Shown piece by piece: positions 1-43,010 of a stretch of DNA of 43,010 nucleotides. The notes beneath the pieces are model-generated. The model had not been told where the DNA came from. It made no database searches and saw only the letters and a list, made by a program, of their open reading frames with translations. Origin of the DNA: a virus; the IMG/VR virus record IMGVR_UViG_3300032116_000431, positions 1 through 43,010 of that record; one strand, 5' to 3'. How positions within the stretch are numbered: position 1 is the first letter of the stretch; each line of letters opens with the position of its first letter. Made by a program: the position numbers and the translations under genes.

Positions 1-1
1 A

Positions 2-256
2 GGGCTGTCTCGTGCAGCAAAGGGGTCCCTCTCAGACCTTAGACGGACTGGAGCCACACGGCGATCCTTTCTCGGTCTCGGAGGCGATAAGCTAACAAAC
101 AAGGCCGGACTTGGTGATACCTTAAAACTCTACGGATCTCGTGCTGCAGACAGTACAGGTCAGTTTATTGCTAATAATCCCGGTGCTGCGACAGCTATCG
201 GTGTTGGTGGGCTAGGAGCTGCCGGATTAGGTACGGGCTACATGCTAACGAGGTAA
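2..256 (+). CDS. C-terminal end of a gene that begins before the window
   Basis: An open frame runs from base 2 to a TAA at 254-256 and gives 84 residues with no start codon required, so the gene begins upstream of the window. The tail ends in a Gly/Ala-rich hydrophobic stretch (about 20 residues starting AATAIGVGG) followed by a short YMLTR end. Several other proteins here have similar Gly/Ala-rich hydrophobic segments (2241, 10399, 15599, 22590). The next gene starts 3 bases after the stop, so the two are probably co-transcribed. I do not recognise the family. A structural or virion-internal protein is an inference from context only. Confidence 0.6.
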   Translation, partial: GLSRAAKGSLSDLRRTGATRRSFLGLGGDKLTNKAGLGDTLKLYGSRAADSTGQFIANNPGAATAIGVGGLGAAGLGTGYMLTR

Positions 257-259
257 TTA

Positions 260-1327
260 GTGTCAAGTAAAAGTTTACGACCAGTAAAGTCCTCTATTTT
301 CCAGGGGCGCATCGTTGCAGTTGACGGTGCGCGCTGGACTTGTTCGGTATCGTGCGAAGCAATTAAAAGGTCATTTGCTGAAGTTGCAATTCCCTCGCTC
401 TACGCATCAATGTCGGGAGAGGGAATTCATTACATGCCCGAAATAGGTACTATTTGCTATGTATGCGTTCCTTCTGATGAAGGAATTCCGTTCTTACTAA
501 TGTCTGCCCCCTCCGTGTCCTCTTCATCCAAAGACGGACAGCCAGGGTCGTTTCATTCTAATAGACCCTATTTAAATCCTGGAGATATGGTTGTTCTTAC
601 AAAGGATGGAAATGGATTTATTGCTCGTAGAGGTGGCGTTACTGAGTTTAGGGGGTCCGCACTATCAAGAATAGTTACTAATCCTTTTACAAATCAAATT
701 GCTGCTTTTGCAGAAAACTGGAAGGTAGAGACCTTTGGCGGGACTTCCGAGTGGAGTACAAACTTTCGGGAAGAGAGCTCCTATGGGGAGCTGACATGCT
801 CTCTCGAGACGACTGTTAGGGAGTTTGTTAGCTCTCCAAGTTGGTCGGTCAGGACGATCGAGGGTGCCACTGATATCCGAGTAGAGCTAGACGGCCCTGT
901 TCCTGCTCCGCCTCTTGTAGACACTCCCGTAACCCTGAATGTCGAAGGACCTCTTGGAACAATAATTCCATCTATCGTAACTATAAAAAAACCGGCAACA
1001 CTCGATAGTGCGCAGGCTGTCTTAGTCGTTCAAGTCAATTCTGATGAGACCCTGCCGCTACCCGTACCTTCGGCAAGTCTCGCAGTTTCCCGAGCGGGCG
1101 ATGCGCTGATTACAACTGCGGGTAAGATACGTGTCGTTCAAGAGGTAGATGTTGGCGCTGCCAAGTCGGTGTTACTCGGCACTGACTTTTTGAGTAGACT
1201 CTCTGGAGTTCTGGAGGAGATCGTAGAGATCGCCTCTACATCAGGAAGTCCTACTCCAGAGACCGCTGCTCTCATTGCTGAGATAGCATCCGGTATTCAT
1301 CTCTCGAAAACTCTCGAAGTCGAGTAG
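260..1327 (+). CDS. Probable baseplate/tail spike protein with N-terminal OB-fold
   Basis: GTG start at 260, 355 aa. Residues about 12-85 look like the OB-fold of phage baseplate spike or assembly proteins (gpV/gp5-like): GRIVAVDGARWTCSV, then a region ending with a strand like GTICYVCVPSDEGIPFLL. About residues 100-140 contain NPGDMVVLTKDGNGFIARRGG, which resembles the post-OB region of such proteins, where polar strand-rich repeats follow. The rest is strand-rich. The family assignment is by pattern, not by search. It lies at the left end of a structural gene run, consistent with a tail tip or baseplate role. It could instead be another virion protein with an OB domain. Confidence 0.5.
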   Translation: MSSKSLRPVKSSIFQGRIVAVDGARWTCSVSCEAIKRSFAEVAIPSLYASMSGEGIHYMPEIGTICYVCVPSDEGIPFLLMSAPSVSSSSKDGQPGSFHSNRPYLNPGDMVVLTKDGNGFIARRGGVTEFRGSALSRIVTNPFTNQIAAFAENWKVETFGGTSEWSTNFREESSYGELTCSLETTVREFVSSPSWSVRTIEGATDIRVELDGPVPAPPLVDTPVTLNVEGPLGTIIPSIVTIKKPATLDSAQAVLVVQVNSDETLPLPVPSASLAVSRAGDALITTAGKIRVVQEVDVGAAKSVLLGTDFLSRLSGVLEEIVEIASTSGSPTPETAALIAEIASGIHLSKTLEVE

Positions 1328-1330
1328 CCC

Positions 1331-2233
1331 ATGTCCAGCTCTCTATTTCTAAAGCCAGTCGATCCTCATAGCTTCTTCGAGAAGCAGGCATCCATCGCTA
1401 AGATGCCTGATGACGATACCAAGTGGCCTGCGCAGGTTCTTAGCAGCCTACATCAGCAGCTGCCTTTCTTGTCTCAGTATGAGATTGATCTGGACATGCA
1501 GAGAATTGAGCCCGAGGCCGGGTTTGCGTTCGGTCACGCCCTCCTGATGGCGAAGAACGACCCCACAGCGGCAACGGCATCAAAGAACCCTCAGAACATG
1601 GTTCGTATCCCGATCATTGTTGCTGATCGCCTTCTACAACCCTTTCATACTTTTGAGCTGGCTGGAAATGTCTACCCACTTACCGCAGAGCGAATTGAAT
1701 CGGCGCTCTTGAATCCGTCGATGTTCCAGGGGCCTGCGGATCAGCCCCAGCGACAGAAGTCTCTCATTGATCAGATGTACCCACCGTACCAGCAGCGGCA
1801 GGGCTTTGGTCGCGTGGTCGGTGATGGTGCCTCTTCAATGGGCATCAATAAGCTTAGTTCTGCCTTTATTTCACAGTATGGAAGAGTAGTAACAAAGCTT
1901 GCTGGAATGACATTATCCTTCTCCGCGGGATCTAAACTCCCTGCGTCTGTGGTTCTCAAGAATTCTAAAGTTAAACTGCCGGGTGGCACCAGTCCTCAAA
2001 GTTTTTCGTTCTACCAGATGGGAAATAGCAAATTTGTAATGGCTGTCCCAGCGTCTATTGGATCAAAATTAGAATCTACTAAAGATCAATCTGATATTCG
2101 TAAAATTATTGCACCTTTAATGAGAGAAGAACTGACCGCTGGTCGCTCTGGAAGAGGATCACAGGGCATGCTGCTTCTCTTTACTAAGAAGCCTGATGGA
2201 AGTTACGCGCACGTCCCCCCTCCGTCGATCTGA
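1331..2233 (+). CDS. Virion-type protein of unknown function
   Basis: 300 aa, ATG 3 bases after the previous stop with a GAG-type ribosome site. Not recognised. Near the N-terminus it carries SFFEKQASIAKM (residues about 14-25), an instance of the K-x-A-S motif found across the virion-type proteins of this phage, and it has a second site, TKLAG, near residue 190. The protein is soluble-looking with mixed helices and strands, a proline/glutamine-rich middle (QPQRQKS, YPPYQQRQ) and no membrane segment. Position among structural genes suggests a virion or assembly role (inference). Confidence 0.6.
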   Translation: MSSSLFLKPVDPHSFFEKQASIAKMPDDDTKWPAQVLSSLHQQLPFLSQYEIDLDMQRIEPEAGFAFGHALLMAKNDPTAATASKNPQNMVRIPIIVADRLLQPFHTFELAGNVYPLTAERIESALLNPSMFQGPADQPQRQKSLIDQMYPPYQQRQGFGRVVGDGASSMGINKLSSAFISQYGRVVTKLAGMTLSFSAGSKLPASVVLKNSKVKLPGGTSPQSFSFYQMGNSKFVMAVPASIGSKLESTKDQSDIRKIIAPLMREELTAGRSGRGSQGMLLLFTKKPDGSYAHVPPPSI

Positions 2234-2240
2234 GGTTCAT

Positions 2241-3263
2241 ATGCTCCCCTTTTGGCCCAAGATGGCTGGGGTTGAAGATGCCCCTAACTATCGCCCAACC
2301 GCAGGAGATGATCGGTGCGAAAATTGCGCATACTACCGGGCGCTCAATAATGGCGCTGGGTATTGTGAGCGTTTTTCATTTGAGTGCGAACCTCAGAGTG
2401 TCTGCGATGACTTCGTACGTGCCGGGCAGTCTAAGATGTCATCTGCCCCTGCAAGTACCCTCGACAGACTAAAAGCCTTTGCAGCCAATCCCGTTACAAG
2501 ATCTGTAGGAATAAACACAGCTATCGGCTCTGCAGCCGGAGCTGGTATTGGTGCTGTCGGTTCCGGTGAGGATGCTGGAAGTTCTGCAGCAACCGGAGCA
2601 CTGGCAGGTGGACTGGCTGGAACTGGAATCGGAACTCTCGGCCCTCTAATGAGGGCCGGAAAGATCTCAAAGCAGTTTGGTCCCAAGATGGATGAAGCAA
2701 TAAAGTCTTTTGATAAGAAAGCACCAAGAAGAACCCTTAAATACGATTTTGATGATTACTTGGTTAAGAACCGAACAGCAAGAACAAATCAACAAATCTC
2801 CGATCAGTACATGACGATGCGTAATAATCGAAAGAGCTTGTCTGAGGTAGAGAAAAATCTAAAAATGGTAAATAGTCGTCTTCAGCAGACAGGTCCCAAT
2901 CCCCAACTGCAGAATGCACAAAAAGCCCTGCAAGATGCAAGAGATCAGCTTGTAAATGCTGAGAAGTTGATAAAGACTGATATTGAAAAATTGCGAAACC
3001 AAAGACTTGATATTGATCGTATGAAGATAACGAGTGAGCAGGGTAGAAAGAATACTCTGGCACGGGTAGCCGAAGAACGAAAGGCATTAGAAGAGCAAAA
3101 GAAGAAAGGGGTTGTATACGATCCGAAGGATTTAGCTAAGGCGAGTCCTTTGGAAGCAGCGGCAGTCCCCGGATTATCGGCCCTTGTGGGTGGTGGGCTA
3201 GGCTTTGGCGTATCACACGATGCTAAAGAACAGGAACGCTTCCGCCGGTCGCGGCAGGGCTGA
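2241..3263 (+). CDS. Cys-cluster, glycine-rich and coiled-coil protein
   Basis: 340 aa from ATG 2241, chosen because TGAGG sits just upstream; the open frame extends back to 2196 within the previous gene. There are three parts. Residues about 20-50 hold a Cys cluster (CENC, YCERF, FECEP, VCDDF) resembling the small Cys-rich motif that recurs in phage structural proteins and in high-potential iron-sulfur-like proteins. Residues about 85-130 are Gly/Ala-rich and hydrophobic (AIGSAAGAGIGAVGS and following). Residues about 175-280 are highly charged and helical, probably coiled coil. A last Gly-rich segment (GLSALVGGGLGFG) precedes the end. Likely virion-associated; no function assigned. Confidence 0.6.
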   Translation: MLPFWPKMAGVEDAPNYRPTAGDDRCENCAYYRALNNGAGYCERFSFECEPQSVCDDFVRAGQSKMSSAPASTLDRLKAFAANPVTRSVGINTAIGSAAGAGIGAVGSGEDAGSSAATGALAGGLAGTGIGTLGPLMRAGKISKQFGPKMDEAIKSFDKKAPRRTLKYDFDDYLVKNRTARTNQQISDQYMTMRNNRKSLSEVEKNLKMVNSRLQQTGPNPQLQNAQKALQDARDQLVNAEKLIKTDIEKLRNQRLDIDRMKITSEQGRKNTLARVAEERKALEEQKKKGVVYDPKDLAKASPLEAAAVPGLSALVGGGLGFGVSHDAKEQERFRRSRQG

Positions 3264-3271
3264 GGTATCCG

Positions 3272-4777
3272 ATGAAGAAAGTCGCTTCTCTCTGTAGAGC
3301 TATCGCAGGAACTATTAATCAAAGCGACTTTGAGCGCTTCGAAGAGGAGTTCCGGCACCCTGAAATAAGAAGAATGATTGAAAAAAACGCATCAGTAGTA
3401 GAAGGTCTGCAGAATCTTACTGCTGAGCCGATCGTACCTTTTGGGCGTATGGCAAAAGTTGCCTCTTTGCGGTTTCGTCCCGGGATCGATGTAGTTCAGG
3501 TTCGTCCTTCTGGGTATGGTTACACCATCAAAGTATCGGCCGCTCCGGCAAATATGGCTCCGCAGGAGGCACAGGTCTCCGCACCGCAAGCACAGCAGGC
3601 GTTGCCGCCTGAAATGCTACAAGCCGCAGATCAGCAGGGCGCTGCCACCGTTACGGGTGTTCAAGCACAGCCCGATCCTATGGCGGAGCAGATGCTTCCG
3701 GTAAGTGCGTTTGGTATCTACAAGGTGACCAACGCTGAGACTGGAAAGCAAATGGTTGGTTATGTTATCCCCGGTCTTTTTGATCCTATTCAGGGTACTC
3801 AGACCTCAATGGCGCTGTTTACGAACGGCGCTTCATACTCAGTGCAGCCAGGCATCTCAGGCTCACTTGTAGGCGTGAACCACAACCTCCCGATTCCAGA
3901 GAATCCTGATATCCGCGGCCTTGGTGTCTTTGTAAAGACGAATGGCAAGGCCATCATGTGTACCGTGCCCTTCAACATCATCACCAAGGTGCAGGTGCAA
4001 GGAAACGGATACTTCGCTGCGCAAGATATGAACGGAACAGATTTACGAATCATCCCCTCTGAAGGTCTTCAGCGTCCTGTGGCGTCGTCGACAACCGACA
4101 TCGCCATTCCGGCTGATTTTAAGTTCATGCCACTTGAGAATCCGGTACAGCTGGCAGCCGGCAACGAGCTGATGAAGGCTGCGCAGGCGAACGCATATGA
4201 GACGATGGCCGAAATTCGGGCATGGGAGGGAGGTTGTCGGCTCAGTGGCCCGGTCTTCGAGAAGATCGGATCAGGAGAGCACTCTTGGGCAGACGGAGTG
4301 TTCTGGCTAGCTGCGGCTGGCATGCCTCAGAATCTCAGCGCTGCGTGTCTCGAGAAGGCTGCCTCAGATGGCAAGCCACTTCGGATGTTCAACCTTCGTC
4401 CGCTATCAACTCGCGAAGAGGCGTATGAGGGAGCGCTAAAAGAAGCCGCTGTGGACATGCTTGACACGGAGCTGCCCAAGCGCGTCAACCTGCTTAAGGA
4501 GATCTCTGCTATCACCTTCGACAAGAAGGCATCCGCGCTTGTGGATACAGCCTCAGTTGATGCTGTGCTGGCGTTGAACTTCCTCAATCCAGAGAACGTC
4601 GAGACCTTCATCGAGTTCCTTCCGCAGCTCGAGGAGGCGTCTGCCAAACTTGCGAGTGTCACACTTGCCGCACAGCTGGGACTTCAGAGCATTCCCAAGA
4701 CTGCTGCTGTGCGTGCGATGTTTGCCCTCGAGGACGTGATCACTGGGTTAAAGAGTCTCAAATCCTACCAGGTGTGA
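3272..4777 (+). CDS. Large virion-type protein rich in K-x-A-S motifs
   Basis: 501 aa, ATG with TGAGG upstream. Family not recognised. The protein has an N-terminal helical part, a Gln/Ala/Pro-rich linker (about residues 92-140), a strand-rich centre (about 145-290) and a helical C-terminal third. By eye there are eight K-x-A-[S/A/G] sites: KKVASL at the start, EKNAS, AKVAS, EKAAS, LKEAA, DKKAS, AKLAS and PKTAA. That density is far above what the terminase or sheath shows. The motif sites lie outside the strand-rich core, at both ends, which fits removal of terminal extensions during maturation (inference). It is not a recognisable portal. Confidence 0.6.
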   Translation: MKKVASLCRAIAGTINQSDFERFEEEFRHPEIRRMIEKNASVVEGLQNLTAEPIVPFGRMAKVASLRFRPGIDVVQVRPSGYGYTIKVSAAPANMAPQEAQVSAPQAQQALPPEMLQAADQQGAATVTGVQAQPDPMAEQMLPVSAFGIYKVTNAETGKQMVGYVIPGLFDPIQGTQTSMALFTNGASYSVQPGISGSLVGVNHNLPIPENPDIRGLGVFVKTNGKAIMCTVPFNIITKVQVQGNGYFAAQDMNGTDLRIIPSEGLQRPVASSTTDIAIPADFKFMPLENPVQLAAGNELMKAAQANAYETMAEIRAWEGGCRLSGPVFEKIGSGEHSWADGVFWLAAAGMPQNLSAACLEKAASDGKPLRMFNLRPLSTREEAYEGALKEAAVDMLDTELPKRVNLLKEISAITFDKKASALVDTASVDAVLALNFLNPENVETFIEFLPQLEEASAKLASVTLAAQLGLQSIPKTAAVRAMFALEDVITGLKSLKSYQV

Positions 4778-4778
4778 T

Positions 4779-5642
4779 TTGGCTCATCCCGCTGAATTCT
4801 TTGTAAAATATCTCCTCGTCGTCGGTTCAGCGCTCAACCACGACGAGGTTAATACTAATTTACAAATTTATGGCCTATCAGAAATCTCTGAAGTAGATCT
4901 TGAACGATGTAAATCGGACGTAGCAAAGTTGCCCACTGACTTCAGGCCGTGGGACTCGAAACACAGACCTACGGTATCTTGGCTTAGAAAGAAGAAACTT
5001 TATTCATTAGTATTTCCAGATAAGCATACGGAGGAGATGCGGGAGAAGATCCTCCTGTCTCCGGTAAACAGGGAGCGAGTAGAGACCTTCATTCTGGGAG
5101 GAGTTCCATTCTTCGACATCTCGAATCAAATGCGGGAGCTTGGAACGGAGTTATCTGAGCTCGCCATTGCGGAGTTCAGGCACTACTTCTGGAACTCGGA
5201 CATCATGGGGATCGGTGACTGGTCGACCTACTTGGATAGAGACTCGAGTACCAGAACTTCTCCACTTAAAAATGCGTATCAGCTTGCTGTCCGCGCTGGG
5301 CCCGAGGCTACCTCCTATCGACTTGGAATTCGGAGGGAGCTGGACGGCAAGAAGATCATGATGGAAGTCAGGTCAGAGCTGTACCACACCTTCCTCGAGA
5401 CGCGGACTCTTCCGCTCTCTGATAAGAAGGTTGAGATGCTTGGAAATCTTGCCCGAGGACTTGCGCGAATTGACGAGCGAGTGCAGGCGGGAGATACTGC
5501 GCTTCAGGAAACTCTGAAGAAGTTTGAGAAGTTCAAGGTTCTTCATGGTAAGCAGAAGGTCCCGAGCTTAGTAGATCTTGCGCCTACGGGATCCATCAGC
5601 AATCGGACTCGCGACGAGATCATCCAGACTACGAGGAAATGA
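4779..5642 (+). CDS. Unknown helical protein
   Basis: 287 aa, TTG start overlapping the region of the previous stop, with AGGTG 6-8 bases upstream. Largely alpha-helical and charged. Segments such as LPTDFRPWDSKHRPTVSWLRKK and a C-terminal heptad-like region (about residues 225-265) suggest a soluble protein that may bind another virion protein or nucleic acid, but no motif is diagnostic. It overlaps the next gene by 4 bases (ATGA), so the two are translationally coupled. K-x-A-S motifs are essentially absent, unlike its upstream neighbour. No function is assigned. Confidence 0.55.
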   Translation: MAHPAEFFVKYLLVVGSALNHDEVNTNLQIYGLSEISEVDLERCKSDVAKLPTDFRPWDSKHRPTVSWLRKKKLYSLVFPDKHTEEMREKILLSPVNRERVETFILGGVPFFDISNQMRELGTELSELAIAEFRHYFWNSDIMGIGDWSTYLDRDSSTRTSPLKNAYQLAVRAGPEATSYRLGIRRELDGKKIMMEVRSELYHTFLETRTLPLSDKKVEMLGNLARGLARIDERVQAGDTALQETLKKFEKFKVLHGKQKVPSLVDLAPTGSISNRTRDEIIQTTRK

Positions 5643-6220
5643 TGCCTGCACTACGTTCAAAGACCGTTCGTGATGAAAATGCAATGATCGCATTTCTTCA
5701 AGAAGAGAATGTGCCGGGACTCGTAGGTGGTCCTGATTATACTGTTAATTCTTCTGGTTGGATTTCAATCTTCTGCAATGATGCCCATCAGGATCGGGGG
5801 ACTACTCCCATCTACGGAGCTCCTACAGGAGCCGCTGCGGACCAGGCCTCCTACACGGCTGCTCTGGCAGCCGGGCACTACAGCACTGCAATCAATGTCG
5901 CTAACGCTTCCAAGATTATTATTGGAATTGAGGTCATCAATGCTGCCAGTAGTAAGGCCTTGCATCTAAATCTGAGATTGTCCAATCTCGGCGATCCAAG
6001 CCTCACTACGGCAGCCCACTGGTTTAGGCAGTTAGTAGCGCCTAATTACTCCTCTTCGAAATACGATGCAGATGTTGCTGAGTATGTATTCAAACATCAG
6101 CTACTTACGGCGGGCGCTAAGTACACTCTCGAGCTTCCTGTTGCCGCGAACTGGGCAAATATTGTACTTCACAACACCGACGCCGCCGCTCGGTTTAAGA
6201 TTTACGCGGATATCGGATGA
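5639..6220 (+). CDS. Strand-rich putative structural protein
   Basis: 193 aa, ATG overlapping the upstream stop (ATGATG). Predicted beta-rich, with small-residue turns (GWISIFCND, GHYSTAINVANASKIIIGIEVI) and the ending ARFKIYADIG. This is the look of a compact beta-sandwich such as a decoration, neck or fibre-tip protein. No family recognised. ATGA overlaps on both sides place it in one translational unit with 4779 and 6217. Structural role is inferred from context. Confidence 0.55.
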   Translation: MMPALRSKTVRDENAMIAFLQEENVPGLVGGPDYTVNSSGWISIFCNDAHQDRGTTPIYGAPTGAAADQASYTAALAAGHYSTAINVANASKIIIGIEVINAASSKALHLNLRLSNLGDPSLTTAAHWFRQLVAPNYSSSKYDADVAEYVFKHQLLTAGAKYTLELPVAANWANIVLHNTDAAARFKIYADIG

Positions 6221-6573
6221 CTCCCGCCTTCATGGCTGACCCCAGCCGCACAACTGTAAACGAGGCGGAGCTGATCTCGGTTCCCCCTCGTGCAGAGTAC
6301 CGCGGCAAGAAGTTTCGTGCTGAGATCATCAGAAAGGGAGATGATCTCATCTACCAATTCTTCAAAGTTCGGCACTCCGACTTTCAGACTCTCCTTGCAG
6401 AGATCATCGAAGTACACTTCGGAAAGACGGATGACTTCAGTGCTGCATATGTCCCGGAACTTGAGTCCCTTGCGATTCGGGCAAAGGGTGTGTGCGGCTC
6501 TCCCTTCTTCAACTACCTGCACTACACCGAGAAGTTTCTTGGGCTGGTAGATAGGTGCCTTCAGGAATCCTGA
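6217..6573 (+). CDS. Unknown small protein, last gene of the left plus-strand run
   Basis: 118 aa, ATG overlapping the previous stop (ATGA); a second in-frame ATG at 6232 is possible. Soluble, alpha/beta mixed, no recognised motif. It ends inside the 3' end of a convergent minus-strand gene (6561-6893), with the two coding regions overlapping by 13 bases. A 9-bp perfect hairpin at 6628-6653, within that opposing gene, could end this transcript. Confidence 0.55.
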   Translation: MTPAFMADPSRTTVNEAELISVPPRAEYRGKKFRAEIIRKGDDLIYQFFKVRHSDFQTLLAEIIEVHFGKTDDFSAAYVPELESLAIRAKGVCGSPFFNYLHYTEKFLGLVDRCLQES

Positions 6574-6893
6574 AATGGGTCGTTCTCACGAATCGGACCC
6601 AGCCCTTTAATTAAAATAATTGCCTTAAAGTCCCACTTCTCCCAGTGGGACTTCTTGTATACAGCATCATTGGCGTCACACCAGGTCTTTAAAAGGGACC
6701 TAAAAAAAGGAACTTCTTCCTTTTTTATGTGGCGCACCAGCCGCAGGTGGAACACCCACTTGAGGGGATCCACCTGCGGCAACAAATCCCACCCGTACAT
6801 GTCTCCGAGTAGGCTCCGCTCGAAGCTCTTAGCTGCGAGCGGTACCCATCTGAGGCTCAGTGGCGGGCTCTGCGGTGAAGTAGTATCGGCCAT
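6561..6893 (-). CDS. Unknown basic protein
   Basis: 110 aa if started at ATG 6893, but this overlaps the upstream co-directional gene by 65 bases. The ATG at 6800 (79 aa, GGAG just upstream) would avoid the overlap. The sequence is rich in Trp, Lys, Phe and Leu (GWDLLPQVDPLKWVFHLR, KKSHWEKWDFKAI), looks protein-like and shows no known motif. It is the distal gene of a two-gene minus-strand unit divergent from terminase. Function unknown. Confidence 0.5.
   Translation of the reverse strand: MADTTSPQSPPLSLRWVPLAAKSFERSLLGDMYGWDLLPQVDPLKWVFHLRLVRHIKKEEVPFFRSLLKTWCDANDAVYKKSHWEKWDFKAIILIKGLGPIRENDPFQDS
6628..6653 (+). terminator. Possible hairpin terminator inside opposing gene
   Basis: Perfect inverted repeat: AAGTCCCAC at 6628-6636 and GTGGGACTT at 6645-6653, loop of 8. 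It lies 55 bases past the stop of the plus-strand gene ending at 6573. The downstream tract (CTTG) is not T-rich, so termination is uncertain, and the same bases encode part of the minus-strand gene 6561-6893. Confidence 0.3.
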
Positions 6894-7386
6894 TGGCCGA
6901 CACCTTAACCTGCCACACCGAGCGCAAGGGATGGACCTCCTGCAGGTTGTTCATCGTCTCCGCGATGTACGCGGAGAGCATGGCCTCCTCGGTCTCACCC
7001 TCAACCTTCTCCATCTCCTCGAAGGGGAGGGTGTGCGTGAGCACCGGGACGTTCACGCTGCCCTGGTCGCTGGCCATGTCCAGCCACGCCCAGGCGCGGA
7101 GACCGAACCATCGGTCCACCGTGACCGAGTGGCCCGCGATTCGCCCGGTGTTCTCGCTCCCCCGTATGTTGAGCTTTATGTCTCTGTTGCCGGTAAGTGA
7201 GACCCGCTCACCGAAGCGGTTCTTGTGCCGCTCGAGGTACCGCGCAATCTCGGAGGGATCCTCCGAGACGATCCGAATGGCTGTGGTCACCTTCATCTCC
7301 ACGCTGTCGAGGAGATGGACAATGAGGGCAAGCTCTTGGCTGCCCCGAATCTGACGAACATCATATCCACAAACAATCGTCGCCAT
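6829..7386 (-). CDS. Unknown protein, proximal gene of minus-strand pair
   Basis: 185 aa; AGGAG lies 8 bases before the ATG, which makes this start convincing. Mixed alpha/beta with no membrane segment (MATIVCGYDVRQIRG at the start, a central helical PSEIARYLERHKNRFG, and a later VDRWFGLRAWAWLDMA). I do not recognise it. It is transcribed away from terminase across a 54-base intergenic region with a perfect inverted repeat, so the two may share regulation. Confidence 0.6.
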   Translation of the reverse strand: MATIVCGYDVRQIRGSQELALIVHLLDSVEMKVTTAIRIVSEDPSEIARYLERHKNRFGERVSLTGNRDIKLNIRGSENTGRIAGHSVTVDRWFGLRAWAWLDMASDQGSVNVPVLTHTLPFEEMEKVEGETEEAMLSAYIAETMNNLQEVHPLRSVWQVKVSANGRYYFTAEPATEPQMGTARS

Positions 7387-7399
7387 CTGTGACTCCTGT

Positions 7400-7418
7400 T
7401 ATGCTCATCGTGAGCATA
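7400..7418. promoter_or_regulatory. Inverted repeat in divergent intergenic region (operator candidate)
   Basis: TATGCTCA-TCG-TGAGCATA is a perfect 8-bp inverted repeat with a 3-base spacer, sitting between the divergent starts at 7386 (minus) and 7441 (plus, terminase). Size and symmetry fit a dimeric regulator's operator. A small RNA hairpin in one leader is the alternative. No matching copy was noticed elsewhere in the window. Confidence 0.4.
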
Positions 7419-7440
7419 AAACTCTTATGACGAGGATTCT

Positions 7441-9165
7441 ATGAGTTTTTCCGACCCCCTTTCCGGTCCCTGGGACTACACTCCCCCCAGAGGAGATGCT
7501 GTTCGTGTTACGGAGGAGGATTTACGAAATGCACAAATTCCATTAACTCCTTCTCAATTTATTGAAACGACGATGATGATGCCGAACCCCCATACTCGGC
7601 AGCTGGAAAACTTCTCTTTTGCGGAAAGAAACTACCTAAGAGATATCTACGATATACGAGCACCTCGAGTTCTTTTAATGTGTGGAAGACAGGTTGAAAA
7701 AAGTACTACATTAGGAAATAAGACACTCTCCTATGCCTGCTTGATTCCACACTTCCGTATTCTGTACGTTTCTCCTTCCAGTCAGCAGACCAAGGAGTTT
7801 TCTAAGACTCGCCTCAAGGAGCCTCTTGAGACCTGTCCAGATTTAAAAACTTGGTTTCCACAGCACTTAACTGATAACGTGTTTGAAAAGAAGGCCATTA
7901 ATCGAAGTGAAATCAAACTTCGGTATGCTTTCTTAAATGCTGACAGATGCCGTGGGTTGTCAGCAGATCTTATCTGTATGGATGAGTTCCAAGATCTTCT
8001 GTTAGATAACATCCCTGTTATTGAAGAGGCGGCCTCTCATAGTCCTTTTAAGTGGTTTATTTACAGTGGAACTCCAAAGAGCCTTGACAACCCCATTCAG
8101 GTCTACTGGGATGCGTACTCAACTCAAAATGAGTGGGCGGTTCCTTGTGACCGGCACGGTCTCCCCAATAATCCAGGATCGTGGCACTGGAACATACTCG
8201 GAGAAAAGAACATCGGAATTAAAGGGCTATCCTGCGACAAGTGTGGAGAGCTGATTAAGCCTGATCACCCACTGGCTCAGTGGGTTCGAACTGGAAATCC
8301 AAATCCGAAGTTCGATACCTTTGAAGGCTTTCGGATTCCGCAGCTGATGGTTCCTTGGCTCGAGTGGAGCAACATCCTTACCAAGTACAACCAGTACCCT
8401 CGAGCCAAGTTCTACAACGAGGTTTTAGGTGCCAGTTTTGACTCTGGCCAAAGACCTCTTACGCAGAGCGATGTACTCGCGAACTGCGATTCTGAGTTCT
8501 CTTTTAAAGCAGATAAGCTAAAAGAAGTATTTCCTAAACTGAGAGGAAAGCAGGTATACGCCGGTATTGACTGGGGACAGGATTCAAATAACTCGTACAC
8601 AATTCTCATGATTGGGGCTTACATAGATGGTTTCTTCAAGATCATCTTTGCCCACAGATTCTCTGGCGCAGAAGCAGAACCTAAAGAACAGATTACCAAG
8701 ATTAAGAAGCTACTGGCAGCGTTCGAAGTCACTCGCGTAGGTGTGGACTACGGTGGTGGGTATTGGCCGAACGACGAACTTCTACGGCTATACGGTAGCC
8801 AGAAGATCGTGCGGTATCAGTATTCTACGCCTCAAACTTTGATGAAGTTTGATGCCGCGAAGGGACGCTTTCTCATTCATCGATCTGAGGTAATGAGCGC
8901 GGTATTTAATGCGATCAAGCGCAGAACTGTTTTCAGATTTCCGAAGTGGTCGGAATTTGGAAACCCATTCGGCTCTGACATGTTATCCATCTTCTCCGAG
9001 TACAATGAGCGTACTCGGATGACGGAATATAAAAAGTCTCCTAATACCACAGATGACAGTTTTCACGCACTACTACTTTGTTTTATCGTTTCAATGATCG
9101 ATAATCCGCGCCCAGATATTATTGTTCCAAGTGCTAAAATTGATCGCGAACTGGACGTAGACTGA
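7441..9165 (+). CDS. terL: Terminase large subunit (DNA-packaging ATPase/nuclease)
   Basis: 574 aa, ATG with GAGG 5 bases upstream. ATPase domain: Walker A-type CGRQVEKST at residues 81-89, Walker B LICMDE at 177-182, and a coupling SGT at 209-211. A Cys/His pair and a CDKC pair near residues 238-268 suggest a zinc-binding insertion. The RNase H-like nuclease domain follows, with AGIDWGQDS near 375, GVDYGGGYWPND near 437 and the distal acidic TTDDSFHALL near 540. Together these are the hallmarks of TerL, which translocates DNA into the prohead and cuts concatemers. A strong hairpin terminator begins at its stop codon. No small terminase subunit was recognised next to it. Confidence 0.96.
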   Translation: MSFSDPLSGPWDYTPPRGDAVRVTEEDLRNAQIPLTPSQFIETTMMMPNPHTRQLENFSFAERNYLRDIYDIRAPRVLLMCGRQVEKSTTLGNKTLSYACLIPHFRILYVSPSSQQTKEFSKTRLKEPLETCPDLKTWFPQHLTDNVFEKKAINRSEIKLRYAFLNADRCRGLSADLICMDEFQDLLLDNIPVIEEAASHSPFKWFIYSGTPKSLDNPIQVYWDAYSTQNEWAVPCDRHGLPNNPGSWHWNILGEKNIGIKGLSCDKCGELIKPDHPLAQWVRTGNPNPKFDTFEGFRIPQLMVPWLEWSNILTKYNQYPRAKFYNEVLGASFDSGQRPLTQSDVLANCDSEFSFKADKLKEVFPKLRGKQVYAGIDWGQDSNNSYTILMIGAYIDGFFKIIFAHRFSGAEAEPKEQITKIKKLLAAFEVTRVGVDYGGGYWPNDELLRLYGSQKIVRYQYSTPQTLMKFDAAKGRFLIHRSEVMSAVFNAIKRRTVFRFPKWSEFGNPFGSDMLSIFSEYNERTRMTEYKKSPNTTDDSFHALLLCFIVSMIDNPRPDIIVPSAKIDRELDVD

Positions 9166-9190
9166 CGCCCCCATTACTGGGGGCGTCAGT
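9161..9190 (+). terminator. Rho-independent-type hairpin after terminase
   Basis: ACTGACGCCCCCA (9161-9173) pairs perfectly with TGGGGGCGTCAGT (9178-9190) around a TTAC loop: a 13-bp stem that includes the terL stop codon. The 3' tract is only CTTATCC, so it is a weak U-tract but a very strong stem. It may also shield against readthrough from the convergent minus-strand gene ending at 9202. Confidence 0.75.
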
Positions 9191-9201
9191 CTTATCCGTA
9201 A

Positions 9202-9681
9202 TCAGCCAGTCTTACGAACTTTTCGCTGTTCGGCGCTGGCCACCATCTCCTCAACGTGGTTGAGGAGTTCCATTTGGACCTCGGGGTCCGCATCCAGCAT
9301 CTTCTGCCGGAGGATCAGGGCCTCCTGTTCATCATCGATGAACAGGTTGTCCGCGATCAGGGTCCCGACGAACCCGACCGCAACCGCGCCCCCGACCGCG
9401 ACCGGCATATTGTTGTTGATAAGCTCGACGCCGCCGTAGTGGCCGGCGGCCCAGGTGCCGGCGCCAACACCAGCACCAACACCAAGGCGCTTGCCATTGC
9501 GCCCGAGGCCTACGGTCTCCTCTAAGAAGTAGGAGGTTTTGGTGTAAGCGTTCATCTCGTTCTTGCTCTTGCTCATTGCGTTCTCCGTGTCCATACAGGT
9601 TGCATCTTTCTGCTGGCTCATATTCTCCGCCGGTACGTCAACCGGCGGACTGACCCTACGCGGGGGCTTTCTTTTTGTCAT
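9202..9681 (-). CDS. Small glycine-rich membrane-type protein
   Basis: 159 aa. The ATG at 9681 is preceded by GGGAGG at 7 bases; an internal ATG at 9576 also has GGAG and would give a 124-residue form. The first 35 residues are basic and polar. Two hydrophobic glycine-rich segments follow (LGVGAGVGAGTWAAGHY near 67-83 and MPVAVGGAVAVGFVGTLIA near 92-110), then a charged helical C-terminus. It could insert in a membrane or be a virion-internal hydrophobic protein like others here. It points against the flanking late genes, together with the HTH gene upstream. Function unknown. Confidence 0.6.
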   Translation of the reverse strand: MTKRKPPRRVSPPVDVPAENMSQQKDATCMDTENAMSKSKNEMNAYTKTSYFLEETVGLGRNGKRLGVGAGVGAGTWAAGHYGGVELINNNMPVAVGGAVAVGFVGTLIADNLFIDDEQEALILRQKMLDADPEVQMELLNHVEEMVASAEQRKVRKTG

Positions 9682-9716
9682 CTAACTGCCTCCCAGCAAT
9701 TCAGTTATGACTATTT

Positions 9717-10388
9717 TTATGTATTTTTTATACGGTCTCTAATACCATCTAAGATCGTGTGTCCATCCCTGAGTTCCGGGGGCAGTACTCCTCGAGCCTC
9801 GAGATAGATGAAGCACGAAATTCTGAACCTTCGACGGGAATCAGCAAGGATACGGTGTGTCTGTTGAGTCTCAAGGGAAGTCTTGTAATCATCACGTGCA
9901 ACCACATCAGACACCATTCGTGAGCTCAGTCGAAGTAGTATCTTCCAAGAGTCTGAATTATTCGCTCTACAGAAGGTCTCCAGATCAGTCTCATCCATTC
10001 GGCCAAAGATCATCGACCAGTTCTCAAAGTCAGCGAGGGCGGTATCAGCAGCCGCTCGCTCGAGCTGCTTGTGCGCGGCATCCAGGAGACCCTTCGCGTA
10101 TTCTGCCGTCATTCCAAGAGTTTCATTCTGCATGTCTAGAACACGCATCACGACAGACATCTGTGACTCAAGTCTACGAACCTGCGCGCGAATTTGGCGA
10201 ATCTCTGTATGTGAGACCCGAGGAAGTGCTCCCTCCTTCAGAAGCTCCTGTACCTCTTCCGGGTCTAATAGTGGTGTTCGAGAAAGCTTCTGACTTGTAA
10301 GTTGCCCATCCTTGATATACTTTCGGATCGACCGCTCGGTTTTGCCGAGTACGCGCGCAGCTTCCGTGACTGTCATTGTGTAGCGCAA
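9717..10388 (-). CDS. Helix-turn-helix DNA-binding protein
   Basis: 223 aa with a TTG start at 10388, chosen because GAGGTGA lies 3 bases upstream; an ATG four codons in (10376) lacks a well-spaced site. Residues 5-50 form a MerR/excisionase-like HTH: TVTEAARVLGKTERSIRKYIKDG, then a wing-like LTSQKLSRTPLLDPEEVQELL. A coiled coil follows (about 60-115), then a helical C-terminal domain. Likely a transcriptional regulator or a DNA-architectural protein. Its start is only 10 bases from the divergent start of the head operon (10399), so it is well placed to control that operon or itself. Confidence 0.75.
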   Translation of the reverse strand: MRYTMTVTEAARVLGKTERSIRKYIKDGQLTSQKLSRTPLLDPEEVQELLKEGALPRVSHTEIRQIRAQVRRLESQMSVVMRVLDMQNETLGMTAEYAKGLLDAAHKQLERAAADTALADFENWSMIFGRMDETDLETFCRANNSDSWKILLRLSSRMVSDVVARDDYKTSLETQQTHRILADSRRRFRISCFIYLEARGVLPPELRDGHTILDGIRDRIKNT

Positions 10389-10398
10389 GGATCACCTC

Positions 10399-11460
10399 AT
10401 GTTTGGTGGGTCTATAACGAAGGAATATCTTCAGCAGATGGCACAAGCAGCCACTACTGATTTTCTTTCTAACGGGACGCCACTCACCGAGGCCGTTGTT
10501 AAGCAGGCCAGTGCTTGTGGGGCTAATCTCACTGCGGAGCACGTCCGTCGCATCTGCGAGATGACCTATCACGACGCCTACGAGCGGATGCACAAGCAAG
10601 CATCCAGTGCCGATCGGTACATCGTGTTTGATCCTCCAGATGCAGCTATTGCTGCGGAAGTTCTACAAGCTGAAAAGGTCGCTGCGGCCCCTAAGCGCAC
10701 ATCTTCTTTCGCTGGTGGGATTATGACAGAAAAGCACGCGTCTGCCGAAGTCCGAGCGCCTAAGTTTCGGCCAGCAAATGCGTTTGATCAGCTTGTAAAG
10801 CAAGCGTCGAACGACCACCTGTCTGAGTTCCAGGATGCGCAATCTCTGAGACGCCTGAAAAGCGTGCATGATGGAGTGAAGGAGGCTGCTACAGCTATCA
10901 AGGCTGATATCGAATCTCTGAATGGTGCTATCTTTACTACGCGACAGGAACTATCGAAAATCGCGTATGCCGAGTGTAAGAACGGTATTGCAGTCGAAGA
11001 TGTCTTACACGCGTGTTTTTCTGGAACCGACTGGAATCAGACGACAGAGGCCACTGCCTCAAAGATTGCCTCTGATCTTAGTGAGTTCCTGCTGAGAAAA
11101 GAGCAAAGAACGGCTGGCCTTCATCTCCAGAAAACAGCTTCGTTCGGGGATCTGAATCCTGACCATCCTCTTCCTGCGACCTTCTCGAAGCTGGCAGCTC
11201 TCGAAGAGAAACACATTCATCTCGAGATCGCGCTGGGTCAAATGAATGCAGATGCAGAGCGGGTTGGGCAGGTTCTCCGAGAGATTCTATTCTCCGAAAA
11301 GACTGCCGGTGCCGGTTCTACTATGCGATCAGCGGGTCGTATGATTAAGGATGTCTCGAAGAAATACCCCAAAGCCGCCATTGCTTTAGGTGCTGGAACA
11401 GCTCTCGGACTGGGGCTTACGGCTGCAAACAAACTCAAGAATCGTGGAGAGTCCCAATGA
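10399..11460 (+). CDS. Internal/scaffold-like virion protein with nine K-x-A-[SAG] sites
   Basis: 353 aa, ATG with AAGGA 7 bases upstream. Helical, Ala/Lys/Glu-rich, with nine K-x-A-[S/A/G] sites by eye (VKQAS, HKQAS, EKVAA, EKHAS, VKQAS, VKEAA, QKTAS, SKLAA, EKTAG) spread along its length, about one every 40 residues. It ends with a Gly/Ala hydrophobic helix (KAAIALGAGTALGLGLTAA). The composition fits a scaffold, core or injected internal protein that is chopped during maturation (inference), and the prohead protease is two genes downstream. First gene of the head module; overlaps the next gene by ATGA. Confidence 0.6.
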   Translation: MFGGSITKEYLQQMAQAATTDFLSNGTPLTEAVVKQASACGANLTAEHVRRICEMTYHDAYERMHKQASSADRYIVFDPPDAAIAAEVLQAEKVAAAPKRTSSFAGGIMTEKHASAEVRAPKFRPANAFDQLVKQASNDHLSEFQDAQSLRRLKSVHDGVKEAATAIKADIESLNGAIFTTRQELSKIAYAECKNGIAVEDVLHACFSGTDWNQTTEATASKIASDLSEFLLRKEQRTAGLHLQKTASFGDLNPDHPLPATFSKLAALEEKHIHLEIALGQMNADAERVGQVLREILFSEKTAGAGSTMRSAGRMIKDVSKKYPKAAIALGAGTALGLGLTAANKLKNRGESQ

Positions 11461-12008
11461 AGGTCCAGGTTCCTGCAGAGGCATATACTGCATTTGCTCG
11501 TGGCGAGATCTCTGAGTCCGAACTACTCGATCTTGAGAAACTTGCGTCGGATCTAAACAAGCAGGCGGGAATCAGCATCACTCCTGGGACAGCAGCAGGA
11601 TTAGCCGGACTAACAGTTGCGGCCCCGATGCTCGCATACGCAGGTGCACAGATTCCTCAAACTATTGAAGGCGGGCTTCAGGCAATTACCTTCAATCGGG
11701 ACTTGCGCAGAGTTGTCCAAGTAAATCCGCAATTGGGTAATCCTAGTGATCCCAATCTTCGTATGGCCTTTAAGACACTAAGAACTACAAATCCCGAATA
11801 TGCCGCAGACCCACTGATTGCAGGCACCATTCTGGACATGGTTATGACCAACCGTATGAATCCGGATGACCCGACTAGCGCTCCCAGATTTGATCCCGCG
11901 CTTCTTCAGTCGATTCAGGGTCGAAAGACCACCGCACGCGACGTTGCCACGGCAGAAGGCGCTAAGGCTTCTGTGGGCCCTGTGGCCAAGTCCCTCCTTG
12001 AGGGCTGA
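11457..12008 (+). CDS. Conserved-looking structural protein of the head module
   Basis: 183 aa. The N-terminus carries LEKLAS and NKQAG motif copies, followed by a Gly/Ala hydrophobic stretch (AAGLAGLTVAAPMLAYAGA, about residues 49-67). Residues about 110-160 contain LRTTNPEYAADPLIAGTI and PRFDPALLQSIQ, which I associate, from memory only, with a small protein common beside prohead protease genes in uncultured phages. It is coupled at both ends (ATGA in, TGATG out) to its neighbours, so it is made with the protease. Role unknown; a head assembly or internal protein is most likely. Confidence 0.6.
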   Translation: MKVQVPAEAYTAFARGEISESELLDLEKLASDLNKQAGISITPGTAAGLAGLTVAAPMLAYAGAQIPQTIEGGLQAITFNRDLRRVVQVNPQLGNPSDPNLRMAFKTLRTTNPEYAADPLIAGTILDMVMTNRMNPDDPTSAPRFDPALLQSIQGRKTTARDVATAEGAKASVGPVAKSLLEG

Positions 12009-13903
12009 TGGAAAAGTACTCGCTGTTTTCTGGTAGGGCAGACTCCGGAGCTCCACTCATTCATCGAGTGGAGCCCGGATCTTCCTATGGTCTTGGTGAG
12101 ACCGAAGGTCTTTCCAAGACAGCATCGGGGGAGCATCTTCCAGAAGTAATTGAACTTATTGAGTCAATCAGTGCACAGCCTGGTCGGTTGTATCTTGTAA
12201 ATTCGGCTTTGGGTGCAGGTGAATACGTAGGATTCAATCTGCGAGGGGACTGGTTTACAGAAGCAGGACTACGCCGCACTCCTCGTGGATTTGAACAAAT
12301 TCCTGTATGGGATATCGATGCTCGGAGAAGGGCTGCCAACGATACGGAAGCTCTGCCCCGATGGGGCTCTCTTACCTGGGGATATCCTACTTTCTACAAT
12401 GCGCACAGATTTAGACATCATATAAATAAAGATCCAAATAAGGCGTATGGATTTATTCTAGGAGCTTTCTGGGATGACCGCATGAAGCGAGTCATCTTGG
12501 TTTCTGAGCTCATCAAGGAGATGTGCGCTAAGCAGGGCGCTCTGGATCTCTATACTCGTATTGAGAATGGAGAATTTCCTGATTCTTCAATGGGCTCAAA
12601 GGTTCCGTATGACAGATGCTCTATATGTGATTTTCATGCCAGGACTCCTATGGAGTATTGCAAGCACGTCCAGCGCGGAGCCCCGCCTCCATATGGCATG
12701 AAAGCCATGCTCCCAGATGGGCGGGTTTGCGGCGTGTACAACGACTATCCGAGGTTCTTTGACGATTCCTTCGTATTTGTCGGTGCAGAAAGATCTGCAA
12801 AGGTAATGTCGAACGTTACTTCTATGATTTCTGGACAGAACGCATACAATCAGAATATCTATCCTTTTAATCCAGTTTCTATGAAGATCGCTTCTGCTCC
12901 TGAACAGAAGCCCGTGAAAACACAGATTCCTGATGTAGTTGTAGAAGAGCGTCTTACGCGAGTTTTAGGTATGATTCCCACTTCGAGTGGGCTTGAGCGC
13001 GAAGCTCTTCGCTTCTTCATGCAGGAGCGTATGGCAGAGGAGCGCTTGCTTACGGGATCACTATCTGCGACAGAGCTCGAGATGTGGAGAGACATCTCCA
13101 CAAGAACATTTCAGAAAAAATATGGAGTAGAGCCTAAACAAATCTCGCATCTAAAGCAGCTATTTAACGACCGAGCCAATGAGGCTTTAGGAGTTAAAAC
13201 CGCCTCATTCTCCAAGGTAGCAGAGATGCTGAAGAGGATCCCGGCACCGTCAGCATCTCAGATGAGCTTAGTTCGCAAGGAAGAGATGTGTCTTCCTGAA
13301 ATTCCAAAAGATATTCTCGATCGAATGGCAGAAAATCCTGGACCTAATCTCCGAGCTGCTGCGAGACTTGGCATCGTACTACGCCCGCGCGAGTTTCAGA
13401 GAGTTCTTCTAATACGTAAAGATCCAGATCTCGCAAATTCACTTTACGATTCAAACCAGGTGTTCGCTCCAAGTTCCATTCGTATGTCATCCTCACCGTT
13501 CGATGCCTCCTCGTATGTTCCTCAAGAGGCCATGGAGTCGATGATCTCCCTGTTGGCACCTCTTCTCGAGAAAAGATCCTTTGCCCCGTCAGCGATTCGT
13601 ATTCGAATGATTAAAGAAGGATCTGCAACACCAGTTCCTTCTCCCACACATATAGGGGGTTTGGAGGAGCTTTCAGATCTTTACAATGCGTATAGACTGG
13701 GTATCATCGATCGTAAACCAGATCTCTCCACGGTATCTATGCCCTCAGTATTCTCTACACGCATAGAAGACGACGCAAAACTTGCGGATGACTCTTCGGC
13801 TCTATCAAATATCCTTCTTCATGTTGCCTACTGGCCCGGTCTTACATTAGGATTGGGACAGCAGGCTGAGGGATCAGATCCCGAAGACGCCCTTCAACCC
13901 TAA
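12008..13903 (+). CDS. Prohead maturation protease (HK97-type) with Cys/His insertion
   Basis: 631 aa, start overlapping the previous stop (TGATG). The core, residues about 60-265, follows the HK97/U35 prohead-protease layout: an early strand with LGAGEYVGFNLRGDWF, the His segment RFRHHINKDPNKAYG (His137/138), strands DDRMKRVILVSEL, and the Ser segment IENGEFPDSSMGSKVPYD (Ser193/194), about 56 residues later. CSIC plus EYCKH (Cys204, Cys207, Cys218, His220) form a probable zinc site right after the catalytic Ser. FFDDSFVFVGAERSAKV closes the domain. About 360 C-terminal residues (LPEIPKDILDRMAENPG, IVLRPREFQRVLLIRK) have no assigned role. The protein itself has three K-x-A-S sites (residue 37 and two after 290), consistent with self-processing (inference). 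Confidence 0.75.
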   Translation: MEKYSLFSGRADSGAPLIHRVEPGSSYGLGETEGLSKTASGEHLPEVIELIESISAQPGRLYLVNSALGAGEYVGFNLRGDWFTEAGLRRTPRGFEQIPVWDIDARRRAANDTEALPRWGSLTWGYPTFYNAHRFRHHINKDPNKAYGFILGAFWDDRMKRVILVSELIKEMCAKQGALDLYTRIENGEFPDSSMGSKVPYDRCSICDFHARTPMEYCKHVQRGAPPPYGMKAMLPDGRVCGVYNDYPRFFDDSFVFVGAERSAKVMSNVTSMISGQNAYNQNIYPFNPVSMKIASAPEQKPVKTQIPDVVVEERLTRVLGMIPTSSGLEREALRFFMQERMAEERLLTGSLSATELEMWRDISTRTFQKKYGVEPKQISHLKQLFNDRANEALGVKTASFSKVAEMLKRIPAPSASQMSLVRKEEMCLPEIPKDILDRMAENPGPNLRAAARLGIVLRPREFQRVLLIRKDPDLANSLYDSNQVFAPSSIRMSSSPFDASSYVPQEAMESMISLLAPLLEKRSFAPSAIRIRMIKEGSATPVPSPTHIGGLEELSDLYNAYRLGIIDRKPDLSTVSMPSVFSTRIEDDAKLADDSSALSNILLHVAYWPGLTLGLGQQAEGSDPEDALQP

Positions 13904-13921
13904 ACTCAAGTGAGAACACAA

Positions 13922-15262
13922 ATGTCACTGCTATCGGAGCTTGAAGCACGGGGCGTCACCGCCGAAGATTTAGAAAAGGCTGCCGCAGTTCGTTTGTTCG
14001 AAAAGGCTGCTGCAGCTGAGGGTGTCGATCTCAACGATCTGGACGAGAGCCGGGTCGAAGAACTGTTCAACCACTTCGTTTCCACTTCCACCGAGAAAGA
14101 GGCTTCCGCCATGAATGACAAGATTGTAGAGCTCTTCGAGAAGACCGCTTCTGCTGAGGGTATCGACCTGGACGATATGAGCGACGAGGATCTTGCTGCT
14201 CTTTACAACCATTACATCGAGAACGTTCTTCCTGAGCAGATTGCGGCTGAGGAGGAGCTAGAGAAGGATGCCTCCGACGAGGAGGCCGTTTTTGAGCTCT
14301 TCGAGAAGACCGCTTCTGCCGAGGGCATCGATCTCGATGATATGAGCGACGAGGATCTTGTTGCGCTGTTTAGTGACTATGTAGAGAACGTGCTCCCCCT
14401 CCAGCTCGAGGACGCGGACAGCATTGAGGACCTGGATAAGGTTGCTGATGCCGACGAGAAGTTGGCTGAAGCCGAGATTCTTGGTCGGCATATGGCTCGC
14501 GCCTATGTTGATGAAGTAGAGAAGGTCGGTGCCGCGAAAAAGGAGGGCCCATCTCTTCGTGATCGGGCTCAGAGATTTGGCCGCAGCTATATGTCCGCGC
14601 TGAAGGGCGAGGAGTTCCGCGAGGGCAGAAAGACCTACGGCGGTAGGATGGCCCGAGCTGAGCGGCGTCTGGGGCTCGACAAGAGAATGGGCCGTGCGTC
14701 CGCCAGCAACGTCGGAAAATCAAAGATGCTCCGCGGCGGCCTAAAGACCGTGGGCGCGTACGCTATTCCGGCTGCAGTAGTAGCCGGTGGTACGGCTGCT
14801 GCGATGCGTAAGGAAGGAAGTTTCACTGAGGAGGAGGCAGAGGCTCTGCTGCTCATCGACGCTGAGTTTGGTGAGGATGTCGCCGAGGATGTTGCTGAGA
14901 AGGTTGCTGCTGCCAGCCTGAAGAAGCGCGTGCTTTCTCGTGTTTCCAGTGCGCGAGAGAGATTAGCAGACCTCACCTACAAGAAGAAGAAGGGTCTCGC
15001 CCGGGCCGGTGAGCTTCTGAGCGGCAGTCGCCTTGCCCGCATGCGGAAGTACACAGGTCAGAAGAAGGGCGTACTTGCTGCCGCTCGCGGTAGAGGCCCT
15101 GACAACCGCGAGGCGCGTAGAGTGCTTGCAGCGAGAGGTGCTGCTGGTGGTGCAGCCGCACTGGCAGCCGGCGGCGGCGCGTACGCCATGCACAAGAAGG
15201 GCTCCGGTGACGTTGAGGATCTTGCCATCGAGATGCTTGACTTCGCTGGATACGACGTCTGA
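13922..15262 (+). CDS. Acidic tandem-repeat protein, candidate scaffold
   Basis: 446 aa from ATG 13922 (GTGAG upstream); a GTG at 13910 lacks a ribosome site. The N-terminal 165 residues hold three degenerate copies of an acidic unit: LFEKAAAAEGVDLNDLD, then LFEKTASAEGIDLDDMS twice, each continuing into a helical HYIENVLP-like end. The middle and C-terminus are basic (many Arg/Lys, two Gly/Ala hydrophobic segments). Seven K-x-A-[SAG] sites lie mainly at unit boundaries. Placed after the protease and before the capsid gene, this is where scaffold genes sit. An acidic repeat domain joined by cleavable linkers to a DNA-binding-like basic tail fits a scaffold or core protein (inference). A strong hairpin follows. 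Confidence 0.6.
   Translation: MSLLSELEARGVTAEDLEKAAAVRLFEKAAAAEGVDLNDLDESRVEELFNHFVSTSTEKEASAMNDKIVELFEKTASAEGIDLDDMSDEDLAALYNHYIENVLPEQIAAEEELEKDASDEEAVFELFEKTASAEGIDLDDMSDEDLVALFSDYVENVLPLQLEDADSIEDLDKVADADEKLAEAEILGRHMARAYVDEVEKVGAAKKEGPSLRDRAQRFGRSYMSALKGEEFREGRKTYGGRMARAERRLGLDKRMGRASASNVGKSKMLRGGLKTVGAYAIPAAVVAGGTAAAMRKEGSFTEEEAEALLLIDAEFGEDVAEDVAEKVAAASLKKRVLSRVSSARERLADLTYKKKKGLARAGELLSGSRLARMRKYTGQKKGVLAAARGRGPDNREARRVLAARGAAGGAAALAAGGGAYAMHKKGSGDVEDLAIEMLDFAGYDV
14129..14391 (+). repeat. Two near-identical coding repeats in the acidic protein
   Basis: A unit starting GAGCTCTTCGAGAAGACC at 14129 recurs at 14294 with only scattered, mostly synonymous changes over roughly 100 bases. 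A third, more diverged copy lies at about 13994. Spacing is about 165 bases between the two good copies. They arose by in-frame duplication and encode the LFEKTASAEGIDL modules. Confidence 0.8.
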
Positions 15263-15268
15263 TGACAC

Positions 15269-15311
15269 ACACGGCGCCATCTTCTGTTCTTGCCGGGAGA
15301 TGGCGCCGTGT
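15269..15311 (+). terminator. Hairpin after the acidic protein; also covers the next gene's start
   Basis: ACACGGCGCCATCT (15269-15282) and AGATGGCGCCGTGT (15298-15311) pair perfectly over 14 bp around a 15-base loop, 7 bases after the stop at 15262. The 3' tract is short (TTTG). The next gene's best GTG start (15308) and part of its GGGAG ribosome site lie in the right arm, so the hairpin may act as a terminator, a translational lock, or both. Confidence 0.6.
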
Positions 15312-15589
15312 TTGATCTCACTTGGATCTTTTTTGTCGATGAGCTGACAAAGATAGCATCTAATAGAGCATCGGATACTCTTCGTGTTCCGGGTACCGCA
15401 AATGGCACGCCCAGAGGACTAGCGAAGCCTGCCCTCGCAAGTGGACAAAATCTCGCAAAGTTTCAAGCAGCCGGACCCTCTAAAGCGCTGGTGACCGGCT
15501 CATCTCCGACAGCACACAATCCCACTTCCACACTCTCGGCAGGAACTACAGGTTTTGTAGGGATGCCGGCACCCCCTCCCGTCGAGTAG
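15308..15589 (+). CDS. Small protein with N-terminal FFVDELTKIAS tag
   Basis: 93 aa from GTG 15308 (GGGAG 8 bases upstream); a TTG at 15290 in the hairpin loop is the alternative start. The N-terminus WIFFVDELTKIASN matches a tag seen in other small genes here (28681, 38431). The rest is Pro/Ser/Thr/Gly-rich and disordered. It is likely a virion-associated peptide. The start codon sits in the 14-bp hairpin, so translation may need the ribosome or polymerase coming from upstream to open it. Confidence 0.5.
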   Translation: MFDLTWIFFVDELTKIASNRASDTLRVPGTANGTPRGLAKPALASGQNLAKFQAAGPSKALVTGSSPTAHNPTSTLSAGTTGFVGMPAPPPVE

Positions 15590-15598
15590 AGGCATACG

Positions 15599-17257
15599 AT
15601 GAGCAACTACAGAAGCATGATCGACCAGGCCCTTGAGGCCGCTCGTGCTCGTGCTCACACTCCCGTTGAGACTGTAAAAGCCGCCTCTGCCGAAGATGCA
15701 CTCATCAAGGAGGCAAACGATCTCGCAAACGCACTCGAGTTCGTTTCCCTTAGCGCTTCGGGCGGTGATAACGCTGCTGGGTTTCGACAGGAGATGATCC
15801 GCGACTTCTACAAGAGCGCCACTAGTCCAGCACAGGGACCTACAGCCGCCTCTGGCGTACAGGGAATTGCTCCCGCTGCGGGTAAGAAAAAGCTCGCCCC
15901 TGTTGGACTGGTAGGAGGCAATAGCCCTGTGCAGGGATCTACTACTCCCGAGGCTCGCGACGGCCAGAAGACTCTCCTTGAGTCGTTTAAGCAGGGCAGT
16001 GGTCAGTCCCTCTACGACATGCTTATGAGCAATAAGACTGCTGGCGCAGGCGGTCCCGCAGAGCACGACTCAGAGACGATGGCCGGCGTCGGTACAGCGA
16101 ATGAGAACTCAACGTACCGCAAGACGCTTCATACAAACGAAGGTCCTGTCAACGCCAACCGCCGTGATCTAAAGAAGAATACGCGCGCTCGGCTTGCGGA
16201 GGTCTTTGGACACACCAACGATACCCTTGGGGATGCAACCGCAGCGCAAATCTTCCCACAGGCCGCATCTCGCGGAAACCTCAAGATTGCGTCCGCGTCA
16301 CGCACGCGGAGGTTACTTCAGGTAAATAAAGAAGCAGGGATGGAGAAAGAGGCTATCCTAGGTGCTGTGCGTAATCTATTCCGAGGTGGCGCTAACGCAG
16401 CCGCCGGCGCAGCTCCCAAACTTAAGAACTTTAAGAAAGCCCCCAGTGCAGCCCCGAATACACCCCCTTATTATCGCCCAACTCCAGGCCCAACTCCAGG
16501 CCCAACTCCAGGCCCAACTCCCAAGTCGGGTAGGTATCAGAAATACCAAAAAGCTAGACAAGCTGCCGCTGCAGGTCCGTCATTTCGCGAGAGAATACGA
16601 AACTTTATTGGAACACCCGAAGAGGTTGCTAAAAAACGGCAAGCTATAACGGATGATATCGGACGCGTTCGCCAAGTGACCGACCTTGTTACCGACACAT
16701 TGCCTAACGCGGTGAGAGGCATCGGTGACGCTGGACAGCGCTTCCTTAATTTCGTCAGAAGAACGCCGCAGCCCGCTGTACAAGAGGGCATGAGTGACAC
16801 TACCAAGGCTCTTCTCGGAATTGGAGGAGCCACTGCTGCTGGTGGTCTCGGCTTGATGGCACTCAAGGGGATGTCAAGCGACGGCCGTGAGGCAACAGCG
16901 AGTGCGTTTCCGCTGACTCTCAGCCTTCTTGAAAAACGCGCTGACCAGCTCCACGCGGGTCTTGGTGGACTTGCGTTTGGCCCCCTCGGTGCCGGCGTAG
17001 GAGCGGATAACGATAGAGGTTTTCGTGCTATGGGCGGCTCTCTGGTCGGTGGTACGGCTGGTGGCATGTTGGGAGCCTTACCCGGCCTGGCCCTAAATGC
17101 GCCAGGGGCAGCCTCTTTAGGCGGCGCTTTAGGTGGAATGCTCGGAAGCGGCCTTGGCGGATATATGGGTCACGGATCTATTTCTGACCGTGAGAAGCTT
17201 CTCGTACTAAAGCAAAAAGCAGAGCTTGAAGCTGCCCGCCAGCGGGGAGAAATCTGA
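15599..17257 (+). CDS. Large disordered/glycine-rich virion protein
   Basis: 552 aa, ATG with AGAGG 6 bases upstream. The N-terminus (MSNYRSMIDQALEAARARA) is helical and leads into a VKAASAEDALIKEA motif segment. Long Gly/Ser/Pro linkers follow, with a PTPG repeat near residues 294-308, a basic helical middle (FRERIRNFIGTPEEVAKKR) and two large Gly/Ala hydrophobic regions: about 404-420 and 455-525. Four K-x-A-[SAG] sites occur (VKAAS, NKTAG, LKIAS, NKEAG). Such proteins are typical of internal or ejected virion proteins that may meet the host membrane (inference). Family not named. Confidence 0.6.
   Translation: MSNYRSMIDQALEAARARAHTPVETVKAASAEDALIKEANDLANALEFVSLSASGGDNAAGFRQEMIRDFYKSATSPAQGPTAASGVQGIAPAAGKKKLAPVGLVGGNSPVQGSTTPEARDGQKTLLESFKQGSGQSLYDMLMSNKTAGAGGPAEHDSETMAGVGTANENSTYRKTLHTNEGPVNANRRDLKKNTRARLAEVFGHTNDTLGDATAAQIFPQAASRGNLKIASASRTRRLLQVNKEAGMEKEAILGAVRNLFRGGANAAAGAAPKLKNFKKAPSAAPNTPPYYRPTPGPTPGPTPGPTPKSGRYQKYQKARQAAAAGPSFRERIRNFIGTPEEVAKKRQAITDDIGRVRQVTDLVTDTLPNAVRGIGDAGQRFLNFVRRTPQPAVQEGMSDTTKALLGIGGATAAGGLGLMALKGMSSDGREATASAFPLTLSLLEKRADQLHAGLGGLAFGPLGAGVGADNDRGFRAMGGSLVGGTAGGMLGALPGLALNAPGAASLGGALGGMLGSGLGGYMGHGSISDREKLLVLKQKAELEAARQRGEI
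16477..16522 (+). repeat. 12-bp tandem repeat encoding PTPG
   Basis: Three exact copies of CCCAACTCCAGG, plus a partial fourth, run in frame and encode Pro-Thr-Pro-Gly units. Exact identity at the DNA level suggests recent slippage-type expansion and variable copy number between related phages. Confidence 0.9.
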
Positions 17258-17472
17258 TGAGATCCCACTCACTGGCGGAGTACTCTGTACTCTTTGATGA
17301 GATTGATTCAGGTCGCTTTGGCGATCATGTCAAAGAAGCGCTATATGGAGTTTGCGAAGGCATGGCTTCTTCAGTACAATCGCACTACGAGAAGAAGGCA
17401 TCGTCTCCAACTTCCATGACAGAAGAAGATGCGCGGCAAGCACGCCTGAATCAACTTCTACGAAAGTTCTAA
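17257..17472 (+). CDS. Small helical protein
   Basis: 71 aa, ATG overlapping the upstream stop (ATGA). The start, SLAEYSVLFDEIDSGRFGDHVKEALYG, is helical, and a YEKKASSP motif copy lies near residue 45. Charged and soluble. It may be a minor head protein or a small chaperone. No family recognised. Confidence 0.5.
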   Translation: MRSHSLAEYSVLFDEIDSGRFGDHVKEALYGVCEGMASSVQSHYEKKASSPTSMTEEDARQARLNQLLRKF

Positions 17473-17487
17473 TTGCGAGGACTGCAA

Positions 17488-17853
17488 ATGCTAAAGATCG
17501 GAAGTGCAGAACTGGCAGTAGTCTCCGCAAGGAGCGCTGCCACCATTCGCTCGCTGACTGAAAAGGTCGCGAGCCTGGAGCAGGAGAACGTCCAGCTCCG
17601 CACAAAGCTTGCCTCGATTGCGCGCGACCACAAGGTTGCTGAGATTGCGCGTGAGATGGAGGACAAGGGTCTGAACGCCCACATGACGTTCGAAGAGAAG
17701 ATCGCGCACATTCGGGGCCATGCGCATCTTGAGAACGTACAAGAGGCGGTCAAGATGGCGAGTGCGGGCAATGTCCGCCTTGCCGATGTTTCGAATCAGC
17801 CGGGGTCTTCAGCCCTGGATGCCCTCACCTCCTTCTGCCTTACTGGCGAATAA
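17488..17853 (+). CDS. Small coiled-coil protein before the capsid genes
   Basis: 121 aa from ATG 17488, preceded by GAGGA at 6 bases; the TTG at 17473 is less likely. Residues about 18-50 form a leucine-heptad coiled coil (IRSLTEKVASLEQENVQLR). Three motif copies occur (EKVAS, TKLAS, VKMAS), so a short protein could be cut into three or four pieces. Position directly before the decoration and capsid genes fits a scaffold or assembly helper (inference). Confidence 0.6.
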   Translation: MLKIGSAELAVVSARSAATIRSLTEKVASLEQENVQLRTKLASIARDHKVAEIAREMEDKGLNAHMTFEEKIAHIRGHAHLENVQEAVKMASAGNVRLADVSNQPGSSALDALTSFCLTGE

Positions 17854-17865
17854 CTGGAGATCCCT

Positions 17866-18456
17866 ATGGCTGGACAGTTCGTCACGATTCTGAATCCTGG
17901 GTACTCGACCCTCTACACGCGCGATCTTGCTTACCAGGCAAGTGCAAATGTTGAGGGCAGCGCCACTATGAACGTATTCAACCCGGATGCTACCCATCCT
18001 CTCCAGGAGGGTGAGTGGCTGCAGCTGTCGGGTGGTAAGTTCACACGCAGCCTCGCATCTGGCGCAGTTACGGGCTCTGGCTCAGCTTCTGCTCTTGCGA
18101 TTGTAGATGATGCACAGAACGCAGCTGCGTCGCGTCCCTGCTTCATGTACTTCCAGGAGCGGGGCCGCTACGATGCCCAGTTCACCCGGAAGGCACACTG
18201 CATCACAGGTCCTTCAGGATTTGAGTTCCGGACAAAGATGATTGTCTGCGACTCAGGCGATGAGGGTGAGCGGGTGTACGTGTACGTCTGCGAGGATGCC
18301 AGCGGGCGCCTTGTCTCTGCGCTGGTTTCCGTCTCTGTAGCTAATGGGGTTTCTTCGGCTGCAGTTCCCACTACCGGGTCTTGGTACGCCGGTACTATCC
18401 TTCAGGTACACGGTACCAACGACGCCACCGTGCTGTTCCAGCCCGGTTTCCGCTAA
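17866..18456 (+). CDS. Putative capsid decoration protein
   Basis: 196 aa, ATG with GGAG 6 bases upstream. Beta-rich, Ser/Gly/Ala/Val-rich (AIVDDAQNAAASRPCFMYFQ, TKMIVCDSGDEGERVYVYV, a hydrophobic GTILQVHGTNDATVLFQ end). It lies immediately upstream of the major capsid gene, the usual site of small decoration or head-stabilising proteins. No motif copies of K-x-A-S type are seen, as expected for a folded shell protein. Assignment rests on position and fold impression, not homology. Confidence 0.45.
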   Translation: MAGQFVTILNPGYSTLYTRDLAYQASANVEGSATMNVFNPDATHPLQEGEWLQLSGGKFTRSLASGAVTGSGSASALAIVDDAQNAAASRPCFMYFQERGRYDAQFTRKAHCITGPSGFEFRTKMIVCDSGDEGERVYVYVCEDASGRLVSALVSVSVANGVSSAAVPTTGSWYAGTILQVHGTNDATVLFQPGFR

Positions 18457-18486
18457 TCAATCCCACAGTCCCGATAGGAGAACACC

Positions 18487-19620
18487 ATGGATTACTCTGC
18501 TGAAATGGTGAATTCGGGCTTCATCGAGCGCCTCGAGACTGAGGGACCGACGAAGACCGCTGCCGCCTCACTGAACTACATCAAGGACCGCCTGCGCGAG
18601 TCCAGCTTCACCGACATGATCGTTCCGAACGAGCGTGTTGTGCGTGGCGACCTCCAGCGCAGCACTGAGCACGACACCCTCGTGAAGATCGTCGATATCG
18701 AGCCCGGTAGCCGGGCGATGTCGATCAACTTCCGCGGGCAGCCCACTGCTCAGTACGTGAATGGCAAGCGGTATGCCATCGGCTTCTACACCATCTCGTC
18801 CCTCAAGTTCGAGATCGTGGAGCAGGAGCTTATGGCCTACGAGATGCCAATCACCCGTATCATTGAGGAGAACAGCCTCAAGGATATGGTTGAGGTGAAG
18901 GACCGCGAGTTCCTGAACCACGTCGAGTCCTGCGTCAATGCGATGCAGGCCGAGGGCAACAGCGGTTCTTCCGCGTTCTCGGTAATCGGCGGTCAGGTCA
19001 CGATCTCGAAGATCAAGGGTGTGCTGGCTCAGCAGTCGGGCGGCAATGCCACTGACTACACGACCTACGCCATCCAGCGTCCCGATATCGTCAACATCAA
19101 GAAGCTGCTCAAGCGGCAGATCACTGTGGGTGGTGAGACCATCCGCGCTGGTCGCCTGCGTCCGGCTCTGATGCTGATGACCGAGACCGATGCGGACGAC
19201 TTCGATCAGTGGACCCATGAGGACTACGGTGATCGTCTTCAGAGCGAGACCGCTCTTGATGGCTACACCTACAACAAGGTCCTGGGTCTGCGGATCATCC
19301 GCACGATCAAGAACGACATCCTGCGTGAGGGCAACGTCTACGTCTTCACCTCGCCCGAGTTCTTCGGCCGCAACTACACCCTGAACGATGTGAAGTTCTA
19401 CATCGACAAGGTTGCGAACCGGATCTTCTGGCAGGCGTGGATGGACGTCGGCATGGGCTTCGGCAACATCGCTGCGGTGGTGAAGCTCGAGCTCTACCCG
19501 GGCGATGCTTCGAACACGGCTGCCAACAGCTCCGTGATCCCGGTTGAGGAGAGCGACATCGGCGCCCTGAACAACAAGGTTGCCGACGGCCTCACCTTCC
19601 CGAGCATCAACGTCTTCTGA
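18487..19620 (+). CDS. Major capsid protein
   Basis: 377 aa, ATG with AGGAG 6 bases upstream, G/C-biased third positions and a terminator directly after: the signature of a highly expressed gene. The N-terminus (about 35 residues) is helical and contains PTKTAAAS at residues 21-28, a candidate cleavage site. The rest suits a HK97 fold, with a long spine-like helix region (LKFEIVEQELMAYEMPITRIIEE) and a C-terminal VKFYIDKVANRIFWQAWMDVGMGFGNIAAVVKLEL that resembles the P-domain/A-domain end of contractile-tail phage capsids. It forms the icosahedral shell and is probably processed by the protease at 12008. Specific family was not checked. Confidence 0.8.
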   Translation: MDYSAEMVNSGFIERLETEGPTKTAAASLNYIKDRLRESSFTDMIVPNERVVRGDLQRSTEHDTLVKIVDIEPGSRAMSINFRGQPTAQYVNGKRYAIGFYTISSLKFEIVEQELMAYEMPITRIIEENSLKDMVEVKDREFLNHVESCVNAMQAEGNSGSSAFSVIGGQVTISKIKGVLAQQSGGNATDYTTYAIQRPDIVNIKKLLKRQITVGGETIRAGRLRPALMLMTETDADDFDQWTHEDYGDRLQSETALDGYTYNKVLGLRIIRTIKNDILREGNVYVFTSPEFFGRNYTLNDVKFYIDKVANRIFWQAWMDVGMGFGNIAAVVKLELYPGDASNTAANSSVIPVEESDIGALNNKVADGLTFPSINVF

Positions 19621-19640
19621 TCGAAGCGTTCGCTGTTCCT

Positions 19641-19674
19641 AAGCCCCGGGCCGAGTTATCGGGCCGGGGCTTTT
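19641..19674 (+). terminator. Rho-independent terminator after the capsid gene
   Basis: AAGCCCCGGGCCGA (19641-19654) pairs with TCGGGCCGGGGCTT (19659-19672) with one mismatch around a GTTA loop, followed by TTTT. Partial readthrough would set capsid-to-tail ratios. Confidence 0.85.
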
Positions 19675-19694
19675 AACTTAAAAAGGAGATGACT

Positions 19695-20222
19695 GTGAAG
19701 ATCGTCATCCAGAACTCTGTTAGAGATCCTTCGACTCGAGAGCGCCGTCGTGAGCATGTGGCGATGGTGACGCCTTCTCCTATGATTGGCGGCGTCCACC
19801 TCGCTCCCAGAAGAAGCCGCAGCGCGGATACCCAACAGCTATCGAATCACGATCTGCAGGTCATTGCAGATATGATCAAGTGTGGAGTACTCAGAGTCTT
19901 CCAGGCCTCTCCGTATGTGGAGCTGTCAGAAGGCTTTTTCCGTCCAGCAGCTCCGCCCGCTGTAGCTGTAGCTCCAGTAGAACCAGAGGTGAAGGCGTCA
20001 GAGCCCGAAAGTGTGGAGCCTGTAGCTGCTCTAGAGCCGGAAGAGCCGGAGGTAGTTGCAGAGCCCGTAGCAGTTGCCGCTGATGACGATGCCCGCAGGG
20101 AGGAGCTGATGTCGCTCAAGAATGCCGAGCTGCGTGAACTTCTAAGCAACGCAGGCGGTGGTAGCGGTACAGGCCTGTCGAAGGCTCAGCTGGTTGACGC
20201 CATCCTCGAGAGGTCGACATGA
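19695..20222 (+). CDS. Head-completion-region protein with C-terminal SAP/HeH-like domain
   Basis: 175 aa from GTG 19695; the AAGGAG site abuts the ATG at 19689 but is 6 bases from this GTG. N-terminal domain (MKIVIQNSVRDPSTRERR, about 75 residues) is followed by a long Ala/Pro/Glu/Val linker (about 85-130). The last 40 residues (LMSLKNAELRELLSNAGGG, then LSKAQLVDAILE) match the pattern of SAP/HeH-type DNA-binding helical domains. First gene after the capsid terminator. It could tether DNA or a partner at the head-neck region. Function inferred. Confidence 0.55.
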   Translation: MKIVIQNSVRDPSTRERRREHVAMVTPSPMIGGVHLAPRRSRSADTQQLSNHDLQVIADMIKCGVLRVFQASPYVELSEGFFRPAAPPAVAVAPVEPEVKASEPESVEPVAALEPEEPEVVAEPVAVAADDDARREELMSLKNAELRELLSNAGGGSGTGLSKAQLVDAILERST

Positions 20223-20689
20223 TCCGGGTCCATAACATCAGCGACCGTCCGAATTCTCCTTCTCTCCCGCGCGCGATCGCAGTCGGATCCGTCCTTCTGC
20301 GGCCGGGTAAGTTTGTAGAGGTTCCCGAGGAACACATCACACCCTCGCTGCGCAAACTGCACGGCTCACACATCTGGATCGGAGCAGTACCCGCAGCGAA
20401 GTTCATGTCTACGAGCAAGAGCGCTCTTCGGGCACTGAAGACCGACGTATCGCCCATGTCGCAAGAAGAGGTGCGTGCGTATCTCTCGACTTTAGAGAGG
20501 GACGAGCTGCTGCATCTATGCGAGCAGGTGTCCCCGGCGCTCACATTTGAGCGCGCGCCGGGTAAGGCGATGTTGACCATCCTCCTGTCTCGCGCGATCT
20601 TCAGTGAGGGCGCTGTGCTGAACCCAGAGTCCTTCTTCTGGCTTCGACGCTGGACAAAACACGGGTCCGAGTTTGAGGAGCGTGAGTAA
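20219..20689 (+). CDS. Unknown protein in the connector region
   Basis: 156 aa, ATG overlapping the upstream stop (ATGA). The N-terminal part (IRVHNISDRPNSPSLPR, then GSVLLRPGKFVEVP) looks like a small beta domain with a turn-rich PGKFVEV strand. The C-terminal half is helical (SQEEVRAYLSTLERDELLHL). The N-terminus has a resemblance in style to the gene just upstream. Its position suggests a head-tail connector or neck protein. No family recognised. Confidence 0.5.
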   Translation: MIRVHNISDRPNSPSLPRAIAVGSVLLRPGKFVEVPEEHITPSLRKLHGSHIWIGAVPAAKFMSTSKSALRALKTDVSPMSQEEVRAYLSTLERDELLHLCEQVSPALTFERAPGKAMLTILLSRAIFSEGAVLNPESFFWLRRWTKHGSEFEERE

Positions 20690-21189
20690 TGTCCTTTGAG
20701 TCCACAACAGTCATCCCGTCCGCCAGCAAGCGGATGAATGAAATCGTGGCGATGATTCGCCTCTTCCTGCGCGACTTCCCGGAGCTGAACCGGCTGATCG
20801 CTGGAGAAGAGACGAGCGATCGAATGATTGCATGGGCTGTTGTGGACATCATTGCCGATTACAATGGAACTCCTCCGTTCATCGGAAATGCAAGTATCCA
20901 GAATTTTCCTAACTTAAGCATGCTTAAAGATGGGGCAGTTAGCCAGATTTTAGAGTCCGTAGCTATCCTTCAGACTCGAAATCAGATGCAGTACTCTGAT
21001 GGTGGTATCTCTGTCTCCGTTTCAGATAAAGCACCCATGCTCATTCAGTTCGCTCAGATGTTTAGAAACAGATACGAGCAGCAGAAAATTCGTACAAAGT
21101 CATCTCTAAATGTAGAGTACGCATTTGAGGGCGGAGGTGTAGAGTCCGAATACTTCGTCATTAATGGTGTTTACTTCTCCAACTTCTGA
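20689..21189 (+). CDS. Putative head-tail adaptor/connector
   Basis: 166 aa, TAATG overlap with the previous gene. Helical N-terminal two-thirds (MNEIVAMIRLFLRDFPELNRLI, SDRMIAWAVVDIIADYNGTPPF) resemble the helical-bundle adaptor proteins that follow capsid genes in many tailed phages. The C-terminal part is strand-like (VEYAFEGGGVESEYFVINGVYF). Base composition becomes more AT-rich from about 20880. Connector role inferred from fold impression and order. Confidence 0.45.
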   Translation: MSFESTTVIPSASKRMNEIVAMIRLFLRDFPELNRLIAGEETSDRMIAWAVVDIIADYNGTPPFIGNASIQNFPNLSMLKDGAVSQILESVAILQTRNQMQYSDGGISVSVSDKAPMLIQFAQMFRNRYEQQKIRTKSSLNVEYAFEGGGVESEYFVINGVYFSNF

Positions 21190-21196
21190 GGTATCT

Positions 21197-21718
21197 GTGG
21201 AAAATCTATTCAAGAATCCTCATAGTGAAGTTCCAGACGAGCTCTGGAAGGTAGCCTCGCCATTTGAGAGGCAGATGGCTGCTGTGGAGTACTGGGCTGA
21301 GTTACGCGGAGTTGAAAAGATTGCTGCAAAAAGTACAGTCAAGAAACGTATTATTGATTTTTTAGCAGATAAGAATACACCTGATCTCCTCTCTGCCGGT
21401 GCTGGCGCTGGTATTGGTGCAGGCTTAAACCTGTACTCGACAAAAAAGTTTCCGCAAAGCGAAGAGCTTGAAGTCGAAAAGGGTAAATTCACTAAAGAGC
21501 CATCAAGGGAGCAATTAGATCTTAGGGCGGATCGAGCTTCATTGGATGAGCGTAAGGCACGCGGAAATGCTGGGCCGACAACTGAAAAAATTCAGGATAT
21601 TAAAGAAAGATTAGCTTCTATGAGGGCCGAAAATAGGCTATTAAGCACCCTTCTAATGACAGCAGGCACCGGCGCACTGGGCTACGGCCTTTCCAGGCGC
21701 GTACGAGCAATGACGTGA
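21197..21718 (+). CDS. Small tagged, partly hydrophobic protein
   Basis: 173 aa from GTG 21197 (TGAGG 6 bases upstream). The N-terminal VPDELWKVASPFERQ is an instance of the DELxKxA tag, followed by a second copy, VEKIAAKST. A Gly/Ala hydrophobic region (LLSAGAGAGIGAGLNL, about 65-80), a charged coiled section and a hydrophobic C-terminal helix (LLSTLLMTAGTGALGYGLS) follow. Same architecture as other small virion-type proteins here. It overlaps the next gene by GTGA. Confidence 0.55.
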   Translation: MENLFKNPHSEVPDELWKVASPFERQMAAVEYWAELRGVEKIAAKSTVKKRIIDFLADKNTPDLLSAGAGAGIGAGLNLYSTKKFPQSEELEVEKGKFTKEPSREQLDLRADRASLDERKARGNAGPTTEKIQDIKERLASMRAENRLLSTLLMTAGTGALGYGLSRRVRAMT

Positions 21719-22593
21719 TAAAGTTTAGAAATGAGAGAGTAATTTCTTTCTCTCTTGACTATTATGATGTTTACTGGGAAATCGACCCTACGACTGAGGA
21801 TATTCAGCAGTATGAGTTTTTTGTAGAACGAGCAGAAGCCGAGGCTGGGCCGTGGGATGTGATTGCTGGTCCCCTTATTGATCAGTACTACATTAGAGAT
21901 AATGCTATTCACTCCATCACAACTAATGCACGTACCCTTTACTACCGCATTCGGGCTGCTCATCTACCCACAAGCAGAGTCCTCTACTCGGCGACTTTTG
22001 ATAGAGAGGGACCTGCAAACCTCGTAGCAACTGAAATGATTCGGCTCGAGCGCGTTCTATTCGAAGAGTTTTCCGGGGTGCGCTGTTGGCTTTTCCCCCG
22101 TAGAACATTCGGGCAGCGCTGTCCCAGTTGCTATGACTCCGTTCTCGGTAAGACCATTGATACTCGTTGTGTGACTTGTTGGGGGACTGGGTTTAGTGGT
22201 GGTTATCACTACCCTACAGCCATATGGGCTCAGGTAGATGTCTCCCCGGAAAGCGAGCAGGTCAGCGTTGAAGACCATCGCCGCGTTCAGATGGCTCAGA
22301 TGCGCTGCGGTCCCAGCCCTGGAATTAAGCCTTTAGATTTGATAATTGATAATCAAAATAGAAGGTATCGAGTTATCGAGTCGGGAGGTACTACTCTTTC
22401 CGGCGTATTGGTACGTGCAGAGATAAAATTAGCACTTATTCAAAAAGGGTCTATCGAAGATAAGATACCTCTCAAGGTAGATAACGCGGTTACACAACTC
22501 GTTCCCAGAAGAAGTTTTACTAACGCACACTCGCTCGATACGTCTAAAGCCGAAGGTTTGGACGTTTTTGGGCTGTATGGAGTTAGGCGATGA
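21715..22593 (+). CDS. Virion protein with beta-sandwich and Cys4 zinc-like site
   Basis: 292 aa, GTG start overlapping the upstream stop. Residues about 1-95 look like a fibronectin-type beta-sandwich (SFSLDYYDVYWEIDP, IQQYEFFVERAEA, TLYYRIRAAH). At about 133-155 are CPSC and CVTCWGTGF, an obvious Cys4 zinc site. The C-terminal third is beta-rich. I associate this arrangement, from memory only, with neck-region or structural proteins of uncultured contractile phages. It may bridge connector and tail. Confidence 0.55.
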   Translation: MIKFRNERVISFSLDYYDVYWEIDPTTEDIQQYEFFVERAEAEAGPWDVIAGPLIDQYYIRDNAIHSITTNARTLYYRIRAAHLPTSRVLYSATFDREGPANLVATEMIRLERVLFEEFSGVRCWLFPRRTFGQRCPSCYDSVLGKTIDTRCVTCWGTGFSGGYHYPTAIWAQVDVSPESEQVSVEDHRRVQMAQMRCGPSPGIKPLDLIIDNQNRRYRVIESGGTTLSGVLVRAEIKLALIQKGSIEDKIPLKVDNAVTQLVPRRSFTNAHSLDTSKAEGLDVFGLYGVRR

Positions 22594-22904
22594 CAGCGAA
22601 AAAAGAGCGTAAAGAGAGCCTTGTAGAGATTGTCGGGCTACCGACGCTCGCTGCGGGCGCAGGTTCACTTATCGGAGGCATTGCAGGGGGAGCCGTAACT
22701 AGAAAAGTTCTAAGAAGTCCCGGAATATCTGCCCGACTTAGGAAAATGAGCCCTGAACAAAGAAAACAGCTCGTACATAGTCTACATTCAGGCGGAGCTG
22801 CACTTGCAGGTACAGCTTCTGCACTTGGCAGCTATGCTCTCTCTGAGCACATAAGAGACCGAATGGAACGTCGTCGGGAGCTTGAGGCTCGGGAGAAGAA
22901 GTGA
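22590..22904 (+). CDS. Small protein with two glycine-rich hydrophobic segments
   Basis: 104 aa, ATGA overlap with 21715 and GTGA overlap with 22901. Two hydrophobic segments (VGLPTLAAGAGSLIGGIAGGAV and SGGAALAGTASALGSYAL) are separated by a basic loop, and the C-terminus is highly charged (RDRMERRRELEAREKK). It is membrane-active or virion-internal in appearance; the topology resembles small holin-like proteins, but the location among neck genes argues for a virion component. Confidence 0.5.
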   Translation: MTAKKERKESLVEIVGLPTLAAGAGSLIGGIAGGAVTRKVLRSPGISARLRKMSPEQRKQLVHSLHSGGAALAGTASALGSYALSEHIRDRMERRRELEAREKK

Positions 22905-23746
22905 GTTCGACGAATGTAAGACGCTCACCTCTCGAGGTCGGTCGCGGTGATGATCCCGCGGTCTTCGCAATGCGTCTTTACATTCAGTACCTTCAAGGCC
23001 TCTTTAACTGGATGCCCGAGGGAACATTTCACTGGGAGCCTGATGATGAGATCACGGAGATCATGATCCGAGGTCAAGCCCCGCTGAATACGGAAGTAGT
23101 GGGAAAGAGACCTGCGATTACGGTGGTAATGGGGCCATATCAGTTTGCGGGAATTGGTATCGATAATCTCCTGTCTTACAATCCAAAAACAGGAGCGAGA
23201 GTTCGGACTGACTTAATGTCCGGCTATCTAGTGGTTTACACAATTGCAGATTCAGATATCATTGCGATGCGTCTTGCCCACATCGTCTCGCATCACACCC
23301 GGGTAAACCAGCGATTACTTGAAAGTCCTGGTGGGTTTTACTCTATCGCTCGGCCTTCTCCGACGGTAAACTCTCCCAGTCCGCCAGGTCAATTGGTCAT
23401 GGGAGACCCTGGGCAATTGATCATGTGCCAGGTTAACATCCCCTTCCAGATGCAATGGACTTGGGAAACGAGTCCTAAGCAACAACCCCAGTTCCGATCT
23501 CTCGGCCTGATTACAGATTCAAGACGAGCTTCAGAATACGAGTTCGCGCAGGACGAGACGGTCTCTAACATCCGATTGGCCATGAATCTTGATGATGTGC
23601 GCGTGCGTCGCCTTCGCGGACCGCGTATTATCAGTCAGAGTAATGGTATTCCCACGTATCATCAGCCAGTCACCGAAATCATTCACGAAGGGACCGAAGA
23701 TTTTCAGATCTCAGGTCTCGAAGCCTTCCAAGAAGACACGGAGTAG
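22901..23746 (+). CDS. Putative tail-terminator/neck protein
   Basis: 281 aa, GTG start overlapping the upstream stop. Mixed alpha/beta with ITVVMGPYQFAGIGIDNLL and LMSGYLVVYTIADSDIIAMRLAHIV, a pattern like tail-completion proteins that cap the tail tube. Directly precedes the sheath gene, where such proteins are normally found. A Pro/Ser-rich loop (PSPTVNSPSPPGQLVMGDP) divides the fold. Assignment by position and impression only. Confidence 0.45.
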   Translation: MSSTNVRRSPLEVGRGDDPAVFAMRLYIQYLQGLFNWMPEGTFHWEPDDEITEIMIRGQAPLNTEVVGKRPAITVVMGPYQFAGIGIDNLLSYNPKTGARVRTDLMSGYLVVYTIADSDIIAMRLAHIVSHHTRVNQRLLESPGGFYSIARPSPTVNSPSPPGQLVMGDPGQLIMCQVNIPFQMQWTWETSPKQQPQFRSLGLITDSRRASEYEFAQDETVSNIRLAMNLDDVRVRRLRGPRIISQSNGIPTYHQPVTEIIHEGTEDFQISGLEAFQEDTE

Positions 23747-23752
23747 CCTCTC

Positions 23753-26700
23753 ATGGCAAGTGAAAACCGCCCCGGCGTCATCGTAGTTCAGGAGCTCCGC
23801 GAGACTCCTGCTGCAGTTGCCACGCCCACGCTGAACCCCGTGGTTGTTGCTCCGTGCTACCAGATCATCCGGGCTGTGGATGCCTCCGGGTCTATCAACT
23901 CCGATGCGGAGTACACGACCCAGCGCTACACACAGGAGTCTCTGACGATCACGCAGGCAGAGTTTCCTGACCCGCGCGATAACATCGATGAGATCAACAT
24001 CGATGAGACCCAGGTCGGTGCTCGCCTCTTCTACGCCGGTGCCCTGACTACGCTTCCGCGGGGCAGCCATGGCAGCACAGGTTCCGCGTTCCTGGCTGCT
24101 GCAAACTTCGCTACTCGGGCCACTGTTGTATTCAACTCAGGTAGCTCGACCTTCGCATTTGGTCCTAGCACGCAGCTGCTGTCTATCAAGGCAAACAGCG
24201 CCAATAATCTCAATCCTTCGGTAGTTGCCTTCACAGGCACTATGACAGCTGCTGAAGTAGCTGCATCTCTTGCCGCCGTTCCAGGTATTGTCGCTTCAGT
24301 AGTTAGCGATACTGTCGTAGTCAAGAGCCGTACCTTCGGCGCTGCGTCTTCTCTGTACCTGACTGGCAGCGCGCTTCCGGTTCTTACTGCGGTGATGCTC
24401 ACTCCACTCGTAGCATCATCAACGTATAGACTTGAGGGCTCGGGTTTCAGAGGTCAGGATGACCTCGACGGAGACCTGACTACGCCATGGATTGAGTTTC
24501 ATGTCGGCAGCTACACTGTAGGCGGAGTTGCTACCCCGATTGCTGCTCCGTTTGCCCTCGAGGACAAGGACGGCGCCACGGCGACTCCTGCTGCGATGAC
24601 CTTCACTGGTTCAGGAGCGTCGGTTCCCCTCAAGGCGGCAACTGCTACCACTCCTGGAGATGAGTTCTGGGCTGACGGAACTCGCGTGAGTGAGGCATCT
24701 GTGACCGCCGTTGAGGAGGCCCGCTTTAAGCTGGGTATCCTCGACGCAACTCGGTCTACCTTCGACGCGGACGGTAACCTCGTCTCCGCTATCTACTCGA
24801 CGGTAGAGGTGAACACGCCCTCAAGCAGCGTTCCGTTTGCTCCGGTTTACGCGTACTTCATCGCGAACAACCTGGTCTGGGGCTCGGTCACTCCTGCTCC
24901 AGAGGCCGCGGAGATCACAGGCATCGATACGAATGCCCTCGCTGCGCAGCCTGCACAGCTAGTGGGGACCGCTTTCGATCCCACCGAGATCACATCACTT
25001 GCGGGAGGCACACTGACCTTCCGTATTGTTGAGGATGGGGTCACCCTTGATGACGTGACTCACACCTTTACGTCTTCGGCAACGAGCCTCAGCGCAGCTC
25101 TGACTGCTCTGAATGCCGATGCGAATCTGTCGGCGCTCACGTTCGCCACTGGAGACGACGGCTCCGATAAGATTCTGGTTGTTAAGACTATAAAGAACGG
25201 TGCTGATCAGAGTGTCACGTTCCTCGGAACTGCCTCTACCAGCGTAGGTGCTTCATTCGGTCTCACTTCCGGTGATACTGCTACGGGAGTTGATGTTGAG
25301 TTCGCAGAGGCCGCATCTCTCCAGTCTGACGCTGCCGATCTGGGTGCAGCATCAGGTAATCTCATTGTCAGTGTTACCGTCACTATCGGAGATGTAACTT
25401 ACGAGTGGGATCTTCCCGAAGTAACCAGCTACACAACTGCGACTGCGCTGGCCCAGGCCCTTGCAAGTGGGGCAAGTGCTGTCGGAGGTAAGTACCCTGT
25501 TTACTTCAAGAATGATTCTGCCCTTCCGCATCTTCTGAATCTAAGTGCCACTGGAGCAGATTCCGCGGCTCGGATTACTTTTGAACTTACTCGAGGCGGG
25601 GATGGTATCGATCTAGCGCTGACCTCAGATAATGACACTGTTATCGAATTCTCGACGGCTTTATCAGACACCGATGCTGGTGCTGATCTCCTCAAAGGCA
25701 CTCGTCTCGAGTTCACCCTGGACAGCAATCCGCACGTCTACGAAGTTGACTTCACCAGTAACTCGCTCCGGGAGGCAGTTGATGCCATCAACGAGGCTGT
25801 CGGCGGCGCAGTAGACATCGCGAGCGAGGATGGTCTGACTCTTGTGATGACCAGCGCGTTCTCTGGCGCGGCATCTGCTGTCAATCTTGATGACTCGAGC
25901 CCTGCTTACAGTGTGCTGTTCGATACTGACAGCGCTGCGGGTTCCGGTAGGCCGAATCCCAGCTTCTACATCGATGGCGAAGGCACTGCGCACATCGGAG
26001 CACATGCACTTCGCAACCGCAGCACAGGCCTACCCCTCGACCTGAGTTCAGGCGGGGCTCGGGTTTATCTCGATTATGTCGGTCTGCGGCTGGATGTCAC
26101 CGCAGCAGCGTCCAGCCCATCGCTCCTGACCTTCGACGACGTGGCGACGATGGATGCGGCAATCGGGCCGATCTCCCTGGAGAACCCGCTTGCGCTCGCC
26201 TGCTTCCTCATGCTGCAGAACACCCCGACACAGGCTGTGTCGGCCCTGGGCATCGAGGCTGTGAACGACGCAGCTCCAATGGGGACGACGACAGCGCACC
26301 TCAATGCGCTCAACTACCTCGAGAGCAAGGATGTCTATGGCATCGCGCCGATGACGGATGATCCTTTCGTCCAGCAGCTCTACTCGGCGCACGTGGAGAG
26401 CATGTCCACGCCTGAGCAGCGTGGTGAGCGCATCTGCTTCCTCTGGCAGGGCGTTCCCACTCGCGCACAGGACACGTCCATCCTGGCTGGATCGGATGCT
26501 GAGGTAAACGGTACAGCCAACAGCATCACGCTGGGTTCAACTCCGATTGAGGGTCTTGCCGCGCTGGGTCTGGATCCTTCGGAGCTGAGCCTTGACGATA
26601 ATGTCTACCTCGAGCTGGTGGTTGTCCAGCTCGGAGAGACCAGTGTCTTCAAGTTCTCGGTCTCCCAGGCAAACGGCACTGCGCTGATCCTTAGAAGCTC

Positions 26701-27475
26701 CTTTGCCTCCGATGAGAACACCGACGGCTTCTACGACACACCCGATCTCGACTGGACGGACGACGACAACCTGAGCGGGATGACCTTTGTGCTCAAGCAG
26801 CGCGGCGAGCGCCTGCTTATCACAGGCACCGAGATCCCCGACCGCAACGCGATTGCCACTACCGCAGCCGCCCAGGGCGATGCATACAACAGCCGTCGGA
26901 CTTTCCTGCTTTTCAGTGGGAATGTCGACACCAGCATCGACGGCGTTGTGACTCCTGTTCCGGGCTACTACGCCTGTGCCGCGATTGCTGGAATGGTGGC
27001 TGAGCTTGCACCTCAGCAGCCCTTCACGCGCGTTTCCATGACTGGCTTCTCGAGGGTGTACGGGACAGACGACACCTTCAGTGAGAACCAGATGGATACG
27101 ATTGCTGATGGTGGTCGCTACATCCTGATCAACCAGGGTGGTCGCATCGCTTCTCGGCATCAGCGGTCAACGCGTTCTTCGTCCATCGAGGCTCGAGAGC
27201 TTTCAATCACGAAGGCGATTGACTTCCTGGCGAAGGGTCTGCGGGCAACGAACCGGGTGTACATCGGCCGGTATGTCATCAACCCCGGATTCATCGATCA
27301 GCTGGTCATGAGCAATGAGGGCTTCCTTGCCCGCACTGTTCAGGCTGGCGTCGTGAACGGTGCTGCGCTGAACAGCGTCCTGCAGGACAGCAATGCCCCT
27401 GACACCGTGCTGATTGAAGTCACTGTGGCTCCGGCCTACCCCTGCAACAAGATCCGCATCACCATCGTCTCCTGA
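23753..27475 (+). CDS. Tail sheath protein (very large)
   Basis: 1240 aa. The N-terminus ENRPGVIVVQELRETP and the following strand with VVVAPCYQI are typical of contractile-tail sheath proteins. The C-terminal 300 residues include the conserved sheath features: YYACAAIAGMVAELAP, a long strand-helix region and a final TVAPAYPCNKIRITIVS. Usual sheath length is about 400-700 residues. The extra length is in the middle (about residues 110-780), with repeated beta units such as LTFRIVEDGVTLDDVTHTF and VSVTVTIGDVTYEWD that look like surface Ig/flagellin-like insertions. Third-position G/C bias suggests high expression. It forms the contractile outer tail around the tube at 27979. By eye it has no K-x-A-[SAG] motif, a useful negative control. 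Confidence 0.8.
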   Translation: MASENRPGVIVVQELRETPAAVATPTLNPVVVAPCYQIIRAVDASGSINSDAEYTTQRYTQESLTITQAEFPDPRDNIDEINIDETQVGARLFYAGALTTLPRGSHGSTGSAFLAAANFATRATVVFNSGSSTFAFGPSTQLLSIKANSANNLNPSVVAFTGTMTAAEVAASLAAVPGIVASVVSDTVVVKSRTFGAASSLYLTGSALPVLTAVMLTPLVASSTYRLEGSGFRGQDDLDGDLTTPWIEFHVGSYTVGGVATPIAAPFALEDKDGATATPAAMTFTGSGASVPLKAATATTPGDEFWADGTRVSEASVTAVEEARFKLGILDATRSTFDADGNLVSAIYSTVEVNTPSSSVPFAPVYAYFIANNLVWGSVTPAPEAAEITGIDTNALAAQPAQLVGTAFDPTEITSLAGGTLTFRIVEDGVTLDDVTHTFTSSATSLSAALTALNADANLSALTFATGDDGSDKILVVKTIKNGADQSVTFLGTASTSVGASFGLTSGDTATGVDVEFAEAASLQSDAADLGAASGNLIVSVTVTIGDVTYEWDLPEVTSYTTATALAQALASGASAVGGKYPVYFKNDSALPHLLNLSATGADSAARITFELTRGGDGIDLALTSDNDTVIEFSTALSDTDAGADLLKGTRLEFTLDSNPHVYEVDFTSNSLREAVDAINEAVGGAVDIASEDGLTLVMTSAFSGAASAVNLDDSSPAYSVLFDTDSAAGSGRPNPSFYIDGEGTAHIGAHALRNRSTGLPLDLSSGGARVYLDYVGLRLDVTAAASSPSLLTFDDVATMDAAIGPISLENPLALACFLMLQNTPTQAVSALGIEAVNDAAPMGTTTAHLNALNYLESKDVYGIAPMTDDPFVQQLYSAHVESMSTPEQRGERICFLWQGVPTRAQDTSILAGSDAEVNGTANSITLGSTPIEGLAALGLDPSELSLDDNVYLELVVVQLGETSVFKFSVSQANGTALILRSSFASDENTDGFYDTPDLDWTDDDNLSGMTFVLKQRGERLLITGTEIPDRNAIATTAAAQGDAYNSRRTFLLFSGNVDTSIDGVVTPVPGYYACAAIAGMVAELAPQQPFTRVSMTGFSRVYGTDDTFSENQMDTIADGGRYILINQGGRIASRHQRSTRSSSIEARELSITKAIDFLAKGLRATNRVYIGRYVINPGFIDQLVMSNEGFLARTVQAGVVNGAALNSVLQDSNAPDTVLIEVTVAPAYPCNKIRITIVS

Positions 27476-27504
27476 ACCCTGCTTCCTGACTGGAGGACAA
27501 ACCC

Positions 27505-27951
27505 ATGCCCGCTACACCGACCTCGAAGGCTGTTCTCGCCGCTCCCAACGTCACTTCGCAGTGGCACCTCAAGCGGCTCCATCGTCGGCTTGATGACCGT
27601 GACTCAGTGCTCGAGACTGCTCTGCAGCTCATCGAGGAGTGGGATGCGGCTGTATTTCCCGTCATTATCAAGGTCGCAGGATTTCAACCTTCAAAGGTTG
27701 CTACGTCCGGCAACGTAGTTGTATCAATCGGAGGCGCTGATTTTACAAGTTCCTCCACTGTGACTGCGACTCTTGGATCTACTACTCTGACACTCTCATC
27801 GAGGAGTACTAACGATCAAACTCTCACATTTGCTGGCGCTGGAATTGAGTCAGCTGTAACTGCTGCAACGACTGGTGATCAGCTTGTTCTGGCAATTCGC
27901 ATTGATAACGTGCTCTGCCCGCCTGTTGCGCTGACTCCCATCACGGCCTGA
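27505..27951 (+). CDS. Small tail protein with IPT/TIG-like Ig domain
   Basis: 148 aa, ATG with GGAGG 8 bases upstream. Residues 1-50 are helical; residues about 55-145 read like an IPT/TIG Ig-type domain (VAGFQPSKVATSGNVVVSIGG, then DFTSSSTVTATLGSTTLTLSS). It lies between sheath and tube genes. Possible roles are a tube- or sheath-associated decoration or adaptor. Family call is by pattern. Confidence 0.5.
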   Translation: MPATPTSKAVLAAPNVTSQWHLKRLHRRLDDRDSVLETALQLIEEWDAAVFPVIIKVAGFQPSKVATSGNVVVSIGGADFTSSSTVTATLGSTTLTLSSRSTNDQTLTFAGAGIESAVTAATTGDQLVLAIRIDNVLCPPVALTPITA

Positions 27952-27978
27952 TCCCTTTAGCACTCGAGGTCAACTCAC

Positions 27979-28677
27979 ATGGCTTCACTTTCACAGTGGT
28001 CCCCTTACGAGGACTTCGTACAGGGCGGGATGGTAGACGGCCGCTTTATGAGCGGCGCGTACACCGTCATCTGCGCTGGTCCGCCTCGGCTTGCCAATGT
28101 GGGTGGTCCCGAGTTTCTTGGGGCAGCCCTAACGGCAGGATCGACGGCTGAGGACATGCTGGCCTTCCCGATTGGAGTAGTCCAGAACTTCAACCTCAGC
28201 CACAACATGCAGCTGAGCAGGATCTTCGAGCTGGGGTCTGTTCGCAGCTACCACATCCCCGGTCGGGTGATGGGGCAGATCGGCCTGGGCCGTGTGCTCT
28301 ACCACGGGCCTTCCCTGCTTCGAGTCCTGTACGCTTACTACCAGGACATCATCCCGCCGACGTTTGTGAACCCTGTGTTCTCAAACATCGGGGCTGCGAC
28401 TGTAGCAAACCCGCATGACGTCATCATCCCTCCGGGGTACGAGAACATCTTCCTCAACCTGGCCTCCGATCTGTTCACGCAGCCTGTCGGTCTGCTGACT
28501 CTGATGAAGGACAGCAACGAGGATACTCTCGGGGCGGGTTATTTCGAATCCTGCTTCATCCCCAACCACAGCATCGCTACAGATGCTATGGGGACGCTGA
28601 TCCAGGAGCAGTGCGCGATTCAGTTTGAGCGCATGGTCCCGGTCAACACACAGGTTGTCGGCCTGATTACGGGATGA
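27979..28677 (+). CDS. Tail tube protein
   Basis: 232 aa, GAGG upstream of the ATG. The sequence FNLSHNMQLSRIFELGSVR and IPGRVMGQIGLGRVLYHGPSLLRVLY matches the pattern of myovirus tail tube proteins, and its place directly after sheath and its accessory gene is canonical. It forms the inner tube. No K-x-A-[SAG] site seen. Confidence 0.7.
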   Translation: MASLSQWSPYEDFVQGGMVDGRFMSGAYTVICAGPPRLANVGGPEFLGAALTAGSTAEDMLAFPIGVVQNFNLSHNMQLSRIFELGSVRSYHIPGRVMGQIGLGRVLYHGPSLLRVLYAYYQDIIPPTFVNPVFSNIGAATVANPHDVIIPPGYENIFLNLASDLFTQPVGLLTLMKDSNEDTLGAGYFESCFIPNHSIATDAMGTLIQEQCAIQFERMVPVNTQVVGLITG

Positions 28678-28680
28678 ACG

Positions 28681-28935
28681 ATGAACTCTCTGCTGCTGCA
28701 GTTTTTCTCCGATGAGCTTGTGAAGCTGGCTGGCGGTGACCCCGCCAGGCAGCGTCAGTACTACATGCGCAATCGGAATAAAATTCTGCAGCAGCAGAAG
28801 CAATACCGTATAAAAAACAATGCAGTCATCTCGAAGAAGCAGAAAATCTACAAAGCAAAAGTTAAGTCAGGAATGATTCGGCAGCGTCAGCGGATTTCTA
28901 CCGGCAATTCTTACACTTATGGTGGATACCGCTAA
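28681..28935 (+). CDS. Small basic protein with FFSDELVKLAG tag
   Basis: 84 aa. N-terminal LLQFFSDELVKLAGG is a clear example of the DELxKxA tag; the remaining 65 residues are strongly basic with many Gln/Tyr (RQYYMRNRNKILQQQKQYR), like a nucleic-acid-binding or HU-like short polypeptide. Its TAATG overlap couples it to the next gene. Possibly packaged in the virion. Confidence 0.6.
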   Translation: MNSLLLQFFSDELVKLAGGDPARQRQYYMRNRNKILQQQKQYRIKNNAVISKKQKIYKAKVKSGMIRQRQRISTGNSYTYGGYR

Positions 28936-30872
28936 TGCCTATTCCTATTCTTTCGTTTAAACGAAAGAAAATTCCAGGACTCAAGATGCCCAGGGTAGCT
29001 ACTCCGAGACTTGGACTTTCTACGAAAGGTAAGGCTGCCGTTAATCCGTTTAAGGGCAATACGATGAAAATCGCGTCAGATAAAGAAAATACTATTCATC
29101 AACTTATTAGTAATAGAGACTACTCATCTATTTCCGTATTAAATTCTGATATTCTAAAGAGTATTGATAAGACTGCCCAATCACAGTATGCGATTAAGAC
29201 TGGAGGTCTTTTAGCTGCGGCAGGAAAGGGGGCTGTAAACATTGCGCGGGCTGGGGCTAAAGCGAGGCCCGCGCAAGCTGCAAGTAGTCTTAACCCATTC
29301 AAGGGTCCTACAGCACCACTTTCTTCACCCGTAATCGCTCCGCAGCTCACGCGAGCTCCCAGGCCAGCCACAGCCAGACTACCTGGCAGTAATACAGCAC
29401 AGGTCAGGGTTCCGGCGCCAGAAGATCTACCGACTCAGGTAATCCCTCGTGGGGCACCAGCACAGGCTCCAGTAGCACAAGCAGCCCCTGCTGCACCAGC
29501 GCCATCCGCTGATGCCACCATGGCCTTTTCTCCAAGAGACCAGGCATTAGCGGAACGAGGAAAGCAACTTAGAGACACTATGAATAGGCGCCGGGCTGCT
29601 GCTGAACAGAGGCGCGCGCAGCCCGCACAGACTCCTCCGGCAGATTCAACTATGCCTTTGCCGCGGGCGCAGCCCGCAGCTCCCCCACAGGCAGCTCCCC
29701 CACAGGCAGCCACTCCACGGGCTGCACAGCCACAGCCGCAGACTACCCCTTCCAGAAATCGAAATAGAGTTGATGAGTTACTTGAAGAGATACAGAGAAG
29801 CGCTAGCCAGCGTGCCTCTGGGGCTGCTCCAGAGTTAGCTGAGCAAGGTGCTGCTATTAGAGCGCGGTTACCTTCAAGAAGAGCTACACCAGCCCCCGCT
29901 CAGGAAACAGCAACTTTTGGCGGACAGGCTGGGCAGGCTCCTCCTGTTGAGTCGACTATACCTATTTCGCGCTCACGACCTGCGCAGCCATCTAGACCTG
30001 CTCAACAACGGCAGCCCCAAACTCCGCAGCAGCGTCCATCTGTAGACTCTGCACCCCGACAGCAGGCTTCGCCTCCGGCACGAGAATTTGATCCTAGAAG
30101 AGATCTTTGGCAGCCAGAAGAGGAGATAGCATTCCAAGCTAGAAGAGCGGCAGGCGGTAGACCACAGCAACCTTCCCCGCAGGCGGCAGCACCGCCTCCG
30201 GCGGCAGCAGCACCTCCGCCGCAGGCGGCAGCACCTCCGCCGCAGGCGGCAGCACCTCCGCCGCAGGCGGCAGCACCTCCGCCGCAGGCGGCAGCACCTC
30301 CGCCGCGGGCTTCAGCACCTCCGCCGCGGGCGGCAGGCGGCGGACAGGCTCCGCCTCCGGCGGCAGGGACGGGACAAGCAAGAGGGAAGAGCAGATTAGA
30401 TACTTTTAGGGAATATTTCGATGCTGCTACAGGGTATCAGTCAGCCGCAGCTAGATCCGCTGCTCAGGCGGCTGGCGGTGGTGGTGTCGCTGCTATAAAT
30501 CCTTCTTTAGACGCCGCTGCAGCCGCTACGGCTCCGCAGGCATCTGGATGGAGAGATACTTTTGATACAATTTTGGGGAGGGGTCGGTTTTCCAGTGGAG
30601 CTGATGAGGCCGCACAGGCAGCGTTGAGAGCTGGAAAAGGAGACTTAAGAGATGCTGCTGATTCAGGAATTGAGAGAATATTAGGTGCGGGAGCTGCGGG
30701 AGCGTCATCTGCGGGAAAATCCGATGATGTGCTTGGATCTGTTGCAAAGTTGGCTCCGCTTGGCGTTGCCGGAGGTCTTGCAGGGTACGGAGCCCTTAAA
30801 GGTTGGGGAGCGGGACAAGCAGAGGTAAATCGATCACTTCAGCAGGGGTTTAACCCGAACACTCGATACTAG
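28935..30872 (+). CDS. Pro/Ala/Gln-rich low-complexity virion-type protein
   Basis: 645 aa. The basic N-terminus (ILSFKRKKIPGLKMPR) is followed by MKIASDKEN and IDKTAQSQ, motif-like sites near residues 45 and 77. Residues about 105-480 are extremely Pro/Ala/Gln-rich with a heptad-like AAAPPPQ repeat, and are therefore disordered. The C-terminal 165 residues are helical and Gly/Ala-rich (LRDAADSGIERILGAGAAG, LAPLGVAGGLAGYGALKGWG). It sits after tail-tube genes where a tail chaperone or tape-measure would be expected, but has neither pattern. Its end overlaps the convergent gene 30850 by 23 bases. Confidence 0.6.
   Translation: MPIPILSFKRKKIPGLKMPRVATPRLGLSTKGKAAVNPFKGNTMKIASDKENTIHQLISNRDYSSISVLNSDILKSIDKTAQSQYAIKTGGLLAAAGKGAVNIARAGAKARPAQAASSLNPFKGPTAPLSSPVIAPQLTRAPRPATARLPGSNTAQVRVPAPEDLPTQVIPRGAPAQAPVAQAAPAAPAPSADATMAFSPRDQALAERGKQLRDTMNRRRAAAEQRRAQPAQTPPADSTMPLPRAQPAAPPQAAPPQAATPRAAQPQPQTTPSRNRNRVDELLEEIQRSASQRASGAAPELAEQGAAIRARLPSRRATPAPAQETATFGGQAGQAPPVESTIPISRSRPAQPSRPAQQRQPQTPQQRPSVDSAPRQQASPPAREFDPRRDLWQPEEEIAFQARRAAGGRPQQPSPQAAAPPPAAAAPPPQAAAPPPQAAAPPPQAAAPPPQAAAPPPRASAPPPRAAGGGQAPPPAAGTGQARGKSRLDTFREYFDAATGYQSAAARSAAQAAGGGGVAAINPSLDAAAAATAPQASGWRDTFDTILGRGRFSSGADEAAQAALRAGKGDLRDAADSGIERILGAGAAGASSAGKSDDVLGSVAKLAPLGVAGGLAGYGALKGWGAGQAEVNRSLQQGFNPNTRY
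30207..30311 (+). repeat. 21-bp tandem repeat encoding AAPPPQA
   Basis: Four exact copies of a 21-base unit beginning GCAGCACCTCCGCCGC run from 30207 to 30290, with a diverged fifth copy to 30311 and decayed copies either side. In frame, each copy gives seven residues rich in Ala and Pro plus one Gln. Such an array is prone to length change. Confidence 0.9.
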
Positions 30873-31119
30873 AAAGAATTTCCTCTAATGTAAGACTTCT
30901 AGTCCGGGTGTTCCTTTCAACTACGTAAATATCTCGCTTATCCGGTTGAACAGGTGCAGATGAGCGAGGGTCATACATACCTTCATCTTGTATACATATA
31001 TCAAGTATGGACTGAAGAACTTCAGTCATAGTAACGCGCGTTCCAGACCGCTCAGACAACGCCCGGGCTGTGCGCTCGAGATACGCTTTATGCTCATTTC
31101 TGACAGTTACAGTTGGCAT
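30850..31119 (-). CDS. Ribbon-helix-helix-like DNA-binding protein
   Basis: 89 aa from ATG 31119 (AGGTGG 5 bases upstream; a GTG at 31128 is unlikely). The N-terminal strand PTVTVRN, helix EHKAYLERTARALSERSG and helix VTMTEVLQSILDICIQDE give the pattern of Arc/CopG-type ribbon-helix-helix regulators. The C-terminal tail is disordered. It is the last gene of the minus-strand module with the ATPase/VWA pair and may regulate it. Overlaps the convergent 645-residue gene by 23 bases. Confidence 0.6.
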   Translation of the reverse strand: MPTVTVRNEHKAYLERTARALSERSGTRVTMTEVLQSILDICIQDEGMYDPRSSAPVQPDKRDIYVVERNTRTRSLTLEEILSSIECSG

Positions 31120-31159
31120 GAGTACCACCTAAAAAGAGGTCCGAAGACCTCAGCTTATC

Positions 31160-32938
31160 TCACCTTCTCAGGTGCGCTTCTACGATCAATCTAGCCGAGT
31201 TTACGACTCCAGCGGTAATGTCCTTCGGTTCGGCGATGAGTGCGTATTGCCGCTCTCCGAACAGCTTGTCGTACCCAGTCTTATTGTTTCCAATCGCGAG
31301 GATGGAGAGCACGATCCCCTCACCGCGAATCTCTCGAACGACATTCGATAAGTCCTTCAGACCATCGCCTGTGCTGTTCCTACCTCGGAGAAAGCTGGGG
31401 AAACCATCTGTCATCAGGAGGATGGCGCGAGCAGACTTCTTGTGTTTCGCCCATTCAGAGGCCATATCCAGAGCACCGATCAAGTGGGTGTTACTGTTGT
31501 TAACCTGAGAGGAGTTCAGGCTTCCAATCTTAGTAAATGGATAAATGACATCAGAGAATGCCCACAAGTTCAGGCTTACATTGAGGTCCTTACATGCGTG
31601 CGCTACATCAGCAACCGCCTGGTTTACGGCCTCCAGTGGGAACCCAACCATCGAACCACTGACATCTACAACCAGTAGTAACTCCAGGCCTTTGTGCTCC
31701 GTTACCTTCTGAAAGACGGGGATGGAAGACAGGTTCCCGCTAACTCGAGCCTGAATGGCCCTCTGGATATTCAGCCGAGGGCCAAAGCGTGCGGTTGAGA
31801 GCTCTTGTTCCGCCCGGATCTCATCCAGGTATCTGCGAATTCCTTCCGCAGATCTCGAAGGTTTCTCAGGCGGATGCTCGGGGGTGACCAGTCTTACGAT
31901 CACCTTGCAATCTCTGCCAGCCTGAACCAGGTCCGTCTCTTCCTCGTCTTCCTCGTTCTTCGCCTGTTTGCCGAGTTCTGCCTTGGCCGCGGCAATTCGA
32001 GCGTTCATCTTCTCTGCACCATCTTTGCAGAGTTTGGAGAACGAGGTCTCCCCGTTTTCGTCCGCGTCCTCATCACTAGCAGTGATGAGTCTGCGAATCT
32101 TCTGCATGGTCGCAGCAGTTGGCTGCTTTTTTGGAAGAGACTCTTCCTTCTTACCAAGCCCCTCTGACGGAGGAGTGAACTGCTGGGCCACGTCTTTTAG
32201 GGCCTTGAGCACCTGCTGAGCCTTCTGCTGCCCGGTCTTTGGTGGCTCAGGAGGTGGTATTTCCTGCAGAATCTGATCCGCAATGTCATCGACGAGGCGC
32301 GCCGTGATCGCCAGGCAGGCATGAGCATCGACAAGCTCGACCTGAGCCCGCGCCCGGTCCATGGCCGGCTTGCAGACTTGAAAATGGTTTGGAGCACCTG
32401 CAGTGTCAAACCCAGATGCGGCTCTTCCTAAGTACGCGCATAGACTAATCTTGGCTGCCTCTTCTCCTTCGTGCTCAGCGATACCTTTCCAGCGCTCGCC
32501 CAGGAGCGTCGCTCCACCGTAATAGAGCTCTCCCCAGATACTCTTACACCTCAAGTCCTCCAGGATGTTCCACAGCCCGTGGAACATGTCTCCCAGCGGA
32601 CCAGAGAGTGCTCTCCCCTCAGTGCTAGTTGAGACGATCCTTGCCCTGGTGAGAAGTCGTTCTACAGCCTTCTCCTTAAACGCGGCCATTAGACGTAGAT
32701 CTGTCTCTGCGAAGATGTGCGAAAGCTCGTGTTCACAGATGAGATACGCCTCTGGGTCAGACAGTGGAACTCGGACATAAGTCTCGCAGTCTGTGTGCCC
32801 TCCGATTGTGGTATTTTCTAGCTTTATATTCTTGCTCAACAGGGTATTAAACGTATCAACAAGATTCCGCATTCTCTCGATGTTGATTTCTAGTGATGGT
32901 GCCTTCATGGCACCGAGGTCAAGAGGAGGACGACTCAT
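31160..32938 (-). CDS. CobT-like protein: HExxH motif plus VWA (MIDAS) domain
   Basis: 592 aa. The N-terminal region has CEHELSHIFAETD, an HExxH motif at residues 70-74, then WNILEDLRCKSIWGE (Glu127, Asp128, Arg130), the ED-x-R pattern of CobT-like proteins and gluzincin-type sites. A charged linker spans about 225-400. The C-terminal VWA domain shows an intact MIDAS: DVSGS at 425-429, Thr484 and MTDG with Asp511. VWA/MIDAS proteins work with MoxR/CobS AAA+ ATPases in metal-chelatase or chaperone-like complexes, and the ATPase is encoded two genes upstream. Whether the HExxH site hydrolyses peptides or only binds metal is not shown. Overlaps the upstream gene by 20 bases. Confidence 0.8.
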   Translation of the reverse strand: MSRPPLDLGAMKAPSLEINIERMRNLVDTFNTLLSKNIKLENTTIGGHTDCETYVRVPLSDPEAYLICEHELSHIFAETDLRLMAAFKEKAVERLLTRARIVSTSTEGRALSGPLGDMFHGLWNILEDLRCKSIWGELYYGGATLLGERWKGIAEHEGEEAAKISLCAYLGRAASGFDTAGAPNHFQVCKPAMDRARAQVELVDAHACLAITARLVDDIADQILQEIPPPEPPKTGQQKAQQVLKALKDVAQQFTPPSEGLGKKEESLPKKQPTAATMQKIRRLITASDEDADENGETSFSKLCKDGAEKMNARIAAAKAELGKQAKNEEDEEETDLVQAGRDCKVIVRLVTPEHPPEKPSRSAEGIRRYLDEIRAEQELSTARFGPRLNIQRAIQARVSGNLSSIPVFQKVTEHKGLELLLVVDVSGSMVGFPLEAVNQAVADVAHACKDLNVSLNLWAFSDVIYPFTKIGSLNSSQVNNSNTHLIGALDMASEWAKHKKSARAILLMTDGFPSFLRGRNSTGDGLKDLSNVVREIRGEGIVLSILAIGNNKTGYDKLFGERQYALIAEPKDITAGVVNSARLIVEAHLRR

Positions 32939-33278
32939 TCGAGGCTACCTCATAGATTCGTGTTGCTATGGCCCAAACGGTAGGCTTTCGTCGATAGAGC
33001 AAGACATCATAGGGCCCGAGAGGTGGGGGTTTTTCTCCTGACCGCAGAAATCCCTCTACCTCTTCGTAGATGTGGGCCTGTGCGTCCTGTTTACACTCTT
33101 GAACCAGCTTTTCGGTTCTACGCGAGTGTTCTCCCCTCTTGATTGAGAGCTCTACAAGATCATTTGTCTCCCGCTCCACGGCATCTTCGAGGGCCGACAG
33201 CGTAGAGCGAAGCTCAGCACTTCGCCCCTTCTTCTTCATCCACTCGATCATATGCTCAAAAGACTCAAACATGACCAT
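32919..33278 (-). CDS. Small charged coiled-coil protein between ATPase and VWA genes
   Basis: 119 aa from ATG 33278 (GGGAG 9 bases upstream; a second ATG at 33272 follows two codons on). Helical and charged (IEWMKKKGRSAELRSTLSALED, then ETNDLVELSIKRGEH). It overlaps the ATPase gene (14 bases) and the VWA gene (20 bases), so all three are translated as one unit. A bridging subunit between ATPase and VWA proteins is a reasonable guess. No homologue recognised. Confidence 0.6.
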   Translation of the reverse strand: MVMFESFEHMIEWMKKKGRSAELRSTLSALEDAVERETNDLVELSIKRGEHSRRTEKLVQECKQDAQAHIYEEVEGFLRSGEKPPPLGPYDVLLYRRKPTVWAIATRIYEVASNESSSS

Positions 33279-34122
33279 AGAGTTTTACTCCCGTCAGGTT
33301 TACAGAGAAAATGGACTGAACTCGAGCCATGATCGCCGTCGCATGATCAGGCTCAAATTTATACATCAACATCTTCAGAGCTTTATCCAGACCGATACGC
33401 TTCACCTTGTTGGCGGTATGGACGAGATCGCGCGTTGACAGCGCGTAGTCCCACTGTGTTGTGCGGCTCTCTTGTGCAAAGGTCAGGAGCCTACTAGCGA
33501 ACTGGCGCTCCTGAACCGCCGGAGTTGGGCTGAGCGTCAGTTCGATCAGCTTCTTCTCATCGGCTTCCGGCATGTAGCCTACTTCAATGAAATCGAAGCG
33601 GCTTCGAAGTGCCTCATTGAGCTGGTAGGTTCCTGCGTAGCCAGGATTCATGGTTCCCACTACAAAGAGATCTGCCCCCTGCTTCAGTGAGAACTTTCTC
33701 CCGAGAGAAGAACATTCCACAGACTTCCGGTAGTCTGCTACCGAGAACACCATGCTCTGAACCTGTGGCCGAAGAGTGTTCACCTCCTCGAGGACCAGCA
33801 CTGCTGCTCCGACTTCATTTGCGGTCTCGATCGCCAGGGGCAGCGATCCGAGGGTGAAGAACACGCTGTCGCCCTCGAGTCCGAAAGAACCGATGAGCTG
33901 TACCTCGTCGGTTCCCACGTTGCAGTTCTCTCGGATCATGGGAATCTCGTTCCTGGCGCACCACTCCTCAACCGAGAGAGTTTTACCGCTACCCTTCGGT
34001 CCTTTTAGAATGATGGCATCTCCCCAGGCGAGTTTGTCTACGAGGTCTAAGAGTCCGACCTCGATGTAATTAGGATCCTTGGAGGGGATAAGGTCACTAG
34101 CCGACATCTTTACGATTTTCAT
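33265..34122 (-). CDS. MoxR/CobS-like AAA+ ATPase
   Basis: 285 aa, ATG with AGGAG 6 bases upstream. Walker A GPKGSGKT at 41-48, Walker B-type VLVLEEVN at 108-115, sensor VVGTMNP near 154-160 and ALRSRFDFIEVG near 171-182 (arginine finger region) define a MoxR-family AAA+ protein. The MoxR/CobS partner is a VWA/CobT protein, present downstream in the same operon. Phage-encoded pairs of this kind are known in some marine phages (CobS-like genes), where the role is unclear. Possible jobs are remodelling a host or phage complex. Confidence 0.85.
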   Translation of the reverse strand: MKIVKMSASDLIPSKDPNYIEVGLLDLVDKLAWGDAIILKGPKGSGKTLSVEEWCARNEIPMIRENCNVGTDEVQLIGSFGLEGDSVFFTLGSLPLAIETANEVGAAVLVLEEVNTLRPQVQSMVFSVADYRKSVECSSLGRKFSLKQGADLFVVGTMNPGYAGTYQLNEALRSRFDFIEVGYMPEADEKKLIELTLSPTPAVQERQFASRLLTFAQESRTTQWDYALSTRDLVHTANKVKRIGLDKALKMLMYKFEPDHATAIMARVQSIFSVNLTGVKLYGHV

Positions 34123-34181
34123 GTGTTACTCCTAAGCCCGGATGGCTAAAAAGTTTATGACTCATACTTTGAAGTTTTGCC

Positions 34182-34210
34182 TTGACGACTGAAAAGGCTT
34201 CTGTTATTGA
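34182..34210 (+). promoter_or_regulatory. Candidate promoter with start codon at the expected TSS
   Basis: TTGACG at 34182-34187 resembles a -35 box; 17 bases later TATTGA (34205-34210) is a weak -10. Transcription would start about base 34217, which is the A of the next gene's ATG. No Shine-Dalgarno site is present, so the transcript may be leaderless. The divergent ATPase gene starts at 34122. Confidence 0.4.
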
Positions 34211-34216
34211 TTTTAC

Positions 34217-34459
34217 ATGAGTGAAATCGACCTCACCCGCTTGTCTCACGAGCAGTTCCTTCAGGGATTTGCGGATACCGTCCTGGGACTACTTAGAGAT
34301 CATAGAGTCTCACTAATTGTTTCTCGTCCTGATGGAGTAATCACCTTCATTAATCCATTGATTCTTAAGGAGATTCCGCAAGAGGCACTAGCGCACACAC
34401 TTCTGGAGAGCTGGTCGGAGGAAGATGTGGTCTCTTTCCTTGAGCATGTCTATGGGTGA
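34217..34459 (+). CDS. Small protein, possibly leaderless start
   Basis: 80 aa, soluble alpha/beta (LTRLSHEQFLQGFADTVLG, RVSLIVSRPDGVITFINPLIL). No family recognised. No ribosome site is visible before the ATG and a -10-like box lies 6 bases upstream. First gene of the short ParB operon, with the next gene overlapping its end by 8 bases. Confidence 0.5.
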   Translation: MSEIDLTRLSHEQFLQGFADTVLGLLRDHRVSLIVSRPDGVITFINPLILKEIPQEALAHTLLESWSEEDVVSFLEHVYG

Positions 34460-34751
34460 GCTGGTCCAGTTTCCAAAGAAGACCTCTGAGATGATGCCAG
34501 CTCATGCGGTCGATCTTCGGAGGGTGATTCAAGAGATACGGAAGCTGGTCGAGGTCTATGGATCGGACACGGATGAGATGTGGGTTGCCTTTGAAACCCG
34601 GATGAAGACCCTGATCTGTGGCTACACCAAGTTCGAGGTTGAGCCAGATGAGGCGGGCGGAAAGGTGGTGACTATTTTCACCGATTCCGTTGTCGGATAT
34701 TGTGGTTTCAGCGTTCTTGTGTACAACGAGTTACTTACTTTTAAAAAGTAA
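34452..34751 (+). CDS. Small soluble protein
   Basis: 99 aa from ATG 34452 (a second ATG lies at 34446; both follow TTGAGC). Mostly helical N-terminus (HAVDLRRVIQEIRKLVEVYG), strand-rich C-terminus (KVVTIFTDSVVGYCGFSVLVY). No recognised motif. Overlaps the upstream gene by 8 bases and precedes the ParB gene by 50 bases. Function unknown. Confidence 0.5.
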   Translation: MGELVQFPKKTSEMMPAHAVDLRRVIQEIRKLVEVYGSDTDEMWVAFETRMKTLICGYTKFEVEPDEAGGKVVTIFTDSVVGYCGFSVLVYNELLTFKK

Positions 34752-34801
34752 GTATTTTCAGTAACAATTATCTTACCCGCAAAGCCATAGGAGGCATGGG
34801 T

Positions 34802-35629
34802 ATGAGTCTGTTCTCTACTGACACGATTGCGATTGGTGCAGATGATATTGTTGTTGGTAACAACATCAAGAATATCCGTACGTTCTTCAACACGGACCAT
34901 ATGAATGAGCTGCGTGAGAGCATTCAGCTCGAGGGGCTGATGCAGCCGCTTGTTGTCATGCCCATTGAGGATGAGAACGGCAACGAGGTATTCGAGTTGG
35001 TCGCTGGTGAGCGGCGCCTTCGTGCGATCAAGATGATCCGTGAGGACGATCCCGACTTCTACAAGGAAGGTGTTCCCTGTGTCACCTTCGAGGGCACGCT
35101 CGATAGCGCGAAGTACATCAACGCGATTGAGAACGTCGAGCGTGAGAACATTGACGATATTGATCTGGCGGCCTGGATTTTCCAGCGGTGTGAGATCGAG
35201 GGCGTGTCCCAGACCGACTTGGCCCAGCGGATGCATAAGTCGGCCGCGTGGGTCAACTTCCGAGTGACCTTCCACACCAAGGCCACTGACGTTCTGAAGG
35301 ATGCTGTTCGCACTGGCCTTGTCAGCTTCTCGGCTGCCTACCACATCGCGAAGAACATGAGCCAGGAAGAGCAGATTGAGTGGATCAACAAGGCCAAGAA
35401 GCTCAACGAGAAGATCTCAGTTGAGCAGGCTGAGAACTCAGGCTCGAGCACTCCGCGGGTCAAGCGCCCTGGGAAGGGATCGCGGGAGCGCATGCTGAGG
35501 CGTACGGATGACCTTGCTGACAAGGGCAATGAGCTCGGACGCGGCATGGCACTGATGCTGCGTTGGGTTGACGGCCTTCTCCCGGATGAGGAAGTTCAGG
35601 AGATGGTCGCTTTCGAGGAGCAGAAGTGA
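34802..35629 (+). CDS. parB: ParB-like DNA-binding/nuclease-domain protein
   Basis: 275 aa from ATG 34802; AGGAGG sits 7 bases upstream of it and only 1 base from the ATG at 34796. The N-terminal ParB/Srx-type domain has IRTFFNTDHMNELRESIQ, LMQPLVV and the signature VAGERRLRAIKMI (GERR, CTP-binding box region). An HTH near residues 140-155 (SQTDLAQRMHKSAAWVNFRV) would bind DNA. The C-terminus is charged. Phage ParB homologues act in DNA partition, as nucleases, or in genome organisation. No ParA or parS-like repeat is seen nearby, so a non-partition role is likely. Confidence 0.85.
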   Translation: MSLFSTDTIAIGADDIVVGNNIKNIRTFFNTDHMNELRESIQLEGLMQPLVVMPIEDENGNEVFELVAGERRLRAIKMIREDDPDFYKEGVPCVTFEGTLDSAKYINAIENVERENIDDIDLAAWIFQRCEIEGVSQTDLAQRMHKSAAWVNFRVTFHTKATDVLKDAVRTGLVSFSAAYHIAKNMSQEEQIEWINKAKKLNEKISVEQAENSGSSTPRVKRPGKGSRERMLRRTDDLADKGNELGRGMALMLRWVDGLLPDEEVQEMVAFEEQK

Positions 35630-35630
35630 C

Positions 35631-35750
35631 ATGAGAGTAATCCCGGGACGACCCGTGATCACCTACAAGAAGGTTGGCAGCCGAATCGGGATCTTCGAGG
35701 TGGTCCTGGGAGATGGGTATGCTGAGCTTCAGTGGCTCAGCTACCTCTAA
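35631..35750 (+). CDS. Very small gene after ParB
   Basis: 39 codons, ATG 1 base after the ParB stop; the ParB stop region GTGAC supplies a weak ribosome site. Product begins MRVIPGRPVITYKKVG and ends ELQWLSYL, a small beta-rich peptide. Its stop is followed at once by a perfect terminator, and the frame is well formed, which supports a real gene. Function unknown. Confidence 0.5.
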   Translation: MRVIPGRPVITYKKVGSRIGIFEVVLGDGYAELQWLSYL

Positions 35751-35753
35751 ACT

Positions 35754-35784
35754 AAGAGCCCCGTCGTAAGACGGGGCTCTTTTT
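35754..35784 (+). terminator. Rho-independent terminator of the ParB operon
   Basis: AAGAGCCCCGTC (35754-35765) and GACGGGGCTCTT (35770-35781) form a perfect 12-bp stem with a GTAA loop, followed by a T-run. The A-rich left side makes it bidirectional, also usable by the convergent gene ending at 35803. Confidence 0.9.
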
Positions 35785-35802
35785 AGCTGTTTCTTATTCT
35801 TT

Positions 35803-36174
35803 TTAATTCACGCTTCTATACAGTGATCCAATTCCATGTTTAAAGGAACTCCTCAGACGCTCGTATCCAAGACCTCTGTTCTCAAGTGCGGATGCTTTTT
35901 GAATACGATTACGCATCCCACCCGGACCCGTTAAGGCAGCTTGAGCCTGTTCCCTAAGATCCCCCGAAGCTCTTTCTGCTCGATCCTTAAGTCGCCAAAG
36001 TTGATTCTGTGTTTGATCTTGAGCAGTGGTCCTTAGTGAACTTGATGGGAGTGTGTTGATATTTTTAATTCTATTAGAGATTGCTCTTTCAACAAAATTT
36101 GGACTCAGCGCGGATTTTTCCATCCAAAGTGGATGATCAGAAAGAAGCAGGTCATAAGCAGCGAGTTTGTTCAC
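35803..36174 (-). CDS. Small tagged protein (AYDLLLSDHPLW type)
   Basis: 123 aa, GTG start (GGGAG 7 bases upstream). N-terminus MNKLAAYDLLLSDHPLWMEK is nearly the same as that of 36237-36584 (MDKIAAYEMLLAEHPLW), which shows a shared N-terminal module. The remainder is helical and polar, with little resemblance to the partner beyond the tag. It probably belongs to the virion-associated set. Function unknown. Confidence 0.6.
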   Translation of the reverse strand: MNKLAAYDLLLSDHPLWMEKSALSPNFVERAISNRIKNINTLPSSSLRTTAQDQTQNQLWRLKDRAERASGDLREQAQAALTGPGGMRNRIQKASALENRGLGYERLRSSFKHGIGSLYRSVN

Positions 36175-36236
36175 TTTGAAACTCCCAATGCTACTGCACT
36201 TTTGAGACGTTAATGATACCTGACTTGAAAAGAACC

Positions 36237-36584
36237 TTACATACCTGGCGGCATCGCTTGATTTTTCAGAAACTGTCCAAAAGGCGTCTGGGACATTCTG
36301 TTTAATCCTTGGTAGGCATCCACCATTCCCTGGCCTACTCGTTTGTTCATGTCATATTTAAATCCCCTTAGTCGTTGTGAGATTGTAGGAGGCCTAGTCA
36401 TTGGCTTAAGCGCCGCTGCCTCGAAGGGGGAACGAAATGGTTTGATCATACTCTTAATTCCCGTCCCCACTTGCTGTAAGCCTTGCCCAAATTGCTTAAA
36501 TCCCAGTATTGCAACCTTCTCATGGTCTTCCGTCCACAATGGATGCTCTGCTAGGAGCATCTCGTACGCAGCAATCTTATCCAT
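36237..36584 (-). CDS. Small tagged protein, sister of the preceding gene
   Basis: 115 aa, ATG with AGGAG 6 bases upstream. N-terminal MDKIAAYEMLLAEHPLW followed by HEKVAILGF, then a helical, basic, Gly/Gln-rich tail (FGQGLQQVGTGIKSMIKPF). Two adjacent genes share this tag but diverge after it. I associate such AYxxLLxxHPLW starts with small genes in uncultured phages (from memory only). Confidence 0.6.
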   Translation of the reverse strand: MDKIAAYEMLLAEHPLWTEDHEKVAILGFKQFGQGLQQVGTGIKSMIKPFRSPFEAAALKPMTRPPTISQRLRGFKYDMNKRVGQGMVDAYQGLNRMSQTPFGQFLKNQAMPPGM

Positions 36585-36593
36585 ACTGCGCTC

Positions 36594-37556
36594 CTATGCT
36601 ATAGCGCCTTTTGAAAAGTCAATCACAATCGACTTGATTGTGACTTCGTAGTGGTTTGCAAGAGTTTGAGTATTAGTAGTCGCCTCTACAGACACCTGCA
36701 GATGATCATTGGTTTCTGCCACATTTGAAGCAACCATACCTGAGCCGAGTGAGAGCGGGGAGTGCGTAAGCGTATCAAATTTTCTAATAGCGCTCATTGC
36801 GGGAGGAGCACCCCCGCTTAGCACCTGCAGGCATGTTCCTCGAACTATGATATTTCTATTCGTGGCAAGGCCCCCGCCTGTATTAGCTATATGAATTGTT
36901 GCCTGGATGTGGATCTCACTGTTGTTGGAGTCTGGTCCAGCCAAACTCCCAGAACAGAAGGTTGCTCCGGGTAGCCCACCCGAGGGCTTCAGGTTGAAAG
37001 CAATCCCGAAATTATCTCCAAGCGCAGGAGTACCAATGCGATTGACAATCGCAGCGATGCTGACATGAACTCTAGTGCCCACAGCCATCGGAATCTGCTG
37101 AGCAGTGCCGACATTGACCGCCCAGGCTCCCTCGAGGCTGATTGCGGTCAGCTCAGACTCGCTGTGGCTCCCGACCATGACAGAGCCGGTAGTGTCACCG
37201 CCTCCGCCCATGTCGACCACCAGATCTCCTTCGATCGAGACAGCGCCAGTCAGATCAAGTGTCGGCTCTGCCTCTACGGCTGCGACTGGATCTTCTGCTT
37301 CAGTCTCTACGAACAGCGCGTGCCATCTTCCAGCGCTCGAGTTGTAGGTAGGCTCAATGACTGTCTCATCATCGTCCGTCTCTGAGTTCCCATAGACAAA
37401 GGAGAACAGACGGTTGATGTCCTTCACGAGGATCAGCTGCCCGTCTTCTGTATCTGTAACGGGAAGCAAGCGGAGCGTTGCAATGTCTGCAACAGGATCC
37501 TGGAGTAGATCTCCAGTCACAATTCCACTTCTACGGCGAAAAATTCTGCGGCTCAT
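36594..37556 (-). CDS. Fibre-like or receptor-contact virion protein
   Basis: 320 aa. N-terminal 90 residues resemble the start of phage fibre-type proteins: DPVADIATLRLLPVTDTEDGQL, then a LFSFVYGNSETDDDETVIEP and a GRWHALF strand. The remainder is beta-rich with TGSVMVGSHSESELTAIS and a final HYEVTIKSIVIDF. Start overlaps the previous gene's stop. Could be a head fibre or tail fibre tip. No chaperone or known receptor domain was recognised. Confidence 0.5.
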   Translation of the reverse strand: MSRRIFRRRSGIVTGDLLQDPVADIATLRLLPVTDTEDGQLILVKDINRLFSFVYGNSETDDDETVIEPTYNSSAGRWHALFVETEAEDPVAAVEAEPTLDLTGAVSIEGDLVVDMGGGGDTTGSVMVGSHSESELTAISLEGAWAVNVGTAQQIPMAVGTRVHVSIAAIVNRIGTPALGDNFGIAFNLKPSGGLPGATFCSGSLAGPDSNNSEIHIQATIHIANTGGGLATNRNIIVRGTCLQVLSGGAPPAMSAIRKFDTLTHSPLSLGSGMVASNVAETNDHLQVSVEATTNTQTLANHYEVTIKSIVIDFSKGAIA

Positions 37557-37921
37557 ACCGGCACCACCAAGCCCACCCAGGCGTCAAGAACGGGAGAAGT
37601 TCCCGAGACAGCTGTGACCTGCAAGTATATCTGGCTTAGCCCCTGAACCTCAATGGTTGCTATATCTGAGGCATTTACATTCATAGCCTCTCCCTGATGC
37701 CACATCCCGCTGATGGGTGAGTACCACCAGACCTGAACTGTAAAGACTGGATCGGTGCCCGCTACCTTGAAGAGCAGGTGAATGAACTCATTTCTCTGCA
37801 GCGCGATCCCATCTCCGATGGAGGACGGAGCTGCTGTGGTAGCCGTGACTCCCGCTAAGATTCTACGGCTATTTGCGGATGTTCCGGAGATTGCTGACCG
37901 GACGACGACCTTCTTGGACAT
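37553..37921 (-). CDS. Small beta-rich protein next to the fibre-like gene
   Basis: 122 aa from ATG 37921 (GAGG 5 bases upstream; ATG 37942 lacks a site). Beta-rich (VVVRSAISGTSANSRR, VFTVQVWWYSPISGMWHQG, SQIYLQVTAVSGT, ending AWVGLVVPV), like a small fibre or decoration partner. Coupled to the 320-residue gene by an ATGA overlap. Function inferred from context. Confidence 0.5.
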   Translation of the reverse strand: MSKKVVVRSAISGTSANSRRILAGVTATTAAPSSIGDGIALQRNEFIHLLFKVAGTDPVFTVQVWWYSPISGMWHQGEAMNVNASDIATIEVQGLSQIYLQVTAVSGTSPVLDAWVGLVVPV

Positions 37922-37990
37922 GTGAACCTCGTTGAACGGCATGACTATAACACCCAGTCATGGCGTTATACGAGTCCTGCCGATGTGGAA

Positions 37991-38034
37991 GAACTGGAAA
38001 TATCACTTCCAGAGGAAGTGACTTCTTCCAGTTC
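37991..38034. promoter_or_regulatory. Nested inverted repeat between divergent genes
   Basis: Outer arms GAACTGGAA (37991-37999) and TTCCAGTTC (38026-38034), inner arms TCACTTCC (38003-38010) and GGAAGTGA (38014-38021) with a 3-base loop. The element is 34-77 bases upstream of the -35 box of the plus-strand promoter and near the possible minus-strand -10 (GTTATA at 37965-37970). An operator or structured RNA leader are both possible. Confidence 0.5.
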
Positions 38035-38067
38035 GAAACCTCAGACTCGCGAGTTTACCCCTGAGAT

Positions 38068-38096
38068 TTGACAAGGAAGCCTTGGGGATCTAAGAT
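38068..38096 (+). promoter_or_regulatory. Sigma70-like promoter
   Basis: TTGACA (38068-38073, consensus -35), 17-base spacer, TAAGAT (38091-38096, 4 of 6 for the -10). Reads toward the gene at 38140, leaving a 35-40 base leader with GGAG before the ATG. The best sigma70 match in the window. Confidence 0.75.
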
Positions 38097-38139
38097 AACC
38101 CTACATCCACGTTGGGTGGTTTTTCCAAACGGAGTTTTT

Positions 38140-38442
38140 ATGTCCCTTCGACACAGAACCAACGCCGCTGAGACCGTCCTTCTTCTGTCATCACTTCTGC
38201 GTACGCAGGTCGGAGATGACAACAACCCATCCCCGCTACTGCTTCAGCTTATGAAGCAGGGGAAGTCCCCGGAGGAGATCGAGCTGTCGCAAGACATCGC
38301 TCTCCTCGCAGCAGACATCATGGATGCGCTTGGAGAGGCGTCAGCTAAAAATGAGATGAAGAAGGTAGGCCCGAAGATTCTTGGGCTTCTACTCTTCGCT
38401 ATTCCAGAGCTTCAAGAAGATATCGATGCGCTAAAACGCTGA
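38140..38442 (+). CDS. Small helical protein under its own promoter
   Basis: 100 aa, ATG with GGAG 5 bases upstream. All-helical: TNAAETVLLLSSLLRTQVG, LSQDIALLAADIMDALG and VGPKILGLLLFAIPELQED. No recognised family. It is the only plus-strand gene in a minus-strand region, has its own strong promoter, and ends 12 bases inside the convergent gene 38431-38994. A possible early or regulatory role. Confidence 0.6.
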   Translation: MSLRHRTNAAETVLLLSSLLRTQVGDDNNPSPLLLQLMKQGKSPEEIELSQDIALLAADIMDALGEASAKNEMKKVGPKILGLLLFAIPELQEDIDALKR

Positions 38443-38994
38443 CATTGCGTAGTCAACGGCCCTGCTGGCAAGCGGTCCTTGAGGGTCGAGCGGGTTCATT
38501 GTCGGCAATGGACTCGCTCCTCCCTCAAAGGTAGCTGCATTAGCTACACGCTTTCTAAGACCCATCTTTTGAAGAAGTGCCTTTGCCGCATCCGCCTTGG
38601 CAGTCGTAAGTGCATAGGCAGGACCCATTACCTGAGCCCCTTCATTCATACTTTGAATCGTCGGGGCGGCTCCGGCTGCCATCTCTTGCAGCCTTCCGCC
38701 AGCCCGGCCAAGTGCCTGCATCGTCCGATTCGGGCTCTGCATGGCCTTCAACGCACTACCAGGCGTTAGTACTGCCTCCTTTTCCATCTCATCCCGGAAG
38801 AAATACAGAACTTCCGGGCTTAGGATCGAGGCTGTCTTTCGCATCTGGGCCTTAGCCTTCGTAATCTTACCATTCTTGGTACGAATTTTTTCTGTTAAAG
38901 AGACACCATCGACCCGAGCTTCACGATCTAACGATCCGCGGGTCTTTCCATTTACAGAGGACATTGACGAGGAGATAGACTCAGAGCGGTACAT
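38431..38994 (-). CDS. Tagged virion-type protein
   Basis: 187 aa, ATG with GGAG 6 bases upstream. Residues 1-45 are basic and disordered. MRKTASILSPEVLYFFRDEMEKEAVL (about residues 51-76) contains both a K-T-A-S site and the FFRDEMEKEA tag. The C-terminal 110 residues are helical and Gly/Ala-rich (GRAGGRLQEMAAGAAPTIQ). Same module order as 21197 and 15308, so a virion-associated role is proposed. Function unknown. Confidence 0.6.
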   Translation of the reverse strand: MYRSESISSSMSSVNGKTRGSLDREARVDGVSLTEKIRTKNGKITKAKAQMRKTASILSPEVLYFFRDEMEKEAVLTPGSALKAMQSPNRTMQALGRAGGRLQEMAAGAAPTIQSMNEGAQVMGPAYALTTAKADAAKALLQKMGLRKRVANAATFEGGASPLPTMNPLDPQGPLASRAVDYAMSAF

Positions 38995-39010
38995 GAAAAG
39001 CTCCAGCTAA

Positions 39011-39028
39011 AGAAGGGCCCGAAGGCCC
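39011..39028 (-). terminator. Hairpin terminator after the topoisomerase gene
   Basis: Read on the minus strand, GGGCC-TTCG-GGCCC is a 5-bp stem with a UUCG tetraloop followed by TTCTTT, 6 bases after the stop at 39034. Short stem but very stable loop. Confidence 0.6.
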
Positions 39029-39033
39029 GGTAT

Positions 39034-40923
39034 CTACACACTAACAGAAACTTGTGTGTCCTGCAGCATGTCCATAAGGAGGTTAAAGCGGATCTCCGCA
39101 CTCTTACCCATCAATCCACTAATGGTGTCTTCTGTAATATCCACATCCTCCGCTGCAATCTGCACCCGTTCCAGCCCACGAGTCTTAGGATCCATTGCAG
39201 TTTGCCACAGCATGGCAGGTGGCATCTCTCCCAGACCCTTGAATCGAGTGACCTCTGGATTCGACTTCGGGTACTTCTCGAGCAGTGCGTTCAGCGCCTT
39301 GTCATCCTTTACCCAGAAGGACTTCTTCCCGATATCTACGCGGAACAGCGGGGGAACTGCCAAGTAGATCCGCCCATCCATGATCAGCTCCGGTAGGAAG
39401 CGGAAGAAGAACGTGAGGGCAAGAACCGCGATGTGGTCGCCATCGCTATCGGCGTCCATCAGGAGGATGACCTTTCCATACCGCAATTTTCGGAGATCAA
39501 ATGTCTGACCAATCCCGCATCCCAGCGCCTCTACGATGTTTCGAAGCTCTTCGTTCTGAAGTGCCTTCGCCAGCGTGATGCTCGCTGAGTTGAGGATCTT
39601 GCCTCGAAGCGGAAGGATCGCCTGAGTCTCCCGGTCACGCGCCTGCTTGGCAGAGCCTCCGGCACTATCCCCTTCCACAAGGAACAGCTCCGTGGCCTCC
39701 CTGCTGTTGGAGCTGCAGTCTGCCAGCTTGCCCGGTAGGCGCAGCCGACTGACTGGAGTTGCCCGTGTCACTGCATCACTTGCTGCGCGAGCTGCGGCTC
39801 GAGCCTGTGCGGCTCGCACGATTCTCTTTGCCAGCGCAGTGCTCTGGCTGGGGTTCTTCCTAAGCCAGTCCCTAACTGGACCCTTCAATGCAGCTTCAAC
39901 ACTCCTCGTAACCTCTGGATTATTCAGCCTGTCCTTGGTCTGGCCCTGAAACTGCGGGTTTTCCACGAAGACGCTGATAAGAGTAATCAGTCCTTCGCGA
40001 ATATCTGCGGGCGTGATCTTTAGCCTCTTCGGAACTGCTTCGTGATCCTCGAGGAAGTCCTTGACCGCTGAGATGATCGCCGAATCCGTACCCTTCTCGT
40101 GTGTTCCGCCATCTCGTGTGGGAATCGCATTGGCGAAGGACTTGGTGACCGTAGTAGTCCCCTCCGTCCACATCAGCGCCACTTGGACTCGAGGTTCGTC
40201 ACTGATCAGAACGAATGGGAAGTCCGTTATTGGCCTATCGCCATTCTGGATTATCTCGGCCAGATAATCAGCAAGACCCCCATTGAATTTGTAAACCTCT
40301 TCCCCATCTTCCGAAGTGAAGGTGAACTGCACTCCTGGGTTGAGGTAGGCGCGAACCTTCAGTCGCTCTCTCACTATGTCGGGCTTGAATCTAAATCCAT
40401 CCCCGAAAATATCAGGATCAGGGCGGAAGCTGACGGTCGTACCTCGAGTCCCCTTAGAGGGTGACAGCGCAAGCTTGCCAACAGGGGAACCGCGAGAGAA
40501 CTCCCGCACGGCCTCCTTTCCATCACGGCGGGAGGTGACACACAGGAACTCGGACAGTGCGTTGACCACGCTACTCCCGACTCCGTGCAGGCCTCCCGCG
40601 TTCTTGTAAGCGCCGTCTCCGAACTTCCCACCAGCATGAAGGGTGGTGAAGATCACATCAAGTGCAGAGGTCTTTGTCTTTGGGTGGATATCGAAGGGGA
40701 TCCCTCTTCCATCATCGATGACCTCAGCAAAGTCCTCTTCGATCGATACCGAGATGTTCCTTGCGTGGCCGTTAATGGCTTCATCTACACTGTTGTCGAC
40801 GATTTCCCACAGCAGATGATGGAAGCCCGCCTCGTCAGTTCCTCCAATGTACATTGCTGCTCGGCAACGCACGTTCTCAGGAAACTCAAGGATTGAAATT
40901 GATTCTGCGTTGTAATCAGCCAT
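39034..40923 (-). CDS. gyrB: DNA topoisomerase type IIA subunit B (GyrB/ParE-like)
   Basis: 629 aa from ATG 40923; the reading frame stays open 267 bases further but that part has no homology. ATPase GHKL domain: EIVDNSVDEAI (Glu40, Asn44), IDDGRGIPFDIHP (near 70-81) and NAGGLHGVGSSVVNALSE (108-125). Transducer with RGTTVSF near 160. TOPRIM: EGDSAGG at 417-423, LPLRGKILN at 438-445, MDADSDGDHI at 489-498 (usual consensus DADVDGAHI, so two positions differ). C-terminal RFKGLGEMPPAMLWQTAMD completes the fold. ATP-driven strand passage supports replication and packaging of phage DNA. No A subunit is seen in the window; it may be outside or host-supplied. HNH gene overlaps its start by 8 bases. 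Confidence 0.92.
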   Translation of the reverse strand: MADYNAESISILEFPENVRCRAAMYIGGTDEAGFHHLLWEIVDNSVDEAINGHARNISVSIEEDFAEVIDDGRGIPFDIHPKTKTSALDVIFTTLHAGGKFGDGAYKNAGGLHGVGSSVVNALSEFLCVTSRRDGKEAVREFSRGSPVGKLALSPSKGTRGTTVSFRPDPDIFGDGFRFKPDIVRERLKVRAYLNPGVQFTFTSEDGEEVYKFNGGLADYLAEIIQNGDRPITDFPFVLISDEPRVQVALMWTEGTTTVTKSFANAIPTRDGGTHEKGTDSAIISAVKDFLEDHEAVPKRLKITPADIREGLITLISVFVENPQFQGQTKDRLNNPEVTRSVEAALKGPVRDWLRKNPSQSTALAKRIVRAAQARAAARAASDAVTRATPVSRLRLPGKLADCSSNSREATELFLVEGDSAGGSAKQARDRETQAILPLRGKILNSASITLAKALQNEELRNIVEALGCGIGQTFDLRKLRYGKVILLMDADSDGDHIAVLALTFFFRFLPELIMDGRIYLAVPPLFRVDIGKKSFWVKDDKALNALLEKYPKSNPEVTRFKGLGEMPPAMLWQTAMDPKTRGLERVQIAAEDVDITEDTISGLMGKSAEIRFNLLMDMLQDTQVSVSV

Positions 40924-41452
40924 CGACAAACTCGTTGTAGAGGTGCTTCCATCGCTCTCTTCGAAGAATTCGATGAATCTGTCTCGGTTGTACGCCAAAT
41001 CGGACAGCCAACACCCGCGCAGGTACCGAGTCCCCTTGAGACAGGATCTCGCGAACCTGCTCAGCCGTGAGTTTAGAGTTTGGAACCCGTTCCCCTCGAG
41101 CGTGGCGATCCTTCTTTCGCATATCGGCCAAGTTCTCAGCCTGAGTCCCGACTGACAGATGAGCTGGATTGCAGCACGCGGGATTATCACACGAGTGCAT
41201 GATTACTCCGTCGCTCGGAGCGGTCAGTCCACAAGCATGGGCCGCCGCTACTTGATGCGCGTAAAATACCTGGCTGCGGTCAGCGCCTCTAACCCAAAGA
41301 GAGAAAGAGCCATAACCATTTCGCTTATTTGTGTGTCCGATATACACCTGGCAGCCATCTTTTTCTTCCAGAGATGAAGCCACCTTAGATAGAGCTCGAC
41401 CCCACAAAGTAGGGTCGAGCTCTAGTGACTCCAGCATTCTTTTACTTGCCAT
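40916..41452 (-). CDS. HNH homing-type endonuclease
   Basis: 178 aa from ATG 41452 (a GTG at 41458 lies two codons upstream). Core IMHSCDNPACCNPAHLSVGTQAENL (about residues 105-130) has the HNH layout His, Asn-Pro-x-His-Leu with two Cys pairs, followed by RKKDRHARGE and a C-terminal DNA-binding-like helix KLTAEQVREILSQG and a putative HTH (VPARVLAVRFGVQPRQIHRILR). Typical of free-standing phage HNH homing nucleases, which spread by cutting a target allele. Immediately upstream of and overlapping the topoisomerase gene, a known target of homing elements in T4-like phages. Two K-x-A-S look-alikes occur (MKMAS, SKVAS). Confidence 0.85.
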   Translation of the reverse strand: MASKRMLESLELDPTLWGRALSKVASSLEEKDGCQVYIGHTNKRNGYGSFSLWVRGADRSQVFYAHQVAAAHACGLTAPSDGVIMHSCDNPACCNPAHLSVGTQAENLADMRKKDRHARGERVPNSKLTAEQVREILSQGDSVPARVLAVRFGVQPRQIHRILRRERWKHLYNEFVDG

Positions 41453-42332
41453 CTTCACTCTTCTTGTCTTTCTTCGAGAGATGATCTCCTGAAAACATAT
41501 CCTGCATAATCACGGGGTTACAAAGCTGTGTTCGCTCGGGATGTAGAGTTCGTATTTGCTCGAGAAGTCTTGCGTTAGGTTGGTCCGAGAGAATCCGCAA
41601 TCCTACAATGTTCGGATGTGAGAGAGTTATCTTGTGAAAAGTCTTAAAGAAACTCGCCTCTGGCGAGTAGTCAGATACCTCCCTCCACCCACGCTCAAAT
41701 GCGATTTCGGACGTTGCATCAAACCAGTTAGAGTCAATATAGTTAAACTTATCCTCGGGACCTTTACCCTTCCAACTCAGAAACACCTGTTCTGAAACCA
41801 TCGGGTCCGGAATATCACCAGTTGGATACGGAGCGAGAATCTCAGCATCAACCCCAGCCTTCATTTTTTTGTAGAACTCAAGCGCATACTTCTCTTCGCA
41901 CTCTGTTTGCTTTTTATTGCATTCGTCCGAGAAGATGTCCTGACAATGTTTCCTCATTTGTGTTGCTTTGCATGCATGTCTTCGAAATGAGGCTATGACC
42001 TCAACGACCACTCCAGAGCAAGTAATTGCATGAGCATCTAGATACCAAGGAGTTGAAGGACACTCCCAGCCACTGGGACCGAAGTACTGGTCCTGTTTAC
42101 ATCCACGCTCAATCAACGAGTTTTCAGACTCGTTGAGGCAGTACCCTGCCATGCAATCGTATGTCTTGTCGTCCGATTCTAATTCTTTATCGTTACCGAG
42201 TTCTATTACCCTATAATAAGCCTGTGTATACACTTCTTTTGTGCCCCATCCGACTACCACACCTATCGATAGAACTATAGGTATCAGATCTATATGGGAC
42301 GGGTTTTTTGAAAGTGCTGACCGGAGAGACAT
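41442..42332 (-). CDS. Cys-rich membrane protein
   Basis: 296 aa from ATG 42332 (AAAGGA 6 bases upstream; ATG 42335 adjacent). The frame is open further to 42440, but that part overlaps the topoisomerase remnant in another frame and is probably non-coding. Residues about 14-33 (IDLIPIVLSIGVVVGWG) form one membrane-spanning helix near the N-terminus, so the bulk is likely outside or in the periplasm. It has many Cys (CMAGYC, CKQDQYFG, CPSTP, ITCSG, CKATQM), fitting a disulfide-bonded extracytoplasmic domain. The C-terminus is charged. Function unknown; a host-envelope-facing role is likely. Confidence 0.6.
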   Translation of the reverse strand: MSLRSALSKNPSHIDLIPIVLSIGVVVGWGTKEVYTQAYYRVIELGNDKELESDDKTYDCMAGYCLNESENSLIERGCKQDQYFGPSGWECPSTPWYLDAHAITCSGVVVEVIASFRRHACKATQMRKHCQDIFSDECNKKQTECEEKYALEFYKKMKAGVDAEILAPYPTGDIPDPMVSEQVFLSWKGKGPEDKFNYIDSNWFDATSEIAFERGWREVSDYSPEASFFKTFHKITLSHPNIVGLRILSDQPNARLLEQIRTLHPERTQLCNPVIMQDMFSGDHLSKKDKKSEDGK

Positions 42333-42366
42333 CATTTTTCCTTTTGTGGTAGAGAGATTGTTGTCG

Positions 42367-42450
42367 TCATTCACTGGTCCCTCTTGGGCGTTTACGTACC
42401 GCTTCCAATCCCTCCAGAACTGTGATGCTGGAGGCATCATAGTTAGACAT
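42367..42450 (-). pseudogene. Orphan N-terminus of a second topoisomerase B subunit
   Basis: A 27-codon frame starts at ATG 42450 with GGAG 9 bases upstream and reads MSNYDASSITVLEGLEAVRKRP, the hallmark start of GyrB/ParE (normally followed by GMYIG). The similarity stops after RKRP (about 42385) and the frame ends at a TGA. Aligned with the intact gene's N-terminus (MADYNAESISILEFPENVRCRA), 11 of 22 residues match, but the DNA is diverged. It is the broken 5' end of a different B-subunit gene, or the old start of the present gene. Its 5' overlap with the 47-residue gene (42443-42586) shows it kept its operon position. Confidence 0.75.
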
Positions 42451-42586
42451 AGTAGATTTCTCCATCTTCCATAAACGCACCCATGAGACCGGACGAGACA
42501 GTCTCAACTACCGCCTCTATGTAAGCAGCGTCTTCTCCAATATGCGTCAGTTCAACCCGCAGCTCTTCAGGGGTTAGACGCCTCAC
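42443..42586 (-). CDS. Small 47-residue acidic protein
   Basis: GTG start at 42586 overlapping the previous stop (GTGA), stop at 42443 overlapping the topoisomerase remnant's start by 8 bases. Product begins MRRLTPEELRVELTHIGEDA and ends FMEDGEIYYV: acidic, helical. No recognised family. Tight coupling on both sides supports expression. Confidence 0.5.
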   Translation of the reverse strand: MRRLTPEELRVELTHIGEDAAYIEAVVETVSSGLMGAFMEDGEIYYV

Positions 42587-42801
42587 GAGACACGCCCATC
42601 CTTACCAGGCCATCCGATCCCCTTGAAGTTGTAGTCTCCGCGGGAACATGCCTCGGTATCTGCGTCGATTGCCTTCTGAAGATCAGGATGAACTTCTTCT
42701 ACAGCCATGCAATTCCTGCAGATCTCATCCCGATTGAACCAGGACATGCGGTATACGCCCATTGGGCCGCCGCAGCGATCACACTTTAAATGCTTTCCCA
42801 T
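42583..42801 (-). CDS. Small zinc-ribbon-like protein
   Basis: 72 aa. Two Cys pairs, CDRC (residues 7-10) and CRNC (28-31), flank a linker with MSWFNRDEI, the pattern of small phage and bacterial zinc-binding proteins with a MSxFNxDxIC core and a RGDYNFKGIGWPG end. This family, recalled rather than searched, is widespread but without an assigned function. Overlaps both neighbours (4 and 16 bases). Confidence 0.7.
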   Translation of the reverse strand: MGKHLKCDRCGGPMGVYRMSWFNRDEICRNCMAVEEVHPDLQKAIDADTEACSRGDYNFKGIGWPGKDGRVS

Positions 42802-42989
42802 GGTATTTCATTCCTGTCGAGAAGGAGTCGTAGTCTGTCTATTTCCAGTTCGTTCTCATCCAAAGTAGCTTTCATATCTTCTACCTTCTTCGCAGCCTCC
42901 TGGATATTGTCTACTTCCAGTTCCTCTAGGATGTAGTGGAAGTTATCTACATCACTTTCGTATTGTTCAAACTCTTGGCAGAGTTTCAT
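42786..42989 (-). CDS. Small coiled-coil protein
   Basis: 67 aa, ATG with GGAA close upstream. Highly charged and helical (DNIQEAAKKVEDMKATLDENELEIDRLRLLLD), likely a coiled-coil dimer. Overlaps the zinc-ribbon gene by 16 bases. No function. The remaining 21 bases of the window show nothing further. Confidence 0.55.
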   Translation of the reverse strand: MKLCQEFEQYESDVDNFHYILEELEVDNIQEAAKKVEDMKATLDENELEIDRLRLLLDRNEIPWESI

Positions 42990-43010
42990 AAGTTCCGTTG
43001 TTGGCAGATC

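Follow-up and report, generated by a model that had tools for sequence, protein, structure and literature searches.

The window analysed here is the whole of a 43,010-base virus record, whose genes were translated and the tetrapeptide K-x-A-[SAG] counted in each. A gene for a 631-residue head-maturation (prohead) protease (12008-13903, + strand; core about residues 41-247) sits between the terminase gene at 7441 and the major capsid protein gene at 18487, and the same cluster is present in phages D69 and Arash. The match of this protein to the head maturation protease family phrog_18299 is weak on its own (E=0.0019); its relatives match the family clearly (D69 6.6e-7, Arash 2.1e-6, phage G 2.6e-19, E3 8e-16). 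A tblastn search with the window protease gave 34% identity to D69 and Arash and 31% over 194 aa to gp19 of phage G. A Pfam search matched no protease family, a PDB sequence search returned no match, and no sequence match to herpes proteases was found. With a pTM of 0.38, the AlphaFold model is too weak for a match to a herpes/HK97-type protease fold; a Foldseek search returned no hit at E<=0.001. The window enzyme is classed as a divergent caudovirus head-maturation protease, a kind already known.

Two elements of the protease core, both nearly invariant in 21 homologues, are candidates for the catalytic residues: His137-His138 (12416-12421) and Ser194 within an S-M-G (12587-12589). The candidate histidine is also kept in the aligned proteases of phages G, E3, Myrna and KoPa5. 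Inteins favour active sites, and in two relatives (L018 and L036) an intein is inserted directly after S-M-G, which supports Ser194 as the catalytic serine. Protease genes with an in-frame intein at this position that starts with CFPAG and ends with VHN lie at L018:2660-5797, L019:3159-6296 and L036:4216-6925; the intein sequences of L018 and L036 differ. Directly after the candidate serine, alignments reveal a zinc-finger-like C-x2-C-x10-C-x-H (12617-12667) that recurs across the protease clade, with G, Myrna, E3, KoPa5 and Alexandra among its carriers. The protease of another relative, L027, has lost most of these cysteines.

The protease itself carries the tetrapeptide three times. One KTAS lies ahead of the core (residues 37-40, 12116-12127; K kept in 0.96 and A in 0.96 of homologues), a KIAS lies behind it (residues 293-296, 12884-12895; K 0.72, A 0.85), and a second KTAS lies between C-terminal helical parts (residues 397-400, 13196-13207; K 0.81). 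All three fall in low-confidence segments of the AlphaFold model (28-41, 247-304 and 397-406) that connect its ordered parts. The window phage, D69, Arash and G all have a K-x-A-[SAG] ahead of the core. A second one lies behind it in the window phage, D69 and G, the equivalent position in Arash being K-V-A-N. Sites on both sides of the core are what would be expected of an enzyme that processes itself.

Other motif-bearing genes, again on the + strand, surround the protease gene. Upstream are head proteins with ten sites (10399-11460, which matches an Arash protein with seven sites at E 8e-4) and two sites (11457-12008). Directly after the protease comes an acidic repeat protein with seven sites (13910-15262), a putative scaffold or core protein; the protein in its place has ten sites in D69 and six in Arash. 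It is followed by a small head protein with a single N-terminal KIAS (15290-15589), a head protein with four sites (15599-17257), a small head protein with one KKAS (17257-17472), whose K and A are both conserved at 1.00, and, ahead of the capsid genes, a coiled-coil protein with three sites (17473-17853). This last protein, a candidate scaffold, has a weak match to T4_CASP (E 0.01) and counterparts with three sites in D69 and five in Arash. A C-terminal stretch resembling D-x-L-x-x-F-x-L, a possible capsid-binding terminus for a scaffold, recurs in both counterparts. Beyond the capsid gene, a protein at 21164-21718 has two N-terminal sites. Outside the head cluster, a protein with eight sites (3272-4777, + strand) is a predicted substrate; no homologue of it occurs among the relative loci that were fetched. 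Several small proteins (15290, 28681, 35803 and 36237) have one copy near the N-terminus. Two of these are neighbours on the opposite strand (35803-36174 and 36237-36584, both -) and have a common N-terminal stretch, [D/N]-K-[L/I]-A-A-Y-[D/E]-x-L-L-x-x-H-P-L-W, possibly a packaging propeptide or possibly a sign that the two genes are paralogues.

In total, the window proteins contain 56 K-x-A-[SAG] tetrapeptides against 18.3 expected (z 9.3) when each protein is shuffled 300 times, and the maximum of the 300 shuffles was 31. The initial annotation, which counted by eye, had put the total at about 47. That total was too low, although its per-gene counts were close: nine instead of ten in 10399-11460, with the recount returning the same figures for 3272-4777 (eight), 13910-15262 (seven), 15599-17257 (four), and 12008-13903 and 17473-17853 (three each), as well as for the single copy near the N-terminus of the capsid protein (KTAA at residue 23). 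It had proposed a comparison with composition-matched shuffles, which the motif passes, and had warned that Lys/Ala-rich proteins raise the chance rate; 56 against 18.3 does not bear out that concern. K-x-A followed by a residue other than S, A or G shows no excess in the shuffles (48 observed, 49 expected), and neither the reversed A-x-K-[SAG] nor R-x-A-[SAG] or E-x-A-[SAG] is enriched in the window proteins. When the window was tested for every spaced triplet with no motif preset, K.AS came out on top (33 against 4.9). The excess is concentrated in the head cluster (10399-21718), with 34 copies against 7.0 expected (observed/expected 4.9), as opposed to two copies against 4.4 (0.45) in 14 tail, packaging and enzyme-type proteins. 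The initial annotation had seen essentially no copies in the sheath, terminase, topoisomerase, ATPase and VWA proteins; the recount gives one in the topoisomerase-like protein at 39034 and none in the others. The look-alikes in the ParB-like protein at 34796 (one) and the HNH protein at 40916 (two), noted earlier, were counted again. The shuffle controls and the contrast between head and tail or enzyme proteins together indicate that Lys/Ala richness does not explain the motif.

When patterns of the form P3-x-P1|small were ranked in the window, K.A|[SAG] took first place. No pattern with Glu at P1 was among the top-ranked ones, and a Glu-based cutting rule as in T4 was rejected on that ground. 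T4 gp21 cuts at (L/I)-x-E, and the same ranking of T4 head genes, used as a positive control, put h-x-E and L-x-E first. The phiKZ rule, a second positive control, was not recovered by this ranking; the method is therefore not universal.

The motif sites are also conserved in a way that separates their three positions. Alignments of the window's head proteins with non-redundant homologues cover 34 sites, at which K was kept at 0.75 and A at 0.79; K and A elsewhere in those proteins reached 0.40 and 0.48 (p 6e-8 for K and 1e-8 for A). The x position was kept at only 0.34. The extended pattern at these sites is [L/M/F]-E-K-[T/V/E/Q]-A-[S/A/G]-[A/V], and Pro and Gly are depleted at x. The best reading of this pattern is a predicted cut consensus of [L/M/F]-E-K-[T/V/E/Q]-A|[S/A/G], with P3 occupied by Lys (Arg in some actinophages), P1 by Ala and P1' by a small residue.

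The placement of the cut after Ala draws on the major capsid protein (18487-19620, + strand; phrog_2522 major head protein). Its K-x-A is kept in every relative among the viral contigs, down to 38% identity, and the residue that follows it varies. In phage G, the capsid protein has 282 residues, of which 255 are left after processing, as determined by N-terminal sequencing (Hua et al. 2017, PMC5646251 Table 1). It follows that the phage G protein is cut after Ala27, in the context E-G-R-V-A-L-A|Q-A-M; the calculated mass of residues 28-282 is 28.17 kDa, in agreement with the 28.2 kDa given in PMC5646251. HHalign relates the window capsid family to phage G-type capsid proteins with a probability of 98% (E 1.8e-13) and pairs A25-L26-A27|Q28 of phage G with K23-T24-A25|A26 of the window protein (18553-18564, + strand), the predicted maturation cut. 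The pairing shifts by one residue if Arash is the lead sequence of the profile. P3 of the phage G site is Ala, not Lys. Measured P1 Ala is confined to the phage G capsid protein, and Ala|[SAG] in the window is predicted from the motif. The pairing indicates that P1 is Ala and P3 is Lys. A cut after Lys, in the T4-like register L-x-K|, is disfavoured, given that the phage G cut follows Ala and that the residue next to K is variable rather than small. The model of the window capsid protein (pLDDT 50) is too poor to place the site relative to a domain border.

A search of viral contigs with the capsid protein found 36 loci, 38-100% identical to it. Among cultured phages, Vibrio phage D69 and Salmonella phage Arash are related to the window phage, as is Bacillus phage G by way of the protease. 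Co-variation of motif and protease in related genomes, proposed earlier as a check, is indeed observed. K-x-A-[SAG] is in excess in D69 (34 observed, 12.7 expected), Arash (37 and 15.3) and G (23 and 6.0), and it ranks first among P3-x-P1|small patterns in all three. In 12 divergent relatives, where 75-182 such patterns were ranked in each for the proteins encoded on the capsid gene's head side, it was first in 11 and second in the twelfth. The observed/expected ratio in the head cluster versus the rest of the genome is 4.3 versus 0.93 in D69, 5.1 versus 0.94 in Arash and 3.7 versus 1.06 in G. An exception outside the head cluster is a 44%-identical pair, D69 170872-171723 with six sites and Arash 174466-175335 with five, which is likely a further processed head protein. 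Actinophages with homologous proteases have an excess of R-x-A-[SAG] instead (E3, 15 against 6.4; Phrappuccino, 23 against 9.5; Myrna, 20 against 10.8), and capsid proteins of this group carry K-L-A-[H/S/N] in the N-terminal region. Among phages with more distantly related proteases, BcepSaruman, Alexandra and a Moorella phage showed no K-x-A, R-x-A or clear alternative code. A weak excess of E-x-A-[SAG] was seen in head-region proteins of Pseudomonas phage KoPa-5 (L046; 14 against 5.5), which may reflect a different specificity of its related protease.

Taken together, these comparisons make it very probable that K-x-A-[SAG] is the cleavage signal of the prohead protease encoded at 12008-13903. 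The initial annotation had left the choice between protease specificity and virion targeting open. Specificity is favoured because sites flank the protease core, because the code accompanies the protease family in Arash, D69 and G and becomes R-x-A in some actinophages, and because the sole measured cut in a homologous capsid protein, that of phage G, aligns with the window K-x-A. Under the proposed mechanism, the protease would be packed with scaffold or core proteins during head assembly and would activate itself by cutting at K-x-A-S on both sides of its core. The active enzyme would then cut the capsid protein at K23-T24-A25|A26, which frees it of an N-terminal propeptide of 25 residues, and trim other head proteins, and the core proteins at 10399, 13910, 15599 and 17473 would be cut at many sites and leave the head or be ejected. 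That the 12008-13903 enzyme does the cutting, which bond is cut in proteins other than the capsid protein, and what becomes of the fragments are inferred; in multi-site proteins some sites may stay uncut.

The motif could instead act as an address, with K-x-A-S docking proteins into the prohead through scaffold, capsid or portal while itself staying uncut. This would account for its near confinement to head proteins and for the single N-terminal-proximal copies in the small proteins at 15290, 28681, 35803 and 36237. It is nevertheless improbable, since the measured phage G capsid cut falls at the aligned site, sites lie on either side of the protease core, and up to ten copies per protein suit fragmentation more than docking. 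A variant in which packaging and cutting are coupled, with the N-terminal copies marking the end of a short propeptide that targets the capsid, like those of T4 internal proteins, is a tentative possibility, and it is compatible with the cleavage-signal reading, as both can hold together. Precedents exist in the targeting sequences of T4 and the short propeptides of SPN3US (PMC5694885), and the single N-terminal sites in small proteins agree with such a role, as does the common stretch beginning [D/N]-K-[L/I]-A-A-Y in two of them, although that stretch could reflect paralogy of the two genes. Lastly, Lys/Ala/Glu-rich helical proteins might yield the tetrapeptide by chance or through heptad repetition, and some carrier proteins are indeed rich in K, A and E. 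The motif, however, far exceeds per-protein shuffles without any excess of the reversed, other-follower or R and E variants, and K and A are kept while x drifts; an origin in chance or composition is thus rejected by the shuffles, the reversed motif and the conservation, and we regard it as extremely improbable.

The predicted signal has partial parallels in well-studied systems. As gp21 does in T4, a single protease would process numerous head proteins by recognising a short motif of P3-x-P1|small layout; the P1 residue in T4 is Glu rather than the Ala predicted here, and T4 gp21 does not have the C-x2-C...C-x-H motif. Herpesvirus assemblin cuts at (V/L/I)-x-A|S, with Ala at P1 and Ser at P1' as predicted for the window motif; unlike that motif, it is not known to have Lys at P3. 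T4-type prohead proteases resemble assemblin (UL26), a serine protease, in structural elements and catalytic residues (PMC5694885), and inside the capsid assemblin cleaves both itself and the scaffold (PMC8537868). In phiKZ and SPN3US, the proteases gp175 and gp245 (MEROPS S80) carry out extensive processing of head and ejected proteins, with several motifs per propeptide and auto-cleavage (PMC10052503, PMC5694885). The SPN3US motif is A-x-E|S (PMC10052503), which has the same P3-x-P1|small spacing as the T4 and window motifs; cleavage in phiKZ and SPN3US follows Glu, in contrast to the Ala at P1 and Lys at P3 predicted here. Bacillus phage G has a homologous gp19 protease and gp27 capsid protein and the same excess of K-x-A-[SAG] in head genes, and differs in having Ala at P3 of its own capsid site. 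The text of PMC5646251, as searched, states no cleavage motif for phage G. A literature search whose coverage included few subscription journals found no paper that names a K-x-A rule, and as far as that search shows, a rule of Ala at P1 and Lys at P3 is new.

Only for a few model phages has the rule by which a capsid protease cuts been worked out, and in the T4- and phiKZ-type giants the known cuts all follow Glu. It seems somewhat more probable than otherwise that a class of prohead proteases with Ala at P1 and a basic residue at P3 spans the uncultured group, Arash, D69, phage G and some actinophages, with a code that can be read from the genome. If so, the processed internal proteome of large phages (core proteins, ejected proteins and N-terminal packaging peptides) would be predictable, and the protease tree could be used to trace how P3 changed from Lys to Arg. 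The motif-bearing phages form a large, mostly uncultured group. In them the motif would predict which proteins are processed inside the capsid, and the rule would assign processing sites and a probable location inside the head to many unknown proteins of large phages. The rule would also offer a testable case of a viral protease and dozens of substrate sites changing specificity together. Trypsin-only proteomics could miss many K-x-A cuts; trypsin alone is poorly suited because K lies two residues ahead of the predicted cut.

A scan of genome contigs gave one match, an Acidobacteriota MAG contig with similar K-x-A sites. The sheath-like protein of the window (23753-27475) has 1240 aa, compared with about 700 aa for the D69 and Arash sheaths, whose matches cover about residues 749-894 and 1041-1239.
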